The position numbers were made by a program, and so were the translations under genes. The notes under the pieces were generated by a model. The model was not told the DNA's origin. It was given only the letters and a program-made list of their open reading frames with translations, and did not search any database. From Actinomycetota bacterium (GTDB lineage: Bacteria; Actinomycetota; Actinomycetes; Mycobacteriales; Mycobacteriaceae), in the NCBI GenBank assembly GCA_018268465.1, contig JAFDWN010000018.1:1-64000 (forward strand): a stretch of DNA of 64,000 nt. Direction: 5' to 3'. Below, piece after piece: positions 1-64,000 of this stretch (within the stretch, counting starts at the first letter, position 1; each line of letters begins with the position of its first letter).

Positions 1-32
1 CCGCATGGCAGCAATCGGTCGTCGACGGCACA

Positions 33-58
33 GCGTGTCGTCCGATTGCACGACACGC
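33..58. terminator. Inverted repeat, possible terminator of a gene left of the window
   Basis: A 9-bp perfect inverted repeat (GCGTGTCGT at 33-41, its complement at 50-58) encloses an 8-nt loop. No T-tract follows, so it could be a terminator for a gene outside the window or a protein-binding site. Bases 1-185 hold no gene I can support; they form the upstream region of the small secreted protein gene at 186. Confidence 0.3.
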
Positions 59-185
59 GATTCATCCCCGTCGACATCCCTTTGCGTGACAGACAGCGCG
101 CGCCCATTGCGGGAAAGTTGTCGCATGGCCGGAAGCCACCGGCGCAAACAATCAAAAGTCAACTAGCACAGGAGAATTCACTAAC

Positions 186-443
186 ATGACTACCAACCTG
201 ATCCGCCGGATCGCGCTGCCCATCGTCTCGGCAGGCGTCATCGGCTGCGCCACACTGGGACTGGCCGGCACGGCCGGCGCCGCCGCGGTCGTCGACCCGC
301 AGCCGCAGCCCGGTTTCGTCGCGGTGCCCCAGACCATGGCCGAGCCCGCCGCGAACGCCACCCCCGGCTGGTGGTGGCACCGGCATCATCCGTCGCTGCT
401 CGACCCTGCCGCGGCCGCCCAGTTCATGCCGCCGGGCATGTGA
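186..443 (+). CDS. Small secreted protein of unknown function
   Basis: An 85-residue protein. The N-terminus has basic residues (Arg8, Arg9), a hydrophobic core and an Ala-rich stretch ending near AGAAA (about residues 29-33), which reads as a Sec signal peptide with cleavage around residue 33. The mature part is only about 50 residues, Pro/Ala-rich, with a Trp/His cluster (WWWHRHH) near residues 62-68. An AGGAG-type ribosome site lies about 10 bases before the ATG. It stands alone and is followed by a strong hairpin. I do not recognise the family. The His/Trp cluster could bind metal or peptidoglycan, but that is a guess. Confidence 0.6.
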   Translation: MTTNLIRRIALPIVSAGVIGCATLGLAGTAGAAAVVDPQPQPGFVAVPQTMAEPAANATPGWWWHRHHPSLLDPAAAAQFMPPGM

Positions 444-457
444 CGTCCACAAACCCA

Positions 458-487
458 GGGCCCTTCCCGTTTCGGCGGGAAGGGCCC
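458..487. terminator. Bidirectional terminator hairpin between convergent genes
   Basis: A perfect 12-bp inverted repeat (GGGCCCTTCCCG at 458-469, complement at 476-487) with a 6-nt loop sits between the stop codons of two converging genes. There is no clear U-tract, as is common for mycobacterial terminators. Confidence 0.7.
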
Positions 488-518
488 CCGACGCGTCAGC
501 GGCTCGATCGCGCGGACA

Positions 519-986
519 TCACCACAACGGAATGTCCTGTCCATATTCGGATTCCGGGCGCGGACCGAAGTACCTGCGTTCCGACTCGTCGATCTTCACG
601 TCGTTGATGCTGGCCTCGCGGCGCGCCATCAGCCCCTCGGCGTTGAACTCCCACAATTCGTTGCCGTAGCTGCGGTACCACTGCCCGCCCGCATCGTGGC
701 ATTCGTACTGGAATCGCACCGCGATACGGTTCTCGTGGAAATCCCACAGGCTCTTACGTAGCACGTAGTCGAGTTCGCGCTCCCACTTCTGGGTCAGGAA
801 CGCCACGATCGCCTCCCGACCCACCACATGTTGGTCCCGGTTACGCCAGTGGGAGTCCGGCGTGTAGGCCAGGCTGACGCGGTGGGGATCGCGGGTGTTC
901 CACGCATCCTCGGCGGCCTGGACCTTCTTGGCGGCGGTCTCGCGGGTGAATGGGGGGAACGGGGGTCGGCTCTCGGTCATATGCAC
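519..986 (-). CDS. DUF1348 / NTF2-like (SnoaL-fold) protein
   Basis: A 155-residue cytosolic protein. The pattern W-N-T-R-D-P near residue 29, SHWRNRD near 45-51 and [23 protein letters not shown] near 92-114 fits the DUF1348 branch of the NTF2/SnoaL superfamily, small cone-shaped alpha/beta proteins. The length is normal for the family and no catalytic role is established. A second Met two codons in (980) is an alternative start. It is transcribed away from fadE2 across a 62-bp gap, so the two may share a control region. Confidence 0.8.
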
Positions 987-1048
987 GTTTCTACCCCGAC
1001 GGACATGAGGTGGCAGGCAGCTTTGACGGGTGTCATATCGTGGCCAGC

Positions 1049-2290
1049 ATGGACTTCGCGATGTCGGCCAAGGGGCAGGACTTCCATAAACGGCTCAGCG
1101 CCTTCATGACGGAGTTCGTGTTCCCGGCCGAAGAGACCTACGACCGGTACCGCGCCGAGGCCGGGCCGGGTGACCACACCGTCCCGCCCGTCGTCGAGGA
1201 ACTCAAGTCGCTGGCCAAGGAGCGCGGCCTGTGGAACCTGTTTCTGCCGGCCGCGTCGGGGTTGACCAACCTGGAGTACGCGCCCCTGGCCGAGCTGAGC
1301 GGCTGGAGCCTGGAGCTCGCGCCCGAGGCGCTCAACTGCTCGGCGCCCGACACCGGCAATATGGAGACGTTGCACCTGTTCGGCACCGAGGAGCAGCGCG
1401 CCCGGTGGCTCGAACCGCTGCTCAACGGTGAGATCCGCAGCGCCTTCGCGATGACAGAACCCGCGGTGGCCTCCAGCGACGCCCGCAACATCGAGACGAC
1501 GATCGCGCGCGACTCCGGCGACGGTGACTACGTCATCAACGGCAGGAAATGGTGGATCTCGGGCGCGGCCGACCCCCGGTGCACGATCCTCATCGTGATG
1601 GGCCGGACCAATCCCGACGCCGCCAGCCATCGACAGCAGTCCATGATCCTGGTGCCGGTCGACACGCCCGGGGTGACGATCCTGCGTTCGCTGCCGGTGT
1701 TCGGCTGGCAGGACCAGCACGGCCATTGTGAGATCAACTTCGACAACGTGCGCGTGCCTGCGAGCAACCTGCTGTCCGAGGAGGGCAGCGGATTCGCCAT
1801 CGCGCAGGCCCGGTTGGGGCCCGGCCGGATCCACCACTGCATGCGGGCCCTGGGTGCCGCCGAACGCGCGCTGGCGCTGATGGTCGACCGTGTCCAGAAG
1901 CGCGTCGCGTTCGGTCGGCCGCTGGCCGAACAGGGTGTGGTGCGCGAATCGATCGCCAAGTCGCGCAACGAGATCGACCAAGCCCGGCTGCTCTGTGAGA
2001 AGGCGGCGTGGACCATCGACCAGGACGGCAACAAGGCGGCCCACGTACTGGTCAGCCAGATCAAGGCGGTGGCACCCAAGGTCGCGTGCGATGTCATCGA
2101 CCGCGCCATCCAGGTGCACGGCGCGGCCGGGGTCAGCGACGATATCCCGCTGGCCCGGCTGTACAGCTGGCACCGGGCGATGCGCCTCTTCGACGGTCCG
2201 GACGAGGTGCACATGCGCACCATCGCCCGCGCCGAACTCGGCGCCGAGAAGTCCGCATTCGCCGCCGCCGTGACGAAGGCGGCCCGCTAG
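1049..2290 (+). CDS. fadE2: Acyl-CoA dehydrogenase, FadE2 type
   Basis: A 413-residue flavoprotein of the acyl-CoA dehydrogenase family, ACAD10/ACAD11-like branch; it should introduce an alpha-beta double bond into an acyl-CoA. Visible landmarks are [12 protein letters not shown] (substrate/FAD loop), [14 protein letters not shown], the helix [11 protein letters not shown], and [12 protein letters not shown] followed by LFDGPDEVH. An Asp stands where medium-chain enzymes carry the catalytic Glu376, as in ACAD11 relatives. I start at the ATG at 1049; the open frame continues upstream to 950 through unlikely sequence, and GTG 1040 or ATG 1061 are also possible. The TAG stop shares a base with the GTG of ptpB, the same pairing as in M. 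tuberculosis Rv0154c-Rv0153c. Confidence 0.88.
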
Positions 2291-3090
2291 TGGGCATCGA
2301 CACCGGGCGCCTGTCGGGCGCCTGGAACTTCCGTGACGTCGCCGAATCGACCGGGGTGCGGCCGGGCCGGTTCTTCCGGTCCAGCGAGCTGACCGGACTC
2401 GACGACGCCGGGCGCGGCGTGATCGGGCGGCTGGGCATCACCGATGTCGCCGACCTGCGGTCGCCGCGCGAAGTGGAGCGCCGCGGGCCCGGTCGGGTAC
2501 CCGACGGCGTCGCGGTACACCTGCTGCCGTTCCCCGACATCGCGGCGGTCGACGGCGAGGCCCCGCACGAGGCGACGTTCCAGAAGATGATGGGTGAGAA
2601 GCCCGACGACGAGGACGTGGCGGTCGCGGCCAAACGGTTCATGGTGCAGGAGTACCTGCACTTTCCGACGCTGGGCGGCGCCCGGCGCGCAGTACGGGAG
2701 GTCGTCACGCTGCTCGCCGACGAGCGGCCGGTCATCACGCATTGCTTCGCCGGTAAGGACCGCACCGGGTTCACGGTCGCGGTGGTGCTGGAAGCGGTGG
2801 GCGTGGACCGCGACGCGATCGTGGCCGACTTCCTGCGCAGCAACGACGCCGTGCCCCAGCTTCGGGACCAGATCATGGAGTCGGTGCGCAGTCGCGCGGG
2901 TGAGACGCCGGAGGTGGTGACGTTCGCCGAAGCACGCCTGACCGACGAGGTGCTGGGGGTCCGCGAGGAGTACCTGGATGCGGCGCGGCGCACGATCGAG
3001 GCGGACTACGGCTCGCTGGGCGGCTTTCTGCACGCCGCGGGTGTGACCGACGAACAACTCGGCCGCCTGCGCGGGGTGCTGCGCGGTTGA
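2290..3090 (+). CDS. ptpB: Protein-tyrosine phosphatase PtpB (triple-specificity type)
   Basis: A 266-residue phosphatase with the P-loop HCFAGKDRTG. The nucleophile is Cys152 and the phosphate-binding Arg158. The Lys/Asp inside the loop is typical of the MptpB family, which also attacks phosphoinositides. FRDVA near residue 12 and FRSSEL near 28 are further family landmarks. M. tuberculosis PtpB is exported to the host cell, but no signal peptide is visible here. The GTG start overlaps the fadE2 stop by one base, so translation is coupled. The frame is open further upstream to 2008, but that stretch is the shadow of fadE2. Confidence 0.9.
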   Translation: MGIDTGRLSGAWNFRDVAESTGVRPGRFFRSSELTGLDDAGRGVIGRLGITDVADLRSPREVERRGPGRVPDGVAVHLLPFPDIAAVDGEAPHEATFQKMMGEKPDDEDVAVAAKRFMVQEYLHFPTLGGARRAVREVVTLLADERPVITHCFAGKDRTGFTVAVVLEAVGVDRDAIVADFLRSNDAVPQLRDQIMESVRSRAGETPEVVTFAEARLTDEVLGVREEYLDAARRTIEADYGSLGGFLHAAGVTDEQLGRLRGVLRG

Positions 3091-3097
3091 GGTGATT

Positions 3098-3580
3098 TCA
3101 GGATAGGACGACCCCGACGACCCAGGCCGCGGTGGCCAGCAGCGCGCCGGTGAGTTCCACTCCGACCGACAGCGCGACGCCCTTGAGCGCATGCACCGTC
3201 GACGTCCAGGCCACCCGCTGGTTGCGCCGGTTGGCCAACTCGGCGAGATAGACGCCCAGGACGAAACCGAGCAGCAGTCCGAGCACCGGCACCACGAAGA
3301 ACCCGATGATGCCCAGGACCGCGCCGGTGAGCAGGCTCCACCGCCCGACGTCGGCCTGCCGCATGCGCCGCACCGGCCAGGTGTATTTGACGACGGTGCT
3401 GGCCCCGATGAGCACGGTGACGACGCCGAGCGTGACCCATCCGGTCACGCTGCCCTCGACGATCGCCCAGACCGCGATGGCGCCGTACACCAGCAGCGCG
3501 CCCGGCAGGATCGGCACGATGATGCCGGTGAGCCCGACGGCGATCGCCAGGGCGACCAGGAAGATCCCGCCTGCGCTCAC
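3098..3580 (-). CDS. DUF456 integral membrane protein
   Basis: A 160-residue protein that is almost entirely hydrophobic, with about four to five predicted membrane helices and Gly-rich helix pairs (LTGIIVPILPGALLVYG; VLGIIGFFVVPVLGLLLGF) typical of DUF456. The function is unknown. The gene converges on ptpB with only 7 bp between stops. A 147-bp gap with no visible feature separates it from the SDR gene upstream on the same strand. Confidence 0.85.
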   Translation of the reverse strand: MSAGGIFLVALAIAVGLTGIIVPILPGALLVYGAIAVWAIVEGSVTGWVTLGVVTVLIGASTVVKYTWPVRRMRQADVGRWSLLTGAVLGIIGFFVVPVLGLLLGFVLGVYLAELANRRNQRVAWTSTVHALKGVALSVGVELTGALLATAAWVVGVVLS

Positions 3581-3727
3581 CGCAGCTCCTCAGGCAGGCG
3601 CCGGCCCGGCAGCGCGTCTGCCGAACCGCCCGCACCGAATCCCGGCCGCGGGGGCCTCATCGGTGTCGGTGCGGGCGGTCCCGCGGATCGTGAAATCTCG
3701 CTGTACGACAAGTGTCGCTGTCGCGGG

Positions 3728-4591
3728 TCAGCGCAGCTGGAAGGTGGCGAACTCGGCGGTGCCCAGGTCGTCGATCTTGGCCCAGTTGTCGGCGATGTCC
3801 TCGACGGTGGGCGGGGTGGCGAATTCGACACCCGAGTTCTGGAACAGCGCCACGCGCTGCACCTTGCCGCCGCCGGCGATGAACACCGACCCGGTGTCCG
3901 GGACCTCCTCGGTGCACAGGTAGGCCACCACCGGCGCGACGAACTCGGGCCGCAGGCTCTGCAGCACGTCGGGGGCCAGGATGTCCTCGGTCATCCGGGT
4001 CGCCGCCAGCGGAGCCAGCGCGTTGGCCTTGATGTTGTACTTGGCGCCTTCCTGGGCCAGCGTGTTGATCAGGCCGACGAGACCGAGTTTGGCGGCGCCG
4101 TAGTTGGCCTGCCCGAAGTTGCCGAACAGCCCGCTGGTGGAGGTGGCGACGACCACGCGGCCGTAGCTCTGCTCCCGGAAGTGCGGCCACGCGGCGCGCA
4201 CGACGTTGTAGCCGCCGTACAGGTGCACCTTGAGCACCGCGTCCCAGGCGTCCGACGTCATCTTGTGGAAGGTGCCGTCGCGCAGGATGCCGGCGTTGCT
4301 CACGACTCCGTGGATGGCTCCGAACTCGTCGAGTGCGGTCTTGATGATGCTGGCGGCGCCGTCGGCCTCGGCGACACTGTCATAGTTGGCCACGGCGCGA
4401 CCGCCGGCCGCCTTGATTTCGGCGACCACCTGGTCGGCCATCGCCGACCCGGCGCCGGTGCCGTCTCGCGCCCCACCCAGGTCGTTGACGACGACGCTCG
4501 CCCCCTCCTTGGCGAGTGTCAGCGCGTATTGACGGCCAAGTCCGCCGCCTGCGCCCGTCACAACGACGACACGATCCTGCACTCCTGGCAT
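3728..4591 (-). CDS. Short-chain dehydrogenase, hydroxyacyl-CoA dehydrogenase (MFE-2) like; Rv0148-type
   Basis: A 287-residue NAD(P)-dependent SDR. The cofactor loop is TGAGGGLGR near residue 12, followed by VVVNDLGG (residue 35), NAG (near 105) and the catalytic Tyr-Lys in YGAAK near residue 165, with SSG-type Ser replaced by STSG. The length and the NDLGGxxxGTG stretch match the hydroxyacyl-CoA dehydrogenase part of peroxisomal multifunctional enzyme 2 and M. tuberculosis Rv0148. It sits directly downstream of an aldehyde dehydrogenase on the same strand, as Rv0148 follows Rv0147. A role in fatty-acid or steroid side-chain oxidation is inferred. Confidence 0.87.
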   Translation of the reverse strand: MPGVQDRVVVVTGAGGGLGRQYALTLAKEGASVVVNDLGGARDGTGAGSAMADQVVAEIKAAGGRAVANYDSVAEADGAASIIKTALDEFGAIHGVVSNAGILRDGTFHKMTSDAWDAVLKVHLYGGYNVVRAAWPHFREQSYGRVVVATSTSGLFGNFGQANYGAAKLGLVGLINTLAQEGAKYNIKANALAPLAATRMTEDILAPDVLQSLRPEFVAPVVAYLCTEEVPDTGSVFIAGGGKVQRVALFQNSGVEFATPPTVEDIADNWAKIDDLGTAEFATFQLR

Positions 4592-4654
4592 ACGTTTCCT
4601 CTCCTAGGTCGGCGGCCGCGACCGCGCACCGCCGAACTGTTATTTCTGGCCGCC

Positions 4655-6064
4655 TCAGAACACCCGGCGGACCAGCCTCCACGCCCTTTGTGTGTAAGGC
4701 GGGTAGATCATGCGCGAGACGTCAGGTCTCGTCGGTTTGGTGAGCACCGACTTGCGGTGGCTGAACTCCTCGAATCCCCATTTGCCGTGGTAGGCGCCCA
4801 TACCCGACGGGCCAACCCCGCCGAACGGCAGTTTGGCGGTGGTGACCTGGAACACCAGATGGTTGACCACCAGACCGCCCGCGGAGACCTCCCGGATCAC
4901 CCGTTCGCGGATCGCCTTCGATCCGGTGAACAGGTATGCGGACAGCGGTTTGGGCCGCGCGTTCACGAAAGTAATTGCCTCATCGATGGTTTGGACCGTG
5001 ACGACGGGCAGGATCGGGCCGAAGATCTCCTCGCGCATCAGCGGCTCGGCGGGGTCGGGGTCGACGACGACGGTCGGTTCGATCCGCAACGCCCCGGCGT
5101 CGGTGCCCCCGCCGACGGCGACGCGGCCCTTGGTCCCGGCCAGGTACGACGCCAGCCGATCGAAGTGGCGCGCGTTGACGATCCGTTTGCCGGCGGTCTG
5201 CCCCGCACCGAACTCGCCGGCCGCGGCGCCGATCTTCTCGACCAGCTCGTCGCGTACTGCCGCATGCGCCAGCACGTAGTCGGGCGCCACGCAGGTCTGC
5301 CCGGAGTTCATCAGCTTCATCCACGCGATCCGTTTGGCGGCGACATCGATGTCGGCGTCCTCGGCGACGATCACCGGGCTCTTGCCGCCGAGTTCCAGCG
5401 TGACCGGGGTCAGATGGGGTGCGGCGGCCTCGTACACCTTGCGGCCGATGTCGGTCCCGCCCGTGAACAGCACCCGGTCGAATCCCTGCGCGATGAGTTC
5501 CTGGCTGACCGCGCCGTCACCCTCGACGACGGTGATCGCGTCGGCGTCGAGGTACCGCGGAACCAGCTCGGCCATCAGTCGCGACGAGGCGGGAGCCACC
5601 TCGGACGGTTTGATCACCACGGTGTTGCCGGCGGCGATGGCGCCGACGGCGGGGCCGAGCGTCAGGTAGAAGGGGTAGTTCCACGCACCGATCACCAGGA
5701 CGGTGCCGTAGGGCTCGTACTGCACCCAGCCCAGCCCGGGCAGTTGCGCGAGTTCGAGCAGGGCGTACTTGCGGCGCATCCACCTGGCGACGTGCCTGGC
5801 AGCGTAGCGGGCTTCGTTGGCGGTCGGTGCGCAGTCGGCCAGCCACGCCTCGAACGGATCGCGGTCCAGATCCTCACGCAGGGCCTCGGCGATGGCCGTC
5901 TCGTTCTCGGTGATCATGGCCGCCAACGCCTGCAACTGCCGTCGCCGCCACTCCACGCTGCGGGTTCGTCCGCTGGCGAAGGTCGCGCGCAGGCGTGCGA
6001 CGGTCGCGGCGATATCAGTCTCGGGCGGCACCGAAAGGGCACGCGAGAGTGCGTCGGTGGTCAT
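4655..6064 (-). CDS. Aldehyde dehydrogenase, ALDH3-like (Rv0147-type)
   Basis: A 469-residue NAD(P)-dependent enzyme oxidising aldehydes to acids. The general base Glu224 lies in TLELGGKSP and the nucleophile Cys258 in GQTCVAPDYVL. The PDY after the Cys and the compact length are typical of the ALDH3 family, which favours fatty and aromatic aldehydes. GAWNYPFYLTLGP is the conserved N-terminal cofactor segment. I choose ATG 6064 because AGGAAGGA lies about 9 bases upstream; an earlier ATG at 6094 lacks such a site. It is followed 63 bp later by the SDR gene. Confidence 0.9.
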   Translation of the reverse strand: MTTDALSRALSVPPETDIAATVARLRATFASGRTRSVEWRRRQLQALAAMITENETAIAEALREDLDRDPFEAWLADCAPTANEARYAARHVARWMRRKYALLELAQLPGLGWVQYEPYGTVLVIGAWNYPFYLTLGPAVGAIAAGNTVVIKPSEVAPASSRLMAELVPRYLDADAITVVEGDGAVSQELIAQGFDRVLFTGGTDIGRKVYEAAAPHLTPVTLELGGKSPVIVAEDADIDVAAKRIAWMKLMNSGQTCVAPDYVLAHAAVRDELVEKIGAAAGEFGAGQTAGKRIVNARHFDRLASYLAGTKGRVAVGGGTDAGALRIEPTVVVDPDPAEPLMREEIFGPILPVVTVQTIDEAITFVNARPKPLSAYLFTGSKAIRERVIREVSAGGLVVNHLVFQVTTAKLPFGGVGPSGMGAYHGKWGFEEFSHRKSVLTKPTRPDVSRMIYPPYTQRAWRLVRRVF

Positions 6065-6192
6065 GGTGGATGTCCTTCCTGACGCCAGAGACACCCGATC
6101 CTAACCACTTGGTTGGGCCCGCTCAGCGTGAGTGTGCGGTCACCCCGAAAAACACCCTGTGACCTGCGGGTTCATCCGTCCGTGCCGCGATG

Positions 6193-7224
<1,032 letters not shown>

Positions 7225-7299
7225 CTACCCGGAGAAGTTAGGTCTGCTATGCGCTACTCCTGGGGCGCTCGGATGGTCGCGCTCTACGGCGTGTCCCGA

Positions 7300-7959
7300 T
7301 CAGTCGCCGAGCTGCCAGAGTTTGTTCGCCAGCAGCAGTTCGAGCTTCTCGATGATCGGTCCGAGTTCCTTCTGAGTCCCCACGTAGCCGGCATAGAAAC
7401 CCATCCCCCACATCACTGCGACGAGCATCTCCACCACGGACGCCACATCGGTATCGGCGCTGAGCTCCCCGTGTTCGATCGCGTCGTCCACCGCCCATGT
7501 CACGTAGCGCCGCGACTGGTCCAACGGGTCGTGTTCTTCACTCGACAGGTCGGGGTGCCGTTGCGATTCGAGCACTGACGTCACGAGAAATGCTGCAACG
7601 GAACGGTTTTCCGAACCGATATCCATCGCCGCGGCGAAGAATGCGGACAGTCGTCCCAACAGTGTGGTCTCGTCCCGCGTCCTGGCCAGGCCCGCACGCA
7701 CCACGATCGCGCCGGTCTGCTCCACGACTTCGCGATACAGCACCCGCTTGTTCGCAAAGTAGTGGTTGATCGCCGGACGGGTCAGATCGGCCCGGATGGC
7801 GATGGCCTGGAATGTCGCCGCGTCGTAGCCGAGTTCGCTGAACACCTCGCGCGCCGCGTTGAGGATCCGCTCGCGAGTTTCGGCGGCTTTTGCCGCAGGG
7901 GGCCGGCCAGGTCCCCTCGTCGCGGTATACGGCACGTTCCGAATTGTGCCATATGTCAC
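7300..7959 (-). CDS. TetR family transcriptional regulator (Rv0144-type)
   Basis: A 219-residue repressor-type protein. A basic GRPP tail precedes the HTH, ILNAAREVFSELGYDAATFQAIAIRADLTRPAINHYFANKRVLYREV, at about residues 31-76; the C-terminal half is the ligand-binding helical domain. It leads the methyltransferase/aldehyde dehydrogenase/SDR group on the same strand and is divergent from a second TetR gene (125-bp gap). Control of the downstream lipid-type genes is inferred from position. The ligand is unknown. Confidence 0.87.
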   Translation of the reverse strand: MTYGTIRNVPYTATRGPGRPPAAKAAETRERILNAAREVFSELGYDAATFQAIAIRADLTRPAINHYFANKRVLYREVVEQTGAIVVRAGLARTRDETTLLGRLSAFFAAAMDIGSENRSVAAFLVTSVLESQRHPDLSSEEHDPLDQSRRYVTWAVDDAIEHGELSADTDVASVVEMLVAVMWGMGFYAGYVGTQKELGPIIEKLELLLANKLWQLGD

Positions 7960-8084
7960 TACCGGACTGGCGCGGCGTCACGGTTTGGTCACGGGTTGAT
8001 GGGCACGCTCCCAGCAAATGCCGGTGGCCACCCGCCGCTGTGGCGGTGAGTACACCCTTGCGGCGACGAACTATCGTTCCTGTA

Positions 8085-8648
8085 ATGGCGGGGGGTGTTA
8101 CCCGGGAGTCGTACTTCGAGACGGGCCTGGAAGTACTCGCCGACCTTGGCTACGGGGGACTCAAACTTGCCGAGGTCTGCGAGCGGCTCGGCGTGACGAC
8201 AGGGTCGTTCTATCACTATTTCCCGAACTGGCTGGCGTTCACACGCGAGCTGGTCGGGCACTGGGTTCAGGTGCGCACCACGCGCGTCGCCGAGGCCGTC
8301 CACGCGGAGCCGGACCCGCGCCGGCGCATCGACATCATGGTCACCGAGGCGCTGGCGCTGCCGCACGGTGCGGAGGCGGCCATCCGGGTGTGGAGTTCCC
8401 TGGATTCCGATGTGTACCAGGTGCAGGCCAATGTCGACCAGCAGCGATTCGAGGTGATGGCCCAGTCGGCGCTGGCCATCCTGTGCGACCAGCGTGGCGC
8501 CGAGCTGTTCGCGTCGTGGGCCGTCTACCTGCTCGTCGGCTACGAACAGGCGACCCTGCCGCGCAATGCCGACACCGCGCAGTGGATATCGCGCCGGATG
8601 CTCGCCGCGCTGGACTCGGGCTGGTTCACGTCCATATCCGACGCCTAG
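8085..8648 (+). CDS. TetR/AcrR family transcriptional regulator
   Basis: A 187-residue regulator. The HTH occupies about residues 4-50 (YFETGLEVLADLGYGGLKLAEVCERLGVTTGSFYHYFPNW). I take the ATG at 8085 because the domain starts right behind it; the upstream open sequence to 7890 has no recognisable content. The next gene, encoding a FUSC-type membrane protein, starts 20 bp after the stop on the same strand, so this regulator may control that putative exporter. Confidence 0.83.
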   Translation: MAGGVTRESYFETGLEVLADLGYGGLKLAEVCERLGVTTGSFYHYFPNWLAFTRELVGHWVQVRTTRVAEAVHAEPDPRRRIDIMVTEALALPHGAEAAIRVWSSLDSDVYQVQANVDQQRFEVMAQSALAILCDQRGAELFASWAVYLLVGYEQATLPRNADTAQWISRRMLAALDSGWFTSISDA

Positions 8649-8668
8649 CCGGGTCTACGATCCGGGGC

Positions 8669-10831
8669 ATGTCGAATCCGGCGGATCTGTGGCGCCGGGC
8701 GATGGGCCGGGTTCAACGGCGCGATCCCGAGCGGGACGCCCTGCGCCGCGCCCTGCGCGCCGCGATCACCCTGCCCGTCGCGGCGGCGGTCAGTTTCGCC
8801 GTTGCGGGCGGCTCCCAGACGCCGCTGTTCACCATCTTCGGCTCGGTCGCGCTGCTGATCCTGGTCGACTTCCCCGGCAACCGCCCGGCACGCGCGCTGG
8901 CCTACTGCGGGCTGGGTTTCAACGGCGCCGTCCTGATCACCCTGGGCACGCTCGTGTCCCCCCACCCGTGGATCAGTGTGGTGACGATGTTCGCGCTGGG
9001 CGCGGTGGTCACTTTCTCCGGAGTCCTCAGCGAGACGATCGCCGCTGGTCAACGCGCGACCTTGCTCACGTTCGTGCTGCCGGCCTGCACCCCGGTGGGG
9101 CCGATCCCCGAACGGCTGCTGGGCTGGCTCATCGCGCTGGCGGTATGTGTGCCCGCCGCGCTGTTCGTCCTGCCGCCGCGCCACCACGACGATCTGCGCC
9201 GGCACGCCGCGCGCGCATGCCGGGCGCTGGCCGACCGACTGGAGGGCACCGCGACCGCCGAGGACGTGGCGGCGGCCATGCACGAGCTGCGTGCCAACTT
9301 CCTCGGCGCCGACTTCCGGCCGGTGGCGCTGACCGCCGGCAGCCGCGCGCTGGTGCGCGTGGTCGACGACCTGGAGTGGGTGTCGGATCGCGTCGCCGAC
9401 GACACCGGCCGGGTTCTCGGCGAGATGCGCGACCCCGCGGTGCGGGTGCTGCGGAACTCGGCGGCGGTGTTGCAGATGCCCGACATCAGCGAGCGGGCGA
9501 TACGCGGCGCCGAACTGCGGGAGTCGCTCGACGAGCTGCGTTCGGTGGCCCGCGGGCACTATCTGGAGGATCTCGTCGACGTGCTCGCCGTCGCCGAGGA
9601 CGCCACGGCGGTCGAGGTCGGCCGCGCGCTGCTGACTCGGCGCACCATCAGCGCGGCGATCTCCGTCACCGGCCGGGTCATCGCCACCGCGGCGGAGGCC
9701 GACGCCCGGCCGGTCTGGGCGCGGGTGCTGGGCAGACGGCTGCCCGAAACAGGTACCGCCGAGTGGGTGATGCCCGAAACCGTCGCGCTCGCGCGGATCA
9801 CCAGCGGTTTTCTGACCACCCGTGGCGTCGTGCTCCGCAACAGTCTGCGCACCGGTCTGGGTTTGGCGCTTGCGGTGGCGGTCACCCACGTGTTCCCGGT
9901 GCAGCACGGCTTCTGGGTGGTGCTCGCCGCGCTGTCGGTGCTGCGCAGCAGCGCGTTGACCACCGGGACCCGGGTGGTTCGTGCGGTCGCGGGCACGGTC
10001 GTGGGTTTCGTGCTGGGCGCCGTGGTGATCGAACTCGTCGGCGTGGACCCGATCGTCATGTGGCTGGTCCTGCCGTTGGTGGCCTTCGGGTCGGCGTATG
10101 TGCCCGAGGTGGCGTCGTTCATCGCCGGGCAGGCGGCGTTCACGATGATGGTGCTGATCATCTTCAACCTCATCGTGCCGACGGGCTGGGCGGTGGGGCT
10201 CATCCGGGTCGAGGACGTCGTGGTCGGGGCGCTGGTCGGGGTGGTGGTGTCCACATTGTTGTGGCCGCGCGGGGCGACAACCTCGGTGCTCAACGCCACC
10301 GAACGAGCGTCGGCGGTGGGTGCGACGTTCCTGCAGGCGGCCGTGCAACGGGTGACCCGCGGCGCGTCGGAAGCCGCGAGCGACCGGGTCGTCACGCTGA
10401 GTCAGGACTCGCTGGAGGCCTCCCGCACGGTCGATGCCGCGGTGCGGCAGTACCTGTCGGAGAACGGCGGGGCGACGGTGCTCCGCGCGCCGGTGATCCG
10501 GGCGGCCAACCGCGCCAACCGGCTGCGGGGGGCGGCGGAACTAATCGCCGACGTCGTCCCGCCGCCACTGGATGTCTATCCGCACACCCGGGCGACGCTG
10601 GAAGCGCACACGGATGCGGTGTGCGCCGGGCTCCGCGGGCAGGACGTCGGGCCGGAGGGCTCACCCATCAGCGAGGACTTCGTGCTGGCGCTACGGGCCG
10701 AGGCCACCGACAGTGATCTGGTGATTTCGGCGGCGCTGCCGCTATTGACCGTCGCGGCGAACATCGGCGAACTCGAACTGCTCTATCCGCGGGCATCGCT
10801 TGTTTCCACGAGCGAGAAACCAGGGTCGTGA
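8669..10831 (+). CDS. FUSC family (aromatic-acid exporter-like) membrane protein
   Basis: A 720-residue inner-membrane protein with the duplicated layout of the FUSC/YccS/AaeB-like superfamily. One cluster of hydrophobic helices lies at about residues 25-170, a long soluble helical domain at 170-390, a second membrane cluster at about 394-534, and a soluble C-terminus. Members are thought to export aromatic acids or fusaric acid. The substrate is unknown here. It probably forms a two-gene operon with the preceding TetR. Its stop codon lies inside a strong terminator hairpin. Confidence 0.83.
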   Translation: MSNPADLWRRAMGRVQRRDPERDALRRALRAAITLPVAAAVSFAVAGGSQTPLFTIFGSVALLILVDFPGNRPARALAYCGLGFNGAVLITLGTLVSPHPWISVVTMFALGAVVTFSGVLSETIAAGQRATLLTFVLPACTPVGPIPERLLGWLIALAVCVPAALFVLPPRHHDDLRRHAARACRALADRLEGTATAEDVAAAMHELRANFLGADFRPVALTAGSRALVRVVDDLEWVSDRVADDTGRVLGEMRDPAVRVLRNSAAVLQMPDISERAIRGAELRESLDELRSVARGHYLEDLVDVLAVAEDATAVEVGRALLTRRTISAAISVTGRVIATAAEADARPVWARVLGRRLPETGTAEWVMPETVALARITSGFLTTRGVVLRNSLRTGLGLALAVAVTHVFPVQHGFWVVLAALSVLRSSALTTGTRVVRAVAGTVVGFVLGAVVIELVGVDPIVMWLVLPLVAFGSAYVPEVASFIAGQAAFTMMVLIIFNLIVPTGWAVGLIRVEDVVVGALVGVVVSTLLWPRGATTSVLNATERASAVGATFLQAAVQRVTRGASEAASDRVVTLSQDSLEASRTVDAAVRQYLSENGGATVLRAPVIRAANRANRLRGAAELIADVVPPPLDVYPHTRATLEAHTDAVCAGLRGQDVGPEGSPISEDFVLALRAEATDSDLVISAALPLLTVAANIGELELLYPRASLVSTSEKPGS

Positions 10832-10860
10832 AACGCCCGTTTCAGCGACCCTGGTTTCTC
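10814..10860. terminator. Bidirectional terminator overlapping the FUSC stop codon
   Basis: A long hairpin: GAGAAACCAGGGTCG (10814-10828) and TGAAAC (10829-10834) pair with GTTTCA (10839-10844) and CGACCCTGGTTTCTC (10846-10860), interrupted only by one bulged G, with a 4-nt loop. The TGA stop (10829-10831) is part of the stem. It serves the converging FUSC and pirin genes. Confidence 0.85.
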
Positions 10861-10891
10861 CCTCGACGGCTCCTCGACGGCTTGAGCCCGG

Positions 10892-11866
10892 TCAGCTCAG
10901 CGGGCGGTGCGGCATCAGCGCACCGGGCGGGATGGCGCCGAACTTGCCGGCCTGGAAGTCTTCGAGCGCCTGGACGACCTCGGCCTTGGAGTTCATGACG
11001 AACGGGCCGTACTGGAAGACCGGCTCCCGGATGGGCCTGCCGCCGAGGATCAGCACCTCCAGCGCGGGCCGGTGGGAGTCCTGCGTCTGACCCGCAGCGA
11101 CGGTGATGCGGTCACCGGGACCGAGCACCGCGAGCTGACCCTGGTGAATGGGGTGGGCGACAGGTCCGACGGTGCCGCGGCCGGACAGCACGTACACCAG
11201 GGCATTGAAGTCGCGGTTCCACGGGATGTTCAGCCGGGCGCCGGGCTCGACCGTCGCATGCGCGAGGGTGATGGGTGTGTGGGTGGCGCCGGGCCCACCG
11301 TGGCCGTCGACGTCGCCGGCGATCACCCGCAGCAGGGCGCCGCCGTCCTCGGAGGACAGCAGCCGCACCTGGTCACCCTCGATGGCCTGGTAGCGCGGGG
11401 TGGCGAACTTATCCTTGCGGGGCAGGTTCACCCACAGCTGGACGCCGTGGAACACGCCGCCGCTCTCGACGAGCTCCGCCGGCGGGGTCTCGATGTGCAG
11501 GATGCCCTTGCCGGCGGTCATCCACTGGGTCGCCCCGTCGGTGATCAACCCGCCACCGCCATGCGAATCCTGATGGGCGAAACGTCCGTCGATCATGTAC
11601 GTGACGGTTTCGAATCCCCGGTGGGGATGCCAGTCGGTGCCCTTGGGCTCACCCGGCTCGTATTCGACCTCGCCCATCTGGTCCATGTGGACGAAGGGGT
11701 CCAGGTCGGCCGCGCTTACTCCGGCGAAGGCCCGTACGACGGGAAAGCCCTCTCCTTCATAACCGCGGGGTCCGGTGGTGATCGAGCGGACGGGCCGTTC
11801 GGTGTCGGACGGGGCGGGGCCCGTCACTCGGGTCAATGTCAGGGTGTCGGCGCTGATAGCAGGCAT
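10892..11866 (-). CDS. Pirin family protein (bicupin)
   Basis: A 324-residue bicupin. The N-terminal cupin metal site is visible as HPHRGFETVTYMIDG (His at about 81 and 83), then QDSHGGGG and HIETPP (Glu near 127). The C-terminal cupin is more degenerate, as usual. Pirins bind Fe and some have quercetinase activity; no cellular role is certain here. The gene lies downstream of ptsI on the same strand (64-bp gap) and probably has its own promoter, since a palindrome lies just upstream. Confidence 0.9.
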   Translation of the reverse strand: MPAISADTLTLTRVTGPAPSDTERPVRSITTGPRGYEGEGFPVVRAFAGVSAADLDPFVHMDQMGEVEYEPGEPKGTDWHPHRGFETVTYMIDGRFAHQDSHGGGGLITDGATQWMTAGKGILHIETPPAELVESGGVFHGVQLWVNLPRKDKFATPRYQAIEGDQVRLLSSEDGGALLRVIAGDVDGHGGPGATHTPITLAHATVEPGARLNIPWNRDFNALVYVLSGRGTVGPVAHPIHQGQLAVLGPGDRITVAAGQTQDSHRPALEVLILGGRPIREPVFQYGPFVMNSKAEVVQALEDFQAGKFGAIPPGALMPHRPLS

Positions 11867-11878
11867 ACCCTAGTTAAC

Positions 11879-11892
11879 CGGACCACGGTCCG
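11879..11892. promoter_or_regulatory. Candidate operator upstream of pirin
   Basis: A perfect palindrome CGGACC-AC-GGTCCG begins 12 bases before the pirin start codon, between ptsI and pirin. The position suggests a repressor site; the regulator is unknown. Confidence 0.4.
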
Positions 11893-11930
11893 ATTGATTC
11901 CCTGTTTCCTCTGAGTGGCCGCTCGCTGCG

Positions 11931-13649
11931 TCAGGACAGGACGGCCAACGCGGCGGCGCGAGCTTCGGTGGCGGTGGCCGTGGCAAGCACCGCCTCGGCA
12001 GCGTCGCGGCACTGCTGCAGGGTGACCTGTGACAGCTTGGCGCCCACCCCGTTGACCGCCGCGGCGGCAGCCGACAGCGACGACACGCCCAGCCCGGTGA
12101 GCACACAGGCCAGCAGTGGGTCGGCCGCGGCCTCGCCGCACACCCCGACGGGCTTCCCCACCGCGGTGCCCGCCCGGACCGTCATGGCCACCAGGGCGAG
12201 CACGGCGGGCTGCCACGGGTCGGTCAGCGTTGCGAGGTCGGCCGACATGCGGTCGGCGGCCATCGTGTACTGCGCGAGGTCGTTGGTGCCGATGGACAGG
12301 AAGTCGACGTGGTCGAGCACCCGGTCGGCCAGCAGCGCGGCGGCCGGGACCTCGATCATCACGCCCGGGGTCAGTCCGTAGGAGCGCGCCTTCTCGGCGA
12401 ATTCCCTGGCCTCATCCGCCGTCGCGATCATCGGCGCCATGACCCATGGGGCGTTTCCGGTTGCGGCCGCCGCGGCGGCGATCGCCTCCAGCTGCCGGTC
12501 GAGCAGCCCGATGTTGCCGTGCAGGGCGATCCGGATGCCGCGGACACCCAGGGCGGGGTTGGCCTCGTCGGGATGTCCGGCGAACTTCAGCGGTTTGTCC
12601 GAGCCGGCGTCGAGGGTGCGAATGACGACCTTGTGGCCGGCGAAGGCGTCGAGCACCTCGCCGTAGATGGCGGCCTGTTCGTCGACGGTCGGCTCGGTAT
12701 CGCGGTTGAGGAAGCAGAGCTCGGTGCGGAACAACCCGACGCCTTCGGCCGGGGTCTCCCGGGCCGAGCGTGCCGCCGCGCCGTCCTGGACATTGGCCAG
12801 GACCCCGACGATGTGACCGTCGGCGGTCTGGCCGGGCCCGGCCCAGCCAGCCGCCCGTTCGGCTTCCTGGCGCGCCTCCTCGACCGCTGCCGTGGCGGCG
12901 TCCTCGTCCGGCGCCACCGTCACCGTGCCCTGCGTGCCGTCGACCAGCACCAGCGCGCCGGGGGCGACCTCGTCGAGCCCTTCGACGGCGACCACGCAGG
13001 GGATGCCGAGCTGGCGGGCGATGATCGCGGTGTGGCTGGTAGGTCCGCCGAGCGTGGTGGCCAGTGCGATCACGAGGTCCGGGTCCAGGCCCGCGGTGTC
13101 GGCCGGCGCGAGATCTTCGGCGCACAGGATGGACGGAACGTCGGGCATCGGCACACCGGGTTCGGGCAGTCCGCACAGTTCGGCGACGACGCGGTCGCGG
13201 ATGTCCTGCAAATCGGTGACCCGTTCTGCCATCAGGCCACCGAGCTGGGTGAACATGGCGACGAACTGGTCGACCGCCTGCCGGACGGCGGGAATGGCGG
13301 CGGTGCCGCCGCTGATCCGCTTTTCGGCCGCACCCAGCCATGCGCGATCCTGTGCCAGGGTGGCGGTCGCCGCCAGCACCTCGGACGCGGCACCGGTGGC
13401 GTGGGCCGCCCGTTCGCGCAGTCGGTTGGCGACGGCGCTGGCGGCCGCGGTGAAGCGCGCTGCTTCCGCGGGGCGGTTCGCCTCGTCCACGTCGCGTACC
13501 GATTTGTCGTCGATGACGGGCAACCGACCCGGCCGGATCACCGGTGCGTACTTGACGCCGGCCACGACGGGCACGCCCCGCAGAATCGTGCCCGGCTCGT
13601 AGCCGGAATCCACGGACACATGTGATGCGGGGGCAGATGATGCAGTCAT
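11931..13649 (-). CDS. ptsI: PTS enzyme I (phosphoenolpyruvate-protein phosphotransferase)
   Basis: A 572-residue general PTS component that takes phosphate from PEP and passes it to HPr. The phospho-histidine is His206 in GGPTSHTAIIARQLG. PEP-binding landmarks further on are FRTELCFLNRD and the closing DFLSIGTNDLAQYTMAADR; CGEAAADP is near the C-terminus. I start at ATG 13649; the frame stays open to 14297 but that part is antisense to the regulator gene. It is divergent from the DeoR-type regulator, with a palindrome in the 102-bp intergenic region, so both are probably regulated together. Confidence 0.95.
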   Translation of the reverse strand: MTASSAPASHVSVDSGYEPGTILRGVPVVAGVKYAPVIRPGRLPVIDDKSVRDVDEANRPAEAARFTAAASAVANRLRERAAHATGAASEVLAATATLAQDRAWLGAAEKRISGGTAAIPAVRQAVDQFVAMFTQLGGLMAERVTDLQDIRDRVVAELCGLPEPGVPMPDVPSILCAEDLAPADTAGLDPDLVIALATTLGGPTSHTAIIARQLGIPCVVAVEGLDEVAPGALVLVDGTQGTVTVAPDEDAATAAVEEARQEAERAAGWAGPGQTADGHIVGVLANVQDGAAARSARETPAEGVGLFRTELCFLNRDTEPTVDEQAAIYGEVLDAFAGHKVVIRTLDAGSDKPLKFAGHPDEANPALGVRGIRIALHGNIGLLDRQLEAIAAAAAATGNAPWVMAPMIATADEAREFAEKARSYGLTPGVMIEVPAAALLADRVLDHVDFLSIGTNDLAQYTMAADRMSADLATLTDPWQPAVLALVAMTVRAGTAVGKPVGVCGEAAADPLLACVLTGLGVSSLSAAAAAVNGVGAKLSQVTLQQCRDAAEAVLATATATEARAAALAVLS

Positions 13650-13671
13650 GTGAACCAGGTTACAAGAAAAC

Positions 13672-13685
13672 GTTGACAAGTCAAC
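13672..13685. promoter_or_regulatory. Candidate operator in the ptsI / deoR divergent promoter
   Basis: The inverted repeat GTTGAC-AA-GTCAAC lies between the divergent starts of ptsI (23 bases away) and the DeoR-type regulator. It is a plausible binding site for that regulator. Confidence 0.5.
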
Positions 13686-13751
13686 ACGAACGGGAGTAAA
13701 ACCAAAGAGACCCACAACCAAACGGGCCGATTCCCACATAAACGGAGGGAT

Positions 13752-14519
13752 ATGTACGCCGAAGAGCGTCAGCAAGCGATTGCCTCGGAGGTGATGACCA
13801 AGGGCCGCGCATCCGTCACGGAGCTCGCGCAGGCTTACGACGTCACCACCGAGACGGTCCGTCGGGACCTCGCCGTCCTGGACAAAGCCGGATTGGTGCG
13901 GCGGGTGCACGGGGGTGCCGTTCCGGCCCGCGCGCTGCATCTCGTCGAGCCCGGTGTCGGTGAGCGCGAGACCACCCGGGCCGACTACAAAGACGCCATC
14001 GCAACGGCGGCAGCTGAATTCTTCCCGCTCGCCGGCGCCAGTGTGCTGCTCGACGCGGGCACCACCACGGCGCGGATCGCCGGCCAGATGCCGACCGACC
14101 GGGAACTGCTCGTGATCACGAACTCGGTGCCCATCGCGGCGCGGCTGGCGGGTATGCCGTCGGTGAACCTGCAGCTGCTCGGTGGCCGGGTCCGTGGCCT
14201 CACCCAGGCCGCGGTGGGCGACCAGGTCCTGCGGGTACTCGACAACCTGCGGGTCGACATCGCCTTCATCGGCACCAACGCGATCAGCCTGCGCCATGGT
14301 CTGTCCACGCCCGACACCGAGGAGGCCGCCGTGAAACGTGCAATGGTCAAAGCCGCGAACTACGTTGTGGTGGCGGCTGATTCGTCGAAGGTGGGCCGCG
14401 AGGACCTGATCAGCTTCGCCCCGATCTCCAGCGTGGACACCCTCATCACCGACGCCGAGATCAGCGCAACCGACCGCGAACTGTTTACCGCCGAAGGCGT
14501 CGAGGTGATCGTGGCATGA
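13752..14519 (+). CDS. DeoR/GlpR family regulator of the fructose PTS
   Basis: A 255-residue repressor. The N-terminal HTH at about residues 18-52 reads ASVTELAQAYDVTTETVRRDL, followed by the VRRVHGGA turn typical of DeoR proteins. The C-terminal sugar-phosphate-sensing domain contains DAGTTTARIA and IGTNAI. The expected effector is fructose 1-phosphate, by analogy with fruK-linked DeoR regulators. A good GGAGGG site precedes the ATG. Its stop overlaps the fruK start (ATGA), so regulator and kinase are co-translated. Confidence 0.92.
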   Translation: MYAEERQQAIASEVMTKGRASVTELAQAYDVTTETVRRDLAVLDKAGLVRRVHGGAVPARALHLVEPGVGERETTRADYKDAIATAAAEFFPLAGASVLLDAGTTTARIAGQMPTDRELLVITNSVPIAARLAGMPSVNLQLLGGRVRGLTQAAVGDQVLRVLDNLRVDIAFIGTNAISLRHGLSTPDTEEAAVKRAMVKAANYVVVAADSSKVGREDLISFAPISSVDTLITDAEISATDRELFTAEGVEVIVA

Positions 14520-15493
14520 TCATCACCGTCACGCCTAACCCCAGCATCGACCGCACCGTGACCCTGGCGGCCCCGCTCACCCGCGGCGCCGTACAGCGCG
14601 TCAGTTCGGTGACCAACGAACCGGGCGGCAAGGGCGTCAACGTCGCCCGGGCGCTCACCCTGGCCGGGCTGGACGCGCTCGCGCTGCTCCCCGCCTCCGA
14701 CACCGACCCCATCGTCACCGCCCTGCACGACGCGGCCGTCCCGTTCCGGTGCGTCCCGGTCTCCGAACCGGTGCGCACGAACCTGGCGATCACCGAACCC
14801 GACGGCACCACAACCAAACTCAACGAGCGCGGCGCCACCCTCGACGCCGCGGCGCTCGACGCGCTCACCCGCTCGGTGGTTGCCAGCGCGGCCGACGCCA
14901 AATGGGTGGTGCTGTCCGGCTCGCTGCCGCCGGGCATGCCCGACAGCTGGTACGCCGACATCGTCGAACTGCTGGCGCCCTATCCGTGCCGGGTCGCGAT
15001 CGACACCTCCGAGGGTCCGCTCGCCGCACTGGCGGCGGCCTTCGAACGGGCCGCCCCCGACCTGATCAAACCCAACGCCGAGGAACTCGCCGGGTTGGTC
15101 GGTGAATCCGCCGAGGCCCTGGAAAGTGCGGCCGCCGAAGGTGATCCGTACCCGGTCGTCGCCGCCGCACGGCGGTTGGTGGATCGCGGCGTCGGCGCGG
15201 TGCTGGCCACGCTCGGGTCGGCCGGCGCGGTGCTGGTCGACGGAACGGGCAGCTGGATGGCCGCCCCGCCGCCGATCGTGCCGCGCAGCACCGTGGGCGC
15301 CGGTGATTCCTCGCTGGCCGGCTACATCCGGGCCGACAGCGGGGGCGCCGAACCTCCGCAGCGGCTGCGTATGGCCGTCGCCTACGGCAGCGCCGCCGCG
15401 GCACTACCGGGCTCCGCTCTGCCCACACCCCACCAGATCGACCTCGATGCCGTTCGCCTGAACTCCATTTCGACCACTTCCGCCACTTCCTGA
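14516..15493 (+). CDS. fruK: 1-phosphofructokinase
   Basis: A 325-residue PfkB-family kinase converting fructose 1-phosphate to fructose 1,6-bisphosphate. The start TVTPNPSIDRTV and NEPGGKGVNVARAL (signature 1, near residues 37-50) are typical of FruK. The anion hole and catalytic Asp are in TVGAGDSSLAGY near residue 260. It sits between the regulator (4-bp overlap) and fruA (16-bp gap), as in classic fru operons. Confidence 0.95.
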   Translation: MIITVTPNPSIDRTVTLAAPLTRGAVQRVSSVTNEPGGKGVNVARALTLAGLDALALLPASDTDPIVTALHDAAVPFRCVPVSEPVRTNLAITEPDGTTTKLNERGATLDAAALDALTRSVVASAADAKWVVLSGSLPPGMPDSWYADIVELLAPYPCRVAIDTSEGPLAALAAAFERAAPDLIKPNAEELAGLVGESAEALESAAAEGDPYPVVAAARRLVDRGVGAVLATLGSAGAVLVDGTGSWMAAPPPIVPRSTVGAGDSSLAGYIRADSGGAEPPQRLRMAVAYGSAAAALPGSALPTPHQIDLDAVRLNSISTTSATS

Positions 15494-15509
15494 CACACGA
15501 AAGACGCCG

Positions 15510-17540
15510 ATGACCAGTAGCGCACCACAACCGATCATCAGTACCGACCTGGTACTGCTCGACGTCGACGGCGGCCCCGACAAGGAGGCCGTGATCGGCC
15601 GCCTCGCCGGGCGCCTCGCCGACGCCGGGCGGGCCACCGACGCCGACGGTCTGATCGCCGCCGCCATGGCACGAGAAGCCCAGTCCGCCACCGGGTTACC
15701 CGGAGGCATCGCGATCCCGCACTGCCGCTCGCCCTTCGTCGACGCCGCCACCATCGGCTTCGCACGGCTTTCGCCGGCGGTCGACTTCGGCGCCCCGGAC
15801 GGGCCCGCCGACCTCGCGTTCCTCATCGCCGCACCCGACGGCGCCGGCGCCGAGCACATGAAGCTGCTGTCCAGCCTCGCCAGGGCGCTCGTCCGTAAGG
15901 ACTTCGTCGAATCGCTGCGCGCCGCAGCGTCACCGGAGGAGGTCGTCAGCCTGGTAGACGCGGTCGTCAACCCCGAGGCGGCCAAACCCGCACCGGCGCC
16001 GGCGCCGGTCTCCGAGGCTCCGGCGCAGAAACAGCGGACACTGGTCGCGATCACGGCCTGCCCCACCGGCATTGCGCACACCTACATGGCCGCCGACTCG
16101 CTCGTCGCCGCCGCGAAGGAGGCGGGGGTCACCCTGACCGTGGAAACCCAGGGCTCGTCCGGCAGCACCCCGCTGCCTGCAGCCACGATCGCCGCAGCCG
16201 ACGCCGTCATCTTCGCCACCGACGTCGGTGTCAAGGACCGCCAGCGGTTCGCCGGCAAACCCGTCATCGCCTCCGGCGTGAAACGAGCCATCAACGAGCC
16301 GGCGAAGATGGTCGCCGAGGCGCTCGCCGCGGCCGACAACCCGAACGCCGCTCGCGTCGAGGGTGATGCCGGTGGAGCCGCAGCGTCCTCCGCGCCGTCG
16401 GGCAACGTCGGTTGGGGCACCCGGACCCGGCAGATCCTGCTGACCGGCGTCAGCTACATGATCCCGTTCGTCGCCGCCGGCGGCCTACTCATCGCGCTGG
16501 GATTCCTGTTCGCCGGATACGACATCGCCAACACACCAGAAGGCGAGACGAAATCCCTCGCCAACCTCATCGCGCTGAACAATTCGCTGACCAACCTGCC
16601 GTCCGGGGGCTTCTCGCAATACCTTGGCGCGGTCTTGTTCAGTGTCGGCGCACTGGCATTCGGGTTCCTGGTACCGGCGCTGGCGGGCTACATCTCGTTC
16701 GCGATCGCCGACCGGCCGGGTATCGCACCCGGCTTCACCGCCGGGGCGGTGGCGGTGTTCGTCGGCGGCGGCTTCATCGGCGGCATCGTCGGCGGCGTCA
16801 TCGCCGGCTTCACGGCCCTGTGGATCAGCAAGATCAACGCTCCGCGCTGGCTGCGTGGTCTGATGCCGGTCGTCATCATCCCGCTCTGCGCCTCGCTGGC
16901 AGTCGGTCTGCTGATGTTCTTCCTCGTCGGCCGCCCGCTCGCCGCGATCAACACCGGCTTGACCGACTGGCTGAACAGCCTGTCCGGCACCTCCGCGATC
17001 GTGCTGGGCATCATCCTCGGCCTGATGATGTGCTTCGACCTGGGCGGCCCGGTCAACAAGGCGGCCTACGCCTTCGCCACCGCCGGTCTGGCCGCTGCGA
17101 CACCCGCCTCCTACGAGATCATGGCCGCCGTGATGGCCGCGGGTATGGTGCCGCCGCTGGCGATGGCCCTGGCGTCGACCGTGCTGCGACCCGCGCTGTT
17201 CACCGAGCCTGAACGGGAGAACGGCTGGGCGGCTTGGCTTCTGGGAGCATCGTTCATCTCCGAAGGGGCGATCCCGTTTGCCGCGGCAGATCCGCTGCGG
17301 GTGATCCCGTCGATGATGGCGGGCGGCGCGGTGACCGGCGCGCTCATCATGGCCTTCGACGTCACGCTGCGCGCACCTCACGGCGGCATCTTCGTGTTCT
17401 TCGCCATCGGCAATCTGCTGTGGTTCCTGGTCGCGCTGGCCGCGGGGACCGTCGTCGCCGCCCTCGCGGTGGTTGCCGCCAAGCAGTTCATCAAGCCCAG
17501 CGCCAGCAAGGCCGAGGAACCCGCGCTGGCCGCCGCCTGA
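15510..17540 (+). CDS. fruA: Fructose-specific PTS enzyme IIABC
   Basis: A 676-residue membrane permease that imports fructose and phosphorylates it. EIIA covers about residues 1-150 with phospho-His71 in IAIPHCRSP. A Pro/Ala linker follows. EIIB spans about 172-275 with phospho-Cys184 in TACPTGIAHTYMAA. EIIC fills about 300-660 with some eight to ten membrane segments, including GGFIGGIVGGVIAG and the SEGAIPFAAADP motif of fructose IIC domains. Domain order A-B-C and length are standard for actinobacterial FruA. It lies between fruK and ptsH. Confidence 0.95.
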   Translation: MTSSAPQPIISTDLVLLDVDGGPDKEAVIGRLAGRLADAGRATDADGLIAAAMAREAQSATGLPGGIAIPHCRSPFVDAATIGFARLSPAVDFGAPDGPADLAFLIAAPDGAGAEHMKLLSSLARALVRKDFVESLRAAASPEEVVSLVDAVVNPEAAKPAPAPAPVSEAPAQKQRTLVAITACPTGIAHTYMAADSLVAAAKEAGVTLTVETQGSSGSTPLPAATIAAADAVIFATDVGVKDRQRFAGKPVIASGVKRAINEPAKMVAEALAAADNPNAARVEGDAGGAAASSAPSGNVGWGTRTRQILLTGVSYMIPFVAAGGLLIALGFLFAGYDIANTPEGETKSLANLIALNNSLTNLPSGGFSQYLGAVLFSVGALAFGFLVPALAGYISFAIADRPGIAPGFTAGAVAVFVGGGFIGGIVGGVIAGFTALWISKINAPRWLRGLMPVVIIPLCASLAVGLLMFFLVGRPLAAINTGLTDWLNSLSGTSAIVLGIILGLMMCFDLGGPVNKAAYAFATAGLAAATPASYEIMAAVMAAGMVPPLAMALASTVLRPALFTEPERENGWAAWLLGASFISEGAIPFAAADPLRVIPSMMAGGAVTGALIMAFDVTLRAPHGGIFVFFAIGNLLWFLVALAAGTVVAALAVVAAKQFIKPSASKAEEPALAAA

Positions 17541-17622
17541 TCCGCCCGGCCCGGACAACTCGGTGCAGGCGTCCGGGCGAGAGTCACAACCCCAACCCTT
17601 CAACATCACCAAGGAGAACCCC

Positions 17623-17880
17623 ATGCCCAGCAAGACTGTCGTCGTCGGCTCCGCCATCGGCCTGCATGCCCGCCCCGCGGCCATCATCGCCGAAGCGGTC
17701 GTCAACACCGGAGTCCCGGTCACGCTCGCGGTGGACGGCGGCGAACCCGTCGACGCCGGATCGGCCCTGATGATCATGACGCTCGGCGCGGGTAACGGCG
17801 CCCAGGTCACCGTCGCCTCCGACGACGAGGCCGCGCTCAACACGATCGCCGGCCTGGTCGAGCAGGATCTCGACGCTTAG
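17623..17880 (+). CDS. ptsH: PTS phosphocarrier protein HPr
   Basis: An 85-residue cytosolic phosphocarrier between enzyme I and FruA. The active His15 lies in IGLHARPAA. Ser47 (GSALMIMTLGA) is at the regulatory serine position, although HPr kinase is not expected in mycobacteria. An AAGGAGAA ribosome site precedes the ATG. It is the last gene of the fru operon and is followed by a terminator-like hairpin. Confidence 0.95.
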   Translation: MPSKTVVVGSAIGLHARPAAIIAEAVVNTGVPVTLAVDGGEPVDAGSALMIMTLGAGNGAQVTVASDDEAALNTIAGLVEQDLDA

Positions 17881-17894
17881 CGGAGTTCGATCCG

Positions 17895-17930
17895 GGTTCA
17901 GCGGGGCCGCACCGTATGCCCCGCTGAACC
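17895..17930 (+). terminator. Terminator of the fru operon
   Basis: A 13-bp perfect stem (GGTTCAGCGGGGC at 17895-17907, complement at 17918-17930) with a 10-nt loop starts 14 bases after the ptsH stop. There is no clear T-tract. Confidence 0.65.
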
Positions 17931-18027
17931 GGGTCGGCGCCGGCCGGCCAGAAAACTGAATCTGACCTCTCCGAGGGCCGCTTACGATTGCTACCGTGCA
18001 CGTAGCCAGTCGGCCTGAGGTGAGAGG

Positions 18028-18052
18028 ATGGGCCGCCCATTGGGCGGCCCAT
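18028..18052 (+). terminator. Second hairpin between ptsH and mycP
   Basis: A perfect 11-bp stem (ATGGGCCGCCC, complement at 18042-18052) with a 3-nt loop is followed by a short T-containing run. It lies 63 bases before the mycP start. It may insulate the ESX genes from the fru operon or act in the 5' leader of mycP. Confidence 0.45.
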
Positions 18053-18114
18053 GGTTTGCTATGGGGGCTACCACTCACTGTAGGCTGGCGGGACGTCGAC
18101 GGGGGTGGGCAAGC

Positions 18115-19461
18115 ATGCGGCGCTTTGTGGTGCTATTCGCTGCGCTGTTCCTGGCGTTGCTGAGCGCTCCCCCGGCTGTCGCCGTCGAACCGCCGACGAT
18201 CGATCCCGCCGCGGTCCCCCCGGACGAGACCGGACCGGATCAAGCGACCGAGCAACGGCGGGTGTGTTCGGCGCCGACGGTGTTCCCGAACTCCAATTTC
18301 GTCGACCGGCCGTGGCCCAACGACTACCTGCGGCTGGCCGAGGCGCAGAAGTTCGCCAACGGCGCCGGTGTCACGGTGGCGGTCATCGACACGGGCGTCA
18401 ACGGTTCCTCGCGGGTGCCCGCCGAACCCGGCGGTGACTTCGTCGACCAGGCGGGCAACGGGATGTCCGACTGCGACTCACACGGCACGCTCACCGCGTC
18501 GATCATCGCGGGCCGCCCGGCACCGACGGACGGGTTCGTCGGCGTGGCCCCCGCGGCACGGATCCTGTCGCTGCGCCAGACCTCGGAGGCGTTCCAGCCG
18601 GTGGGAGCGCGCACCGACCCCAACGACCCCAACTCGACCCAGACCGCGGGTTCGTTGCGCAGCCTGGCCCGCGCGGTCGTACACGCCGCGAATCTCGGCG
18701 CGCAGGTGATCAACATCAGCGAGGCCGCCTGCTACCGCGTGACGCGGCCGATCGACGAGGCCAGCCTGGGCGCGGCCATCGACTACGCGGTCAACGTCAG
18801 GGGCGCGGTGGTCGTGGTCGCCGCGGGTAACACCGGGCAGGACTGCACGCAGAATCCGCCGCCCGATCCCGCCCTGCCCGCCGATCCGCGCGGGTGGAAG
18901 CAGGTCCAGACGATCGTCAGCCCGGCGTGGTACGCCCCGCTGGTCCTGACCGTCGGCGGTATCGGGCCGAACGGGCAGCCCAGCACCTTCTCGATGTCGG
19001 GCCCGTGGGTGGGCGCGGCGGCGCCGGCGGAGAACATCATCGCGCTGGGCTACGACGGCGCGCCGGTCAACGCACTGCAGGGTCAGGACGGTCCGATCCC
19101 GATCGGCGGCACCTCGTTCGCCGCTGCCTACGTGTCGGGGTTGGCCGCACTGCTCAGACAGCGTTTCCCCGATCTCACTCCGGCGCAGATCATCAACCGG
19201 ATCACCGCGACCGCGCGGCATCCCGGCGGGGGCGTCGACAACTACGTCGGCGCCGGGGTGATCGACCCGGTAGCCGCGCTCACCTGGGATGTGCCCCCGG
19301 GCCCGCAGACTGTGCCCTACCGGGTGAAGGAGATCCCCGCCCCGGTCCACATCCCGCCGCCGGACCGCGGCCCCATCACCTGGGTGGTCGCCACCGGGTC
19401 GGGGCTGGCGCTGGTCCTCGGGATCGGCGTGCTTGCGCGGCGCGCACTGAGGCGCCGATGA
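18115..19461 (+). CDS. mycP: Type VII secretion mycosin protease MycP (ESX-1 type)
   Basis: A 448-residue membrane-anchored subtilisin-like serine protease of the type VII system. It has an N-terminal signal peptide (about residues 1-24), the catalytic triad Asp92 (AVIDTGV), His123 (SHGTLTAS) and Ser334 (GGTSFAAAYVSG), and a single C-terminal membrane helix near residues 420-440. In ESX-1 this protease stabilises the secretion complex and cleaves EspB. The start at ATG 18115 is set by the signal peptide; upstream open sequence is not protein-like. Its stop overlaps eccE by 4 bp. ESX-1 identity is inferred from the adjoining eccE-espB-espL-espK set. Confidence 0.93.
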   Translation: MRRFVVLFAALFLALLSAPPAVAVEPPTIDPAAVPPDETGPDQATEQRRVCSAPTVFPNSNFVDRPWPNDYLRLAEAQKFANGAGVTVAVIDTGVNGSSRVPAEPGGDFVDQAGNGMSDCDSHGTLTASIIAGRPAPTDGFVGVAPAARILSLRQTSEAFQPVGARTDPNDPNSTQTAGSLRSLARAVVHAANLGAQVINISEAACYRVTRPIDEASLGAAIDYAVNVRGAVVVVAAGNTGQDCTQNPPPDPALPADPRGWKQVQTIVSPAWYAPLVLTVGGIGPNGQPSTFSMSGPWVGAAAPAENIIALGYDGAPVNALQGQDGPIPIGGTSFAAAYVSGLAALLRQRFPDLTPAQIINRITATARHPGGGVDNYVGAGVIDPVAALTWDVPPGPQTVPYRVKEIPAPVHIPPPDRGPITWVVATGSGLALVLGIGVLARRALRRR

Positions 19462-20855
19462 AGGCGCTGATCGGCCTGTTCGGGCTGCGGTTCACGACGG
19501 GCCACGCAATCTGGGCGGCGGTGCTGGTCCCGGCGTGCCTGGTGGTGTTCACGCGGCTTGACCTGACGTGGGTGGGTGCGACGCTCGGCGTGCTCGGAGC
19601 CCTGGCGGCGGTGGTCACGATTCGCGGCCGGAGGCTGACCGGCTGGGTCGCCGCGCTGTTCTCGTGGCGCCGCAGGCACCGCAGCAATCCCGATCTGCCG
19701 TCCGAAGCCGCGGTGGGCGCCACCGTCGTCCCGGCCGACCATGTCGCGGTGCGCTGGCAGGACGGCCATCTGGTGTCGGTGATCGAGTTGGTGCCGCGCC
19801 CGTTCACTCCCACCGTGATCGTCAACGGACAGGCGTTCACCGACGACGTCGTGGACACCCGCACGGTCGAGCGCCTGCTGGAGGCGCACTGCCCCGATGT
19901 GGAGGCCGACGTCGTATCGGCGGGCTACCGCGTCGGCAAGACGGCACCGGCCACGCTCGTGGCGCTCTACGAGCAGGTGGTCGGCCCCTACCCGGCGCCG
20001 GCCAGCCGGCGTACGTGGATTGTGCTGCGGGCCGATCCCGAACGCACACAGAAATCGGCCCAGCGTCGTGACGCCGGGGTCGCGGGTCTGGCGCGATACC
20101 TGGTCGCTTCGACGACGCGGATCGCCGATCACTTGTCCGGCGACGGCATCGACGCGCGGTGCTCGCGCAGCTTCGACGACGTCGACCGTGCCACAGAGAT
20201 CAGCTTCGAGCGCGAGACCTGGTCGGCGATCAAGGGCCGCAGCACCTTCACCACCGCGTACAGTGCGCCGGGCGGGCCGGACGTGTGGTGGTCGGCGCGG
20301 GCCGATCACACCATCACCCGCACGAGGATCAGCCCGGGGCGGGCGCCGTCGTCGACGGTGTTGCTGACCACGTTGGCCAATCCTGCTACCCCGCGCGGCT
20401 TTTCGTGCTTGTTCGGCGGACAGCGGGCCGCGTGGCAGGGCAGCAGCCCGGTGTCCGACAAGCACTACGAACTACCGATCGGCTCGGCGGGTGTGCTCGT
20501 CGGCGAGACCGCCGACCGCTATCCGGTCTACATGCCCTTCGACGACGTCGACGTCAGCATCAACCTCGGCGACGCGCGGTTGTTCACCCAGTTCGTGGTG
20601 CGGTCGGCGGCCGCCGGGGCCGCGGTGACGCTGGGATCGCAGTTCCGCGAATTCGCCGGGTTCGTCAACGGGCGGGTGGACAAGGTCGCCAAAGTCGCGT
20701 GGCCCAATGCCACGACCTACCTCACCCCGCATCCGGGGGTGGGACGGGTCGTGTTGCGGCACAACTTTATCGACACGCCTCGGCACCGGCAGCTGCCGAT
20801 CCGGCTAATCAACCCGCGCGAGGAGAACCGCTACCAGATGGCGTTGGAACAATGA
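19458..20855 (+). CDS. eccE: Type VII secretion component EccE (ESX-1 type)
   Basis: A 465-residue peripheral component of the ESX membrane complex. Two N-terminal hydrophobic helices (about residues 13-34 and 40-55) are followed by a soluble periplasm-associated domain, the family layout; length matches EccE1 of M. tuberculosis (462, from memory). The ATG overlaps the mycP stop, indicating a single operon. The frame extends upstream to 18894, but that is a shadow of mycP. Confidence 0.9.
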   Translation: MKALIGLFGLRFTTGHAIWAAVLVPACLVVFTRLDLTWVGATLGVLGALAAVVTIRGRRLTGWVAALFSWRRRHRSNPDLPSEAAVGATVVPADHVAVRWQDGHLVSVIELVPRPFTPTVIVNGQAFTDDVVDTRTVERLLEAHCPDVEADVVSAGYRVGKTAPATLVALYEQVVGPYPAPASRRTWIVLRADPERTQKSAQRRDAGVAGLARYLVASTTRIADHLSGDGIDARCSRSFDDVDRATEISFERETWSAIKGRSTFTTAYSAPGGPDVWWSARADHTITRTRISPGRAPSSTVLLTTLANPATPRGFSCLFGGQRAAWQGSSPVSDKHYELPIGSAGVLVGETADRYPVYMPFDDVDVSINLGDARLFTQFVVRSAAAGAAVTLGSQFREFAGFVNGRVDKVAKVAWPNATTYLTPHPGVGRVVLRHNFIDTPRHRQLPIRLINPREENRYQMALEQ

Positions 20856-20901
20856 CGTTGCCTGACGCGGTGTGCCGGGGTTTCCGGAGGGGGTGCAGTG
20901 G

Positions 20902-22497
20902 GTGAGTGAGTTACGTGTCGTCGTGGAGAACCTGCGGGGCAAGGCCGCCGCGATCCGGGCGCTGACGTTTCCCGACTTCTCCGGAGACGCCGTCAGCGCC
21001 CCGTCCGGATTGCCGTTCAGCGAGACCGCCGCCAAGAACATCGCGCAGAACCAGCGCGGCCTGGTGACACGCATGAAGGTGGCCGAGAACGAAAAGCAAC
21101 GTCTGGCAGAGACTCTCGAATCAACAGCCGATGCCTACGCCGCTGTCGACGACGAGTATCGACGGACGCTGGATGCCGGCGGCCGGGCCGATCCCGCACC
21201 CGTCGTCCCCAAACCGGCTTCCACCCCGCCGCTGCCGCCACCGCCTCCGATCTCGATGCCGGCGGCCGTGCAGGACGACGGGACGTTCCGCACACCACCC
21301 ACCACCGAGGCCGTGCTGGGGGACGGTGATCAGGCAGCGTCGCTGAGGTCGGCGGCGGCGGCGTGGACCGGTAAAGCGGCCGCACTCACACTTGGCGCCG
21401 AGGAGTTCGAGGCGATCCCGTCGGGATGGGAGGGCACCGCGGCCGCGGCGGCCGATGTTCGGTTCGGCGCATTCAGGGCCTGGCTCGACGACCTGGCGTC
21501 GACGTGGACCGCGCTGGCTCAGGCGGCAGCGGAGATTGCCCGTGCGCATATGTCGGCGCGGGCCGCCCACACACCGGTGGCCACCGACTACGAGTCGGCG
21601 GAGATCGCGCTTCGCATCGCGATGCAGAACGGCAGTGCGGGAACCGCGAGAATGGCGGCCGCTCAGATGCAGCTGCTGCAGCGGGAATCCGAGGAGATCC
21701 GCGAGGTGTACTCCCGTGATTCGTCGACGAATCCGGCGTTACCCGCCGAGGTCCCGCCCGCGGTGGGCGCGTCGATCCCGGTGTCGGCGTCCGATGGTCC
21801 GCTGAATCGGGCACGAGATGTCAACGCCAAGTACAAGATTCCCCGCGGCGGTGGTACGGGTACGGACGATTCCGGCGCCGGGGGCGGCCTCCCGCAGTCG
21901 GGAGGTGGTGGCGGTACTGCGCCGTTCACGCGCTTGCCCGCGCCGGCGCAGACCCCGGCGGCCGCGGCCGCCCAGCCCAGCGCGGGTACTGCTACGGGCG
22001 CTCCGCCGGGTGGAATGCCCTCGGGTGGTGCACCTTCCGGCGGTGGAGCCCCGTCTGGGGGCGGCATGCCGTCCGGCGGGCTTCCCGGTGCGGGCACGTC
22101 GACGGGCATGCCTAAGCTGTCCGGCGAACCGGACGTCAAGCCGGCCGCCGCTGGCGGTGGTGGCGGCGCCGGCGGTGGCACTGGAGGTGGTGGGGGCGCG
22201 ATACCCGCGTCTCCCTTGGCACCGGCCGTCGGCGCAGACTCGGTGGCGACGGGACAGAGCGCAGCCCGCGGCGGCGGGCCAGCGGTCGCGACTGCCGGTC
22301 CTGGGGGCGTCGCCGGCCCGATGGGCGGGATGCCGATGGTTGGCCACGGTGCAGGTCAGGGGCAGGGCAAGGAGAAGCGCCGGACGCCTGGGTTGTCCCC
22401 CGACGAGGATCTCTACACCGAGGACCGCGCCTGGACCGAAGCCGTTATCGGCAATCGGCGGCGGAAGGACGTGCAGGAAGGCAAGGAGTCCCGATGA
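20902..22497 (+). CDS. espB: ESX-1 secretion-associated protein EspB
   Basis: A 531-residue secreted ESX-1 substrate with a PE/PPE-like helical N-terminal half. The YxxxD export signal is at Tyr79-Asp83 (YAAVD) and the WxG turn at Trp176 (WEG), the same position as in M. tuberculosis EspB. Residues about 310-500 are low-complexity Gly/Pro/Ser repeats such as PSGGAPSGGG. The C-terminus (LYTEDRAWTEAVIGNRRR) is nearly identical to that of M. tuberculosis EspB. I choose GTG 20902, behind GGAGGGGG; the GTG at 20872 is possible. MycP cleavage of the C-terminal part is known for the family. It overlaps espL by 4 bp. Confidence 0.9.
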   Translation: MSELRVVVENLRGKAAAIRALTFPDFSGDAVSAPSGLPFSETAAKNIAQNQRGLVTRMKVAENEKQRLAETLESTADAYAAVDDEYRRTLDAGGRADPAPVVPKPASTPPLPPPPPISMPAAVQDDGTFRTPPTTEAVLGDGDQAASLRSAAAAWTGKAAALTLGAEEFEAIPSGWEGTAAAAADVRFGAFRAWLDDLASTWTALAQAAAEIARAHMSARAAHTPVATDYESAEIALRIAMQNGSAGTARMAAAQMQLLQRESEEIREVYSRDSSTNPALPAEVPPAVGASIPVSASDGPLNRARDVNAKYKIPRGGGTGTDDSGAGGGLPQSGGGGGTAPFTRLPAPAQTPAAAAAQPSAGTATGAPPGGMPSGGAPSGGGAPSGGGMPSGGLPGAGTSTGMPKLSGEPDVKPAAAGGGGGAGGGTGGGGGAIPASPLAPAVGADSVATGQSAARGGGPAVATAGPGGVAGPMGGMPMVGHGAGQGQGKEKRRTPGLSPDEDLYTEDRAWTEAVIGNRRRKDVQEGKESR

Positions 22498-22823
22498 GTG
22501 AGGACATGCATCCGCAGGTGGCGGCGGTGTTGCAGCAGGCGCAGCGCCTCCAGTCGATCATGGACGACCAACTGCACAAGATGAACAACGAAACATTCAG
22601 CGCCACTGATGAATCCGAGACCGTCGAGGTGACCCTCGACGGTCATCACCACCTGACGGGGGTGTTCATCGAGGATGGTCTGCTGCGGTTGGGCGCTCAC
22701 ACGGTGGAGCAGCGGCTCAACGAGGCGCTCCAGAATGCAACGCAGGCTGCGACCGAGTCGATCGAAGCCGACCGTGAGCGGATCGACGCACTGGTGGCCG
22801 AACTCACCGCGGATTGGTCCTGA
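22494..22823 (+). CDS. espL: EspL, YbaB/EbfC-like ESX-1 associated protein
   Basis: A 109-residue small acidic protein with a YbaB/EbfC-like fold pattern: an N-terminal helix (HPQVAAVLQQAQRLQSIMDDQL), a beta segment TVEVTLDGHHHLTGVFI and a C-terminal helix. EspL of M. tuberculosis (Rv3880c) sits at the same place after espB and is needed for stability and secretion of ESX-1 substrates. The 4-bp overlap with espB supports co-translation. Confidence 0.85.
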   Translation: MSEDMHPQVAAVLQQAQRLQSIMDDQLHKMNNETFSATDESETVEVTLDGHHHLTGVFIEDGLLRLGAHTVEQRLNEALQNATQAATESIEADRERIDALVAELTADWS

Positions 22824-22833
22824 TCCGGCAGTC

Positions 22834-23267
22834 ATGAACGCGACGATCTCGCAGGTGGCCGGCTCTCGTCCGGAGGGGCGGGAGGCCGCCGCCGGTCGGT
22901 TGCAGAAGTCGTTCGGCGCGTTGGGCATACAGATCACGGCCCAACAGCAGGTGCTGAGGCAACTGGCCGGCGGGTCGAGCCTCCGTTCCGCGGTGAACTC
23001 GCGATCGACTACACGCATGCGACGACGTTCGAGGCGTCCGAAGCCGACATCGCCGAGATGCTCGAGCAGTTGCGGTCCGACGGGTGGAGCGGCGACAGCG
23101 ATTTCGCCAGCCACGGCCGCGTGGTGCGGAACAACAACGTCGACGCCGAGTTGGTGCCCTACCACCCGAACGACAACGTCGGCGGGATCACGCTCTACGG
23201 GGAATGCCGGGATATGACTACGACGCAGAACACGATACCCGAGCCGGTTTCGCTGGGCGGTGCGTGA
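22834..23267 (+). pseudogene. Frameshifted hypothetical gene in the ESX-1 operon
   Basis: Starting at ATG 22834, one frame is strongly GC-ending up to about 22985 (MNATISQVAGSRP, GALGIQITAQQQVLRQLAGG). From about 22990 the coding pattern moves into another frame that runs to the stop at 23267 (PFRGELAIDYTHATTFEAS, DAELVPYHPNDNVGGITLYG). Joined by a single-base correction, the two would make a protein of about 144 residues, which I do not recognise. It starts 10 bp after espL, so it was an operon member. The cause may be a real inactivating indel, an assembly error, or, less likely, programmed frameshifting. Confidence 0.6.
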
Positions 23268-23429
23268 ATGTTGGTGATCACGGCGGGGTGTACGGCCCGA
23301 ATTGGCGCACGGGACGTGCGGCACACTGACCTAAGCTGGGATTACGTGCCCTCCGGTAGCATCCGGCGGGTGTGTTGGGCGTATTCGGAGGGGCTACGCG
23401 ATGCATCGGTGTAACGCGGACGGGTGGAG

Positions 23430-24635
23430 ATGAGTTTGCCGCCGCCCTCGGATCCTTATGGGCCGGGCCCGTCTGGTCCGCCGCCTTCGGGTCCGCAGCC
23501 CGGACACCCGTACGGTTCGTCGCCGCAGTGGGGACCATCCCCTCCGATGCCCGTTCCGGGGCAGCCCCCGCATGTGTCAGGCGGACCTCAGTGGGGTCAC
23601 CCCGCTCAGTCAGGCTGGCCACCGCCACCACCGCAGCGTCGTGGCAGTGGGATCAAATGGCTCCTGTTGGCGGTGGCGTTGTTGTTGGTCATCGCGATTT
23701 CGGTCGGCGCGACACTGCTTTTCACCCGTGATGGCGGGGGTGGCAACCCGCCGACCGCCAGCCCGCCGACATCGGGGCCGACCAGTGAGATCGCCAGCGC
23801 TGACGACACCGGGCCCGTGGCGATCATTACCGAAGATCCGACGTGCGATGCGTGGACGCCGATTGTAACGACACTGAGCCGAAACGAAGCGAACGGTTGG
23901 GATAAGCGCGATCCATCGATACCGCGATCGTCGTGGTCACCAGAGCAGCGCAGACAATACCGAGAAGTCGGTAAAGCAATGACAGAAGCAGCCAGCCAGA
24001 TTGAGCCTCTCATAACGGCGACTCCACATAGAGTAATGCGGGAACTTTATGGACAAACAATAGCGTACCTGCGCGCATACGCGAACAGCGTCGCGAGCTA
24101 CACGCCGATTGATGACAACCTCGCAGTATTCACTAATACTTCTGCTGCAGCAATCAACTCAATATGTAGCGCAAAGTCGTCTCGGGCGGCCGCGGCACGC
24201 GCACCGCTTATATCCGCAGCTGCTGAGCCAAAGCACGTTGCTACCATCGAAAATCCGACGGACCCGCAACGATTTCTGCCGTCTGGGAATCCCGCATGTG
24301 CGGGCTGGATCAGCGCTACCGATCGATTCAACTCAGAAACAGCAGACTGGCAGAAATTGGATCCCACCTCGCCTTCGAGCGATTGGACCGTCGAACAGCG
24401 CGATATAAACGAGGCCGCCGCGCCCATAATGCTTGCTTTCGCAGACCAAACTGAGCTACTGGGCAGAGAGAGCGGCAATCCAATTTGGGCAGACTTTGCC
24501 GATCTCTCTGCTCAGTATCGACGCGCGCTTGTTGCGTCACTCCCGAATTATGTACCGGCCGACAATCACCTGAACAATGCGGCGGCCCACCTGGTATTCG
24601 TTGTCAAGGCAGCTTGCCAGGCGTCCGGTAGCTAG
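23430..24635 (+). CDS. Proline-rich membrane protein with duplicated extracytoplasmic domain
   Basis: A 401-residue protein. Residues 1-70 are Pro/Gly-rich ([14 protein letters not shown]). A single membrane helix spans about 75-98. The outer part holds two related copies of about 115 residues (about 136-252 and 287-401), each with an N-terminal Cys near a Trp, a W-(S/T)-x-EQR motif, a Y-x-P-x-D-(D/N)-x-L motif and a closing C-x-A, so probably one disulfide per repeat. The family is unrecognised. From about residue 140 on, codons are noticeably AT-richer than in neighbours. It is encoded 2 bp before espK. GTG 23424 is an alternative start. The context suggests an ESX-1 accessory role. Confidence 0.75.
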
Positions 24636-24637
24636 CT

Positions 24638-26896
24638 ATGGGTATCGACAGAGTGCCAGGCAAGTACGTTGCCGCAATGACGGAACCCGGGGCATGGCCA
24701 TCTACCAATGAAGACGAGCTAACCCGACGTGCGACAACCTACACTGAGATTCTTCAACACCTGGGCCCAATTCTCCTAGAGTGGCTCGCCGTACGCACAG
24801 AAATATTCGGCCCCGTGTGGTCGGGAAGCGGAGCATCCGCGGCCGAACATGCCGTCGGCGAGCGTATTGTGTCCATGGAGTTGATGTACGCAGAGATTGC
24901 CAAGGCAATATGCTGGTACACATCTGCAGCGAACATTGTTATTGCATCGAAGATGGCCATTAACGGCCGCCTTGTTCAGTACGATGCCAAGCTAGCGGCC
25001 TTAGAGGCTCAGAATCTTCGAGGCGAAGTTCGTGCGGCTGCGATCGAGGATCTAATCCGTCAGGCGTACCAACTAAACAAGAATGACATATCAGCAGCGA
25101 AGGACACGTTGCCATCATTCGATGAGTTCAAATACCCTGCGGACCTGCTCACGAATGTTCTCCGGGTGCCGGAGGGTGACACGCTCCAGACTTCTGGGCG
25201 TTCACGTCATGGCGGGCAACCAACTACAGATCGTCCGCTTCCATCTAGCGATTCATCGCGCCCACTAATGTTCAGGGCCACTGATGTCACGACACGAACA
25301 AGCCCAGCCGATGCGGAGACTCAATCGCTGGACTCCGCCGAGGCGACGCGACCAACCTCTGGCACAACCGAACGTGCACCTGCACCCGAGGCGCTTGATA
25401 AAGAATCGCTCAACACAGACATCAGCCGCCCAATTACGCCCACACAGGATGCTGCGCGTGCCTATCCGGCCGTTCCCGGTATTCCGAGCTCACAGACTGG
25501 CACTGTTCCGCCTACACCCGCTCCCGCCCCTTCGCCCGGCGTGCCGTCCGCCGGACTCCCCAGCACTCCACCCGCCGCGCCGGGCCGTTCCCCCAGCGTG
25601 CCGAGCAGTCCGCTGCTGAACTCCGGCGGCCCACCGTCACCGAGTATGCCGACGACGGCCAGTCCGTCAGCGATGCCCACTCAACCGCCGATGACCGATA
25701 TGCAGCGCGCTGTCAGCGAGGCCACCAAAACGATGGCGTCGCAACCGATCCAGCCACCGCCGTTGCCGCCTCAGACACCGCTGGGCTCCGCGGCGTCCGC
25801 GCCGCCCCCGCCTGCGTCCGCGGCGCCCAGCGCGCCAGCCACGTCGTCTGTTCATGCGCCCGCATCGCCGGGTCCTACCAGCGCAGTCGGCCCCAGCCCG
25901 GCACCGATCGCGCCACCCACTACCGCCAATCCGCCGCTGCCACCGCCCATGCCGTTAGGCCCACCGCCGACACCCCCACCCGCGGCTCCCGTCGCCCCAT
26001 CCGGGGCGGGATTGGCCGGCCCCGGTGCCATCCCAGCGTCGACGAGCGGCACGGTCACACCGGGACCGGCCCCGGTGCCGGTGTCGTCGGCCCGTTCCGA
26101 ACGAGACGCCATCGCCGCGGCGGCGACCGCCGGCGCGCTGCGCCGCCAGGGCAACGGGAACGATCCCCTCACGCTAGCCCGGCGCATCGCCGCCGCCCTG
26201 AATGCTGGAACCGCCGATTTCGGATTCTTCTGGGTGACCGGTCTGACCGCCGACGGCACCATCCTGGTGGCCAACAGCTACGGCATCGCCTATATCCCCG
26301 ACGGTGTCCTGCTGCCCGAGCAGGTACGCATGGTCAGTGCCGATGAGTCGATTCCCCTGGCGGACCGGGCCAGATGGGCCACCTACCCGATCCTTGCCGT
26401 ACAGGGGTGGGCGCAGCACCACGATGTTCAGTTGCGGGCCGTGATCGCCACCGAGGACCAGTTCGCCAATTTCGATCCCGGCGCCGCGAAGATCGTGCTG
26501 CAACCCGACGACATTCCTGCTGACGGAACCATGCAGGGCCGCACCAGATTAGACGTCATCGCGTCCGCAGCTGCGACCCAGCTGGCGGCGATCAGCGATG
26601 CGGGCTTGCAGGAACTGCTGCCGCCGGCTCCCACCGATGCGACTCCGCCCACGGACGAGACCTTCACGCTGTGGTTCGAAGTCGCCAAACCGTTGATGAG
26701 CACCAGCACCGAACGCGGTGTGGCACACCTTCAGGCGTTCATCATCTACGCCGGTCACGCACAGGAACTCACCCTGTACCACGCACACACAGCCACCGAT
26801 GCCGGCGTCCAGCGCGCAGCTATCGCCGACTGGGTGTACTGGCAACATCTCGCCGTCCTGGTGTCCGACGCCCTCGCCGCGCTGACATCACGTTGA
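24638..26896 (+). CDS. espK: ESX-1 secretion-associated protein EspK
   Basis: A 752-residue protein with three parts: an N-terminal helical WXG100/PPE-like domain (about 15-170, WSG at Trp61), a long Pro/Ala/Ser-rich region (about 260-500) and a conserved globular C-terminal domain (about 505-750; [52 protein letters not shown]). N- and C-terminal patterns match M. tuberculosis EspK (Rv3879c), a chaperone-like factor that escorts EspB. The N-terminal third has AT-richer codons than the C-terminal part. The start is supported by the family-like opening [19 protein letters not shown]. Confidence 0.87.
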
Positions 26897-26968
26897 GGGA
26901 CAGATGTACCGATCATCGGATGATTTACGCATACAACGCTTTTCACACTGATCAGAGTTCTTCGGAGC

Positions 26969-27022
26969 TCAGGTCGTGATCCGCATCTCGGCCGCCGGGC
27001 GCGAACCGACCGTGATGACCAC
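26969..27022 (-). pseudogene. 3' remnant of a copy of the small secreted protein gene at 28310
   Basis: Bases 26967-27022 match 28308-28363 at 51 of 56 positions by my count. On the minus strand they encode VITVGSRPAAEMRITT-stop, against VITVSSHPGAEMRITT-stop in the intact gene. Only the last 16 codons survive; beyond 27022 the similarity ends. The remainder of the 26897-27170 interval has no supported gene. Confidence 0.7.
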
Positions 27023-27170
27023 GTAGGTCGTGGATCTTGGCGAGGTCGGGTGGTGGAGGTTCGGCGGCGGTGAGGGTTGGTTTCCGGCCTGGATGGCAGC
27101 GCTGCGGGTTGCGGCGGGCAACCTGGCGAATTTCGTTATCTACTAAACTGTTTGGATCTTTCGTGCCGGC

Positions 27171-28073
27171 TCATTCATCCCATCGCCCTAGAAGGCGCTC
27201 GCGGACCTCGTGGAGCCGGTCGATCGCATGCCTGCCGTTCTCTGCGTCGGGCGCCTCAGACGTGAACACCAATGCCAGCATGACCGCAGCGTCAAGCCGA
27301 TAGAGCCACATCGCAGCGGAGTCGCTCTCAACAGACCGCCCGTACCCTGCGAGCACCGCCGGCAGGTCGATCCCATTCTCTGGCAGCCTGGCGAATTCGG
27401 CGAGGCGGCCGAACTCCAGCGCGGGGTCGCCCACCAGGGCATTCGACCAGTCCAAGAGTGCGGCGATCTTCCTGCCCACACAGCGCAGGTTTGGTAACCG
27501 CACATCCAGATGGACCAGACTGCTTCCGGCAGAAGCTGAGAGAGTCGAGACCATGCGGGCGCGGTCCGGCACCGGCGGCAAGTCCGTGACGATGGCACCC
27601 AACTCCCTCCAACGCCGCGTGATCCGCACTGGCAACAGTTGCTCCACGGGCAGTCCATCGGCCGCATACGGCGCCATCGGCGGCGGCGGTAGTTGGTGCA
27701 GCCGATGTAATAGGCGACCAAGTGCGTGTGGATCGAAGCCCGTCCCGTCATCTGGAACGTAATCACTAATCAAGACGTCGGGGTCGCCGAGGATAAGGTC
27801 CCGAGCGGTAGCTACGGGAATGTCGTAACCGGCCACGTGTTGCGTGACAGCGTGCTCCCATTGCAGCAGTGCCCGGGTGTCGACAGCTGGGTCATTGGCA
27901 TTGGACTGGAACCGATCACCTGAAGGGGTGCGCAGGACCACGCGGGCGTCAGCGTCCGTCCGTGCCTCATAGACCGAGAACTCGAGCCCGGAGCCCACCG
28001 CACGCAAGCCGGTGTAGCCGCGTGCCGCCGCAGCCTCCTGAAGCCTCGCCGTCCTTTGGGACACGGCACCCAC
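27171..28073 (-). CDS. Aminoglycoside phosphotransferase (APH)-fold kinase
   Basis: A 300-residue cytosolic kinase-fold protein. The catalytic loop is His188-x-Asp190 to Asn195 (LVHLDVRLPN) and the metal-binding DW at 208-209 is followed by GDP at 215-217; Glu220 replaces the usual Asp of the GDPxxD motif. Substrates of this superfamily include aminoglycosides, choline and homoserine; none can be assigned. The start is GTG. It stands alone between imperfect direct repeats (26967-27022 and 28308-28363), suggesting that it arrived by an insertion or duplication event. The 236-bp interval 28074-28309 upstream shows no other gene. Confidence 0.82.
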   Translation of the reverse strand: MGAVSQRTARLQEAAAARGYTGLRAVGSGLEFSVYEARTDADARVVLRTPSGDRFQSNANDPAVDTRALLQWEHAVTQHVAGYDIPVATARDLILGDPDVLISDYVPDDGTGFDPHALGRLLHRLHQLPPPPMAPYAADGLPVEQLLPVRITRRWRELGAIVTDLPPVPDRARMVSTLSASAGSSLVHLDVRLPNLRCVGRKIAALLDWSNALVGDPALEFGRLAEFARLPENGIDLPAVLAGYGRSVESDSAAMWLYRLDAAVMLALVFTSEAPDAENGRHAIDRLHEVRERLLGRWDE

Positions 28074-28309
28074 CGTCCGTTCGGCTTGACCGGCCGCCAG
28101 TCGCTGCGCAGACGCGACCTTTTAGCGCCGGGATCCCGGATTCTTCGTGCGCCGAACCCAGGTGCGCATTTGTTGCGCGAACCCTTCCGCGACGACCACA
28201 CGACCTGCATCGCAGTGGCCGCTGTGGACGTCTTCACCGCGCACACATGAGGCCACCCAGGCACCCTACGGCCCACCCGGTTTTCGCGCTGAGCCGGATT
28301 CTCCGACGC

Positions 28310-28768
28310 TCAGGTCGTGATCCGCATTTCGGCGCCCGGGTGCGAACTGACCGTGATGACCACCGTGCCGCTACCTGTGTCGAACGTCGTGTTGGCGTAG
28401 CCGATGAATCCGTAGTGCCCGTCGATCGTCGACACCGCGGTGATGTCACTGCTTCCCGAGGCGCCGGTATCGAGATTCGCCCATGTGGCCGTCACGGTGA
28501 GCGCGCACGAACCGTCGTAGATGCCGGCGTCGTAGTTGATCGCGACGCGGACGCCGTCCTCGACATGATCGTCGACCTGAACGGGCGTTACCTGCGCCTC
28601 GGCGCTGACGCTGCCGCCACATGTCGGGGACGCCACCACCGGAACCTGACCCAGTTGCGCGAAGGCCTCTGCGTGGGCGGTTGCTATGCACAACCACGGC
28701 GCGGTGAGCGCGATGGCGAGCACGCCGGTGGCGCGGAACGGAGTCACGCCACGTTTATCGACGGCCAC
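28310..28768 (-). CDS. Small secreted protein of unknown family
   Basis: A 152-residue protein with a signal peptide (basic start, hydrophobic core VLAIALTAPWLCIA, cleavage about residue 33 after AHA). The mature part is predicted mostly beta, Thr/Val/Ser-rich, with two Cys (SPTCGG and DGSCAL) likely forming a disulfide, resembling small immunoglobulin-like secreted mycobacterial proteins. I cannot name it. It is divergent from the CadC-like regulator; the operator palindrome lies 82 bp from its start, so metal-dependent control is possible. A 3' remnant of a second copy lies at 26969. Confidence 0.68.
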   Translation of the reverse strand: MAVDKRGVTPFRATGVLAIALTAPWLCIATAHAEAFAQLGQVPVVASPTCGGSVSAEAQVTPVQVDDHVEDGVRVAINYDAGIYDGSCALTVTATWANLDTGASGSSDITAVSTIDGHYGFIGYANTTFDTGSGTVVITVSSHPGAEMRITT

Positions 28769-28850
28769 GGCGGCGGCGTTAGCGCACGACCACGCCGCGC
28801 CACCGCGCAGAAATCACCGTCGGCGGTGGCATCCACGCGTCTTCCATGTT

Positions 28851-28880
28851 CATATCGACATGTTTTAGCATGTCGATATG
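28851..28880. promoter_or_regulatory. Operator palindrome overlapping the start of the CadC-like regulator
   Basis: A perfect 12-bp inverted repeat, CATATCGACATG at 28851-28862 and its complement at 28869-28880, with a TTTTAG spacer. The second arm contains the regulator's ATG (28878). A TANNNT -10 box (TAGCAT, 28866-28871) lies 6 bases before the ATG, so transcription probably begins at the start codon (leaderless). ArsR/SmtB proteins typically bind such 12-2-12-like sites. Confidence 0.75.
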
Positions 28881-29261
28881 ACCGAGCCGGTGGATACCTG
28901 CGATCTCCTCTGCCTGGACCTCCCGCACGCGGAGGAGATCCGGGCCACGGTGCCCGACAGCGCGACCGTGCACACCGCCGCCGCGGCTGCGCGCGGCTTG
29001 AGCGATGCCACCCGGCTGTCCATCGCCGCCGCACTCGCAGCCGGCGACGAACTGTGCGTGTGTGACATGGCATGGGTGGTCGGGCTGTCCCAGGGCTTGG
29101 TGTCGCATCACCTGCGTCAGCTCAAGAATGCCGGGCTGGTGGCGTCGCGACGCCAGGGCAAGTTGGTGATGTATCGGCTGTCCGAGCGTGGACGCCTGTT
29201 GACGGCAGCGGTGTTCACCGGCGCGGACGCTGACGCGGGAAAGGAGCCCGATCGTGTCTGA
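28878..29261 (+). CDS. CadC-like ArsR/SmtB metal-responsive repressor
   Basis: A 127-residue winged-helix repressor. The metal site of CadC-type sensors is visible as Cys8 and Cys12 (DTCDLLCLD) plus Cys60 and Cys62 (ELCVCD), the ligands known for Cd/Pb/Zn sensing in CadC. The recognition helix is GLSQGLVSHHLRQLKNAGLV, followed by the wing RRQGKLVMYRL. It overlaps the P-type ATPase gene by 8 bp and sits behind its own operator, so it most likely represses this operon until metal binds. Confidence 0.9.
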   Translation: MTEPVDTCDLLCLDLPHAEEIRATVPDSATVHTAAAAARGLSDATRLSIAAALAAGDELCVCDMAWVVGLSQGLVSHHLRQLKNAGLVASRRQGKLVMYRLSERGRLLTAAVFTGADADAGKEPDRV

Positions 29262-31299
29262 CGCATGCTGCGGTCCGCGGGGTGGCGCTGAACCCGATGC
29301 AGGGCCGGACAAGCTGTGGCAGGTCAGGGACCTTCAGCTGGCGCTACTGGCCGCGGCCTTGCTGGCCGTCGGATGGGTTATCGGGCAGCGCGGCGCCGAG
29401 GGTGTGGCCGTGGCCCTCGAGTTGGTCGCGGTTTGTGCTGCTGCCAGCACGTTCGCGCCGGAGGCGGTACGCAATCTGCGGTACGGCCGCATCAGTGTGG
29501 GCACGTTGATGACGATCGCCGCGTTCGGCGCGGTCGCGCTGGGCCAGTTCGCCGAGGCCGCGCTGCTGGGCATCCTGTTCTCGATCGCCGAAGGCCTGGA
29601 ACACTACGCCGTCAGCCGGACCCGTCACGGGTTGCGCGCCCTGCTTTCGCTGGTGCCGCCACGAGCTTCGGTGCTGCGCGGCGGTGCCGAAATCACCGTG
29701 GCACCCGATGATCTCGTTGTCGGCGACGTCATGGTCATCCGTCCCGGCGAGCGATCCGCGACCGACGGCACCATCCAATCCGGCCAGACGAGCCTGGATC
29801 TGTCGGCGATCACCGGCGAGTCGGTCCCGGTCGAAGCGGGACCGGGCAGCCCGGTCTATGCCGGCGCGATCAATGGTGGCGGGGCCATCGAAGTCGAGGT
29901 CACCGCCGTGGCGGCCGACAGCTCGCTGGCGCGGATCGTCCACATCGTCGAAGACGCCCAGGAACGCAAAGGCGCCGGCCAGCGATTGGCCGATCGGATC
30001 GCCCAACCCCTTGTTCCCGCGATCATGGCCCTGGCCGCACTTGTCGCCGCGCTGGGCGCGGTCTTCGGCGACCCTGTGCTGTGGCTGGAGCGGGCACTGG
30101 TTGTGCTGGTGGCGGCCTCCCCGTGCGCGCTGGCGATCGCCGTACCGCTGACAGTGGTCGCGGCCATCGGAGCCGCCAGCCGACAAGGCGCGCTGGTCAA
30201 AGGTGGTGCAGCAGTCGAAGAGCTGGGTCGTATCAAAGTCATCGCGCTGGACAAAACCGGCACGCTGACCCGCAATGAGCCGCAGGTAGTCGAGATCGTC
30301 ACCATCGAGGGTGTACGCGACACCGATGCCCTCACCCTTGCCGCGGCACTCGAATCCCGCAGCGAACACCCACTGGCCCGAGCGATTCTGACAGCCGCTG
30401 GTGACGCACCCGCTGCCACCGACGTCACCGCGGTGCCCGGCCACGGTCTGGACGGCCACCTCGACGGCCACCGACTGCGCCTCGGCAAACCCTCCTGGGT
30501 GCCGCCCGGCGGCCTCGCCGACGACGTTGCGCGGTTGCAGGCCGCTGGAGCCACCGTTGTCGTCCTCGCCCGCGACGGTGGCGCGATCGCTGCGATCGCC
30601 GTGCGCGATGAACTTCGGCCCGAGGCCGCCCAGTCGGTGAATCTGTTGAAGCGCCTGGGGATCGCGGTGGCGATGCTCACCGGCGACAACACGCGTACCG
30701 CTGAGGCGGTCGCCGCCCAAGCCGGCATCGCCGTCGTGCATTCAGAACTGTTGCCCGAGGAAAAAGCCGCACTGCTGCCCACTCTCGCCAAAGGCCAACC
30801 CATCGCCATGGTCGGCGACGGGGTCAATGACGCGCCCGCGCTGGCCACCGCTGACATCGGTATCGCCATGGGCGCCATGGGCACCGACGTCGCCATCGAA
30901 ACCGCCGACGTCGCCCTGATGGGAGAGGATCTGCGCCACCTACCTCAGGTGCTCGCACACTCACGGCGCGCACGACGGATCATGGTGCAGAACATCGCGT
31001 TATCGCTGGCGATCATCGCCATCCTGATACCGCTGGCCGCCTTCGGCGTCCTCGGTCTGGCCACGGTGGTGTTCATCCACGAAACCGCCGAAGTCCTGGT
31101 CATCCTCAACGCCATCCGCGCCGCACGCACCCACACCCTCCCCGGCCTGGCAGCCCTCCCCCGTCACTCGACCGCTCCCGCAATCGACATCGGCCCGCCA
31201 CCAGCTCGCCTCGACGACCCCTGCTGCGGACCCACGCCCGCACACCGCACCGCAACCAGGGTCGACCTGCCACTCACCCCGCACCTGGAAGCTGGATAG
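29254..31299 (+). CDS. Heavy-metal translocating P1B-type ATPase
   Basis: A 681-residue metal efflux pump. Landmarks in order: actuator motif ITGESVPV (about residue 188-195), membrane metal site Ser289-Pro-Cys291 (ASPCALA), phosphorylation site Asp333 in DKTGTLT, HP motif SEHPLARA, LTGDNTRTA, GDGVNDAPAL, and a final helix with HETAEVLVILNA. SPC plus HE-type helix points to the P1B-4-like group (Cd/Zn/Co; CtpD/CtpG relatives). There is no N-terminal HMA domain; instead a CCGP motif is found at both ends (residues 5-8 and about 659). It is cotranscribed with the CadC-like repressor. Confidence 0.92.
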   Translation: MSDACCGPRGGAEPDAGPDKLWQVRDLQLALLAAALLAVGWVIGQRGAEGVAVALELVAVCAAASTFAPEAVRNLRYGRISVGTLMTIAAFGAVALGQFAEAALLGILFSIAEGLEHYAVSRTRHGLRALLSLVPPRASVLRGGAEITVAPDDLVVGDVMVIRPGERSATDGTIQSGQTSLDLSAITGESVPVEAGPGSPVYAGAINGGGAIEVEVTAVAADSSLARIVHIVEDAQERKGAGQRLADRIAQPLVPAIMALAALVAALGAVFGDPVLWLERALVVLVAASPCALAIAVPLTVVAAIGAASRQGALVKGGAAVEELGRIKVIALDKTGTLTRNEPQVVEIVTIEGVRDTDALTLAAALESRSEHPLARAILTAAGDAPAATDVTAVPGHGLDGHLDGHRLRLGKPSWVPPGGLADDVARLQAAGATVVVLARDGGAIAAIAVRDELRPEAAQSVNLLKRLGIAVAMLTGDNTRTAEAVAAQAGIAVVHSELLPEEKAALLPTLAKGQPIAMVGDGVNDAPALATADIGIAMGAMGTDVAIETADVALMGEDLRHLPQVLAHSRRARRIMVQNIALSLAIIAILIPLAAFGVLGLATVVFIHETAEVLVILNAIRAARTHTLPGLAALPRHSTAPAIDIGPPPARLDDPCCGPTPAHRTATRVDLPLTPHLEAG

Positions 31300-31309
31300 G
31301 AGCGACTGG

Positions 31310-31651
31310 ATGCCACGGATCGGTCCCCAGGCCCAACTGGTCTATCGACACGAAATGGCGGCCGCCAAGGGAGCTTCCGACCCGCTGACCCGCTGGAAAC
31401 ACCTGGAACGGGCGCACATCGTGTCGCAGCCCGATCCGTGGCTGCACACCTGCAACCACGCCGCCATGCTGGTGCTGGCTATGCGCCAGCACGACCGCCG
31501 CGAGGCCCTCGGCCAGGTGCTGCGCCTCATCGTCGCCGCGCCCGGTTCGATCACCGGGCGCTACCCCGTCGGCAACACCGGCCGCGTCTCGGCCGGGCTG
31601 ATGACACCCATGACGATCCCCGAGGATCTCGCCGCAGCCCTGAACAGCTGA
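31310..31651 (+). CDS. DUF3703 family protein
   Basis: A 113-residue small soluble protein. HLERAHIVSQPDPWLHTCNHAAML and GQVLRLIVAAPGSITGRYPVGNTG match the DUF3703 pattern, a family found beside metal ATPases and their regulators. The conserved His and Glu residues could touch metal, but no function is established. It starts 10 bp after the ATPase stop and is the last gene of the metal operon. Confidence 0.82.
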   Translation: MPRIGPQAQLVYRHEMAAAKGASDPLTRWKHLERAHIVSQPDPWLHTCNHAAMLVLAMRQHDRREALGQVLRLIVAAPGSITGRYPVGNTGRVSAGLMTPMTIPEDLAAALNS

Positions 31652-31692
31652 TGCGGCGGCGCTGCTGACCACAACTGCCCCACCACAACGCA

Positions 31693-32691
31693 TCACGTGC
31701 ATCCGCACGAGTTGCCATGGTGGAATGTCGTTGGCACGTGAATACGGTAGGGCGCGTTATCTTCTCCCCGAATGCGACGCAGCAGGAGTTCGGCCGCGGT
31801 GGCCCCGATCGTCTTGACGTCCTGCGCCGCCGCGGTGAGCCTGGGCTCGAACAGGTCCGACCATTCGAAGTCGTCGTAGCACACGAACGCGACGTCCCGT
31901 GGAATCGACAAACCCAGACTGCGAACGGCTTTCAGTGTCCCGATGGTCATTGAGTTGTTCATCGACACCAGCGCGGATGGCCGGTTCGGACCCGACATCA
32001 AGGCGTATACCTCGCGTTCCGCGACGTCCGTTTTGGAGTCGCCGTCGAGTACCAGAGCCGGATCGACGTCGATTCCGCGGTCGGTGAGCGCAGCCGCGTA
32101 ACCGTCGAACCGCTCAGTGGTGGAGGAGATTCCGGCGATGCCGCGCACCACGGCTATCCGCTGATGCCCGAGGTCGAGCAGATGCTCGGTCAGCGACCGG
32201 GCCGACGCGAAGTTCTCCGGACCGACCTGATCGCTCGCGATGTCCAGACTGCGGTCGACGAGAACCAGAGGAGTTCCGGTGCGGGTAATCTCGGGCAGGG
32301 TGCTGCGCTCCGATCCGGCCGCGGGCGCCACGATCATCCCGTCGACCTGCCGGGCCAGAAGCGAGTCGGTGACGCGTTTCTCCGACTCCACCTCGTCGTG
32401 GGAGTCTCCGACGATGAGAACGTAGCCGGCGTCCGACAGCGCCTGCTCGACGGCGTGCACGAGGTTCCCGAAGTAGGGGTTCGTCAACACGGCGATCGAG
32501 AGTCCGACCGTGTGGGTGCGCCCGGCAGCCAGTGACCGCGCGACGACGTTGCGCCGATAACCGGTCTCCTCGATGGCCGCTTCGACCCGTAACCGCGTGG
32601 CGGTGTTGACCTTGCGCGTGCCGTTGAGCACGTGAGAGACCGTGGACGCGGAGACGCCCGCGATGCGGGCGACCTCACCCATCGTGGTCAC
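31693..32691 (-). CDS. LacI family transcriptional regulator of the sugar ABC operon
   Basis: A 332-residue repressor. The LacI HTH opens the protein (MGEVARIAGVSASTVSHVLNGTRKVNTATRLRV), with the hinge helix NVVARSLAAGRT near residue 50. The rest is a periplasmic-binding-protein-like sensor domain (FGNLVHAVEQALSDAGY; ALVSMNNSMTIGTLKAV; FVCYDDFEW). The GTG start overlaps the stop of the kinase gene upstream (GTGA). The frame continues open to 33288 but only as a shadow of the kinase. It probably binds the 18-bp palindrome before the binding-protein gene at the head of the operon. Confidence 0.9.
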   Translation of the reverse strand: MTTMGEVARIAGVSASTVSHVLNGTRKVNTATRLRVEAAIEETGYRRNVVARSLAAGRTHTVGLSIAVLTNPYFGNLVHAVEQALSDAGYVLIVGDSHDEVESEKRVTDSLLARQVDGMIVAPAAGSERSTLPEITRTGTPLVLVDRSLDIASDQVGPENFASARSLTEHLLDLGHQRIAVVRGIAGISSTTERFDGYAAALTDRGIDVDPALVLDGDSKTDVAEREVYALMSGPNRPSALVSMNNSMTIGTLKAVRSLGLSIPRDVAFVCYDDFEWSDLFEPRLTAAAQDVKTIGATAAELLLRRIRGEDNAPYRIHVPTTFHHGNSCGCT

Positions 32692-33338
32692 CGGACACGC
32701 ACGATGCGGTCCGCGCGACCAGCGGTCGACTCGATCATCTGGGCGTTGCGCTCGTCCGGGCCGAGCGTCCAGAGCGCCGCGTCCTCGGGCGATTTGCCGT
32801 ACGCCTCGTGCCGACGCAGCAGCCGAGCGTGCCGAACGTCGTTCTCGGGGGCGAGGAACCAGACCTCGTCGATGCAGGCGCGTGCCGCGGGCCACGCATC
32901 GAACTCCAACAGAAGGTAATTGCCCTCGGTGATTACCAGCGGCACGGTAGACGGAACGGGAATCGACGAGCCGATCGACTCCTCGAGATCGCGCCGGAAT
33001 CGCGGCGCGTACACGACCGGGTCCGTGGTGCGCTGCGCCCGCAGCTGTTGGATCAGCCACGCGTACCCACCGTCGTCGAACGTGTCGTGCGCACCTTTGC
33101 GATCCCGGCGGCCCAGGTCGATCAGGACTTCGTTGGCCAGATGGAATCCATCCATCGGGACGAGCACGGCAACCTGAGGCCCCAGAGCGGTGACGAGTTG
33201 CTCGGCTACGGTCGACTTCCCGGCACCGGGAGCACCGGTGAGACCGAGAATGCGACGTTCGCCGGGAACGACAAGCGTGCGGGCCCATTCGACCAACTGG
33301 TCGAGTGTGGCGTCATGCACATCCTGCTCGATCGTCAC
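32688..33338 (-). CDS. P-loop sugar/nucleoside kinase, FrcK / uridine-kinase like
   Basis: A 216-residue P-loop kinase. Walker A is GAPGAGKST (about residues 35-43), with MDGFHLANEVL as the substrate strand and VITEGNYLLL near residue 130, the pattern of phosphoribulokinase/uridine kinase-type enzymes annotated as nucleoside/nucleotide kinases. In rhizobial frcBCAK operons a kinase of this type follows the fructose ABC genes. I prefer GTG 33338, giving a GTGA overlap with the PfkB-type gene; ATG 33383 and 33407 lie inside that gene. The substrate is inferred, not shown. Confidence 0.83.
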   Translation of the reverse strand: MTIEQDVHDATLDQLVEWARTLVVPGERRILGLTGAPGAGKSTVAEQLVTALGPQVAVLVPMDGFHLANEVLIDLGRRDRKGAHDTFDDGGYAWLIQQLRAQRTTDPVVYAPRFRRDLEESIGSSIPVPSTVPLVITEGNYLLLEFDAWPAARACIDEVWFLAPENDVRHARLLRRHEAYGKSPEDAALWTLGPDERNAQMIESTAGRADRIVRVR

Positions 33339-34255
33339 CGTTCCCGCTTTCGAGTGTGTCGTGTCGGAAGTTCGCTCAGCCATGCCCGCGGGCCGACCAC
33401 CGAACACCGTAATGCCGCCACACGCGCCGAGCGATCGATGCGCTCGGCAACGCTGCCCTCGAGCCGGGTGGCGAAGTACGAATACGCACCGTGGAAGGCG
33501 TCGCCCGCGCCCAGTGTGTCGACCACCACCACGGGCTCGACCGGCACCGACCCCGACTCACCGTCCGACCACCACTGGACGGGATCGCCGCCGTGTGTGG
33601 TGACGACGGTGCGAACACCGCTGCGGACCAGTGCCGCGGCGGTGGACTCCGAACCGTCGGTGTCCGGTACGCGGAAATCGTTGGAGCACACCATGTCCGT
33701 TGCGTGCGGGATCAGGTCGCTCATCACCGGTTTCCAGCGGCCCGCGTCGACGACCAATCCGATACCGCGCGCTGCCGCCTCGCGAGCGGCGGCGCGGGCG
33801 ATGAGCGGGTGGTGCCCGTCGACGAGCACCACGTCGGCGTCCGCGACGATGTCGCCGAGTTCGCTTGGCGGTGGCGCGTCGGAGTTCACGGCGTCGAGTG
33901 AGACGACCGATCGATCACCCGTCGATTCGACGACCGCCACGGCGGAGACGGGTACCGCGCGGGTGGTGCCCGCCGCGGCGTCGATGACCCTGACGCCGTA
34001 CGCGGCGAGGTCAGCCCTGATCAAGTCGGCGACAGGGCCGTCTCCGAGAGCCGTCACGAGGATCGGGTCACCGCCCAGCCCGGCGAAGGTGACGGCGGCG
34101 TTCGCGGCGGGTCCGCCCGCAGCGACGAACTGAGCGGTCGACGTGATCTTCTGGTTCGGCGCAGGAGCTTCCGCAATGCGGTGAACCACGTCGAGTGTCG
34201 CCAGCCCGACGAAGGCCCCGACGGGAGCCCTCCTAGAGTCCGGCCCGTTCCTCAT
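33335..34255 (-). CDS. PfkB family carbohydrate kinase
   Basis: A 306-residue ribokinase-fold sugar kinase. Signature 1 is AAGGPAANAAVTFAGLGG (about 43-60); the catalytic motif is DTLGAGDAFHGAYSYF (about 252-267). It probably phosphorylates the sugar brought in by the adjacent ABC transporter. ATG 34255 is preferred because GAGGAG lies 7 bases upstream; it overlaps the ATPase gene by 23 bp. ATG 34273 is possible. Confidence 0.87.
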   Translation of the reverse strand: MRNGPDSRRAPVGAFVGLATLDVVHRIAEAPAPNQKITSTAQFVAAGGPAANAAVTFAGLGGDPILVTALGDGPVADLIRADLAAYGVRVIDAAAGTTRAVPVSAVAVVESTGDRSVVSLDAVNSDAPPPSELGDIVADADVVLVDGHHPLIARAAAREAAARGIGLVVDAGRWKPVMSDLIPHATDMVCSNDFRVPDTDGSESTAAALVRSGVRTVVTTHGGDPVQWWSDGESGSVPVEPVVVVDTLGAGDAFHGAYSYFATRLEGSVAERIDRSARVAALRCSVVGPRAWLSELPTRHTRKRER

Positions 34256-35039
34256 CGGTCGGCTCCTCCGCACCGGTCATGAGCGCTACCACTTCGGACA
34301 TCGAGCGCTGCTTCGGGTCGACGACCCCGGCGCGTTTCCCGAGCCGGTGGATGTGGATCCGGTCGGCCACCTCGAAGACGTGCGGCATGTCGTGGCTGAT
34401 GAGCACGACGGGAATCCCGCGGTCGCGGATCGACTTGATCAGGTCGATGACCTGGCCCGACTCTCGTACGCCGAGAGCGGCGGTTGGTTCATCCATGATG
34501 ATCACGCCGCGCCCGAACGCGGCGGCCCGCGCCACCGCGACGCCCTGACGCTGCCCGCCGGACAACGTCTCCACGGCCTGGTTCACCGACTTGATGCCGA
34601 TCTTCAAATCCGCGAGGTGCTGAGATGCCTCGTCGCGCATTCGAGGCATGTCCAGCCGGCGGAACACGCTGCCCATGACGCCTTTTCGTCTCACCTCGCG
34701 GCCGAGGTAGAGGTTTGATGCGATGTCCAGAGCCGGGATCACCGCGAGATCCTGGTACACCGTTTCGATTCCGGCTGCTCTTGCGTCTCGGGTGTTCTTG
34801 AACGTTACCGGTGTTCCGTTCATCAGGATCTGACCGGAGTCGGGGACCACCGCTCCCGCCAAAGCCTTGATCAGACTGGACTTTCCGGCACCGTTGTCGC
34901 CGATCACCGCGAGCACCTCGTCCGGGCGGAGTTCGAAGTCGGCCCCGTTGATCGCCGTCACGTTGCCGTACTTCTTGACCAGCCCGCGGGCTTCCAGAAC
35001 AGGCGACTGGTCGGCCGGGACGCTTGTCGGAATGTTCAC
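34233..35039 (-). CDS. Sugar ABC transporter ATP-binding protein (FrcA-like)
   Basis: A 268-residue single-domain ABC ATPase. Walker A is GDNGAGKSSL, the Q-loop YQDLAVIP, the signature LSGGQRQGVAVARA, Walker B IIMDEPTAALG and the switch His LISHDMPHV. One nucleotide domain rather than the fused pair of RbsA proteins is typical of the Frc fructose importers. The GTG start at 35039 has AGGAG seven bases upstream and overlaps the permease stop (GTGA). The longer open frame to 35309 is not credible. Confidence 0.92.
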   Translation of the reverse strand: MNIPTSVPADQSPVLEARGLVKKYGNVTAINGADFELRPDEVLAVIGDNGAGKSSLIKALAGAVVPDSGQILMNGTPVTFKNTRDARAAGIETVYQDLAVIPALDIASNLYLGREVRRKGVMGSVFRRLDMPRMRDEASQHLADLKIGIKSVNQAVETLSGGQRQGVAVARAAAFGRGVIIMDEPTAALGVRESGQVIDLIKSIRDRGIPVVLISHDMPHVFEVADRIHIHRLGKRAGVVDPKQRSMSEVVALMTGAEEPTDEERAGL

Positions 35040-36031
35040 TGAGATCTCCTGCGTGCGAACTGATCCACCGCCACCGCGACGATCACGAGGATGCCGGTCG
35101 CGATGTTCTGATACAGGTTGTCGACGCCGGCCTGGGTGAGCCCGTTGCGTAGGACACCGACGATCAGCGTGCCGACAAGTGTTCCGAGGACGCCGCCGCG
35201 CCCGCCGAACAAGCTGGTTCCACCGATGACCACCGCGGTGATCGTCTCGAGGTTTGCATTCAGGTACGCGTTCGGGTCGGCGTTCGGAATTCGACCCAGC
35301 GCGGCCCACGCCGCGATCGCGGCGATGACCCCCGTCACGACGTAGACGGAGAACAGCACCCGCCCGGACTTGATACCTGAGAGATTCGACGCCTCCGGGT
35401 TGCCGCCAACCGCGTAGATGTGTTTACCCCACGAGGTTTGGGATAGCGCATACCACATCACGAGGTAGACCAACAGCATGGTGACCACGCCGTAGGTGGT
35501 CGAGAACGACCCGACGCGGAACGACGTGCCGAGGAAGGTGAGTAGGCCCGGCTCCACGCGGTAGGTTTCGGAACCCGCGAGCAGGCGGGTGGCCGCCTGT
35601 ATCGCGGTGAACGTCCCCAGTGTGACGATGAACGGTGGCAGTCGCAGCACTGTGACGATCCCGCCGTTGATCGCGCCGAACGCCACGCACACCAGGAGCG
35701 TCAACCCCAGTGCCACGACCGGCCCGTTGGCGCCCGCGCTCTGCGCCATCACGATCGTGCCGAAGACGGCGACCGCGCCAATCGAGAGATCGATGCCGGA
35801 GGTGAGGATGATCAGTGTCTGGCCCACGGCCAGAATGCCGACCACCACTGACTGTTGGAGGATCAGCGATACGTTCTGCGGATTGAGGAACGAATCCGTG
35901 ATCGAGCTGAAGATGACGATCGCGATGACGAGTGCGACCAGCGGACCGAGCAGCGGTTCACGCAGGATGTGGCCCACGTTCAATCGGCTCGACAGCGGTG
36001 GTGGCGCTGTCGCGGGTGCGTCGGTGGTCAT
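35036..36031 (-). CDS. Sugar ABC transporter permease (FrcC/RbsC-like)
   Basis: A 331-residue inner-membrane permease of the BPD_transp_2 family with about nine to ten hydrophobic helices. The cytoplasmic loop VGGNPEASNLSGIKSGRV is the ATPase contact, and VGQTLIILTSGIDLSIGAV and AVVIGGTSLFGGRGGVLGTLVG are standard landmarks of RbsC/FrcC permeases. It lies 8 bp after the binding-protein gene and overlaps the ATPase gene by 4 bp. Confidence 0.93.
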   Translation of the reverse strand: MTTDAPATAPPPLSSRLNVGHILREPLLGPLVALVIAIVIFSSITDSFLNPQNVSLILQQSVVVGILAVGQTLIILTSGIDLSIGAVAVFGTIVMAQSAGANGPVVALGLTLLVCVAFGAINGGIVTVLRLPPFIVTLGTFTAIQAATRLLAGSETYRVEPGLLTFLGTSFRVGSFSTTYGVVTMLLVYLVMWYALSQTSWGKHIYAVGGNPEASNLSGIKSGRVLFSVYVVTGVIAAIAAWAALGRIPNADPNAYLNANLETITAVVIGGTSLFGGRGGVLGTLVGTLIVGVLRNGLTQAGVDNLYQNIATGILVIVAVAVDQFARRRSQ

Positions 36032-36039
36032 CTACTGCC

Positions 36040-37035
36040 TCAGCCCCAGCAGTTCGCTTCACCCCATGCGGTGTCTTGCGATTCGATTCCGGGGAAGGGC
36101 CTGTCCGTGACGAGCTGCGAGCCGGTGTCGTTGAATCCGCTGGGCTTTTCGCCATCCTTGGCGTACTTGACCACAGCCTGCACGCCGAGCTCGGCCATCT
36201 TCGCTGGGAACTGCAACACCGTGGCGCCGATCTTCCCGGACTTCACGTCCGCTATGCCCGTGCAGCTTCCGTCGATCGATCCGATGGTGATCTGGTCGGT
36301 GCGGTTGGCCGACTGGATCGCCTGGTAGGCACCGGCGGCTGCGGGCTCGTTGATGGTGTAGAGCGCGTTGATGCCGGGGGCGCGTTGCAGGATGTTCTCC
36401 ATCGCGGTCTGCGCCTTGGTCTGGTCGCCGTTGGTGTTCTCCCGGGCGACGATTTCCGGCGAGTCGTTGGTGATGCCGAAGCCCTCGAGGAATCCGTCGT
36501 GGCGGAAGGTGTCGACGGTTCCGCCGGGGGTGCCGTCCAGCATGACGACCTGGGGAGCGGCGTTTTCGAGCGCGGCTCTTACCCATTTGCCCTGGCTGAC
36601 TCCCGCGGCCTTGTTGTCGGTGGCGAACGTGGCGTCGACGGCGTCCTCGGGATCGGTCGCGGTGTCGAGAGCGATGACGACGACGCCGGCGTCGCGCGCC
36701 TTCTTGATCGCGTCGAGCACTCCGGTGGACGAATTCGGGGTGATCAAGATGCCTTTTACCCCCTGGCCGACCATGTTCTCGATGGCCGCGACCTGGCCCT
36801 CGTTGTCGCCGTCGAACGCACCGGCGAGCGCGATGAGTTCGGCGCCGTCCTTGTCGGTCTGCGCCTGGGCCGCCTCACGAATCTTCACGAAGAACGGATT
36901 CGAATCGGTCTTGGTGATCAGTCCGACCTTGATGCTGTCCGAACTCGATCCGCCGCAGGCCGTGAGGCCGAGGACGAGCGTGCCCGCCATGAGGACGGCA
37001 CCAACCGTCTGCGTGCCTGTGCGCTTTCCGAACAT
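36040..37035 (-). CDS. Sugar-binding lipoprotein of the ABC transporter (FrcB/RbsB-like)
   Basis: A 331-residue extracytoplasmic solute-binding protein. A lipoprotein signal peptide ends in LTAC-GGSS, so Cys27 is lipidated. The mature protein has the type I periplasmic-binding fold: KVGLITKTDSNPFFVKI, ILITPNSSTGVLDAIKKA, VIALDTATDP, and AENTNGD-like ARENTNGDQTKAQTAMENILQ. This is the fructose/ribose cluster; the exact sugar is inferred from FrcB similarity. First gene of the operon, directly behind the LacI-type palindrome. Confidence 0.92.
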   Translation of the reverse strand: MFGKRTGTQTVGAVLMAGTLVLGLTACGGSSSDSIKVGLITKTDSNPFFVKIREAAQAQTDKDGAELIALAGAFDGDNEGQVAAIENMVGQGVKGILITPNSSTGVLDAIKKARDAGVVVIALDTATDPEDAVDATFATDNKAAGVSQGKWVRAALENAAPQVVMLDGTPGGTVDTFRHDGFLEGFGITNDSPEIVARENTNGDQTKAQTAMENILQRAPGINALYTINEPAAAGAYQAIQSANRTDQITIGSIDGSCTGIADVKSGKIGATVLQFPAKMAELGVQAVVKYAKDGEKPSGFNDTGSQLVTDRPFPGIESQDTAWGEANCWG

Positions 37036-37095
37036 CTGGACTCCTTTGGCCGATGCGACGCGATCACGCCGCGTGTTCCTTGGGAGCGTAAAAGG

Positions 37096-37113
37096 TGCGC
37101 AAGCGCTTGCGCA
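37096..37113. promoter_or_regulatory. LacI-type operator before the sugar ABC operon
   Basis: A perfect 18-bp palindrome, TGCGCAAGCGCTTGCGCA, with the central CG typical of LacI-family sites, lies 61 bases before the start of the binding-protein gene. A partly related run (GCGCTTTCGCG) follows immediately. It is the obvious target of the LacI regulator encoded at the end of this operon. Confidence 0.82.
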
Positions 37114-37287
37114 TGCGCTTTCGCGAAAAAATCTGCCCGAAGATTCCAGCGCTCAACGGGCAGTTCCGGCAGACGGCGATGCGCTGGCGCCGCCGTGGGT
37201 TCGCGACCCATCGACCGCATCGAGAGTCAATCGGATTGGCACAGGCCGGGCGTCGGCGAAGGCGCCGTCTCCGCTTAGATTGGCACC

Positions 37288-37326
37288 ATGAGCAGTGTGG
37301 TTGAGCCGCATACGAATTGCGGGTAG
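37288..37326 (+). CDS. Possible leaderless 12-codon upstream ORF before marR
   Basis: ATG 37288 follows a TANNNT box (TAGATT, 37276-37281) by exactly 6 bases, the spacing of mycobacterial leaderless transcripts. The frame encodes MSSVVEPHTNCG and stops at 37326, 12 bases before the marR ATG. It could be a regulatory leader peptide. The evidence is positional only. Confidence 0.35.
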   Translation: MSSVVEPHTNCG

Positions 37327-37338
37327 CGGAACGCGGCG

Positions 37339-37827
37339 ATGACAGATCCCGACGAGTATCCGCTGACACCGATGCAACAGCGCGCGTGGGTGAACTACAT
37401 GCGTGTGTATCACCGGCTCGAGTACGAGATGAACCACCACCTGCGGACTGAATGCGGACTGTCGCTCTACGACTACACGGTGCTCAACACCCTGTCGCGC
37501 GCGCCGGATCGCCGGTTGCAGGTGACATCGCTGGCCACAGTGATCGGATGGGAACGCAGCAGGCTGTCGCATCACCTCATGCGCATGGCGCGCCGCGGCC
37601 TCGTCGAACGCAGGGCGTCGGAAACCGACGGCCGCGGCACGGTCGTCATCCTCTCCGCCGAGGGCTGGGACGTGCTGGCGGCGGCGGCCCCCGTGCACGC
37701 CGAATGGGTACGGCGAGTCTTCTTCACCGATTTGGATCCCGAACGCGAGGCAACCCTCGCCGACATCCTCGCCGACGTGCACGAGGGACTGTTGCGCGAG
37801 GGCACCCTGCCGCGTCCAGAGCTTTAG
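37339..37827 (+). CDS. MarR family transcriptional regulator
   Basis: A 162-residue winged-helix regulator. The HTH is LQVTSLATVIGWERSRLSHHLMRMARRGLVERR (about residues 56-88), followed by the wing ASETDGRGTVVILSAEG. The N- and C-terminal helices form the dimer interface. It converges with an SDR gene: their stop codons overlap (37824-37827). Its target may be the palindrome in front of that SDR gene. Confidence 0.9.
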   Translation: MTDPDEYPLTPMQQRAWVNYMRVYHRLEYEMNHHLRTECGLSLYDYTVLNTLSRAPDRRLQVTSLATVIGWERSRLSHHLMRMARRGLVERRASETDGRGTVVILSAEGWDVLAAAAPVHAEWVRRVFFTDLDPEREATLADILADVHEGLLREGTLPRPEL

Positions 37828-38567
37828 ACCTGGTTGATGCCTCCGTCGACGACGACCTCGGAACCGGTCATGAAGCTGCTTGCGTCCGATGCGAGGAACA
37901 CCACGGCCGCGGCCAACTCCTCGGCATTGCCGATCCGCTTCATCGGATTCGATGCCAGGCCGTCGAGAAAGGGCTGCAGCTCGCCGGCAGGCAGCAGGTC
38001 CTGGATGCCGGGTGTGTTGATCGGGCCAGGCACGATGGTGTTGACCCGGAACCCCCGGTCGGCCAACTCCGTGGCCCAGGTGCGGCCGAAGGACCGGATG
38101 GCGGCCTTGGCCGCGGCGTAGGCGCCGAACGCCGGAGTGCCGCGGGTGGCCGCCGTCGAACCGGCGAGCACGATCGAAGCGCCGGGGTTGAGCAGCGGCA
38201 AGGTCTTCTGCACGGTGAACACGGTCCCCCCGACGTTGCGGTTGAACGTGTCGATGAGGTGGTCGGGAGTCTCCTCCTCCAGAGTCACGAACTCACCGCT
38301 GCCTGCGTTGGCGAAGACGATGTCGAGGCCCGCGCCTGCGTCGCGGATGACCTCGACCAGGCGATCGAGGTCCTCGGTGTTGCTGACGTCGCCGGCGACG
38401 CCTACCACGCTGGAGCCGAGCGCCGACGCGGCGTCCTCGACGCGCTGCTGGTTACGGCCCGTGATGAACACCTTCGCACCCTCCTTGGCGAACGCCTGGG
38501 CGGTCGCGTAGCCGATGCCGGCAGTGCCGCCGGTGACCAGTGCTGTCTTTCCTTCGAGTTGGGACAT
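37824..38567 (-). CDS. Short-chain dehydrogenase/reductase (classical SDR)
   Basis: A 247-residue NAD(P)-dependent oxidoreductase. The cofactor loop is TGGTAGIGYA (about residues 12-21), NAG near 86, catalytic Ser in LAGSTAA, and YAAAK near 150-154. TGRN after strand 2 suggests NADP preference. The ATG at 38567 has GGAGGG six bases upstream; upstream open sequence to 38627 is not used. The substrate is unknown. Confidence 0.9.
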   Translation of the reverse strand: MSQLEGKTALVTGGTAGIGYATAQAFAKEGAKVFITGRNQQRVEDAASALGSSVVGVAGDVSNTEDLDRLVEVIRDAGAGLDIVFANAGSGEFVTLEEETPDHLIDTFNRNVGGTVFTVQKTLPLLNPGASIVLAGSTAATRGTPAFGAYAAAKAAIRSFGRTWATELADRGFRVNTIVPGPINTPGIQDLLPAGELQPFLDGLASNPMKRIGNAEELAAAVVFLASDASSFMTGSEVVVDGGINQV

Positions 38568-38620
38568 CGTGCCCTCCTGTTGTCGGGGAACGTCCGTCGC
38601 GTTCCACCCATGCCAACTAG

Positions 38621-38632
38621 GTGACATGTCAC
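38621..38632. promoter_or_regulatory. Candidate operator upstream of the SDR gene
   Basis: A perfect 12-bp palindrome, GTGACATGTCAC, lies 54 bases before the SDR start. It may bind the neighbouring MarR protein or a TetR-type regulator. The rest of the 326-bp gap 38568-38893 shows no gene; its right part must carry the promoter of the topoisomerase pair. Confidence 0.4.
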
Positions 38633-38893
38633 GTTATTCCGTGTCCGCCGCATGCACGTTGGTTCCGGTCAGCACTTCGGGTGATATCCGACCGGTGCGC
38701 TCCACCGCGAGATCCACCTTTTTCAGACATCGCGCGGGAGCGGACCTGCAAAACGTCGATCTCGGCGCGGGGAAGCGGGGGCAGGGCGAGAACAGTGGCA
38801 GTGCTCGTGTACACCGTCGAGGCTGCGCGAAGATGTCTGTAGGGCCGTCTACGATTCCTGCGGCACACCGATGACTGATGGGAGGGACGAGCA

Positions 38894-40936
38894 GTGAGTT
38901 ACACCGCCGCCGACATCACCGAACTCGATGATGTCCAGCACACACGCCTGCGGCCGGCGGTGAATCTCGGGCTCGACGTGCTCAACACCGCGCTGCGCGA
39001 ATTGGTGGACAACGCGATCGAAGAGGTCGCCGATCCCGGTCACGGTGGCTCCACCGTCACGATCACGTTGCACGCCGACGGATCCGTGAGCGTCGCCGAC
39101 GACGGTCGCGGCCTTCCCGTCGACTCCGACCCGGTGAACGGAAAGAACGGCATCGTCAAGACGCTGGGTACCGCACGGGCGGGTGGCAAGTTCTCCGCCC
39201 ACTCCGACGCCGCCAGCACCGGTGCCGGACTGAACGGAATCGGCGCAGCGGCTGCGGTGTTCATTTCCGCGCGGACCGACGTGACGGTCCGCCGGGCCGG
39301 CAAGACCTACCTGCAGAGTTTCGGCGGCGGTTACCCCGGGGTGTTCGACGGCACCGGGGGCCGGGGGTTCGACCCCGACGCCCCGTTCACCCGCTCCGAT
39401 ACCCAGAAGTTGCGCGGCACCGGCAACCGTAAGCCCGACGAGCACGGCACCACGGTGCGCATCCTCTTCGACCGGGCGGTGGTGCCCGATTCCAGCGTGG
39501 ACATCAACGAGGTGCTGCTGCGCGCGCACGCCGCCTCCCGGATGTCCCCCGGCGTGCACCTGATCGTCATCGACGAAGGATGGCCCGGCGAGACGGTCCG
39601 GCCCGAGTTGCTCGAACCGTTCAGCGGCCCGTGGGGCACGGCTACCCTGCTGGACCTCATGTGCGCCGCCGCGGGTACGCCGGTGCCCGGCGTGCGCGCG
39701 GTGGTCGAGGGTCGCGGCGAGTACACCACGGGCCGCGGCCCGACGCCGTTCCGTTGGTCGCTGACCGCCGGTCCCGCCGAGCCGGCCACGGTCGCCGCGT
39801 TCTGCAATACCGTGCGCACCCCCGGCGGCGGATCTCATCTGACCGCCGCGGTGAAGGGGCTCTCCGAAGCGCTGGCCGATCGAGCTTCCCGCATCCGCGA
39901 CCTGGGCCTGGCCAAAGGCGAAGACGGCCCGGAGGCACAGGATTTCGCCGCGGTGACCGCGCTCGCCGTCGACACTCGGGCACCCGATGTGGCATGGGAC
40001 TCGCAGGCCAAGACCGCGGTGTCCTCGCGCTCCCTCAATGTGGCGATGGCCCCGGACGTAGCGCGCAGCGTCACCATCTGGGCCGCCAACCCGGGCAATG
40101 CAGACGCCGTGTCGCTGTGGACCAAGTTGGCCTTGGAGTCGGCCCGGGCCCGGCGCAGCGCCGAAGGCGCCAAGGCCCGGTCCCGAGCGGCCTCGAAGGC
40201 CAAGGGTCTGGGGACGAACCTGTCGCTGCCGCCTAAGCTGCTGCCCAGCCGGGAGACCGGACGCGGGTCGGGCGCCGAGTTGTTCCTGTGCGAGGGCGAT
40301 TCCGCGCTGGGCACGATCAAGGCGGCGCGCGACGCCACGTTCCAGGCGGCCTTCCCGCTGAAAGGCAAACCGCCCAACGTCTATGGATTCACTCTCAGCA
40401 AGGCGCGGGTCAAGGACGAATTCGACTCGATCGAACGCATCCTGGGCTGCGGGGTGCGGGATAACTGCGATCCGGAGCTATGCCGGTACGACCGGATCCT
40501 GTTCGCCTCCGACGCCGACCCCGACGGCGGCAACATCAACTCGAGCCTGATCTCGATGTTCCTGGACTTCTACCGGCCACTCGTCGAGGCCGGGATGGTC
40601 TATGTGACCCTGCCACCGCTGTTCGTCGTGAAGGACGGAACCGAGCGGATCTACTGCCAGGACGAGTCCGAGCGCGACACCGCCGTGGCCGAGTTGAAGT
40701 CCAGGTCGAAACGCAAGGTCGAGGTGCAGCGCAACAAGGGACTCGGCGAGATGGACGCCGACGACTTCTGGAACACTGTGCTGGATCCGCAGCGGCGCAC
40801 CGTGATTCGCGTGCACCTCGATGACGGTGAATCGAAACTGCACCACACTCTGTTCGGTGGGCCGGCAGAGGGCCGACGCACGTGGATGGCCGATGTCGCC
40901 TCCCGCGTCGACACCTCTGCTCTGGACCTGACCTGA
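38894..40936 (+). CDS. Type II topoisomerase subunit B (Topo M-type, GyrB/ParE-like)
   Basis: A 680-residue ATPase subunit. The GHKL ATP site is seen as ELVDNAIEEV (about residue 36-45), DDGRGLPVD and GAGLNGIGAAAAVF. The transducer domain follows, then the TOPRIM domain with LFLCEGDSALGTIK and ASDADPDGGNI (Mg-binding acidic residues), and RNKGLGEMDADDFW. It is divergent from canonical mycobacterial GyrB. M. smegmatis has an extra pair (MSMEG_0457/0456, described as Topo M with unusual positive-supercoiling activity), and I think this is its counterpart. The GTG start lies behind GGGAGGG. Subunit A starts 12 bp downstream. Confidence 0.85.
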   Translation: MSYTAADITELDDVQHTRLRPAVNLGLDVLNTALRELVDNAIEEVADPGHGGSTVTITLHADGSVSVADDGRGLPVDSDPVNGKNGIVKTLGTARAGGKFSAHSDAASTGAGLNGIGAAAAVFISARTDVTVRRAGKTYLQSFGGGYPGVFDGTGGRGFDPDAPFTRSDTQKLRGTGNRKPDEHGTTVRILFDRAVVPDSSVDINEVLLRAHAASRMSPGVHLIVIDEGWPGETVRPELLEPFSGPWGTATLLDLMCAAAGTPVPGVRAVVEGRGEYTTGRGPTPFRWSLTAGPAEPATVAAFCNTVRTPGGGSHLTAAVKGLSEALADRASRIRDLGLAKGEDGPEAQDFAAVTALAVDTRAPDVAWDSQAKTAVSSRSLNVAMAPDVARSVTIWAANPGNADAVSLWTKLALESARARRSAEGAKARSRAASKAKGLGTNLSLPPKLLPSRETGRGSGAELFLCEGDSALGTIKAARDATFQAAFPLKGKPPNVYGFTLSKARVKDEFDSIERILGCGVRDNCDPELCRYDRILFASDADPDGGNINSSLISMFLDFYRPLVEAGMVYVTLPPLFVVKDGTERIYCQDESERDTAVAELKSRSKRKVEVQRNKGLGEMDADDFWNTVLDPQRRTVIRVHLDDGESKLHHTLFGGPAEGRRTWMADVASRVDTSALDLT

Positions 40937-40948
40937 GGAAGAAGTACT

Positions 40949-43093
40949 GTGACCGCCACCCTGGACGTTCCCGAGCAGAACCCCGACCTGGTGCTCGACC
41001 AGAGCGCCGACGACTACTGGAACCACTACCAGCTGACCTTCGCGCTCTACAGCGTCAGCGACCGCGCCATCCCGTCCGCATTCGACGGGCTCAAGCCGGG
41101 CCAGCGGCGCCTGCTGTACCAGATGCACGACTCACGGCTGCTGCCCGGCAACAAGCCGCAGAAGTCCTCGAAGGTCTGCTCTGCCGTCACCGGCAACCTG
41201 CATCCGCACGGCGGCGCGTCCATGTACGGGGCGGCGGCGCTGATGGCAGCGGAGTTCCAGCGCGTGAAGGTCATCGACGGCCAGGGCGCCTTTCCACGCA
41301 TCCAAGGTGACATTCCCGCGGCCGATCGCTATACCGAGATGCGATTGTCCGCACCGGGTGCCGCGCTGACCGCGGAGCTCAACGACCATGCCGTACCGAT
41401 GGTCTCGACCTTCGACGGTGAGTGGATCGAGCCGACGGTGCTGCCCGCCCAGTGGCCGGTACTGCTCTGCAACGGCGCTGTCGGCATCGCCGAAGGGTGG
41501 GCCACCAAGGTGCCCGCACACAATCCGCGTGAGGTGATGGCCGCCTGTCGGGCGTTGCTGAAAACCCCGAACATGACCGACGACCGGTTGCTCAAGCTCA
41601 TCCCCGGCCCCGACTGGGGGTGCGGCGCCACCGTGGTCGGCACGGCCGGACTGCGGGAGTACATCACCACCGGCCGCGGTGCCTTCACGGTGCGCGGCAC
41701 GGTGTCGGTGGACGGGAAGAACTGCATCATCACCGAGCTGCCGCCCGGCGTGGCGAGCAACACCGTGCAGGAGCGGATCCGGGCGCTGGTCGAGTCCGGA
41801 GAGATGTCGGGTGTGGCCGACATGTCCGACCTCACCGACCGGCGCAACGGGCTGCGGATCGTCGTCGCCGCGAAACGCGGTCACAGCGCCGAGACCATCC
41901 GCGACCAGCTGCTCGCGCTGACCCCGCTCGAGTCGACATTCGCGGCCAGCTTGGTCGCGCTCGACGAGGACCGGGTGCCACGGTGGTGGTCGGTGCGAGA
42001 ACTGATTGCCGCATTCCTGCATCTGCGCGATTCGGTGGTGTTGCGCCGCAGCGAGTATCGACTGGAGAAGGTCGCGGCCCGGCGCCATCTGGTGGCCGGT
42101 CTGATGCTCATCCACCTCGATATTGATGCTGCCGTCGCGGTCATCCGCAGCTCCGACACCGTCGACGACGCGCGACAGGGCCTTCAGGAGAGGTTCGGAA
42201 TCGACACCGAACAAGCCGATTACGTTCTGGCCCTGCAGCTTCGCCGGCTGACGAAGCTGGATGTCATCGAGCTGCAAGCCGAAGCGGAGAAGCTGGACGC
42301 CGAGTTCCGCGAGCTGACCGAGTTGGTGTCGAGTCCCGATGCGCGTCGGGTGGTGATCGACAGGGAGCTGGTGGAGACCGCGAAGCTGTTCAAAGGCGCG
42401 GAGTTCGACCGCCGCACGGTGCTGGATTTCGACGCGGTGCCGACGGCGTCCAGTTCCGACGAGGACGGCGCTCGCGAGCGGAAGTCCAACGCCGCCTGGC
42501 GACTTGATGACCGCGGCGTGTTCTCCGACAGTCACGGCGAGCTGCTCACCTCGGGGCTGGGCTGGGCGGTATGGACCGACGGGCGGGTGAAGTTCACCAA
42601 CGGAAACGGTCTGCCGTTCAAGATCCGCGATATTCCGGTGGCGCCCGATATCACCGGACTGCTGCGGTCCGGGGTACTTGCACCGGGATCGCATCTGGCA
42701 TTGGTGACACGACGGGGGAAGGTGCTGCGGATCGATCCGGCCGCGGTGAATCCGCAGGGTGCGGCGGGTAACGGCGTGGCCGGGGTGAAGCTCGCGGTTG
42801 GCGACCCGGAGGACACCGTGATCGCCGCCTTGCCCCTTACGTGTGAGAACGGCGAGGCCATGCTGTCGATCTCCGAGAAGGGCTGGAAAGTCACCGAGGT
42901 CGCCGACATCCCGGTGAAGGGACGCGGCGGCGCGGGCGTCGGTTTCCACCCGTTCGTCACTGGCGAGGACGCGCTGTTGTCGGCGGCGGTCTCGACGACC
43001 GGGTTCGTGCGCGGAAAGCGGGCCGTGCGGGCCGAGAAACGCGCGAAGGCTTCGGTCAAGGGTTCCGGCAACGACGTGACCCCGGCGGAGTAA
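40949..43093 (+). CDS. Type II topoisomerase subunit A (Topo M-type, GyrA/ParC-like)
   Basis: A 714-residue breakage-reunion subunit. The catalytic Tyr128 is in AADRYTEMRL, preceded by the winged-helix landmarks GLKPGQRRLLY, KSSKVCSAVTGNLHPHGG and INGQGAF-like VIDGQGAFPRIQGD. The C-terminal domain (about 500-700) has beta-pinwheel-like strands (LVTRRGKVLRIDPAAVNPQG) but no GyrA-box QRRGGKG. The protein is more than 100 residues shorter than mycobacterial GyrA. Lack of the GyrA box argues against gyrase-like negative supercoiling. It forms an operon with subunit B. Confidence 0.86.
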   Translation: MTATLDVPEQNPDLVLDQSADDYWNHYQLTFALYSVSDRAIPSAFDGLKPGQRRLLYQMHDSRLLPGNKPQKSSKVCSAVTGNLHPHGGASMYGAAALMAAEFQRVKVIDGQGAFPRIQGDIPAADRYTEMRLSAPGAALTAELNDHAVPMVSTFDGEWIEPTVLPAQWPVLLCNGAVGIAEGWATKVPAHNPREVMAACRALLKTPNMTDDRLLKLIPGPDWGCGATVVGTAGLREYITTGRGAFTVRGTVSVDGKNCIITELPPGVASNTVQERIRALVESGEMSGVADMSDLTDRRNGLRIVVAAKRGHSAETIRDQLLALTPLESTFAASLVALDEDRVPRWWSVRELIAAFLHLRDSVVLRRSEYRLEKVAARRHLVAGLMLIHLDIDAAVAVIRSSDTVDDARQGLQERFGIDTEQADYVLALQLRRLTKLDVIELQAEAEKLDAEFRELTELVSSPDARRVVIDRELVETAKLFKGAEFDRRTVLDFDAVPTASSSDEDGARERKSNAAWRLDDRGVFSDSHGELLTSGLGWAVWTDGRVKFTNGNGLPFKIRDIPVAPDITGLLRSGVLAPGSHLALVTRRGKVLRIDPAAVNPQGAAGNGVAGVKLAVGDPEDTVIAALPLTCENGEAMLSISEKGWKVTEVADIPVKGRGGAGVGFHPFVTGEDALLSAAVSTTGFVRGKRAVRAEKRAKASVKGSGNDVTPAE

Positions 43094-43167
43094 CGGTGTG
43101 GCATCGAACCGGCAACGGCAGTCATCGTCCGCATTAACCACATCCGCCACATTGTTAACATCGCTGG

Positions 43168-43935
43168 GTGCCGATATCTCGGCGTGACGCGCTGCGCTAC
43201 GCCACCGCAGCGTCGGCATTGGCCGGGCTCAGTGCGGCAACGGGTGTCCGCGCACCCGCGGCTTCGGCCGCCGCTCCCACGCTGATCGACTACGCCATGC
43301 GCCAGATCCCGGCACAGGACATCAGGGCCGCCGGACATGCCGGAGTGATCAACTACGTCTCGACCTCGCGTCCCGGCTCATCCTTCGGCGCCAAACCGAT
43401 CACCTTGCCCTACGCACAATCGCTGACCGCCTCCGGTTTGGTCATTGTCAGCAACTACCAGTACGGCAAGCCGGGCGGAACAGCGCCGTCGGACTTCACC
43501 CGCGGCTACGCCGGGGGTGTCGCCGACGCTCGCACCGCATGGCAGCTGCACACCTCTGCCGGTGGTGGTCGCAGCGCGCCGATCTACTTCAGCGTCGACG
43601 ACGACATCGACCTCGACACGTGGAACAACGTGGCGCTGCAGTGGTTTCGCGGTATCAATTCGGTGCTCGGAGTGCAGCGCACCGGAATCTACGGGGGCAT
43701 CCGGTCCTGCCAGTGGGCAGCGGCCTCCGGTGTCATCGGCCGGTCGCGTTCACCTGGGAAGGTGTGGGCCTGGCAGACCCGATCCTGGTCTGGCGGCCAG
43801 ATCTACCCCGGCGCTGTTCTCTATCAGCGCATCGTGGCCACCGCGTCGAACCCCGGGCCCATCGTGGGTGGGATTGAAGTCGACGTCAATGACGCGCTCG
43901 CCCAGGATTGCGGCCAGTGGAACCTCCATCCGTGA
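43168..43935 (+). CDS. Tat-exported DUF1906 (glycoside-hydrolase-like) protein
   Basis: A 255-residue secreted protein. The start MPISRRDALRYATAASALAG is a twin-arginine signal with cleavage near AASA (about residue 34). The mature domain is DUF1906, a TIM-barrel related to GH25 lysozymes: LIDYAMRQ, GVINYVSTS, APIYFSVDDDIDLD with the acidic strand, GIYGG, and VWAWQTRSW. Proteins of this type probably act on cell-wall glycan. The GTG start directly precedes the Tat motif. Confidence 0.87.
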   Translation: MPISRRDALRYATAASALAGLSAATGVRAPAASAAAPTLIDYAMRQIPAQDIRAAGHAGVINYVSTSRPGSSFGAKPITLPYAQSLTASGLVIVSNYQYGKPGGTAPSDFTRGYAGGVADARTAWQLHTSAGGGRSAPIYFSVDDDIDLDTWNNVALQWFRGINSVLGVQRTGIYGGIRSCQWAAASGVIGRSRSPGKVWAWQTRSWSGGQIYPGAVLYQRIVATASNPGPIVGGIEVDVNDALAQDCGQWNLHP

Positions 43936-43954
43936 GGACGGGGTTCGCCGACGC

Positions 43955-45073
43955 TCACCGGCGCGGCGTCGTGGTGATATGCACGTGGTCGAAGTGGCCG
44001 TATCCCGATGCCTGCGGACCGGCCGGCGTGTAGTACGTGCCACGCCAGATCACGTCTTGCAGCCCAAATCGGGCCGCGTTGCTCATCGCGAACGCGAGGA
44101 TCTCGTCCCCGAGCGCGATGCCCTCCGGACTTTCGGAGTTGGGGATCATGATGTCGATCGCCAACCCGCTGGGGTGCCACGGCTTCGAGTCCGGCCGGAC
44201 CCCGTCGATGGCCGAGATCTGGGGGAACCGTTGACTGACGGCTCTGGCGGCCAGGACGGTGTTGGCCTGCAATCCGGACTCTGATGCGACACCGACGGGC
44301 AACGCCTCCGGAATCTCTCCGATGGCAGCCGCGAGAGGCGGTGGCGCAACCTCACCGGGAGGCGGACCGGGCATGGCGACGATCGCCGGGTCCGCGGGAG
44401 AGGGCGCACTCGGCGGCGGGGCCGCGGTGTCGATCGCCGCTTGCTGCTGCGGCGTCAGCGCCGCGTACTGCGCCTCGGCGGCGGCGATCTGACGCAGCAG
44501 TTCACTCCATTTGGCCTGCAGATCTGCCTGCACCGCGGCGGCCGACTCGGCCGCGGCGCTGGCGGCGGCGGCCGATTTCTCGGACGCCTGCACGGCGGCG
44601 GCGGCGCGCTCACGCGCCGCGTTAAAGGCCGCCAGCTGATCGGCGATCCTCGCGCCGACCATCCGTTGCAGCGACAGCTGATCGATCAGCTGCTGCGGGG
44701 AGGCCGCAGACAATACCGCCGCGAACTGGCCGTTGCGTCCACTCATGTAGTTCATCGCGGCCACCCGATCGACCGCGGCCTGATAGGGCTCCAGTTGGGA
44801 GTTCGCGACGTCCAGGGCCGCCAGATCGGCGCGGTGTCGGTCGACGGCCGCGGCCTGCTCGGCCAGTGTCGCGTCGGCATCGCGCTGGGCCTGGGTGACT
44901 GCCTCGCGGGTCTGCACGGCCTGCTGAGACAGCTCGTTGAGCTTGGCCATCGCGTCGGCAGCCGGGTCCGCTCTCACATCACCGATCGACACGGCCAGCG
45001 CCAGGACCGCGGCCGCCAAACCAGACGCGGTTCGCCGGACGGAGTGGCGCATCCCGGTCACGCGGATTGTCAC
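43955..45073 (-). CDS. Secreted coiled-coil protein with VldE/ARB-07466-like C-terminal domain
   Basis: A 372-residue exported protein. A signal peptide ends near VRA-DP. A long Ala/Gln-rich coiled coil (about residues 35-210; LNELSQQAVQTREAVTQAQRD) resembles the N-terminal regulatory helices of RipA-like hydrolases. A Pro-rich linker follows, then a C-terminal domain (about 265-372) with GVRPDSKPWHPSGLAIDIMIP and GHFDHVHITT, whose His/Asp pattern fits the VldE/ARB-07466-like peptidase-like family. A cell-wall role is inferred. The start is uncertain: GTG 45073 has GGAGG close by; ATG 45052 is the main alternative. Confidence 0.78.
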   Translation of the reverse strand: MTIRVTGMRHSVRRTASGLAAAVLALAVSIGDVRADPAADAMAKLNELSQQAVQTREAVTQAQRDADATLAEQAAAVDRHRADLAALDVANSQLEPYQAAVDRVAAMNYMSGRNGQFAAVLSAASPQQLIDQLSLQRMVGARIADQLAAFNAARERAAAAVQASEKSAAAASAAAESAAAVQADLQAKWSELLRQIAAAEAQYAALTPQQQAAIDTAAPPPSAPSPADPAIVAMPGPPPGEVAPPPLAAAIGEIPEALPVGVASESGLQANTVLAARAVSQRFPQISAIDGVRPDSKPWHPSGLAIDIMIPNSESPEGIALGDEILAFAMSNAARFGLQDVIWRGTYYTPAGPQASGYGHFDHVHITTTPRR

Positions 45074-45421
45074 GATCCTCCGTTCGGGGACCGCTCCGGC
45101 CCGGCTGTCGATCTCCGGCAAGGCTACGAACTGACATCGACGATGTCTACTCGGCGTCTACTCGGCCTTTCACGTGGTCGCCCGCCCGGCACCGGCGACG
45201 AGGTCAGCTGGATGGCCGGTCAATCGTTCGGTGTCGACGGCGGCCCGGACCTCCCCGGTGCAGGCACGGGCGATTGTGATCGTCGCCGGCGCTGTCACCG
45301 GGCACGTTCTCACCCTCTGAGGGCCGCCCTCTTCGGTTGTCGCCCATTAGGCTGGGGTCACCCCGGCGAGCGCGGCGTCCGACCCCCGCCCCCGTGGCTC
45401 AGGATCATCGTGGAGGAAGCT
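45074..45421. other. 348-bp divergent intergenic region
   Basis: It lies between two divergently transcribed envelope genes. Short open frames cross it, but none shows good codon usage or a ribosome site. A small direct repeat (TCTACTCGGC) occurs near 45143-45165. No other feature was found; promoters for both neighbours must lie here. Confidence 0.5.
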
Positions 45422-46345
45422 ATGCGTCGGCACCTGCCGAAACGGGCGGCGACCACACTGGCGATCGTTTCGGTCGTGGTGCTCGTCAGCGGTTGCGAGG
45501 CTCAGGTCTGGGGTACGCCGCCGGACGCTGAGACCACTCCGCAGGCAACCGTCGCCGCCCCGCAGGCCTCGCTTCCCGCGCCACCCCAGGCACCGCCCGC
45601 TCAGTCGGCGTTCGACGGACTCGACGCCCGTATCCGTCAAGCCACCGCCGACGCGGCCGAGTCGGGTGCCGACCTCCAGACCGCGGTGCTGGACCGCAAC
45701 ACCGGACAGATCGTCTCCAACCGCGCCAACACGCCCTTTCCGATTGCGTCCGTCGTGAAGCTGTTCATCGCCGACGACCTGCTGTTGCAGGTGTCGGAGG
45801 GCACGACTCAACTATCCCCTGCCGACCGCACGTCGCTCGACCTCATGCTGCGGTCCTCCGACGACAGCGCAGCCCAGAACTTCTGGGACCGCGGCGGCGG
45901 AAATGCCATCATCGCGCGCGTGAAGGCGCGCTACGGCTTGGCGGGCACGACGGCGCCCTCCAACGGACACTGGGACGTCACCACAAGCACCGCAAGCGAT
46001 CTCGTCCGCTACTACGACATGCTGTTGGACGGCAGCGGCGGTTTGCCACGCGAGCAGGCGAACGTCATCATCGGCAACCTTGCGAAATCGACACCGACGG
46101 GAACCGACGGGTACCCGCAGCGTTTCGGCATCCCCGAGGGCCTTTATGCCGAGCCGGTTGCGGTCAAGCAGGGCTGGTTCTGCTGCTGGAGCGGCGGAAA
46201 TCAGCTGCACGTATCGACCGGCGTGATCGGACCCGACCGCCGCTTCGTGATGGCGATCAGTTCGCTGGACCCCACCAGCGACGCCGCCGCCCGCGAGAAC
46301 ATCACTCAGGCCGTCAAGACGATGTTCCCGAGCGGGAAGATCTAG
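45422..46345 (+). CDS. lppW: LppW-like lipoprotein with class A beta-lactamase fold
   Basis: A 307-residue lipoprotein. The signal peptide ends in LVSGC, so Cys24 is lipidated. The C-terminal 250 residues have a serine beta-lactamase-like fold: ASVVKLFIADD (SxxK), SSDD at the SDN position and VKQGW at the KTG position, so the second and third motifs are altered. YPQRFGIPEGLYAEPVAVKQGW closely recalls M. tuberculosis LppW (Rv2905). Classical beta-lactamase activity is doubtful; a cell-wall role is more likely. GGAGGA precedes the ATG at 45422. Confidence 0.85.
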   Translation: MRRHLPKRAATTLAIVSVVVLVSGCEAQVWGTPPDAETTPQATVAAPQASLPAPPQAPPAQSAFDGLDARIRQATADAAESGADLQTAVLDRNTGQIVSNRANTPFPIASVVKLFIADDLLLQVSEGTTQLSPADRTSLDLMLRSSDDSAAQNFWDRGGGNAIIARVKARYGLAGTTAPSNGHWDVTTSTASDLVRYYDMLLDGSGGLPREQANVIIGNLAKSTPTGTDGYPQRFGIPEGLYAEPVAVKQGWFCCWSGGNQLHVSTGVIGPDRRFVMAISSLDPTSDAAARENITQAVKTMFPSGKI

Positions 46346-46393
46346 GCGCCGCTGGACGGCGGCCCCGCCGAAGCCAGTCGGCCGGCATTGCCG

Positions 46394-47914
46394 TCAGTCC
46401 GGCTGGTTCAACTCACCCCACTGACGGGCCAGCGACACTGCATGTCGCCATCGGCTCCAGTTCCTTTGCCGCACATCGGGGTCGATCGTGGGTGTCCAAT
46501 CGGCGGCTCGTTGCCAATGGGCGCGCAGCGTGTCGCGGTGCGGCCAGACGCCGGCGGCAAGCCCGGCTGCGTACGCCGCGCCGAGCGCGACGGTTTCGGC
46601 GGTTATCGGCCGGATCACTGGCACGTCCAAGACATCCGCGAGAGTTTGCATGAGGAGATTGTTCGCCGTCATTCCGCCGTCCACGGTGAGGGATTTCGCG
46701 GGTACCCCGGCATCGGCATTCATGGCGTCCACGAGATCCTTCGTCTGCCAGGCTGTCGACTCCAGTACCGCGCGCGCGAGGTGTCCTTTGCTGATGTAGC
46801 CAGTCAAACCTACGATCAGACCCTCGGCAGTCGGATCCCAGAACGGGGCGAACAGCCCAGAGAAGGCCGGGACAAAGTAGCACCCGCCGTTGTCCTCGAC
46901 GCTTTCGGCGAGCGTCTCGATCTCGGCGGGGGTCCGGATCAGGCCGAGGTTGTCCCGACACCATCGAACCAGTCCCCCGGCGGTGGCGGTGGACCCTTCC
47001 AGCGCGTACTCGGTCGGCTCCCCGGCCGTTTTTCGTGCCACCGTCGTGATCAGTCCGTGCCCCGAGTGCACCAACTCGGTACCGGTGTTGAGCAGCAGGA
47101 AGGAACCGGTACCGAATGTGCACTTGGCATCGCCGGCCTCGAACGCCGTCTGACCGAACAGCGAGGCCTGCTGATCACCCATCACCGCAGTGATCTGAAT
47201 CCCCGGCACCGGATCGACGGTCGGAATGCCAAGCCCGATGGACGGACCGATCTCGGGGAGCATTGAGCGCGGTACCCGCATCGCCGCCAAGAGTTCGTCG
47301 TCCCACGTGAGGTCGTCGAGCCGCATCAGCATAGTGCGACTGGCATTGGTCGGATCGGTGACGTGAACGGCGTCCGGATTGCCCGCACCCCCGGTCAGAT
47401 TCCACACAATCCAGGAATCCATGGTCCCGAGGATCAGATCACCCGACTCGGCCTGGGCGTGCAGTCCCGGCACATTGTCGAACAGCCATCTGATCTTCGG
47501 ACCCGAAAAGTACGCCGCCACTGGCAGTCCCGTGCGTGCGCGGATCACGTCGGCAGAAACAGCTCGGGTGATCTCGGGCAGAGTCTGCCGGGCCCGGGTG
47601 TCCTGCCACACGATCGCGCGGTGCACGGGTATCCCGGTGGTTCGGTTCCACACCACGGTTGTCTCACGCTGGTTGGTAATGCCCAGCGCGCTGACCTCCG
47701 TGTGGTCGATCCCGGCTTTACGCAACGCGGATACGAGGACTTTCTTTGAGACGGACCAGATCTCGAGTGCGTCGTGTTCGACGTATCCGGGAGCCGGGTG
47801 GTACTGGCGGTGTTCGCTTTGGGCGATGGACACCATCCGGCCGTGTTGGTCGAACACGATGCACCGCGTGGAACTGGTGCCCTGGTCGAGCGCCGCGACG
47901 TAACGAGGAGCCAT
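46394..47914 (-). CDS. glpK: Glycerol kinase (first copy)
   Basis: A 506-residue FGGY-family kinase making glycerol 3-phosphate from glycerol and ATP. The phosphate loop is DQGTSSTRCIVF, substrate residues are in NQRETTVVW and WQDTR, GTMDSWIVWNLTGG is in the hinge, and the catalytic and C-terminal ATPase motifs are GDQQASLFGQ, YALEGSTATAG and VDGGMTANNLLMQ. It lies directly after the IclR gene (2-bp gap) and is transcribed with it, opposite to glpD. It is clearly different in sequence from the second copy at 51589. Confidence 0.93.
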   Translation of the reverse strand: MAPRYVAALDQGTSSTRCIVFDQHGRMVSIAQSEHRQYHPAPGYVEHDALEIWSVSKKVLVSALRKAGIDHTEVSALGITNQRETTVVWNRTTGIPVHRAIVWQDTRARQTLPEITRAVSADVIRARTGLPVAAYFSGPKIRWLFDNVPGLHAQAESGDLILGTMDSWIVWNLTGGAGNPDAVHVTDPTNASRTMLMRLDDLTWDDELLAAMRVPRSMLPEIGPSIGLGIPTVDPVPGIQITAVMGDQQASLFGQTAFEAGDAKCTFGTGSFLLLNTGTELVHSGHGLITTVARKTAGEPTEYALEGSTATAGGLVRWCRDNLGLIRTPAEIETLAESVEDNGGCYFVPAFSGLFAPFWDPTAEGLIVGLTGYISKGHLARAVLESTAWQTKDLVDAMNADAGVPAKSLTVDGGMTANNLLMQTLADVLDVPVIRPITAETVALGAAYAAGLAAGVWPHRDTLRAHWQRAADWTPTIDPDVRQRNWSRWRHAVSLARQWGELNQPD

Positions 47915-47916
47915 TA

Positions 47917-48723
47917 CTACATCCCGTGCCCGAGCTCGCGGGAGATCGCCTGCGCCGATTGCTGCACTTCGGCCACCAACCGAGCGTGGGGACGGAGCCG
48001 ATCGTCGCAGACGCGCCGCACGGACCCTTCGATGCCGACAGAGGCAACGACGTAACCGCCGTGATCCCGGACTGGCGCGGCGACGGTGGCTCTACCGGGT
48101 TCGTCCTCCTCGACGCTGTCCGCCCACCCGCGATCGCGAATGGTGGCGAGCCCGCGCTGCAGGACGACTCGATCGGTGACCGTCCGATGCGTCAGGCTCA
48201 CCAGTGATTCCTGAGCGAGGCTGCGGGCTGCCCCGGGGTCAAACGCAAGCAGAACCTTGCCCATGGCATCGGCATGCAAGGGAAGGCGTGTCCCGACTGC
48301 CAGACGGCGAGCCCGACTGCCCGCGGAGCCGTCGTGCTGTCCATAGACGGGCCGAGTCCGCTCGGCCTGCAACACATAGTGCGCGACGACGGCATGGCCG
48401 TCGCGAAAAGCAGCGAGCACGACACCCTCCCCGGAGTGCGCAGCCAGCGTGTCCGCCCAGTTCAACGCCTTGGCCCTGAGTTCGTGCAGATCGAGGCGCG
48501 GGGTTCCAAGGCGGAACAGATCGGGCGACACCAGGTAGCGGCCCGTGGCCTCGTCCTGCTTGACGAAGCCGACCTCGCTGAGTGTGCGAAGCAGCCCGTG
48601 CGCAGTGCCCTTGGGCAGATTCAGCGCCGCAGCGACCTGCATGAGACCGAGCGGCTCATCCTCCGACGCCAGCAGCTGCAGCATTGCCGCTGCTCGCTCG
48701 ACCGACTGCACGGACCGTGACAC
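47917..48723 (-). CDS. IclR family regulator of the glycerol genes
   Basis: A 268-residue regulator. The winged helix is SVERAAAMLQLLASEDEPLGLMQVAAALNLPKGTAHGLLRTLSEVGFV (about residues 5-52). The C-terminal effector domain has LHADAMGKVLLAF and GRATVAAPVRDHGGYVVASVGIEG. The GTG at 48723 starts just before the HTH; the frame upstream to 48891 is not used. Two palindromes lie in the 180-bp region shared with glpD. Glycerol or glycerol 3-phosphate as effector is inferred from GylR-type relatives. Confidence 0.9.
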   Translation of the reverse strand: MSRSVQSVERAAAMLQLLASEDEPLGLMQVAAALNLPKGTAHGLLRTLSEVGFVKQDEATGRYLVSPDLFRLGTPRLDLHELRAKALNWADTLAAHSGEGVVLAAFRDGHAVVAHYVLQAERTRPVYGQHDGSAGSRARRLAVGTRLPLHADAMGKVLLAFDPGAARSLAQESLVSLTHRTVTDRVVLQRGLATIRDRGWADSVEEDEPGRATVAAPVRDHGGYVVASVGIEGSVRRVCDDRLRPHARLVAEVQQSAQAISRELGHGM

Positions 48724-48743
48724 GGGACACACGCTACGCCGGG

Positions 48744-48756
48744 GTTCGACATGAAC
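48744..48756. promoter_or_regulatory. IclR-type half-palindrome, site 1
   Basis: GTTC-GACAT-GAAC, 13 bp, lies 21 bases upstream of the iclR start. Its outer arms match those of site 2 (GTTC/GAAC), so it may be a weaker site for the same regulator. Confidence 0.5.
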
Positions 48757-48768
48757 ACACCAGTCGGA

Positions 48769-48785
48769 GTTCGGCGATGCCGAAC
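48769..48785. promoter_or_regulatory. IclR-type operator, site 2
   Basis: A perfect inverted repeat, GTTCGGC-GAT-GCCGAAC, lies in the iclR/glpD divergent promoter region. Position and symmetry make it the best candidate binding site of the IclR regulator. Confidence 0.65.
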
Positions 48786-48903
48786 ACGCGCGGTACCACC
48801 GGAGGTGTGATGTGGATAACTTTTCTGCCACGGTGCTGAGGCGGCCACAACGACATCCGCCCCGTGCACATCGCCATCCGTCTTCGTGCAAGAGGAGTCT
48901 CCT

Positions 48904-50622
48904 GTGACCATCGTCGCGCCCGCACTCAGTCCGTCCGCCCGCAGCGATGCCCTCCGGTCGATGGCCCGTTGCGAGCTGGATGTGTTGGTGATCGGCGGCG
49001 GCGTCGTGGGCGCCGGTGCGGCGCTGGACGCGGCCACCCGTGGGCTGCGGGTGGGATTGGTCGAGGCCCGGGACTACGGATCGGGTACTTCGAGTCGCTC
49101 GTCAAAACTCATCCACGGCGGCCTGAGGTATCTCAAGCAGCTCAACTTCGGGCTCGTGTTCGAGGCGCTTCGCGAACGCAAGCTCATTCTCGAAACCCTC
49201 TGTCCACACCTGGCCCGACCGGTGCCCTTCATCTATCCGCTCGAACGGTGGGGATTCGACCGAGCTTGGGTCGGCGCCGGAGTCGGGGTCTACGACGTGC
49301 TCGGCGCGGGCCGCGGCGTGCCCAGCCATATGAAGCATCTCTCCCGGGAGAACACCCTACGGACCTTCAGGGGCGGCAAACGCGACGCCATCCGCGGCGG
49401 AATCCTGTTCTACGAGGGCCAGATTGACGATGCGCGACACACAATGATGCTTACCCGAACGGCCGTTGCGCATGGCGCGTTGGCAGCCAACAGTACCCGC
49501 GTCACGGGGTTCATCCGCAGCCATGACCGCGTCGTCGGGGTGCAGGCAACCGACCTGGAGTCCGGCGCCGAACTGCAGATCAAGGCCAAAACGGTCATCA
49601 ATGCCGCCGGCGTGTGGACCGACGAGATCCAGCAGATGATCGGTGGGCGGGGACAGTTCCGGGTGCAGGCGTCGAAGGGCATCCACATTCTCGTGCCGCG
49701 ATCGAAGATCGACTCGGACACCGGATTGATCACGGAGACCGAGAAGAGCCTTTTGTTCATCATTCCGTGCCCGTGGAGCGACAAGTTCTGGATCATCGGC
49801 ACCACCGATACGTCGTGGAAACTGGACCTGGCGCACCCCGCGGCAAGTCAAGCTGACATCGACTATTTGCTCGACCACGCCAACGGTCTGCTGGCCAACC
49901 CGTTGAAACGTGACGACGTGGTCGGCGTATACGCGGGGCTGCGGCCCCTGCTGGCCGGGGAATCGGAGGAAACCAGCAAGCTCTCCCGAGAGCACGCAGT
50001 CGTCTCGCCGGTTCCCGGCCTGGTGATCGTGGCAGGCGGCAAGTACACCACCTACCGGGTGATGGCGGCAGACGCTGTCGATGAAGCCGCCAAACAGCTT
50101 TCGGCGGACGTGGCCGATTCCCTCACCGACACGGTGCCACTCGTCGGCGCAGAGGGCTACCGGGCACTGGTCAACCGCCGTGAGCACGTCGCCGCGCAGG
50201 CGGGATTGGCGATCGAGCAGGTAGACCGCCTGCTAGGTCGCTACGGCACCGCGATCAGCGAACTGCTCAATCTCATCGCCCGGCAACCGGAGCTGGCTGA
50301 GCCGCTGACCGGCGCGCCCGACTACCTGAGGGTCGAGGCGTACTACGCCGTATCACACGAGGGCGCATTGCATCTGGATGACATCCTGGCACGGCGGCTG
50401 CGGGCCTCGGTGGATACGCCCAGCCGCGGCGTGGACGCCGCAAACGAAGTGGCCCAGTTGGTCGCTCCACTACTCGGGTGGGATCCCGCCACCGTCAGCC
50501 GTGAGATCGAGCACTACGGCGCTCGAGTGGCGGCGGAGATCCATTCGCAGACCCAACCCGACGATCACACGGCCGACTCGGCCCGTCTCGGAGCGCCGGA
50601 GGTGCGTCAGAACGCCGGCTGA
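48904..50622 (+). CDS. glpD: Glycerol-3-phosphate dehydrogenase (FAD-dependent, respiratory)
   Basis: A 572-residue flavoprotein oxidising glycerol 3-phosphate to dihydroxyacetone phosphate and feeding the quinone pool. The FAD-binding site is VLVIGGGVVGAGAALDAATRGL (about residues 27-48, glycine motif), followed by GTSSRSSKLIHGGLRYL, the GlpD signature, and VAGGKYTTYR near residue 380. The C-terminal helical GlpD domain is complete. GTG 48904 is preferred because AGAGGAG lies about 6 bases upstream; an in-frame GTG at 48886 is the alternative. glpF and glpK follow. Confidence 0.94.
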   Translation: MTIVAPALSPSARSDALRSMARCELDVLVIGGGVVGAGAALDAATRGLRVGLVEARDYGSGTSSRSSKLIHGGLRYLKQLNFGLVFEALRERKLILETLCPHLARPVPFIYPLERWGFDRAWVGAGVGVYDVLGAGRGVPSHMKHLSRENTLRTFRGGKRDAIRGGILFYEGQIDDARHTMMLTRTAVAHGALAANSTRVTGFIRSHDRVVGVQATDLESGAELQIKAKTVINAAGVWTDEIQQMIGGRGQFRVQASKGIHILVPRSKIDSDTGLITETEKSLLFIIPCPWSDKFWIIGTTDTSWKLDLAHPAASQADIDYLLDHANGLLANPLKRDDVVGVYAGLRPLLAGESEETSKLSREHAVVSPVPGLVIVAGGKYTTYRVMAADAVDEAAKQLSADVADSLTDTVPLVGAEGYRALVNRREHVAAQAGLAIEQVDRLLGRYGTAISELLNLIARQPELAEPLTGAPDYLRVEAYYAVSHEGALHLDDILARRLRASVDTPSRGVDAANEVAQLVAPLLGWDPATVSREIEHYGARVAAEIHSQTQPDDHTADSARLGAPEVRQNAG

Positions 50623-50748
50623 CCTGCGGGCGTGGCGACAACCCGCGTCTGCTTGACCACCAGAAACCATCAAACACGCTGCAGTGAAGACACATTGGCT
50701 CAGTAGTGCCCGGCGATACGCAGCGGCCGACCGAACGGAGAACCATCG

Positions 50749-51504
50749 ATGAACACGCTCACTCTCGGACAGATAGTGCTGTACGAGGCATTCGGCACGG
50801 CGCTGCTGCTACTACTCGGCTGCGGCGTCGTCGCCACGGCGATTCTGAAGAACAGCAAGGGCGACGGCGGCGGATGGCTGTTGATCAATTTCGGCTGGGG
50901 GATCGCGGTGTTCGTCGGGGTTTACGCCGCCTTCCCCACCGGTGCGCATCTCAATCCCGCGGTCACCGTCTCGCAGTGGATGGTGGGCAACGTCAACGCG
51001 AGCCAAGCGTGTGCCTATTTCGCCGGTCAGTTTCTCGGGGCCTTTGTCGGTGCGGTCTTGTGCTGGTTGGCGTTTCGCGAGCACTTCGACGCCGAGGAGG
51101 ACCCCGGAAAGAAACTCGGCGTGTTCTCCACCGGCCCCGCGATGCGCAATCCGATCTGGAATTTCGCCACCGAGGTCATCGCGACTTTTGTCCTGATCTT
51201 CTGGATTCTCTCGTCTGGCGGCACCCCCAGCAGCCTCGGACCGCTCGCGGTCGCGCTCGTCGTCGTGGGAATCGGCGCGTCGCTTGGCGGCCCCACCGGA
51301 TACGCCATCAACCCCGCCCGCGACCTCGGACCACGAATCGCACATGCCGTGTTGCCCATCAAGGGAAAGGGATCGTCGGACTGGTCCTACAGTTGGATCC
51401 CGGTCGTTGCTCCCCTCGTCGGTGCCGTGCTTGCCACGCTGGTCTTCAAGTCCATCGACGCCGCTGATCTGATCACCAAAGTCACTGCCGCGCAGAACCA
51501 ATGA
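50749..51504 (+). CDS. glpF: Glycerol facilitator (MIP/aquaglyceroporin)
   Basis: A 251-residue membrane channel with six helices and the two half-helix NPA motifs, HLNPAVTV (about residues 66-73) and AINPARDLGPR. The Asp after the second NPA motif (NPARD) is diagnostic for glycerol-conducting members. It sits between glpD and glpK on the same strand, so uptake is coupled to phosphorylation. Confidence 0.94.
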   Translation: MNTLTLGQIVLYEAFGTALLLLLGCGVVATAILKNSKGDGGGWLLINFGWGIAVFVGVYAAFPTGAHLNPAVTVSQWMVGNVNASQACAYFAGQFLGAFVGAVLCWLAFREHFDAEEDPGKKLGVFSTGPAMRNPIWNFATEVIATFVLIFWILSSGGTPSSLGPLAVALVVVGIGASLGGPTGYAINPARDLGPRIAHAVLPIKGKGSSDWSYSWIPVVAPLVGAVLATLVFKSIDAADLITKVTAAQNQ

Positions 51505-51588
51505 CGCGCATCCGGACAACCAGAACGCCACATTGACCCCACAGACCCCCGACGTCCATCTACCCAACAGCACATGAGGAGAAACGCC

Positions 51589-53106
51589 ATGGCAAAGCAG
51601 TACGTCGCCGCGATCGACCAAGGAACCACCTCGACGAGGTGCATGATCTTCGATCACGACGCCCGCGTCATCGCATCCGATCAGGCCGAGCACGAACAGA
51701 TCTTTCCCAAGGCAGGCTGGGTGGAACACAACCCCATCGAGATCTGGGACAACACTCGCGCAGTCGTCGCCGGCGCCCTCGCCAGGGCCGACCTCGCGCC
51801 GAGCGATTTCGCCGCAGTGGGAATCACCAACCAGCGCGAAACCGCCGTAGTGTGGGACCGCAATACCGGTGCGCCCGTGTACAACGCCGTCGTCTGGCAG
51901 GACACCCGCACCGACCAGATATGCCAGGAACTGGGTGCCCTCGGTGGAGGGGCCGAGCGCTACAAGGAGAAGGTGGGCCTGCCTCTCGCGACCTATTTCT
52001 CCGGTCCGAAGGTGCGCTGGATTCTTGACAACGTCGACGGTGCACGCGAGAGAGCCGAGGCGGGCGACCTGATCTTCGGGAACATGGATACGTGGCTGGC
52101 ATGGAACATGACCGGAGGTCCTCGGGGCGGACTGCACATCACCGACGTCACCAACGCATCCCGGACCCTGCTGATGGATCTCGACACGCTGTCGTGGGAC
52201 CCCGACATCGCCGCGGAGATGAAGATCCCCCTGTCTATGCTGCCCGAGATCAGGTCCTCCTCTGAGGTGTACGGCCACGACCGCGAGCACGGAGTGTTGT
52301 CCGGGGTACCGATCGCCGGAATCCTCGGGGATCAACAGGCCGCGACCTTCGGCCAAGCCTGCCTCTCCGTCGGTGAGGCCAAGAACACCTACGGCACGGG
52401 CAATTTCATGCTCATCAACACCGGCACCGACAAGGTCTCCTCCAAGAACGGCTTGCTGACCACGGTGTGTTACAAGATCGGGGATCGGCCCCCGGTCTAC
52501 GCGCTGGAAGGTTCGATCGCGGTGTCAGGATCGCTCGTGCAGTGGATTCGGGACAACTTCGGTCTGATCGCATCCGCGCCGGAGATCGAAGATCTCGCGA
52601 AGACCGTCGACGACAACGGCGGCGCATACTTCGTGCCCGCGTTCTCCGGGTTGTTCGCACCGCACTGGCGCTCGGACGCTCGGGGTGCGCTCGTCGGACT
52701 GACCCGCTACGTCAACAAGGGCCACCTCGCCCGGGCGGTACTGGAAGCAACGGCTTTTCAGAGTCGGGAGGTTCTGGACGCGATGAACGCCGACTCGGGC
52801 GTGGACCTCAAGACCATGAAGGTCGATGGCGGCATGGTCGCAAACGAGACACTCATGCAGTTCCAGGCCGACATCCTCGGCGTGCCGGTCGTGCGCCCGG
52901 TTATCGCGGAGACCACCGCACTGGGTGCCGCCTACGCTGCCGGTCTTGCGGTGGGATTCTGGGAATCCGAGGACGACATCCGTCACAACTGGGCCGAGGA
53001 CAAGCGCTGGGAGCCCCAAATGGACGACGTCAGGCGCGAGAAGCTCTACGCGCGCTGGCGTAAAGCAGTGACCAAGACGCTGGACTGGGTCGAGGACGAC
53101 GACTGA
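51589..53106 (+). CDS. glpK: Glycerol kinase (second copy)
   Basis: A 505-residue glycerol kinase of the FGGY family with [70 protein letters not shown] and [13 protein letters not shown]. It keeps all residues I would expect for activity. ATG 51589 follows GAGGAG by 8 bases; an upstream in-frame ATG (51574) overlaps that site. Together with glpF 84 bp upstream it makes an uptake-and-trap pair. The organism thus has two full-length glycerol kinases about 5 kb apart. Confidence 0.94.
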
Positions 53107-53486
53107 CCATCGTCACGTCCTCGTCACCCTGCGTTGTCTTACTCGGTCCTTGGTCGTGCACGACCTCGCCCCGCGAAGGAAGGTCCGCTCATGGCCGGCC
53201 GAACGCAGCGGCCCGATCAGACCGTGCGGGTCGCAGCACCACAGTGCACAGCGGAAAGGCAGCCGCTAAGAGTCCGCCGGGTTTCCCCTCGTCGGCATGC
53301 GACTGGGGCACCGACACACTCTTAGGTCAGCAGTGTCAAGGGAACAACGGCTAGAACGGCCGGCCTCGTCGTCAGTCTTGGCTACTTCCCCGCGTGCCGA
53401 AATCTCCTCTGCGCAACGGGAAAGGCCATACCCTTAGCGGATCAGGCGGTCAGTCAAGGCGGCTGGAATCGGCGGAGGATGCGGTG
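53107..53486. other. 380-bp intergenic region after glpK
   Basis: No convincing gene. A 44-codon frame from ATG 53191 has a fair ribosome site (AAGGAAGG) but poor codon usage. An 8-bp inverted repeat (CTAAGAGT at 53266-53273, ACTCTTAG at 53318-53325) is the only structure noted; its arms are too far apart for a simple terminator. Confidence 0.45.
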
Positions 53487-56400
53487 ATGGCAACGCCGGC
53501 GGTGTGCGGGTCGTGTGGCGCGGCACCTCGCAAAGGCGCCCGATTCTGCGACAGCTGCGGGGCAGCGCTGGTGACCTCGGTGACCGCTGCGGAGTACAAG
53601 CAGGTGACCGTGTTGTTCGCCGATGTGGTGCGCTCGATGGACATCGCGGCCGCGGTGGATATGGAGCGGTTGCGCGAGATCATGATCGAGGTGGTGGAGC
53701 GGTCGGCGACGGCCCTGCGCCGCTACGGGGCGACTGTGGAGTACACCGGTGACGGGGTGATGGCGATCTTCGGCGCCCCAATAGCATTCGAGGATCACGC
53801 TTTTCGTGCCTGTCTCGCCGCGTTGGCGATTCAGGAGGAGGCGCACCGGCTGGCAGGCGAGGTGGCGCGCCGCGATGGCGTGGTTCTGCGGTTGCGGGTA
53901 GGGCTGAACTCGGGCCAAGTGATCGCCGGTGAGATCGGTTCGGGGTCGCTGGGCTACGCGGCGACCGGCGAGGCGGTCGGGTTGGCGCAGCGGATGGAAT
54001 CGGTGTCCCCGCCGGGCGCGGTGATGCTGTCGGAGTCGACCGCGCGGCTGGTCGAGCACAGCGTGCTGCTGGGTGAACCGCAGTGGGTACGCATCAAGGG
54101 CGCCGACGACCCCGCTTCCGCGCGTCAGCTGATGGCAATCACGCCGCGGGCGGGTCACGCCGGGCGTGCCGAGGCAAGTCTGGTGGGGCGGCGCTGGGAA
54201 ATGGCGGCGCTGGAGGCCATGGTGCACCGTGCCATCGGAGGCCGCGGTGGCGTCGTGCACTTTGTGGGACCGCCGGGCATCGGCAAGTCGCGGACGGCCC
54301 GGGAGGCTGCGGCGCTGGCGGCCGGTCGCGGGGTTGAGGTGGTGTGGGCCTTCTGCGAATCCCACGCCCGTGAAGTCCCCTTCCACACGGTGACCCGGTT
54401 GCTGAGGGCGCGCACCGGCGTCGATGACCTCGACAGCGACGCCGCCCGCGCGAAAGTGCGGGCACAGATTCCCGACGCCGACCCGCATGATCTGCTCCTG
54501 CTCGATGATCTGCTGGGCATCGCCGACCCCGAGGTGCCGTTCCCCCAGATCGACCCGGATGCGCGGCGGCGCCGGTTGACCACGCTGATCAACGCCGCAT
54601 CGTTGGCGCGCACCGCACCGGCGCTGTTCATCATTGAGGACGCGCAGTGGATCGATGCAGTTAGCGAGTTAATGTTGGCCGACTTCCTGGCGGTGATTAC
54701 CAACACGGCGACGATGGTGCTGATCACGTCTCGCCCCGAATATCAGGGGACGCTCATGCGGGCACGCGGCGCCCAGGCGATAGCGCTCGGCCCACTCAAC
54801 GATTCGGACACCGCGGCATTAGTCGCTGAGCTACTGGGCTCAGATCCCTCGGTCGGCGAGCTGGCGGCGATCATCACCGAGCGGGCCGCCGGGAATCCGT
54901 TCTTCGTCGAGGAGATGGTGCGCGAGCTGGCCCAGCGCGCGGTGCTGGGCGGCGAGCGCTGCAGCTATGTGTGTCACACGCAAACCGCGGACGTCGCCGT
55001 GCCGGCCACGGTGCAGGCGGCCATCGAGGCGCGTATCGACCGGCTGACCAGCCCGGCCAAGCGCACACTCAACGCGGCGTCGGTGATCGGCGCCAGTTTC
55101 GGAACCGACCTGCTCGCGGAACTGGGCATCGACGCGATGGTGGACGAGCTGCTAGGCGCGGAGCTGATCGATCAGGTGCGCCTCACCCCACGCGCCGAGT
55201 ATTCCTTCCATCACCCGTTGATCCGCGCGGTCGCGTACGAATCGCAGCTGAAATCCGATCGCGCCCAGTGGCACCGGCGCCTGGCCGCCGCGATCCAGGA
55301 GCGTGCGCCGGGGTCGGTGGACCAGAACGCCGCGCTGATCGCCGAGCACCTCGAAGCAGCGGGCGAGGTGCGCGCGGCATACGGCTGGCACATGCGCGCC
55401 GCAGCGTGGTCAACCCACCGCGACATCGTTGCGGCGCGGACCAGCTGGCGACGAGCACGGCAGGCCGCTGACCGCCTACCCCAGAACGACCCCGAGAAGA
55501 CTGCGATCTGCATCGCGCCGCGCACCCTGCTGTCCGCAACTGCATTTCGAGTAGGCGGCAGCCCTGCCGATACCGGCTTCGACGAACTTCGTGATCTGTG
55601 CATTACCGCAGGTGATAAGCAGTCGCTGGCGATCGGCATGACTGGGCCAGTGATGAGCTACCTGCTCTCGGCGCGCCGCCACGACGCATCGCGGCTCGCC
55701 TCGGAACTCATCGGCCTACTCGAGTCGATCGACGATCCGACATTGATGATTGCACTCTCTTTCGTGGCGATCGCCGCCAAGCACGAGACCGCCGAAATGG
55801 CTGAGGTTCTCCGAGTGTCGCAACGGGTCATCGACCTTGCGGACGACGACGCGACCAGGGGCAATCTGCTCTTCGAATCCCCGTTGGCACTTGCCACAGT
55901 CATGCGAGGCGTCGCCCGCTGGTGCTTGGGCATTACGGGATGGAGAAAAGACCTCGATCGGGCGGCGATGTTGGCCCGCAAGTCCAACACAGGGACCACC
56001 TCCAGCGCGGCAACCATAGCCACGGTGACGTGGTTCACATACATCGGCGCTATCCCGTACGGCGTGATTCTGCCGGATGCAACTGCGTTGGAGGACACCA
56101 GACAAGCGCTTGCGCTGGCCGACCAAACGGGTGACGACCTTGCACTCGACCTGGCTCGAGCCACGCGCGGCATCACCCTCTTTTATCAAGAAGGACACCA
56201 GCGTGAGGCTAGCGTGGCGTTGTTTGCGAAGACGCGGAAACGGGCTCTTGAAGGACAGTTTGCGTCTGTTGCCATACCGGTTGTCGACATCCACATCGCT
56301 CGGGAGAAGGCCAGACTGGGGGATCTGGACGGTGCTATCGAGCTAACACGGGCTGTTCTCAATGGATCGTCAGATTCAGGCGGGTGGATCTGGAACGCCT

Positions 56401-56669
56401 TGGCCACCGGCGCTGTGGTGGAGGCACTGATCCAACGAAACGACAAGGGAGATTTCGAGGCTGCACAGTCAGCGCTCGACCGTCTCGCGTCTGTGCAAAC
56501 CGACCCGGGATTCGTGGTGAATGAGATCACGCTGCTGCGGCTGCGTGCTCTGCTAGCACAGGCTTGCGGCGACGACGCTGCCTACCGGGAGTGGCTGGAG
56601 GGCTATCGCGCGATGGCGACATCGCTTGGCTTCGAAGTACACATCGCCTGCGCCGACGCGATGTCATGA
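53487..56669 (+). CDS. Cyclase-domain / AAA-type ATPase / TPR-like signalling protein
   Basis: A 1060-residue multidomain protein. Residues 7-24 form a zinc ribbon (CGSC and CDSC). A class III nucleotide cyclase domain spans about 36-215 with both metal Asp (Asp46 in LFADVV, Asp89 in YTGDGVMAIFGAP). The substrate-specifying Lys is Glu85 and the transition-state Asn is Gly165 (VGLAQRM), while Arg169 is kept. An STAND/AAA ATPase follows with Walker A GPPGIGKS (261-268) and ALFIIEDAQW as Walker B. The C-terminal 500 residues are helical, TPR-like, without a LuxR HTH. ATG 53487 has GGAGGA 8 bases upstream. Cyclase activity is uncertain. Confidence 0.82.
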   Translation: MATPAVCGSCGAAPRKGARFCDSCGAALVTSVTAAEYKQVTVLFADVVRSMDIAAAVDMERLREIMIEVVERSATALRRYGATVEYTGDGVMAIFGAPIAFEDHAFRACLAALAIQEEAHRLAGEVARRDGVVLRLRVGLNSGQVIAGEIGSGSLGYAATGEAVGLAQRMESVSPPGAVMLSESTARLVEHSVLLGEPQWVRIKGADDPASARQLMAITPRAGHAGRAEASLVGRRWEMAALEAMVHRAIGGRGGVVHFVGPPGIGKSRTAREAAALAAGRGVEVVWAFCESHAREVPFHTVTRLLRARTGVDDLDSDAARAKVRAQIPDADPHDLLLLDDLLGIADPEVPFPQIDPDARRRRLTTLINAASLARTAPALFIIEDAQWIDAVSELMLADFLAVITNTATMVLITSRPEYQGTLMRARGAQAIALGPLNDSDTAALVAELLGSDPSVGELAAIITERAAGNPFFVEEMVRELAQRAVLGGERCSYVCHTQTADVAVPATVQAAIEARIDRLTSPAKRTLNAASVIGASFGTDLLAELGIDAMVDELLGAELIDQVRLTPRAEYSFHHPLIRAVAYESQLKSDRAQWHRRLAAAIQERAPGSVDQNAALIAEHLEAAGEVRAAYGWHMRAAAWSTHRDIVAARTSWRRARQAADRLPQNDPEKTAICIAPRTLLSATAFRVGGSPADTGFDELRDLCITAGDKQSLAIGMTGPVMSYLLSARRHDASRLASELIGLLESIDDPTLMIALSFVAIAAKHETAEMAEVLRVSQRVIDLADDDATRGNLLFESPLALATVMRGVARWCLGITGWRKDLDRAAMLARKSNTGTTSSAATIATVTWFTYIGAIPYGVILPDATALEDTRQALALADQTGDDLALDLARATRGITLFYQEGHQREASVALFAKTRKRALEGQFASVAIPVVDIHIAREKARLGDLDGAIELTRAVLNGSSDSGGWIWNALATGAVVEALIQRNDKGDFEAAQSALDRLASVQTDPGFVVNEITLLRLRALLAQACGDDAAYREWLEGYRAMATSLGFEVHIACADAMS

Positions 56670-57546
56670 GCGCGGTTGGGTGGCCTCAGCGCACGATCCG
56701 CCCGACGTCGGCATCAAATCGGGATACTAGAGTCCCTACGCCTTTGGACAATCCGTACGCGTCACCCGCCACCACGGCCCCCCGCCGCCGCCGCCACCGC
56801 CACCCTTACTCCGGCACCACCTCCACCGCCGGTCGAGACCGTCGTCAGCGAGCCGCCGGCCCACCGCCGGTGACGATCACGTGGGCCCCGCTTCGTGTTC
56901 ACGCAGCGCGGGATCGTCGGTCGTCGGTACAAATTGACGGCACACGTCTCAAACTGCTTCTCGGATAGGAGATCGCGGCCGCGGCGGATATGGAGCGGTT
57001 GCGCGAGACCATGATCGAGGTGGTGGAGCGGTGGGCGACGGCCCTGCACCGCCACGGTGCGTTCGTACGGCTGTTGATGGCGCTGGCGGTACCGGTCGAT
57101 GAGGTTGCGTTCGGGGTTTCGCAAACTACCTGTGACCGATCAGGGCTCGGGATGAACGCGGGGGCAGGATGGTTGACCGACCGGATCGGCCTGGGCGTGC
57201 TGACCACGCTGGTCCACCGCGCACCGAGCGGCGCTACGCCCGGGTCACCCGGTAGTTCCCGGCGCCAGGTCGGGGCGCACAGCGGCGCTACAGTGCCGCG
57301 GACGTCGAGGATCTCGGCTCAGAACGTATCGGGATGCGCGCGCCCTACTGACTCGGCACGGCCATAAGTAGCATCGGGCCGAAACAGGGCCAAATTGCAG
57401 TGGCGCCCTACTGGGCTCGTCTGCCTCAATGCGAGCGACGATTCCCATTGCGGACCGGGACCACCCCCGTGGCGAACCTTCCGCCAACGCAGACAGGGAG
57501 ACACGTCGATGAGTACGCAAGATTCGCCTGTCACGGCGGCGTGACC
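56670..57546. other. Degenerate region downstream of the cyclase gene
   Basis: About 0.9 kb without an intact gene. It holds a proline-codon-rich stretch (56757-56870) that reads as the middle of a lost proline-rich protein, the cyclase fragment at 56972-57060, and around 57170-57220 a short frame (WLTDRIGLGVLTTLVHR) that resembles the opening of IS4-type transposases as I remember them. No terminal inverted repeats were found. The region looks like a scar of past duplications or insertions. Confidence 0.5.
56972..57060 (+). pseudogene. Fragment of a cyclase gene, copy of 53643-53731
   Basis: Bases 56972-57059 match 53643-53730 at 82 of 88 positions by my reading, encoding the cyclase segment around DMERLRE-(I/T)-MIEVVER. 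Both flanks diverge completely. Either a partial duplication or the last trace of a paralogous cyclase gene. Confidence 0.75.
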
Positions 57547-57729
57547 ATGATCGCGCCACACACGACCGGCCACGAACGGGCCAAGGACGGCACCCTGCTG
57601 CGCGTCGACTGTGAACACGGCATCAGCTGGGTCGCCACGCACTATGACCTGAACCTGCGCGTCATTCAGCAGGCCAGGGGTTCAGACGAGGACGTACACC
57701 GTCTGGTGGCCGGGTGGGCACAGGGCTGA
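57547..57729 (+). CDS. Hypothetical 60-residue protein
   Basis: From ATG 57547 (or GTG 57541) the frame encodes a 60-residue protein with good GC-ending codons over its second half (TLLRVDCEHGISWVATHYDLN, EDVHRLVAGWAQG). No signal peptide, membrane segment or known motif. It lies between decayed DNA and the FAAL operon. It could be a real small gene or the tail of a lost one. Confidence 0.45.
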   Translation: MIAPHTTGHERAKDGTLLRVDCEHGISWVATHYDLNLRVIQQARGSDEDVHRLVAGWAQG

Positions 57730-57847
57730 TTGCGGGCACCCCCTCCGACTCAGATGCGTGAGGGACGGCGCAGGTAGCCAAAGGCGCCGGCAGCTCACGT
57801 GGACAGTGAGGCGAACATTGTTACCGACATTGGATTCCACTTTCACG

Positions 57848-59530
57848 ATGCCGATCGACTGGATCGATGCGCCATCAGCTGACGCCGGACTGTTTGTCGC
57901 GGATGACATCGACGGATGGCAGCACCGCTCCTATGCCGAACTCGCCGGAGAATCGCGCCGGATCGGCGGGGCGCTACGCGCAAACGGTCTGCGTGTAGGG
58001 GACGACGCCTGCATCGTGATGCCCTCGGGGCATCGATGCGTCGCAGCGATGTACGCGGTGTGGCTGTGCGGAGCCACGGTAACGCAGATCGCGCCTCCGA
58101 CATTCGGTGATGATGCCGCATACATCGAGCGGATCAGCGCGATACTGCGAAGCGCCAATCCACGTAGCGTGCTGACCACACCCGAACTGATGTCCACAGT
58201 CGAAAGAGCGGTCCGTGGCGCAGGTCTGTCTCGGGAGCCGCTGGCGCTGACGGAGGATCTGATCAACGCAGCCGATCCCATCGGTCGGACACATGGACGC
58301 GCCGAATGCGCACTGTTGCAGTTCACTTCGGGATCGACCGGCACCCCACGCGGGGTGATGGTCAGCTGGCCCAACCTTGCCGCGAACCTGCAATCGATCA
58401 GCAGATTGCTCGGCTGGCGATCGGGTGACGCCATGGTGTCGTGGCTGCCTCTCTACCACGACATGGGACTCATCACTCTCCTCATGGGAATCGCGAACCA
58501 GGGGTCGCTCTACCTGATGCGCCCCGACCAGTTCATCAGGGACCCGATGCGGTGGATCCGCGCGATGTCCGGACGGCAGCATTCGATATGTCCGTCGTTC
58601 GGGATCGACTACGCCGCTCGCCGGCTGAGCCCGGAAAATATTGAAGGAGTCGACCTTACCTCCTGGAAGTCACTGGCGACCGGAGCCGAGTGCATCGACC
58701 TGACCGCCTTGCACGCATTCTCCCGACTGGTCGAACCGGCGGGGTTCAACCCCACGGCCATGATCGCCGCCTACGGCCTGGCCGAGGCCACATTGCTGGT
58801 CACCGGAACCCCTTTTGACCAACCGATCAGCGCCCTTCGCATCGACGAGTCATCCCTGCGGCCCGGGCAGCAGGTTGCGGTCCTGGATCGTGCACAGTTC
58901 ACCGGACAGCAGCTACCAGGTACCGGGTGGATCGCTGGGTTGGGTCCGGCCGGCTCCGAGGTCAGCGTCATCGACCAGAACGGCGCGCTACTGCCCGATG
59001 GAGTCCTCGGGGAGATCGCAGTGTGTTCGCCGTCCGTAGCCATGGGGTATCGCGGCGACACATCGGGGCCGGGCACCTCCACTCGATTCTCCGATGCCGG
59101 TGTCCTGCACACCGGTGACGCAGGATTCTGTTACGCGGGAGAGGTATTCGTCCTCGGGCGGATGGGTTCGGCTCTCAAGGTACGGGGCAAATCCGTGTTC
59201 ATGGAGGACCTCGAAACGCGACTCGCTGCGGCGACCGGGATTCCCAAATGCAAGTTCTGCGCGGTCGCGCACAGCGGGGTGGGGAGGCCGGGCGTCGCCC
59301 TCTTCGCCGAGACCTTGGCGGGCAGCTGGGTGGGTACCGCCCGCCGCCTGCTCCGAACCGATCTCGGTCCAGACCCGACGATCCAAATCGTGATCGGACC
59401 AAGGCGATTCATCCGGAGAACGTCCAGCGGCAAACCGTGCCGCCAGAAGATGTGGGCTCTGCTCATCGCCGGCGACCTGGTCGAGGGAACGGTGATCGAC
59501 GACCAACCCCATCTGCGGAGTACCGGATGA
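57848..59530 (+). CDS. FAAL-type fatty-acyl-AMP ligase (FadD family)
   Basis: A 560-residue AMP-forming enzyme. The ATP loop is LLQFTSGSTGTPRG (about 156-169), followed by SWLPLYHDMGLI, the fatty-acyl-AMP-ligase pattern, AAYGLAEATLLV near residue 302 (A5-like motif), and HTGDAGFCYAGEVFVLGR with KVRGKS near the C-terminal domain. FAALs activate a fatty acid as acyl-adenylate and load it onto an acyl carrier protein rather than CoA; the ACP gene overlaps by 4 bp. The start is uncertain: ATG 57848 is the first Met, and GTGs up to 57758 are open. Confidence 0.87.
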   Translation: MPIDWIDAPSADAGLFVADDIDGWQHRSYAELAGESRRIGGALRANGLRVGDDACIVMPSGHRCVAAMYAVWLCGATVTQIAPPTFGDDAAYIERISAILRSANPRSVLTTPELMSTVERAVRGAGLSREPLALTEDLINAADPIGRTHGRAECALLQFTSGSTGTPRGVMVSWPNLAANLQSISRLLGWRSGDAMVSWLPLYHDMGLITLLMGIANQGSLYLMRPDQFIRDPMRWIRAMSGRQHSICPSFGIDYAARRLSPENIEGVDLTSWKSLATGAECIDLTALHAFSRLVEPAGFNPTAMIAAYGLAEATLLVTGTPFDQPISALRIDESSLRPGQQVAVLDRAQFTGQQLPGTGWIAGLGPAGSEVSVIDQNGALLPDGVLGEIAVCSPSVAMGYRGDTSGPGTSTRFSDAGVLHTGDAGFCYAGEVFVLGRMGSALKVRGKSVFMEDLETRLAAATGIPKCKFCAVAHSGVGRPGVALFAETLAGSWVGTARRLLRTDLGPDPTIQIVIGPRRFIRRTSSGKPCRQKMWALLIAGDLVEGTVIDDQPHLRSTG

Positions 59531-59808
59531 GCGCGCCGCAGAAATCCCGAGAGCCCGAGCGCCAGAAAGTGATCCGACTGATCACCGCGCTGGCGGCACC
59601 AGGGTGGATACCCGAGGACCCCAAGGCCCTAGCGCCCGACGCCCGGCTCGTTGACGATCTCGGATTCGACTCAGTGCGGCTGATCGAACTGACGATGTTA
59701 TTGGAACGCGCCTTTGGACTTCCGCCCCAGCGTCCCGAGAATCTCACGACGATCACCACCGTCGACGACGTGGTGACCTTTGCGCTGACCGCAGCGGATC
59801 CGCTGTGA
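59527..59808 (+). CDS. Acyl carrier protein
   Basis: A 93-residue acyl carrier protein. The phosphopantetheine-attachment Ser49 is in LGFDSVRLIEL, between helices I and II of the four-helix ACP fold, with hydrophobic helix II LIELTMLLERAFGL. The first 15 residues are a charged extension. ATG overlaps the FAAL stop and its own stop overlaps the fusion-gene GTG, so the three genes are translationally coupled. It is most likely loaded by the FAAL. Confidence 0.9.
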   Translation: MSAPQKSREPERQKVIRLITALAAPGWIPEDPKALAPDARLVDDLGFDSVRLIELTMLLERAFGLPPQRPENLTTITTVDDVVTFALTAADPL

Positions 59809-62150
59809 ACCCCGACCGCGCCGTGCTGGTCACCGGGGCGACGGGGCTGATCGGAGCCGAGGTGGTGGCCCGGCTGTCGCCGCGGCATCCCGTCATCGCC
59901 GTGACACACCGGCAGCCGCTACTAAAGCGCACGGACGGCTCCACTCTGCCCTCGGACGAGTACGGCCAGTGCTGGTCCGGTGCGGGCATCGCTCGCCTGG
60001 CGGCCGACGTCCGCGAACCGGGGTTCGGTGTGGCCGCACAGGTGCTCGACGAGCTCGGGGACGCGGTGGGGTGCATCGTGCACGCCGCCGCCACGATCGC
60101 TTTCAAGGCACCTGAAGCGGAATACCGACGACTGAACATCGCCGGAACAGAACACGCTGCCGACCTGGCACAGCGATGGAACGTGCCGCTGGTCCATGTC
60201 AGCACCGCGTACGTCTGCGGTCGTCGTGACGGAACGATCTCCGAGCACGAGCTTGATGCCGGACAGGAATTCAGCAACGGATACGAGCGGAGCAAGTGCC
60301 TTGCCGAGCGACTGGTGAATCAGGCACCCGTGCGTTCGGTCATTCTGCGTCCGGCGATCGTCGCCGGGGACGCGGCCACCGGCGCCATCCGCGACTTCAG
60401 GAATCTCTATACCCTCCTCAAGTTGACCGTCGAGGGCAGGCTGCGGCACCTCCCCGGCTGCTACGACGCCACCCTTTCTCTGGTTCCCGTGGACTACGTC
60501 GCCGACGCCGTTGTCGCGGCAACCGAACGGGTCCTCACCGGTGATACATCAATTCTTGGCCGCACGTTCCATCTTCCGGGCGCCCACACGTTGTCGCTAC
60601 GTGAGGTGACCGACGTGATCGCCGAGTATCCGTCCTTCGAGGTCGGGACCTTCGTACCGCCGACAGAGTTCTCCCTCGAGGACCTCGACCCGATCCAACG
60701 CGACTACTACGAGCGCTTAGGCGCCCAATACACGTGCTATCTCGATCGGATACGCACATTCGACGACACCAACACCAGGACAGTGCTCGGCCTCGTCCCG
60801 CCGGCGACCGGTGTGGACTACCTGCGCCGTCTACTGGATTTCTGCTTGGCGGTCGGCTATCTGGGGCGGCCGGTGCCGTCGATATCGGAGATTCTGGCCA
60901 ACGTGTCGCCCCCGGTCGCCAGGGCCGCAAAGGGACGCCCCATCAACACAATGAGTTCGCTCTCGAGGCCGTTCAGCGAATCCGATCTCACGGCGGAGTT
61001 CTTCACCCAGCTCCTGCGCGAGCGGACCGGAGATGCACAGGTCGAGGTGACGGCGGCGATCCCAACGGGCAGCGCGGTCAGGGGCACGTTGTCGGCGATC
61101 GTGCAGACCGCGAATCCAGCCAGGTTCATCGGGGTCGCGCCGTTGCGGCTCAAGTTCGCCGACCGGCCCGCGGTCGACGTGATGGTGAAGTCGAAGCCGC
61201 TCGACACCGAGATGACCACCACACTTGCGGCGGTCATGTCGATGGCAGGCGGCGACCTCACGGACGCCTGGCAGAGCTGTGCGGATGCAAGCCATTTCCT
61301 CGGACTGCACCGACGCGAAATCGGCTTCTACCGCGACGCTCCCGATGCCGTAAAAGCCATCACACCACAATGTTTCGGTACCTACGAGGACGCAGAACAG
61401 GGCGTGTTCCTGGTCGTGCTCGAGCGTCTCGACGGCAAGGTGGAGTTTCTGGATTCCGTCGACACGCCGGAAGTCTGGACAACCGAACGGCTCGAAGCGG
61501 CGATCATCGGCATCACCGGCGTACACGCGCACTGGCTGGGGCGCGAGGCCGAACTGGTCAGCGCCGATTCGTGGGTAGGCCGCGACGACGAGACGCCCGG
61601 GATGCTCCCCCTGTGGCGCGCCATGTACGACCAGTACCGGATCGACTTCCCGCAGTGGGTCGACGACGCGACCTACGACCGGGCTTCGGCGGTGATCGAT
61701 GCAACCCCGACGTGGTGGGCGGAACTGGTGGCCATGCCGAGAACGTTGGTGCACAACGACTTCAACCCGCGCAATATCGCGCTGCGGAAGGACGGTAGCC
61801 TGGTCGCCTACGACTGGGAACTCGCGACGGTGCAGGTGCCGCAGCGTGACCTCGTCGACCTGCTCGCCCACGTGCTCGGCCCCGACACAAGCCCAGAAGA
61901 GGTCGATCATTTCGTCGAATTCCAGCGCCGCGCACTCGAATCTGCCTCCGGCACCACGTTGGATCCCGATGTATGGCGACGCGGATACCAGCTCAGCCTC
62001 GCCGACCTCAGTGTCAACCGCCTGCCGACCATTGCGCTCGGCCAGCGCTGGCTGCCACTGCCCTGGTTCGACCACCTCGTGCAGACCGCCAAGCGGCTCG
62101 CGAACATCGAACGCGACCGCAGTCGCCCCAAGGTCGGCCGATGCGCCTGA
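59805..62150 (+). CDS. Fusion: extended-SDR/thioester-reductase-like domain plus APH-like phosphotransferase
   Basis: A 781-residue two-enzyme protein. Residues about 5-370 are an extended SDR of the NAD-binding/thioester-reductase kind: VLVTGATGLIGAE (Gly11, 14, 17), VHAAATIAF, VHVSTAYVCG, catalytic Tyr160/Lys164 (GYERSK) and ILRPAIVAG. Residues about 390-775 are a kinase-fold domain: a Lys strand VDVMVKSKPL, the catalytic loop His650-x-Asp652 to Asn657 (HNDFNPRN) and metal Asp670 (YDWELA). Both halves keep their key residues. I know no described enzyme with this pairing. Proposed role (inference): reduce the ACP-bound acyl group and phosphorylate the resulting alcohol or a polar partner. 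GTG start overlaps the ACP stop. Confidence 0.83.
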   Translation: MNPDRAVLVTGATGLIGAEVVARLSPRHPVIAVTHRQPLLKRTDGSTLPSDEYGQCWSGAGIARLAADVREPGFGVAAQVLDELGDAVGCIVHAAATIAFKAPEAEYRRLNIAGTEHAADLAQRWNVPLVHVSTAYVCGRRDGTISEHELDAGQEFSNGYERSKCLAERLVNQAPVRSVILRPAIVAGDAATGAIRDFRNLYTLLKLTVEGRLRHLPGCYDATLSLVPVDYVADAVVAATERVLTGDTSILGRTFHLPGAHTLSLREVTDVIAEYPSFEVGTFVPPTEFSLEDLDPIQRDYYERLGAQYTCYLDRIRTFDDTNTRTVLGLVPPATGVDYLRRLLDFCLAVGYLGRPVPSISEILANVSPPVARAAKGRPINTMSSLSRPFSESDLTAEFFTQLLRERTGDAQVEVTAAIPTGSAVRGTLSAIVQTANPARFIGVAPLRLKFADRPAVDVMVKSKPLDTEMTTTLAAVMSMAGGDLTDAWQSCADASHFLGLHRREIGFYRDAPDAVKAITPQCFGTYEDAEQGVFLVVLERLDGKVEFLDSVDTPEVWTTERLEAAIIGITGVHAHWLGREAELVSADSWVGRDDETPGMLPLWRAMYDQYRIDFPQWVDDATYDRASAVIDATPTWWAELVAMPRTLVHNDFNPRNIALRKDGSLVAYDWELATVQVPQRDLVDLLAHVLGPDTSPEEVDHFVEFQRRALESASGTTLDPDVWRRGYQLSLADLSVNRLPTIALGQRWLPLPWFDHLVQTAKRLANIERDRSRPKVGRCA

Positions 62151-64000
62151 AATCGATCGCAGTTCTGGCCATGTCGCGCCGCCGGCTGGTGCTCGTTGCC
62201 GCGCTGCTCTTTGTCATCGTCAGCGGAGCCGTCGGCGCCGATGCGATCGAGAAGCTGTCCAGTGGCGGATTCAACGACCCCGGATCGGAATCCGTGCATG
62301 CCGACCACCAACTGCGTGACACCTTCGGTATCGCGGTGCCGACGTTGGTGCTGCTGGTGTCCGCGGACGCACCGATCGATTCACCCGAGGTCGCTGCAGC
62401 AGGACGTGAACTGGTGGACGAGCTTGCGCACACGCAGGGCGTCGAGCAAGTCGAATCATTCTGGACGTCGGATCAACTCGGCGCGGCACTGCAGAGCAAG
62501 GACGGTCGCAAGGCACTCATCCGCGCCCAGCTCGCCGGCGACGACAACGAACTCGCCGACCGAGGTCGGGCGCTGGCCGCACAGTTCGGTGGCACTCACG
62601 GCCCGCTCCACGTAGAAGCGACCGGCTACGCGGTGTTGCTCGCCGAAACGGAGGACATCGCAAAACAGGACCTGGTCAAGTCGGAAGTCATCGCAATACC
62701 GCTGACATTCATCGCGTTGTTCCTGATCTTCCGCGGATTGGTCGCCGCCCTGATACCGGTCGGGATCGGTGTCTTGTCCATCGTCGGAACGACATTCGTG
62801 ATGCGCGTACTCGGGGAGATCACCGACGTGTCGATCTTCGCGATCAACCTGGCTTCGGCACTCGGGCTGGCCCTCGCCATCGACTACAGCCTGCTGATCG
62901 TCGCACGCTACCGCGAGGAACTCCAGGAGTGCGACAGGTCAGAGGCCATCATCGCCGCGTTGAGCACGGCTGGACGTACCGTCGTCTTCTCGGCCGCGAC
63001 AGTCGCTTTGGCGCTGTCCGCCCTCGCAGTGTTCCCGATGTACTTCCTGCGATCGTTCGCCTACGCGGGGATCTGCGTCGTCGCGATCGCTGTCGTCGGC
63101 GCCGTCGTGGTCCTGCCCGCCATCCTCGCCGCCGTCGGACCGCGTATCGACGCGCTCTCGTTCGCCCGGCAACGCAAGCGGCTGCCACCGGGCACCGGGC
63201 GCTGGCATACGATCGCGACGCTGGTGATGCGCCGGCCCGTCCCGATCGCGATCGTGTCGGTGGGCGTGCTCACGGTGCTGGCGGTGCCGTTCGCGGGCGC
63301 CAAGCTGATGTTTCCCGACGACCGCAACCTGCCTCCGTCGTCGGCCGCCGCCATGGCGAGCCACGAGATCCGTACGGATTTTGTTCTCCCCGAGAACGGC
63401 ACTCTGGTCATCTTCGCCGACGGATTTGACGGTGCCGCAGATGATTACGAAATCGGACTGTCGTTGGTCCCCGGCGTCACCGCGGTCCACGGCCCGGACG
63501 GGACGTTCCAGGACGGTCGGCGCACGGCGGAGCGCTCGCCGCTCGAGCACACCTACTACGTCAAGAACGAGCAGGCGCGGTTCGCCGTCCAGACCGATGT
63601 CGAGCCGTTGTCCCCGCAGGGTGAGCAACTGCTTCGTGACGTGAGGGCGGTGCCATCGCCGTTCACGACGGCAGTCACCGGCCTCGGTGCGCAAACCTAC
63701 GACGGCAAGGAAGCCATCGTGCACCGGCTGCCGGTGGCGTTGGCGATCATCGCGATCACGACGTTTGTGATGCTGATGTGGCTCACCCGCAGCGTGTTCC
63801 TGCCGGTCAAGGCGATCGCGTTGACTATTCTGAGCCTCACCGCCACCTTCGGCGCGCTCGTGTTCATCTTCCAGGACGGCCATTTGCGGTGGCTTGTCGG
63901 TGATTTCGCGGTCACCAACACGCTGAACACACTCGGGCCACCGCTACTGTTCTGTGTCGCCTTCGGCCTGTCGATGGATTACGAGGTCTTCATGCTCTCG
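62141..64000 (+). CDS. MmpL-type RND lipid transporter (truncated by window end)
   Basis: The first 620 codons of an MmpL/RND family membrane protein, open to the last base. The N-terminal helix (about 13-33) is followed by a periplasmic domain (about 35-180) and a block of five helices ending near residue 330, with the family motif AIDYSLLIVARYREE (near 245). A second helix (about 370-390), a second periplasmic domain and the second block with GLSMDYEVFML at the very end follow. MmpL proteins export cell-envelope lipids using proton force. The ATG lies inside the 3' end of the fusion gene (10-bp overlap), which ties export to the FAAL pathway. Confidence 0.93.
   Translation, partial: MRLKSIAVLAMSRRRLVLVAALLFVIVSGAVGADAIEKLSSGGFNDPGSESVHADHQLRDTFGIAVPTLVLLVSADAPIDSPEVAAAGRELVDELAHTQGVEQVESFWTSDQLGAALQSKDGRKALIRAQLAGDDNELADRGRALAAQFGGTHGPLHVEATGYAVLLAETEDIAKQDLVKSEVIAIPLTFIALFLIFRGLVAALIPVGIGVLSIVGTTFVMRVLGEITDVSIFAINLASALGLALAIDYSLLIVARYREELQECDRSEAIIAALSTAGRTVVFSAATVALALSALAVFPMYFLRSFAYAGICVVAIAVVGAVVVLPAILAAVGPRIDALSFARQRKRLPPGTGRWHTIATLVMRRPVPIAIVSVGVLTVLAVPFAGAKLMFPDDRNLPPSSAAAMASHEIRTDFVLPENGTLVIFADGFDGAADDYEIGLSLVPGVTAVHGPDGTFQDGRRTAERSPLEHTYYVKNEQARFAVQTDVEPLSPQGEQLLRDVRAVPSPFTTAVTGLGAQTYDGKEAIVHRLPVALAIIAITTFVMLMWLTRSVFLPVKAIALTILSLTATFGALVFIFQDGHLRWLVGDFAVTNTLNTLGPPLLFCVAFGLSMDYEVFMLS

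Follow-up and report, generated by a model that had tools for sequence, protein, structure and literature searches.

A nine-gene operon of a mycobacterial-type genome as an apparent rewired form of a gene set from diverse bacteria

Related lipid systems

The fatty-acyl-CoA reductase FcrA forms fatty alcohols rather than mevalonate and differs from HMG-CoA reductase (HMGR) at the residues scored below, according to the available parts of its description (Grossi et al. 2025, PMC11948995); ether-lipid roles are suggested there for some FcrA enzymes (section 20), and its main text nowhere uses the words kinase, prenyltransferase, phosphotransferase or betaine. The conversion of an acyl thioester to an alcohol is also the step that we propose for the operon described here, which runs across the end of the window, the 64,000-nucleotide stretch of contig JAFDWN010000018.1 that we analyzed. 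A search of the window genome with the HMGR-type family PF00368 returned no match (controls matched in 5 of 14); in place of FcrA, a fatty-acyl-AMP ligase (FAAL), an ACP and an SDR-type reductase would perform this step. In Myxococcus xanthus, the available text on ElbD likewise ties reductase-like, acyl-activating and ACP domains to an alkyl lipid, though as a single multidomain protein with an acyltransferase-like domain; that text mentions no kinase, UbiA or DUF3419, and describes the fatty-alcohol step as lacking in vitro demonstration (PMC9131029). The Elb pathway pairs an AGPAT/PlsC or AGPS domain with FAR-ACS-ACP, and Pfam detects neither domain among the nine genes of the window operon.

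BtaA belongs to the same family, DUF3419, as the eighth gene of the operon, and converts diacylglycerol and SAM to diacylglycerol-O-homoserine, as stated in the available portion of PMC10685587. Formation of the betaine lipid DGTS needs the partner BtaB, whereas a methyltransferase domain is absent from the nine genes; the window DUF3419 protein is 25–38% identical to parts of rhizobial DUF3419 proteins. Mycobacterial FAAL-PKS/NRPS lipid loci combine FAAL with MmpL, as the window does, but the window operon carries no PKS or NRPS. Within the same family of bacteria, an operon ordered PPS-FAAL(NTase)-ACP-SDR-NDK-like-AfsA-UbiA-like, where PPS denotes a PEP-synthase-like protein, occurs in 14 of 20 loci. 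In these 14 loci, FAAL, ACP and SDR are up to 54, 59 and 56% identical to those of the window, and PEP-synthase-like and UbiA-like genes are also present, while NDK-like and AfsA-like genes replace the kinase fusion, DUF3419, GNAT and MmpL. The FAAL of that operon comes with an NTase-like half. Across 19 relatives' loci, FAAL and this half share one frame in 17 and occupy separate frames in two; the window FAAL is without it.

The nine-gene operon

The preliminary description had proposed a compact four-gene pathway of FAAL, ACP, reductase-kinase fusion and MmpL exporter. These four are indeed open frames on the forward strand that overlap by 4, 4 and 10 bp, but a four-gene pathway is ruled out by the five genes that follow on the same strand past base 64,000, with gaps of −4, −4, −4, 27 and 18 bp from MmpL through the terminal AMP ligase (Table 1). 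The absence of PKS and NRPS noted for the first four genes extends to all nine, in which Pfam detects no such domains besides AMP-binding and PP-binding, and the edge of a PKS/NRPS locus is thereby ruled out for the nine genes. The concern that sequence beyond the window would reveal the margin of a known pathway was borne out insofar as a larger unit exists; a described pathway to which it belongs was not found, and neither the window operon nor the sister operon introduced below was found described in open-access papers. The Lipocone study, in the parts available, treats other systems (PMC12419801). An Rfam search of the window returned no match.

Table 1. Features of the operon and its flanks (contig positions; the window ends at 64,000).
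Feature	Coordinates	Strand	Description
Cyclase-gene fragment	56968..57061	+	94 bp, 92.6% to cyclase gene 53394-56669
FAAL (fatty-acyl-AMP ligase)	57848..59530	+	560 aa, open frame
ACP, free-standing	59527..59808	+	93 aa, motif LGFDS intact
SDR-APH fusion	59805..62150	+	SDR thioester-reductase-like ~1-370, APH-type kinase ~385-781
MmpL-type exporter	62141..64318 (window part 62141..64000)	+	725 aa, cut by window end
UbiA-like gene	64315-65259	+	outside window
PEP-synthase-like (PPS) phosphotransferase gene	65256-67865	+	outside window
GNAT gene	67862-68950	+	outside window
DUF3419/BtaA-like gene	68978-70060	+	outside window; eighth gene
OleC/PRK09274-like AMP ligase gene	70079-71773	+	outside window; ninth gene
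Second cyclase-gene fragment	71608-71849		outside window; 245 bp, 88%

The Pfam assignments of the front half are AMP-binding for FAAL (159.5 bits), PP-binding for ACP (32 bits), NAD_binding_4 and APH for the fusion (129.8 and 37.2 bits) and MMPL for the exporter (283.8 bits). Among NCBIfam models, the best match to FAAL is the ‘fatty acyl-AMP ligase’ model PRK09192, at 265 bits against a cut-off of 600; models of FadD32, FadD21 and FadD28 also match, each below cut-off, and PRK07768, named as a CoA ligase, ranks third (233 bits). Related solved structures include those of FadD32, FadD23, FadD28 and one fatty-acyl-adenylate ligase, and by sequence the window protein stands nearer to the FAAL family than to ligases that form acyl-CoA. 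The motifs to which the preliminary description had pointed are intact: alongside that of ACP, these are TSGSTG and SSGKP in FAAL, TGATGLIG and YERSK in SDR, HNDFNPRN and DWE in the kinase and DY in MmpL.

In the back half, the DUF3419 protein matches its Pfam family with 182 bits. The PPS protein exceeds the cut-off of the NCBIfam model NF004881 ‘phosphoenolpyruvate synthase’ (918.7 versus 883), and its Pfam domains are PPDK_N and PEP-utilizers only, the pyruvate-binding C-terminal barrel being absent. Both NCBIfam comparisons with olefin-type models fell short of cut-off, for the AMP ligase against OleC (164 versus 900 and 150.5 versus 850 bits) and for the SDR half against OleD (37 versus 580 bits), and OleA- and OleB-type models were absent from the best 25 hits listed for each of the nine proteins. 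Searches of the PDB by sequence yielded no match for DUF3419, whether with the single protein (E up to 0.1) or with a profile (E up to 1), and one chance-level match for the GNAT protein alone. Relatives of GNAT were confined to its own genome among 396 genomes of the phylum (E up to 1e-20), were joined by two weak ones (28–29%) among 401 genomes of the family (E up to 1e-15), and were not confirmed by a single-protein scan of genome contigs; a relative at 40% in locus L066 was reached via DUF3419. A Roseinatronobacter operon was reached through plasmid searches with DUF3419 and with the AMP ligase, the UbiA search found no match, and the neighborhoods in Granulicella, Streptomyces NBC_01001 and Shinella were uninformative on the operon. 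The presence of UbiA, phosphotransferase, GNAT, BtaA-like and AMP ligase genes suggests that the product goes beyond a fatty alkyl phosphate.

A sister operon across phyla

A scan with DUF3419 confirmed at least 550 relatives, and 80 loci were kept among the matches listed. By its gene content, the back half of the window operon is a match to a sister operon of many phyla, ordered HMGR-like, UbiA, phosphotransferase, DUF3419, membrane protein (VTE5-like), GNAT and AMP ligase. UbiA, PPS, DUF3419, GNAT and AMP ligase are shared with the window. The seven-gene complement is whole in 21 of the 80 listed loci, 19 of these having a single order; carriers among the listed loci include cyanobacteria, planctomycetes, verrucomicrobia, acidobacteria, gammaproteobacteria and others. 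Forty-six listed loci span at least 15 kb, and in these we count PPS 44 times, UbiA 41, OleC-like 38, VTE5-like 34, HMGR-like 33 and GNAT 32. In a quick DUF3419 tree the window protein clusters with those of L066, L067, L070, L072, L078 and L082 (SH-aLRT 100), the window and L082 being long branches that meet. Five of these six loci encode an HMGR-kinase fusion; the contig of L067 stops short of that point.

In the sister operons nearest to the window back half, the reductases are FcrA-like and share most of the residue changes of FcrA. We aligned 45 HMGR-like proteins, 41 from the listed DUF3419 loci and four from other fusion loci. The catalytic Glu is kept in 44 (one gap) and the catalytic Lys, Asp and His in all 45. 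At the Ser684 position 44 carry Glu and one Asp (L082), and at the Leu862 position all carry Phe. For the second scored site we used the human NINK lysine, Lys735; this position is occupied by Lys once (L082) and Arg twice (L070, L072), so that three of nine HMGR-kinase fusions hold a basic residue here. This site is printed as Lys795 in the available text of PMC11948995. In sequence, the sister reductases thus keep the HMGR catalytic residues together with the FcrA changes, with few exceptions.

The kinases furnish a further connection. Nine of ten other compared kinases of the window type are fused to an HMGR-like partner, the window kinase being 44% identical to one of them (G078), and in the window the kinase slot of the FcrA-type operon is occupied by APH fused to SDR. 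APH and VTE5-like proteins occur together in none of the 80 listed loci; among the 46 long loci, 31 hold a reductase and a kinase candidate, eight a kinase candidate only, two a reductase only and five neither. The chance of such exclusivity in the 46 computes to 792/1370754 (~6e-4), which is not a true probability, as the APH loci are mostly of one clade. The label VTE5-like is ours, given on the basis of motifs. A kinase function of the VTE5-like protein has weak support: DUF92 was matched in four of 28 members (best E 2.4e-4), and hhalign against three DUF92 proteins gave 66.6% (GNAT control 0.06%), but DUF2339 was matched in three of 28 with a better best E (1.4e-5), and the DUF92 match in L117 sits at a different place in the protein than the hhalign match. 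A PDB sequence search with the VTE5-like profile found no match (E up to 1). PF01148, searched in five carrier genomes, obtained hits.

Since the sister kinases are fused to FcrA-like reductases, the alcohol is the likelier substrate of the window kinase. Of the two substrates previously offered, fatty alcohol or polar head, the former is favored and the latter appears less likely; the order of activation, loading, reduction, phosphorylation and export laid out in the preliminary description is sound, and the fusions in relatives lend it support.

Proposed pathway and alternatives

From the genes, intact motifs, conserved neighborhood, shared kinase domain and FcrA-type residues seen in these sequences we infer each reaction below, their order after phosphorylation, and the product. 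Our preferred reading, held at slightly less than even confidence, is that the nine genes make and export a lipid built on a fatty alcohol, as a variant of the FcrA operon in which FAAL-ACP-SDR stands in for FcrA. The fatty acid would be activated by FAAL and carried by ACP, and the SDR half would reduce the thioester to the alcohol, possibly via the aldehyde, at which it may end. The kinase half would phosphorylate the alcohol and the PEP-synthase-like enzyme would add a further phosphate, this second phosphorylation being a guess. UbiA would then join the activated chain to an acceptor; UbiA chemistry on a saturated alkyl diphosphate is unusual. The BtaA-like enzyme would provide an aminocarboxypropyl (homoserine-type) head from SAM, although the group that DUF3419 transfers may be a different one. 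N-acylation of the amine of this head would fall to the OleC-like ligase and GNAT, and MmpL would export the product. That FcrA has been swapped for FAAL-ACP-SDR in an otherwise sister-type operon is suggested by the nearest branch, in which the same kinase domain is fused to an FcrA-like reductase. Weighing against the preferred reading are the long loci that lack a reductase or kinase candidate, the basic residues kept at the Lys735 position, the Asp of L082, the meeting long branches of the window and L082, and the occurrence of the SDR-APH fusion in a single sampled genome, whose assembly has an estimated contamination of 5.86%. A bolder extension, toward which we lean less, would see a widespread new lipid class, in which the FcrA-operon alcohol is phosphorylated, perhaps twice, used by UbiA like prenyl diphosphates and converted to an N-acylated homoserine-type lipid; the window would be a natural reductase swap to an unrelated enzyme, with the kinase still reductase-fused.

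The product of thioester reductases is often the aldehyde, and were SDR to end there, PPS could activate the fatty aldehyde for condensation like the prodigiosin ligases RedH and PigC, the kinase acting on another intermediate and the outcome being a small secondary metabolite. RedH (371.8 bits) and PigC (343.8 bits) are among the NCBIfam hits of PPS, but far from their cut-offs of 1350 and 1300, while NF004881 was passed; FcrA-like enzymes fill the sister reductase slot, their characterized member yields alcohols, and a reductase-fused kinase would better suit an alcohol, which together make the aldehyde route unlikely. A homoserine- or betaine-type ether lipid is a specific form of the preferred reading, in which UbiA would form an alkyl-glycerol, DUF3419 would place aminocarboxypropyl on the glycerol hydroxyl and GNAT would N-acylate it, with no N-methylation. 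The DUF3419 score, the BtaA reaction and the ether-lipid roles proposed for some FcrA speak for this form, yet BtaB-like methyltransferase, PlsC- and AGPS-type domains are absent from the nine genes, and we consider it improbable.

The flanks raise the prospect of a relict or non-functional import, possibly unexpressed. Cyclase fragments on either side of the operon resemble an insertion scar: the cyclase gene upstream is itself uninterrupted, and the AMP-ligase gene runs into the 245-bp fragment with its last ~50 aa. The SDR-APH fusion was found in no other sampled genome (one of 396 genomes of the genus). Against this, all nine frames are intact and closely spaced with motifs kept, and their composition is near that of the window (62–70% versus 67% GC), leaving a relict very unlikely.

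On the preferred reading, the operon resembles a rewired form of a little-known gene set of many bacterial groups. Judged from its nine genes, it probably converts a fatty acid to a fatty alcohol, phosphorylates this alcohol and builds it into an exported lipid. A lone mycobacterial-type oddity is in this way linked to a seven-gene operon of many phyla for which no described product was found, and the FcrA signature and the reductase swap provide a testable first half of the pathway. If true, the proposal would add a new lipid class to bacterial membranes and a new role for relatives of DUF3419, UbiA and PEP-synthase-like enzymes.

Organization of the operon

The preliminary description proposed a compact four-gene lipid pathway of FAAL, ACP, reductase/kinase and MmpL. 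The open reading frames bear out the 4, 4 and 10 bp overlaps between these genes, Pfam concurs with the enzyme assignments, and the catalytic motifs are intact, as had been stated. The absence of PKS and NRPS also held, with ketosynthase and condensation domains found by Pfam in none of nine genes. The compactness did not: on the contig, which spans 122,085 bases, five further genes follow mmpL on the same strand and read beyond position 64000, with gaps of −4, −4, −4, 27 and 18 bases.

Genes of the operon, in contig numbering
Gene	Position	Strand	Supporting matches
FAAL	57848-59530	+	Pfam AMP-binding; NCBIfam best, fatty-acyl-AMP ligase model (265 bits, under cut-off), third-ranked, model bearing a CoA ligase name (233 bits)
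ACP	59527-59808	+	Pfam PP-binding
SDR-kinase, two-domain protein	59805-62150	+	Pfam NAD_binding_4 and APH
MmpL	62141-64318	+	Pfam MMPL
UbiA-like	64315-65259	+	Pfam 23.1 bits, NCBIfam PRK05951 107.4 bits; both under cut-off
PPS (PEP-synthase-like), 869 aa	65256-67865	+	PEP synthase ATP-binding and mobile domains; pyruvate-binding barrel unmatched
GNAT, 362 aa	67862-68950	+	No Pfam match itself; assigned through relatives
DUF3419 (BtaA-like)	68978-70060	+	182 bits
OleC/PRK09274-like AMP ligase	70079-71773	+	369 bits against a cut-off of 478

The GNAT was assigned because its aligned relatives (25 of 25) match Acetyltransf_1; its identity to relatives within the 80 loci compared below is 20–40%.

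Sister operons and their reductases

A DUF3419 match led to a Roseinatronobacter plasmid on which UbiA, PPS and DUF3419 proteins, along with a membrane protein, a GNAT-like protein and an AMP ligase, are encoded consecutively. A DUF3419 profile built from two sequences collected at least 550 confirmed relatives, of which 80 loci were kept for comparison. The 46 loci of at least 15 kb encode PPS (44), UbiA (41), OleC-like ligase (38), a membrane protein that we name VTE5-like after its motifs (34), HMG-CoA-reductase-like (HMGR-like) protein (33), GNAT (32), MmpL-like protein (7) and APH kinase (5). Reductase and kinase candidates occur together in 31 of them, kinase only in eight, reductase only in two and neither in five; such absences carry little meaning because contig ends cut many loci. 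The seven core genes of this operon type (HMGR-like, UbiA, PPS, DUF3419, VTE5-like, GNAT and AMP ligase) are complete in 21 of the 80 loci, 19 of which share a single order.

Judged by residue counts in 45 proteins (41 from DUF3419 loci and four from fusion loci L031, L034, L043 and L061), the HMGR-like enzymes of the sister loci are similar to FcrA, a published fatty-alcohol-forming, HMGR-like enzyme. The Lys691, Asp767 and His866 positions are invariant, and the Glu559 position holds Glu in 44 proteins and a gap in one. The position of Ser684 is occupied by Glu (44/45) or Asp (1/45), that of Leu862 by Phe throughout, and that of the NINK lysine, presumably Lys735, by Lys in one protein and Arg in two. 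Exceptions are confined to the HMGR-kinase branch (L070, L072 and L082). The first two change sites were scored before the signature given in the FcrA paper (Grossi et al., PMC11948995) was consulted, and the third, Leu862, afterwards.

Proposed exchange of the reductase, and origin of the operon

Ten other proteins with the window-type kinase were compared; nine are HMGR-like fusions (L031, L034, L043, L061, L066, L070, L072, L078 and L082) and one, from L138, is stand-alone. Among them, an SDR is fused ahead of the kinase in the window only. Kinase identity between the window and L031 (genome G078) is 44%, and PF00368 has no match in the window genome, controls matching in 5 of 14. The L138 locus (3961-13936), from an Oscillospiraceae genome bin (goat rectum), also encodes PPS, DUF3419 and two AMP-ligase-like genes, with no HMGR-like match in that stretch. 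Downstream of the L066 fusion, at 12386-15243, lie genes for an enolase-superfamily and a GH3-family protein, which may serve amino-acid conjugation in that version.

APH kinase and VTE5-like protein co-occur in none of the 80 loci, as expected if both performed one job, with APH loci falling mostly in one clade. By sequence, the VTE5-like protein is a weak candidate kinase: Pfam matches DUF92 in 4 of 28 members and DUF2339 in 3 of 28, the latter with the better best E-value, and hhalign against DUF92 proteins gave 66.6% over a region other than the one that Pfam matches in L117.

A quick tree built from 82 DUF3419 proteins places the window together with L066, L067, L070, L072, L078 and L082 (SH-aLRT 100); because this is a quick tree and the window and L082 both sit on long branches that join each other, only this seven-row group is used, and cautiously. 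The HMGR-APH fusion is present in five of the six partners, the contig of L067 stopping short of that position. Window ligase, UbiA and GNAT score highest in L066, L067, L078 or L082; the PPS is closest to L031 and L036, loci of its own family (52%).

A second related operon is found within the family. Genes for PPS, FAAL, an NTase-like part, ACP, SDR, NDK-like, AfsA-like and UbiA-like proteins occur in 14 of 20 fetched loci (e.g. L030 6282-17385), FAAL matches in 19, and FAAL and NTase-like part share one frame in 17 of those 19; the loci were chosen by SDR or kinase matches, and these counts are not frequencies. The window SDR is closest to that of genome G007 (60%); the G007 locus encodes FAAL-NTase, ACP, SDR and UbiA, with no PPS, NDK-like or AfsA match within the 20 kb fetched. 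In both L031 and L034, FAAL-ACP-SDR adjoins the HMGR-kinase fusion, plausibly a halfway state of the swap. In these two loci the FAAL comes with the NTase-like part, and UbiA-like, KS-ACP-TE and FtsX-type permease proteins are encoded as well; L034 further encodes an aspartate decarboxylase together with a protein of metallo-beta-lactamase fold.

Across 401 family, 396 genus and 384 class genomes, samples that overlap one another, the window genome alone has a full-length SDR-kinase match; the SDR half finds matches (E up to 1e-40) in 18 further genomes among the 396. An uninterrupted cyclase/ATPase-type gene (53394-56669) lies upstream, and fragments of it flank the operon at 56968-57061 (94 bp, 92.6%) and at 71608-71849 (245 bp, 88%), the AMP-ligase gene reading into the latter. 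These fragments resemble the scar of an acquisition. In gross GC content the operon does not stand out, and estimated contamination of the assembly is 5.86%. Elsewhere, at 38894-43093, adjoining GyrB/ParE-like and GyrA/ParC-like genes resemble a second type II topoisomerase pair, as read from translation starts only.

Proposed pathway

As the best explanation, we tentatively advance, at slightly less than even chances, that the operon makes an exported fatty-alcohol-based lipid and is an FcrA-type operon in which FcrA was exchanged for FAAL-ACP-SDR. Such an exchange with the fused kinase retained suggests that both reductases would yield one type of product, fatty alcohol, as the substrate that the kinase would phosphorylate; this route from acid to alcohol to phosphate is the somewhat probable part. 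The OleC-like ligase, retained despite the loss of FcrA, may serve the adjoining GNAT in N-acylation and not the reductase. From family chemistry, a further phosphorylation, transfer by UbiA, addition of an aminocarboxypropyl group by the BtaA-like protein (for BtaA chemistry, PMC10685587), N-acylation and export could follow.

In the open-access papers searched, we found no description of either the FcrA-type or the PPS-FAAL-NTase-type operon. The enzyme families are all known individually; their combination and the reductase swap appear to be new.
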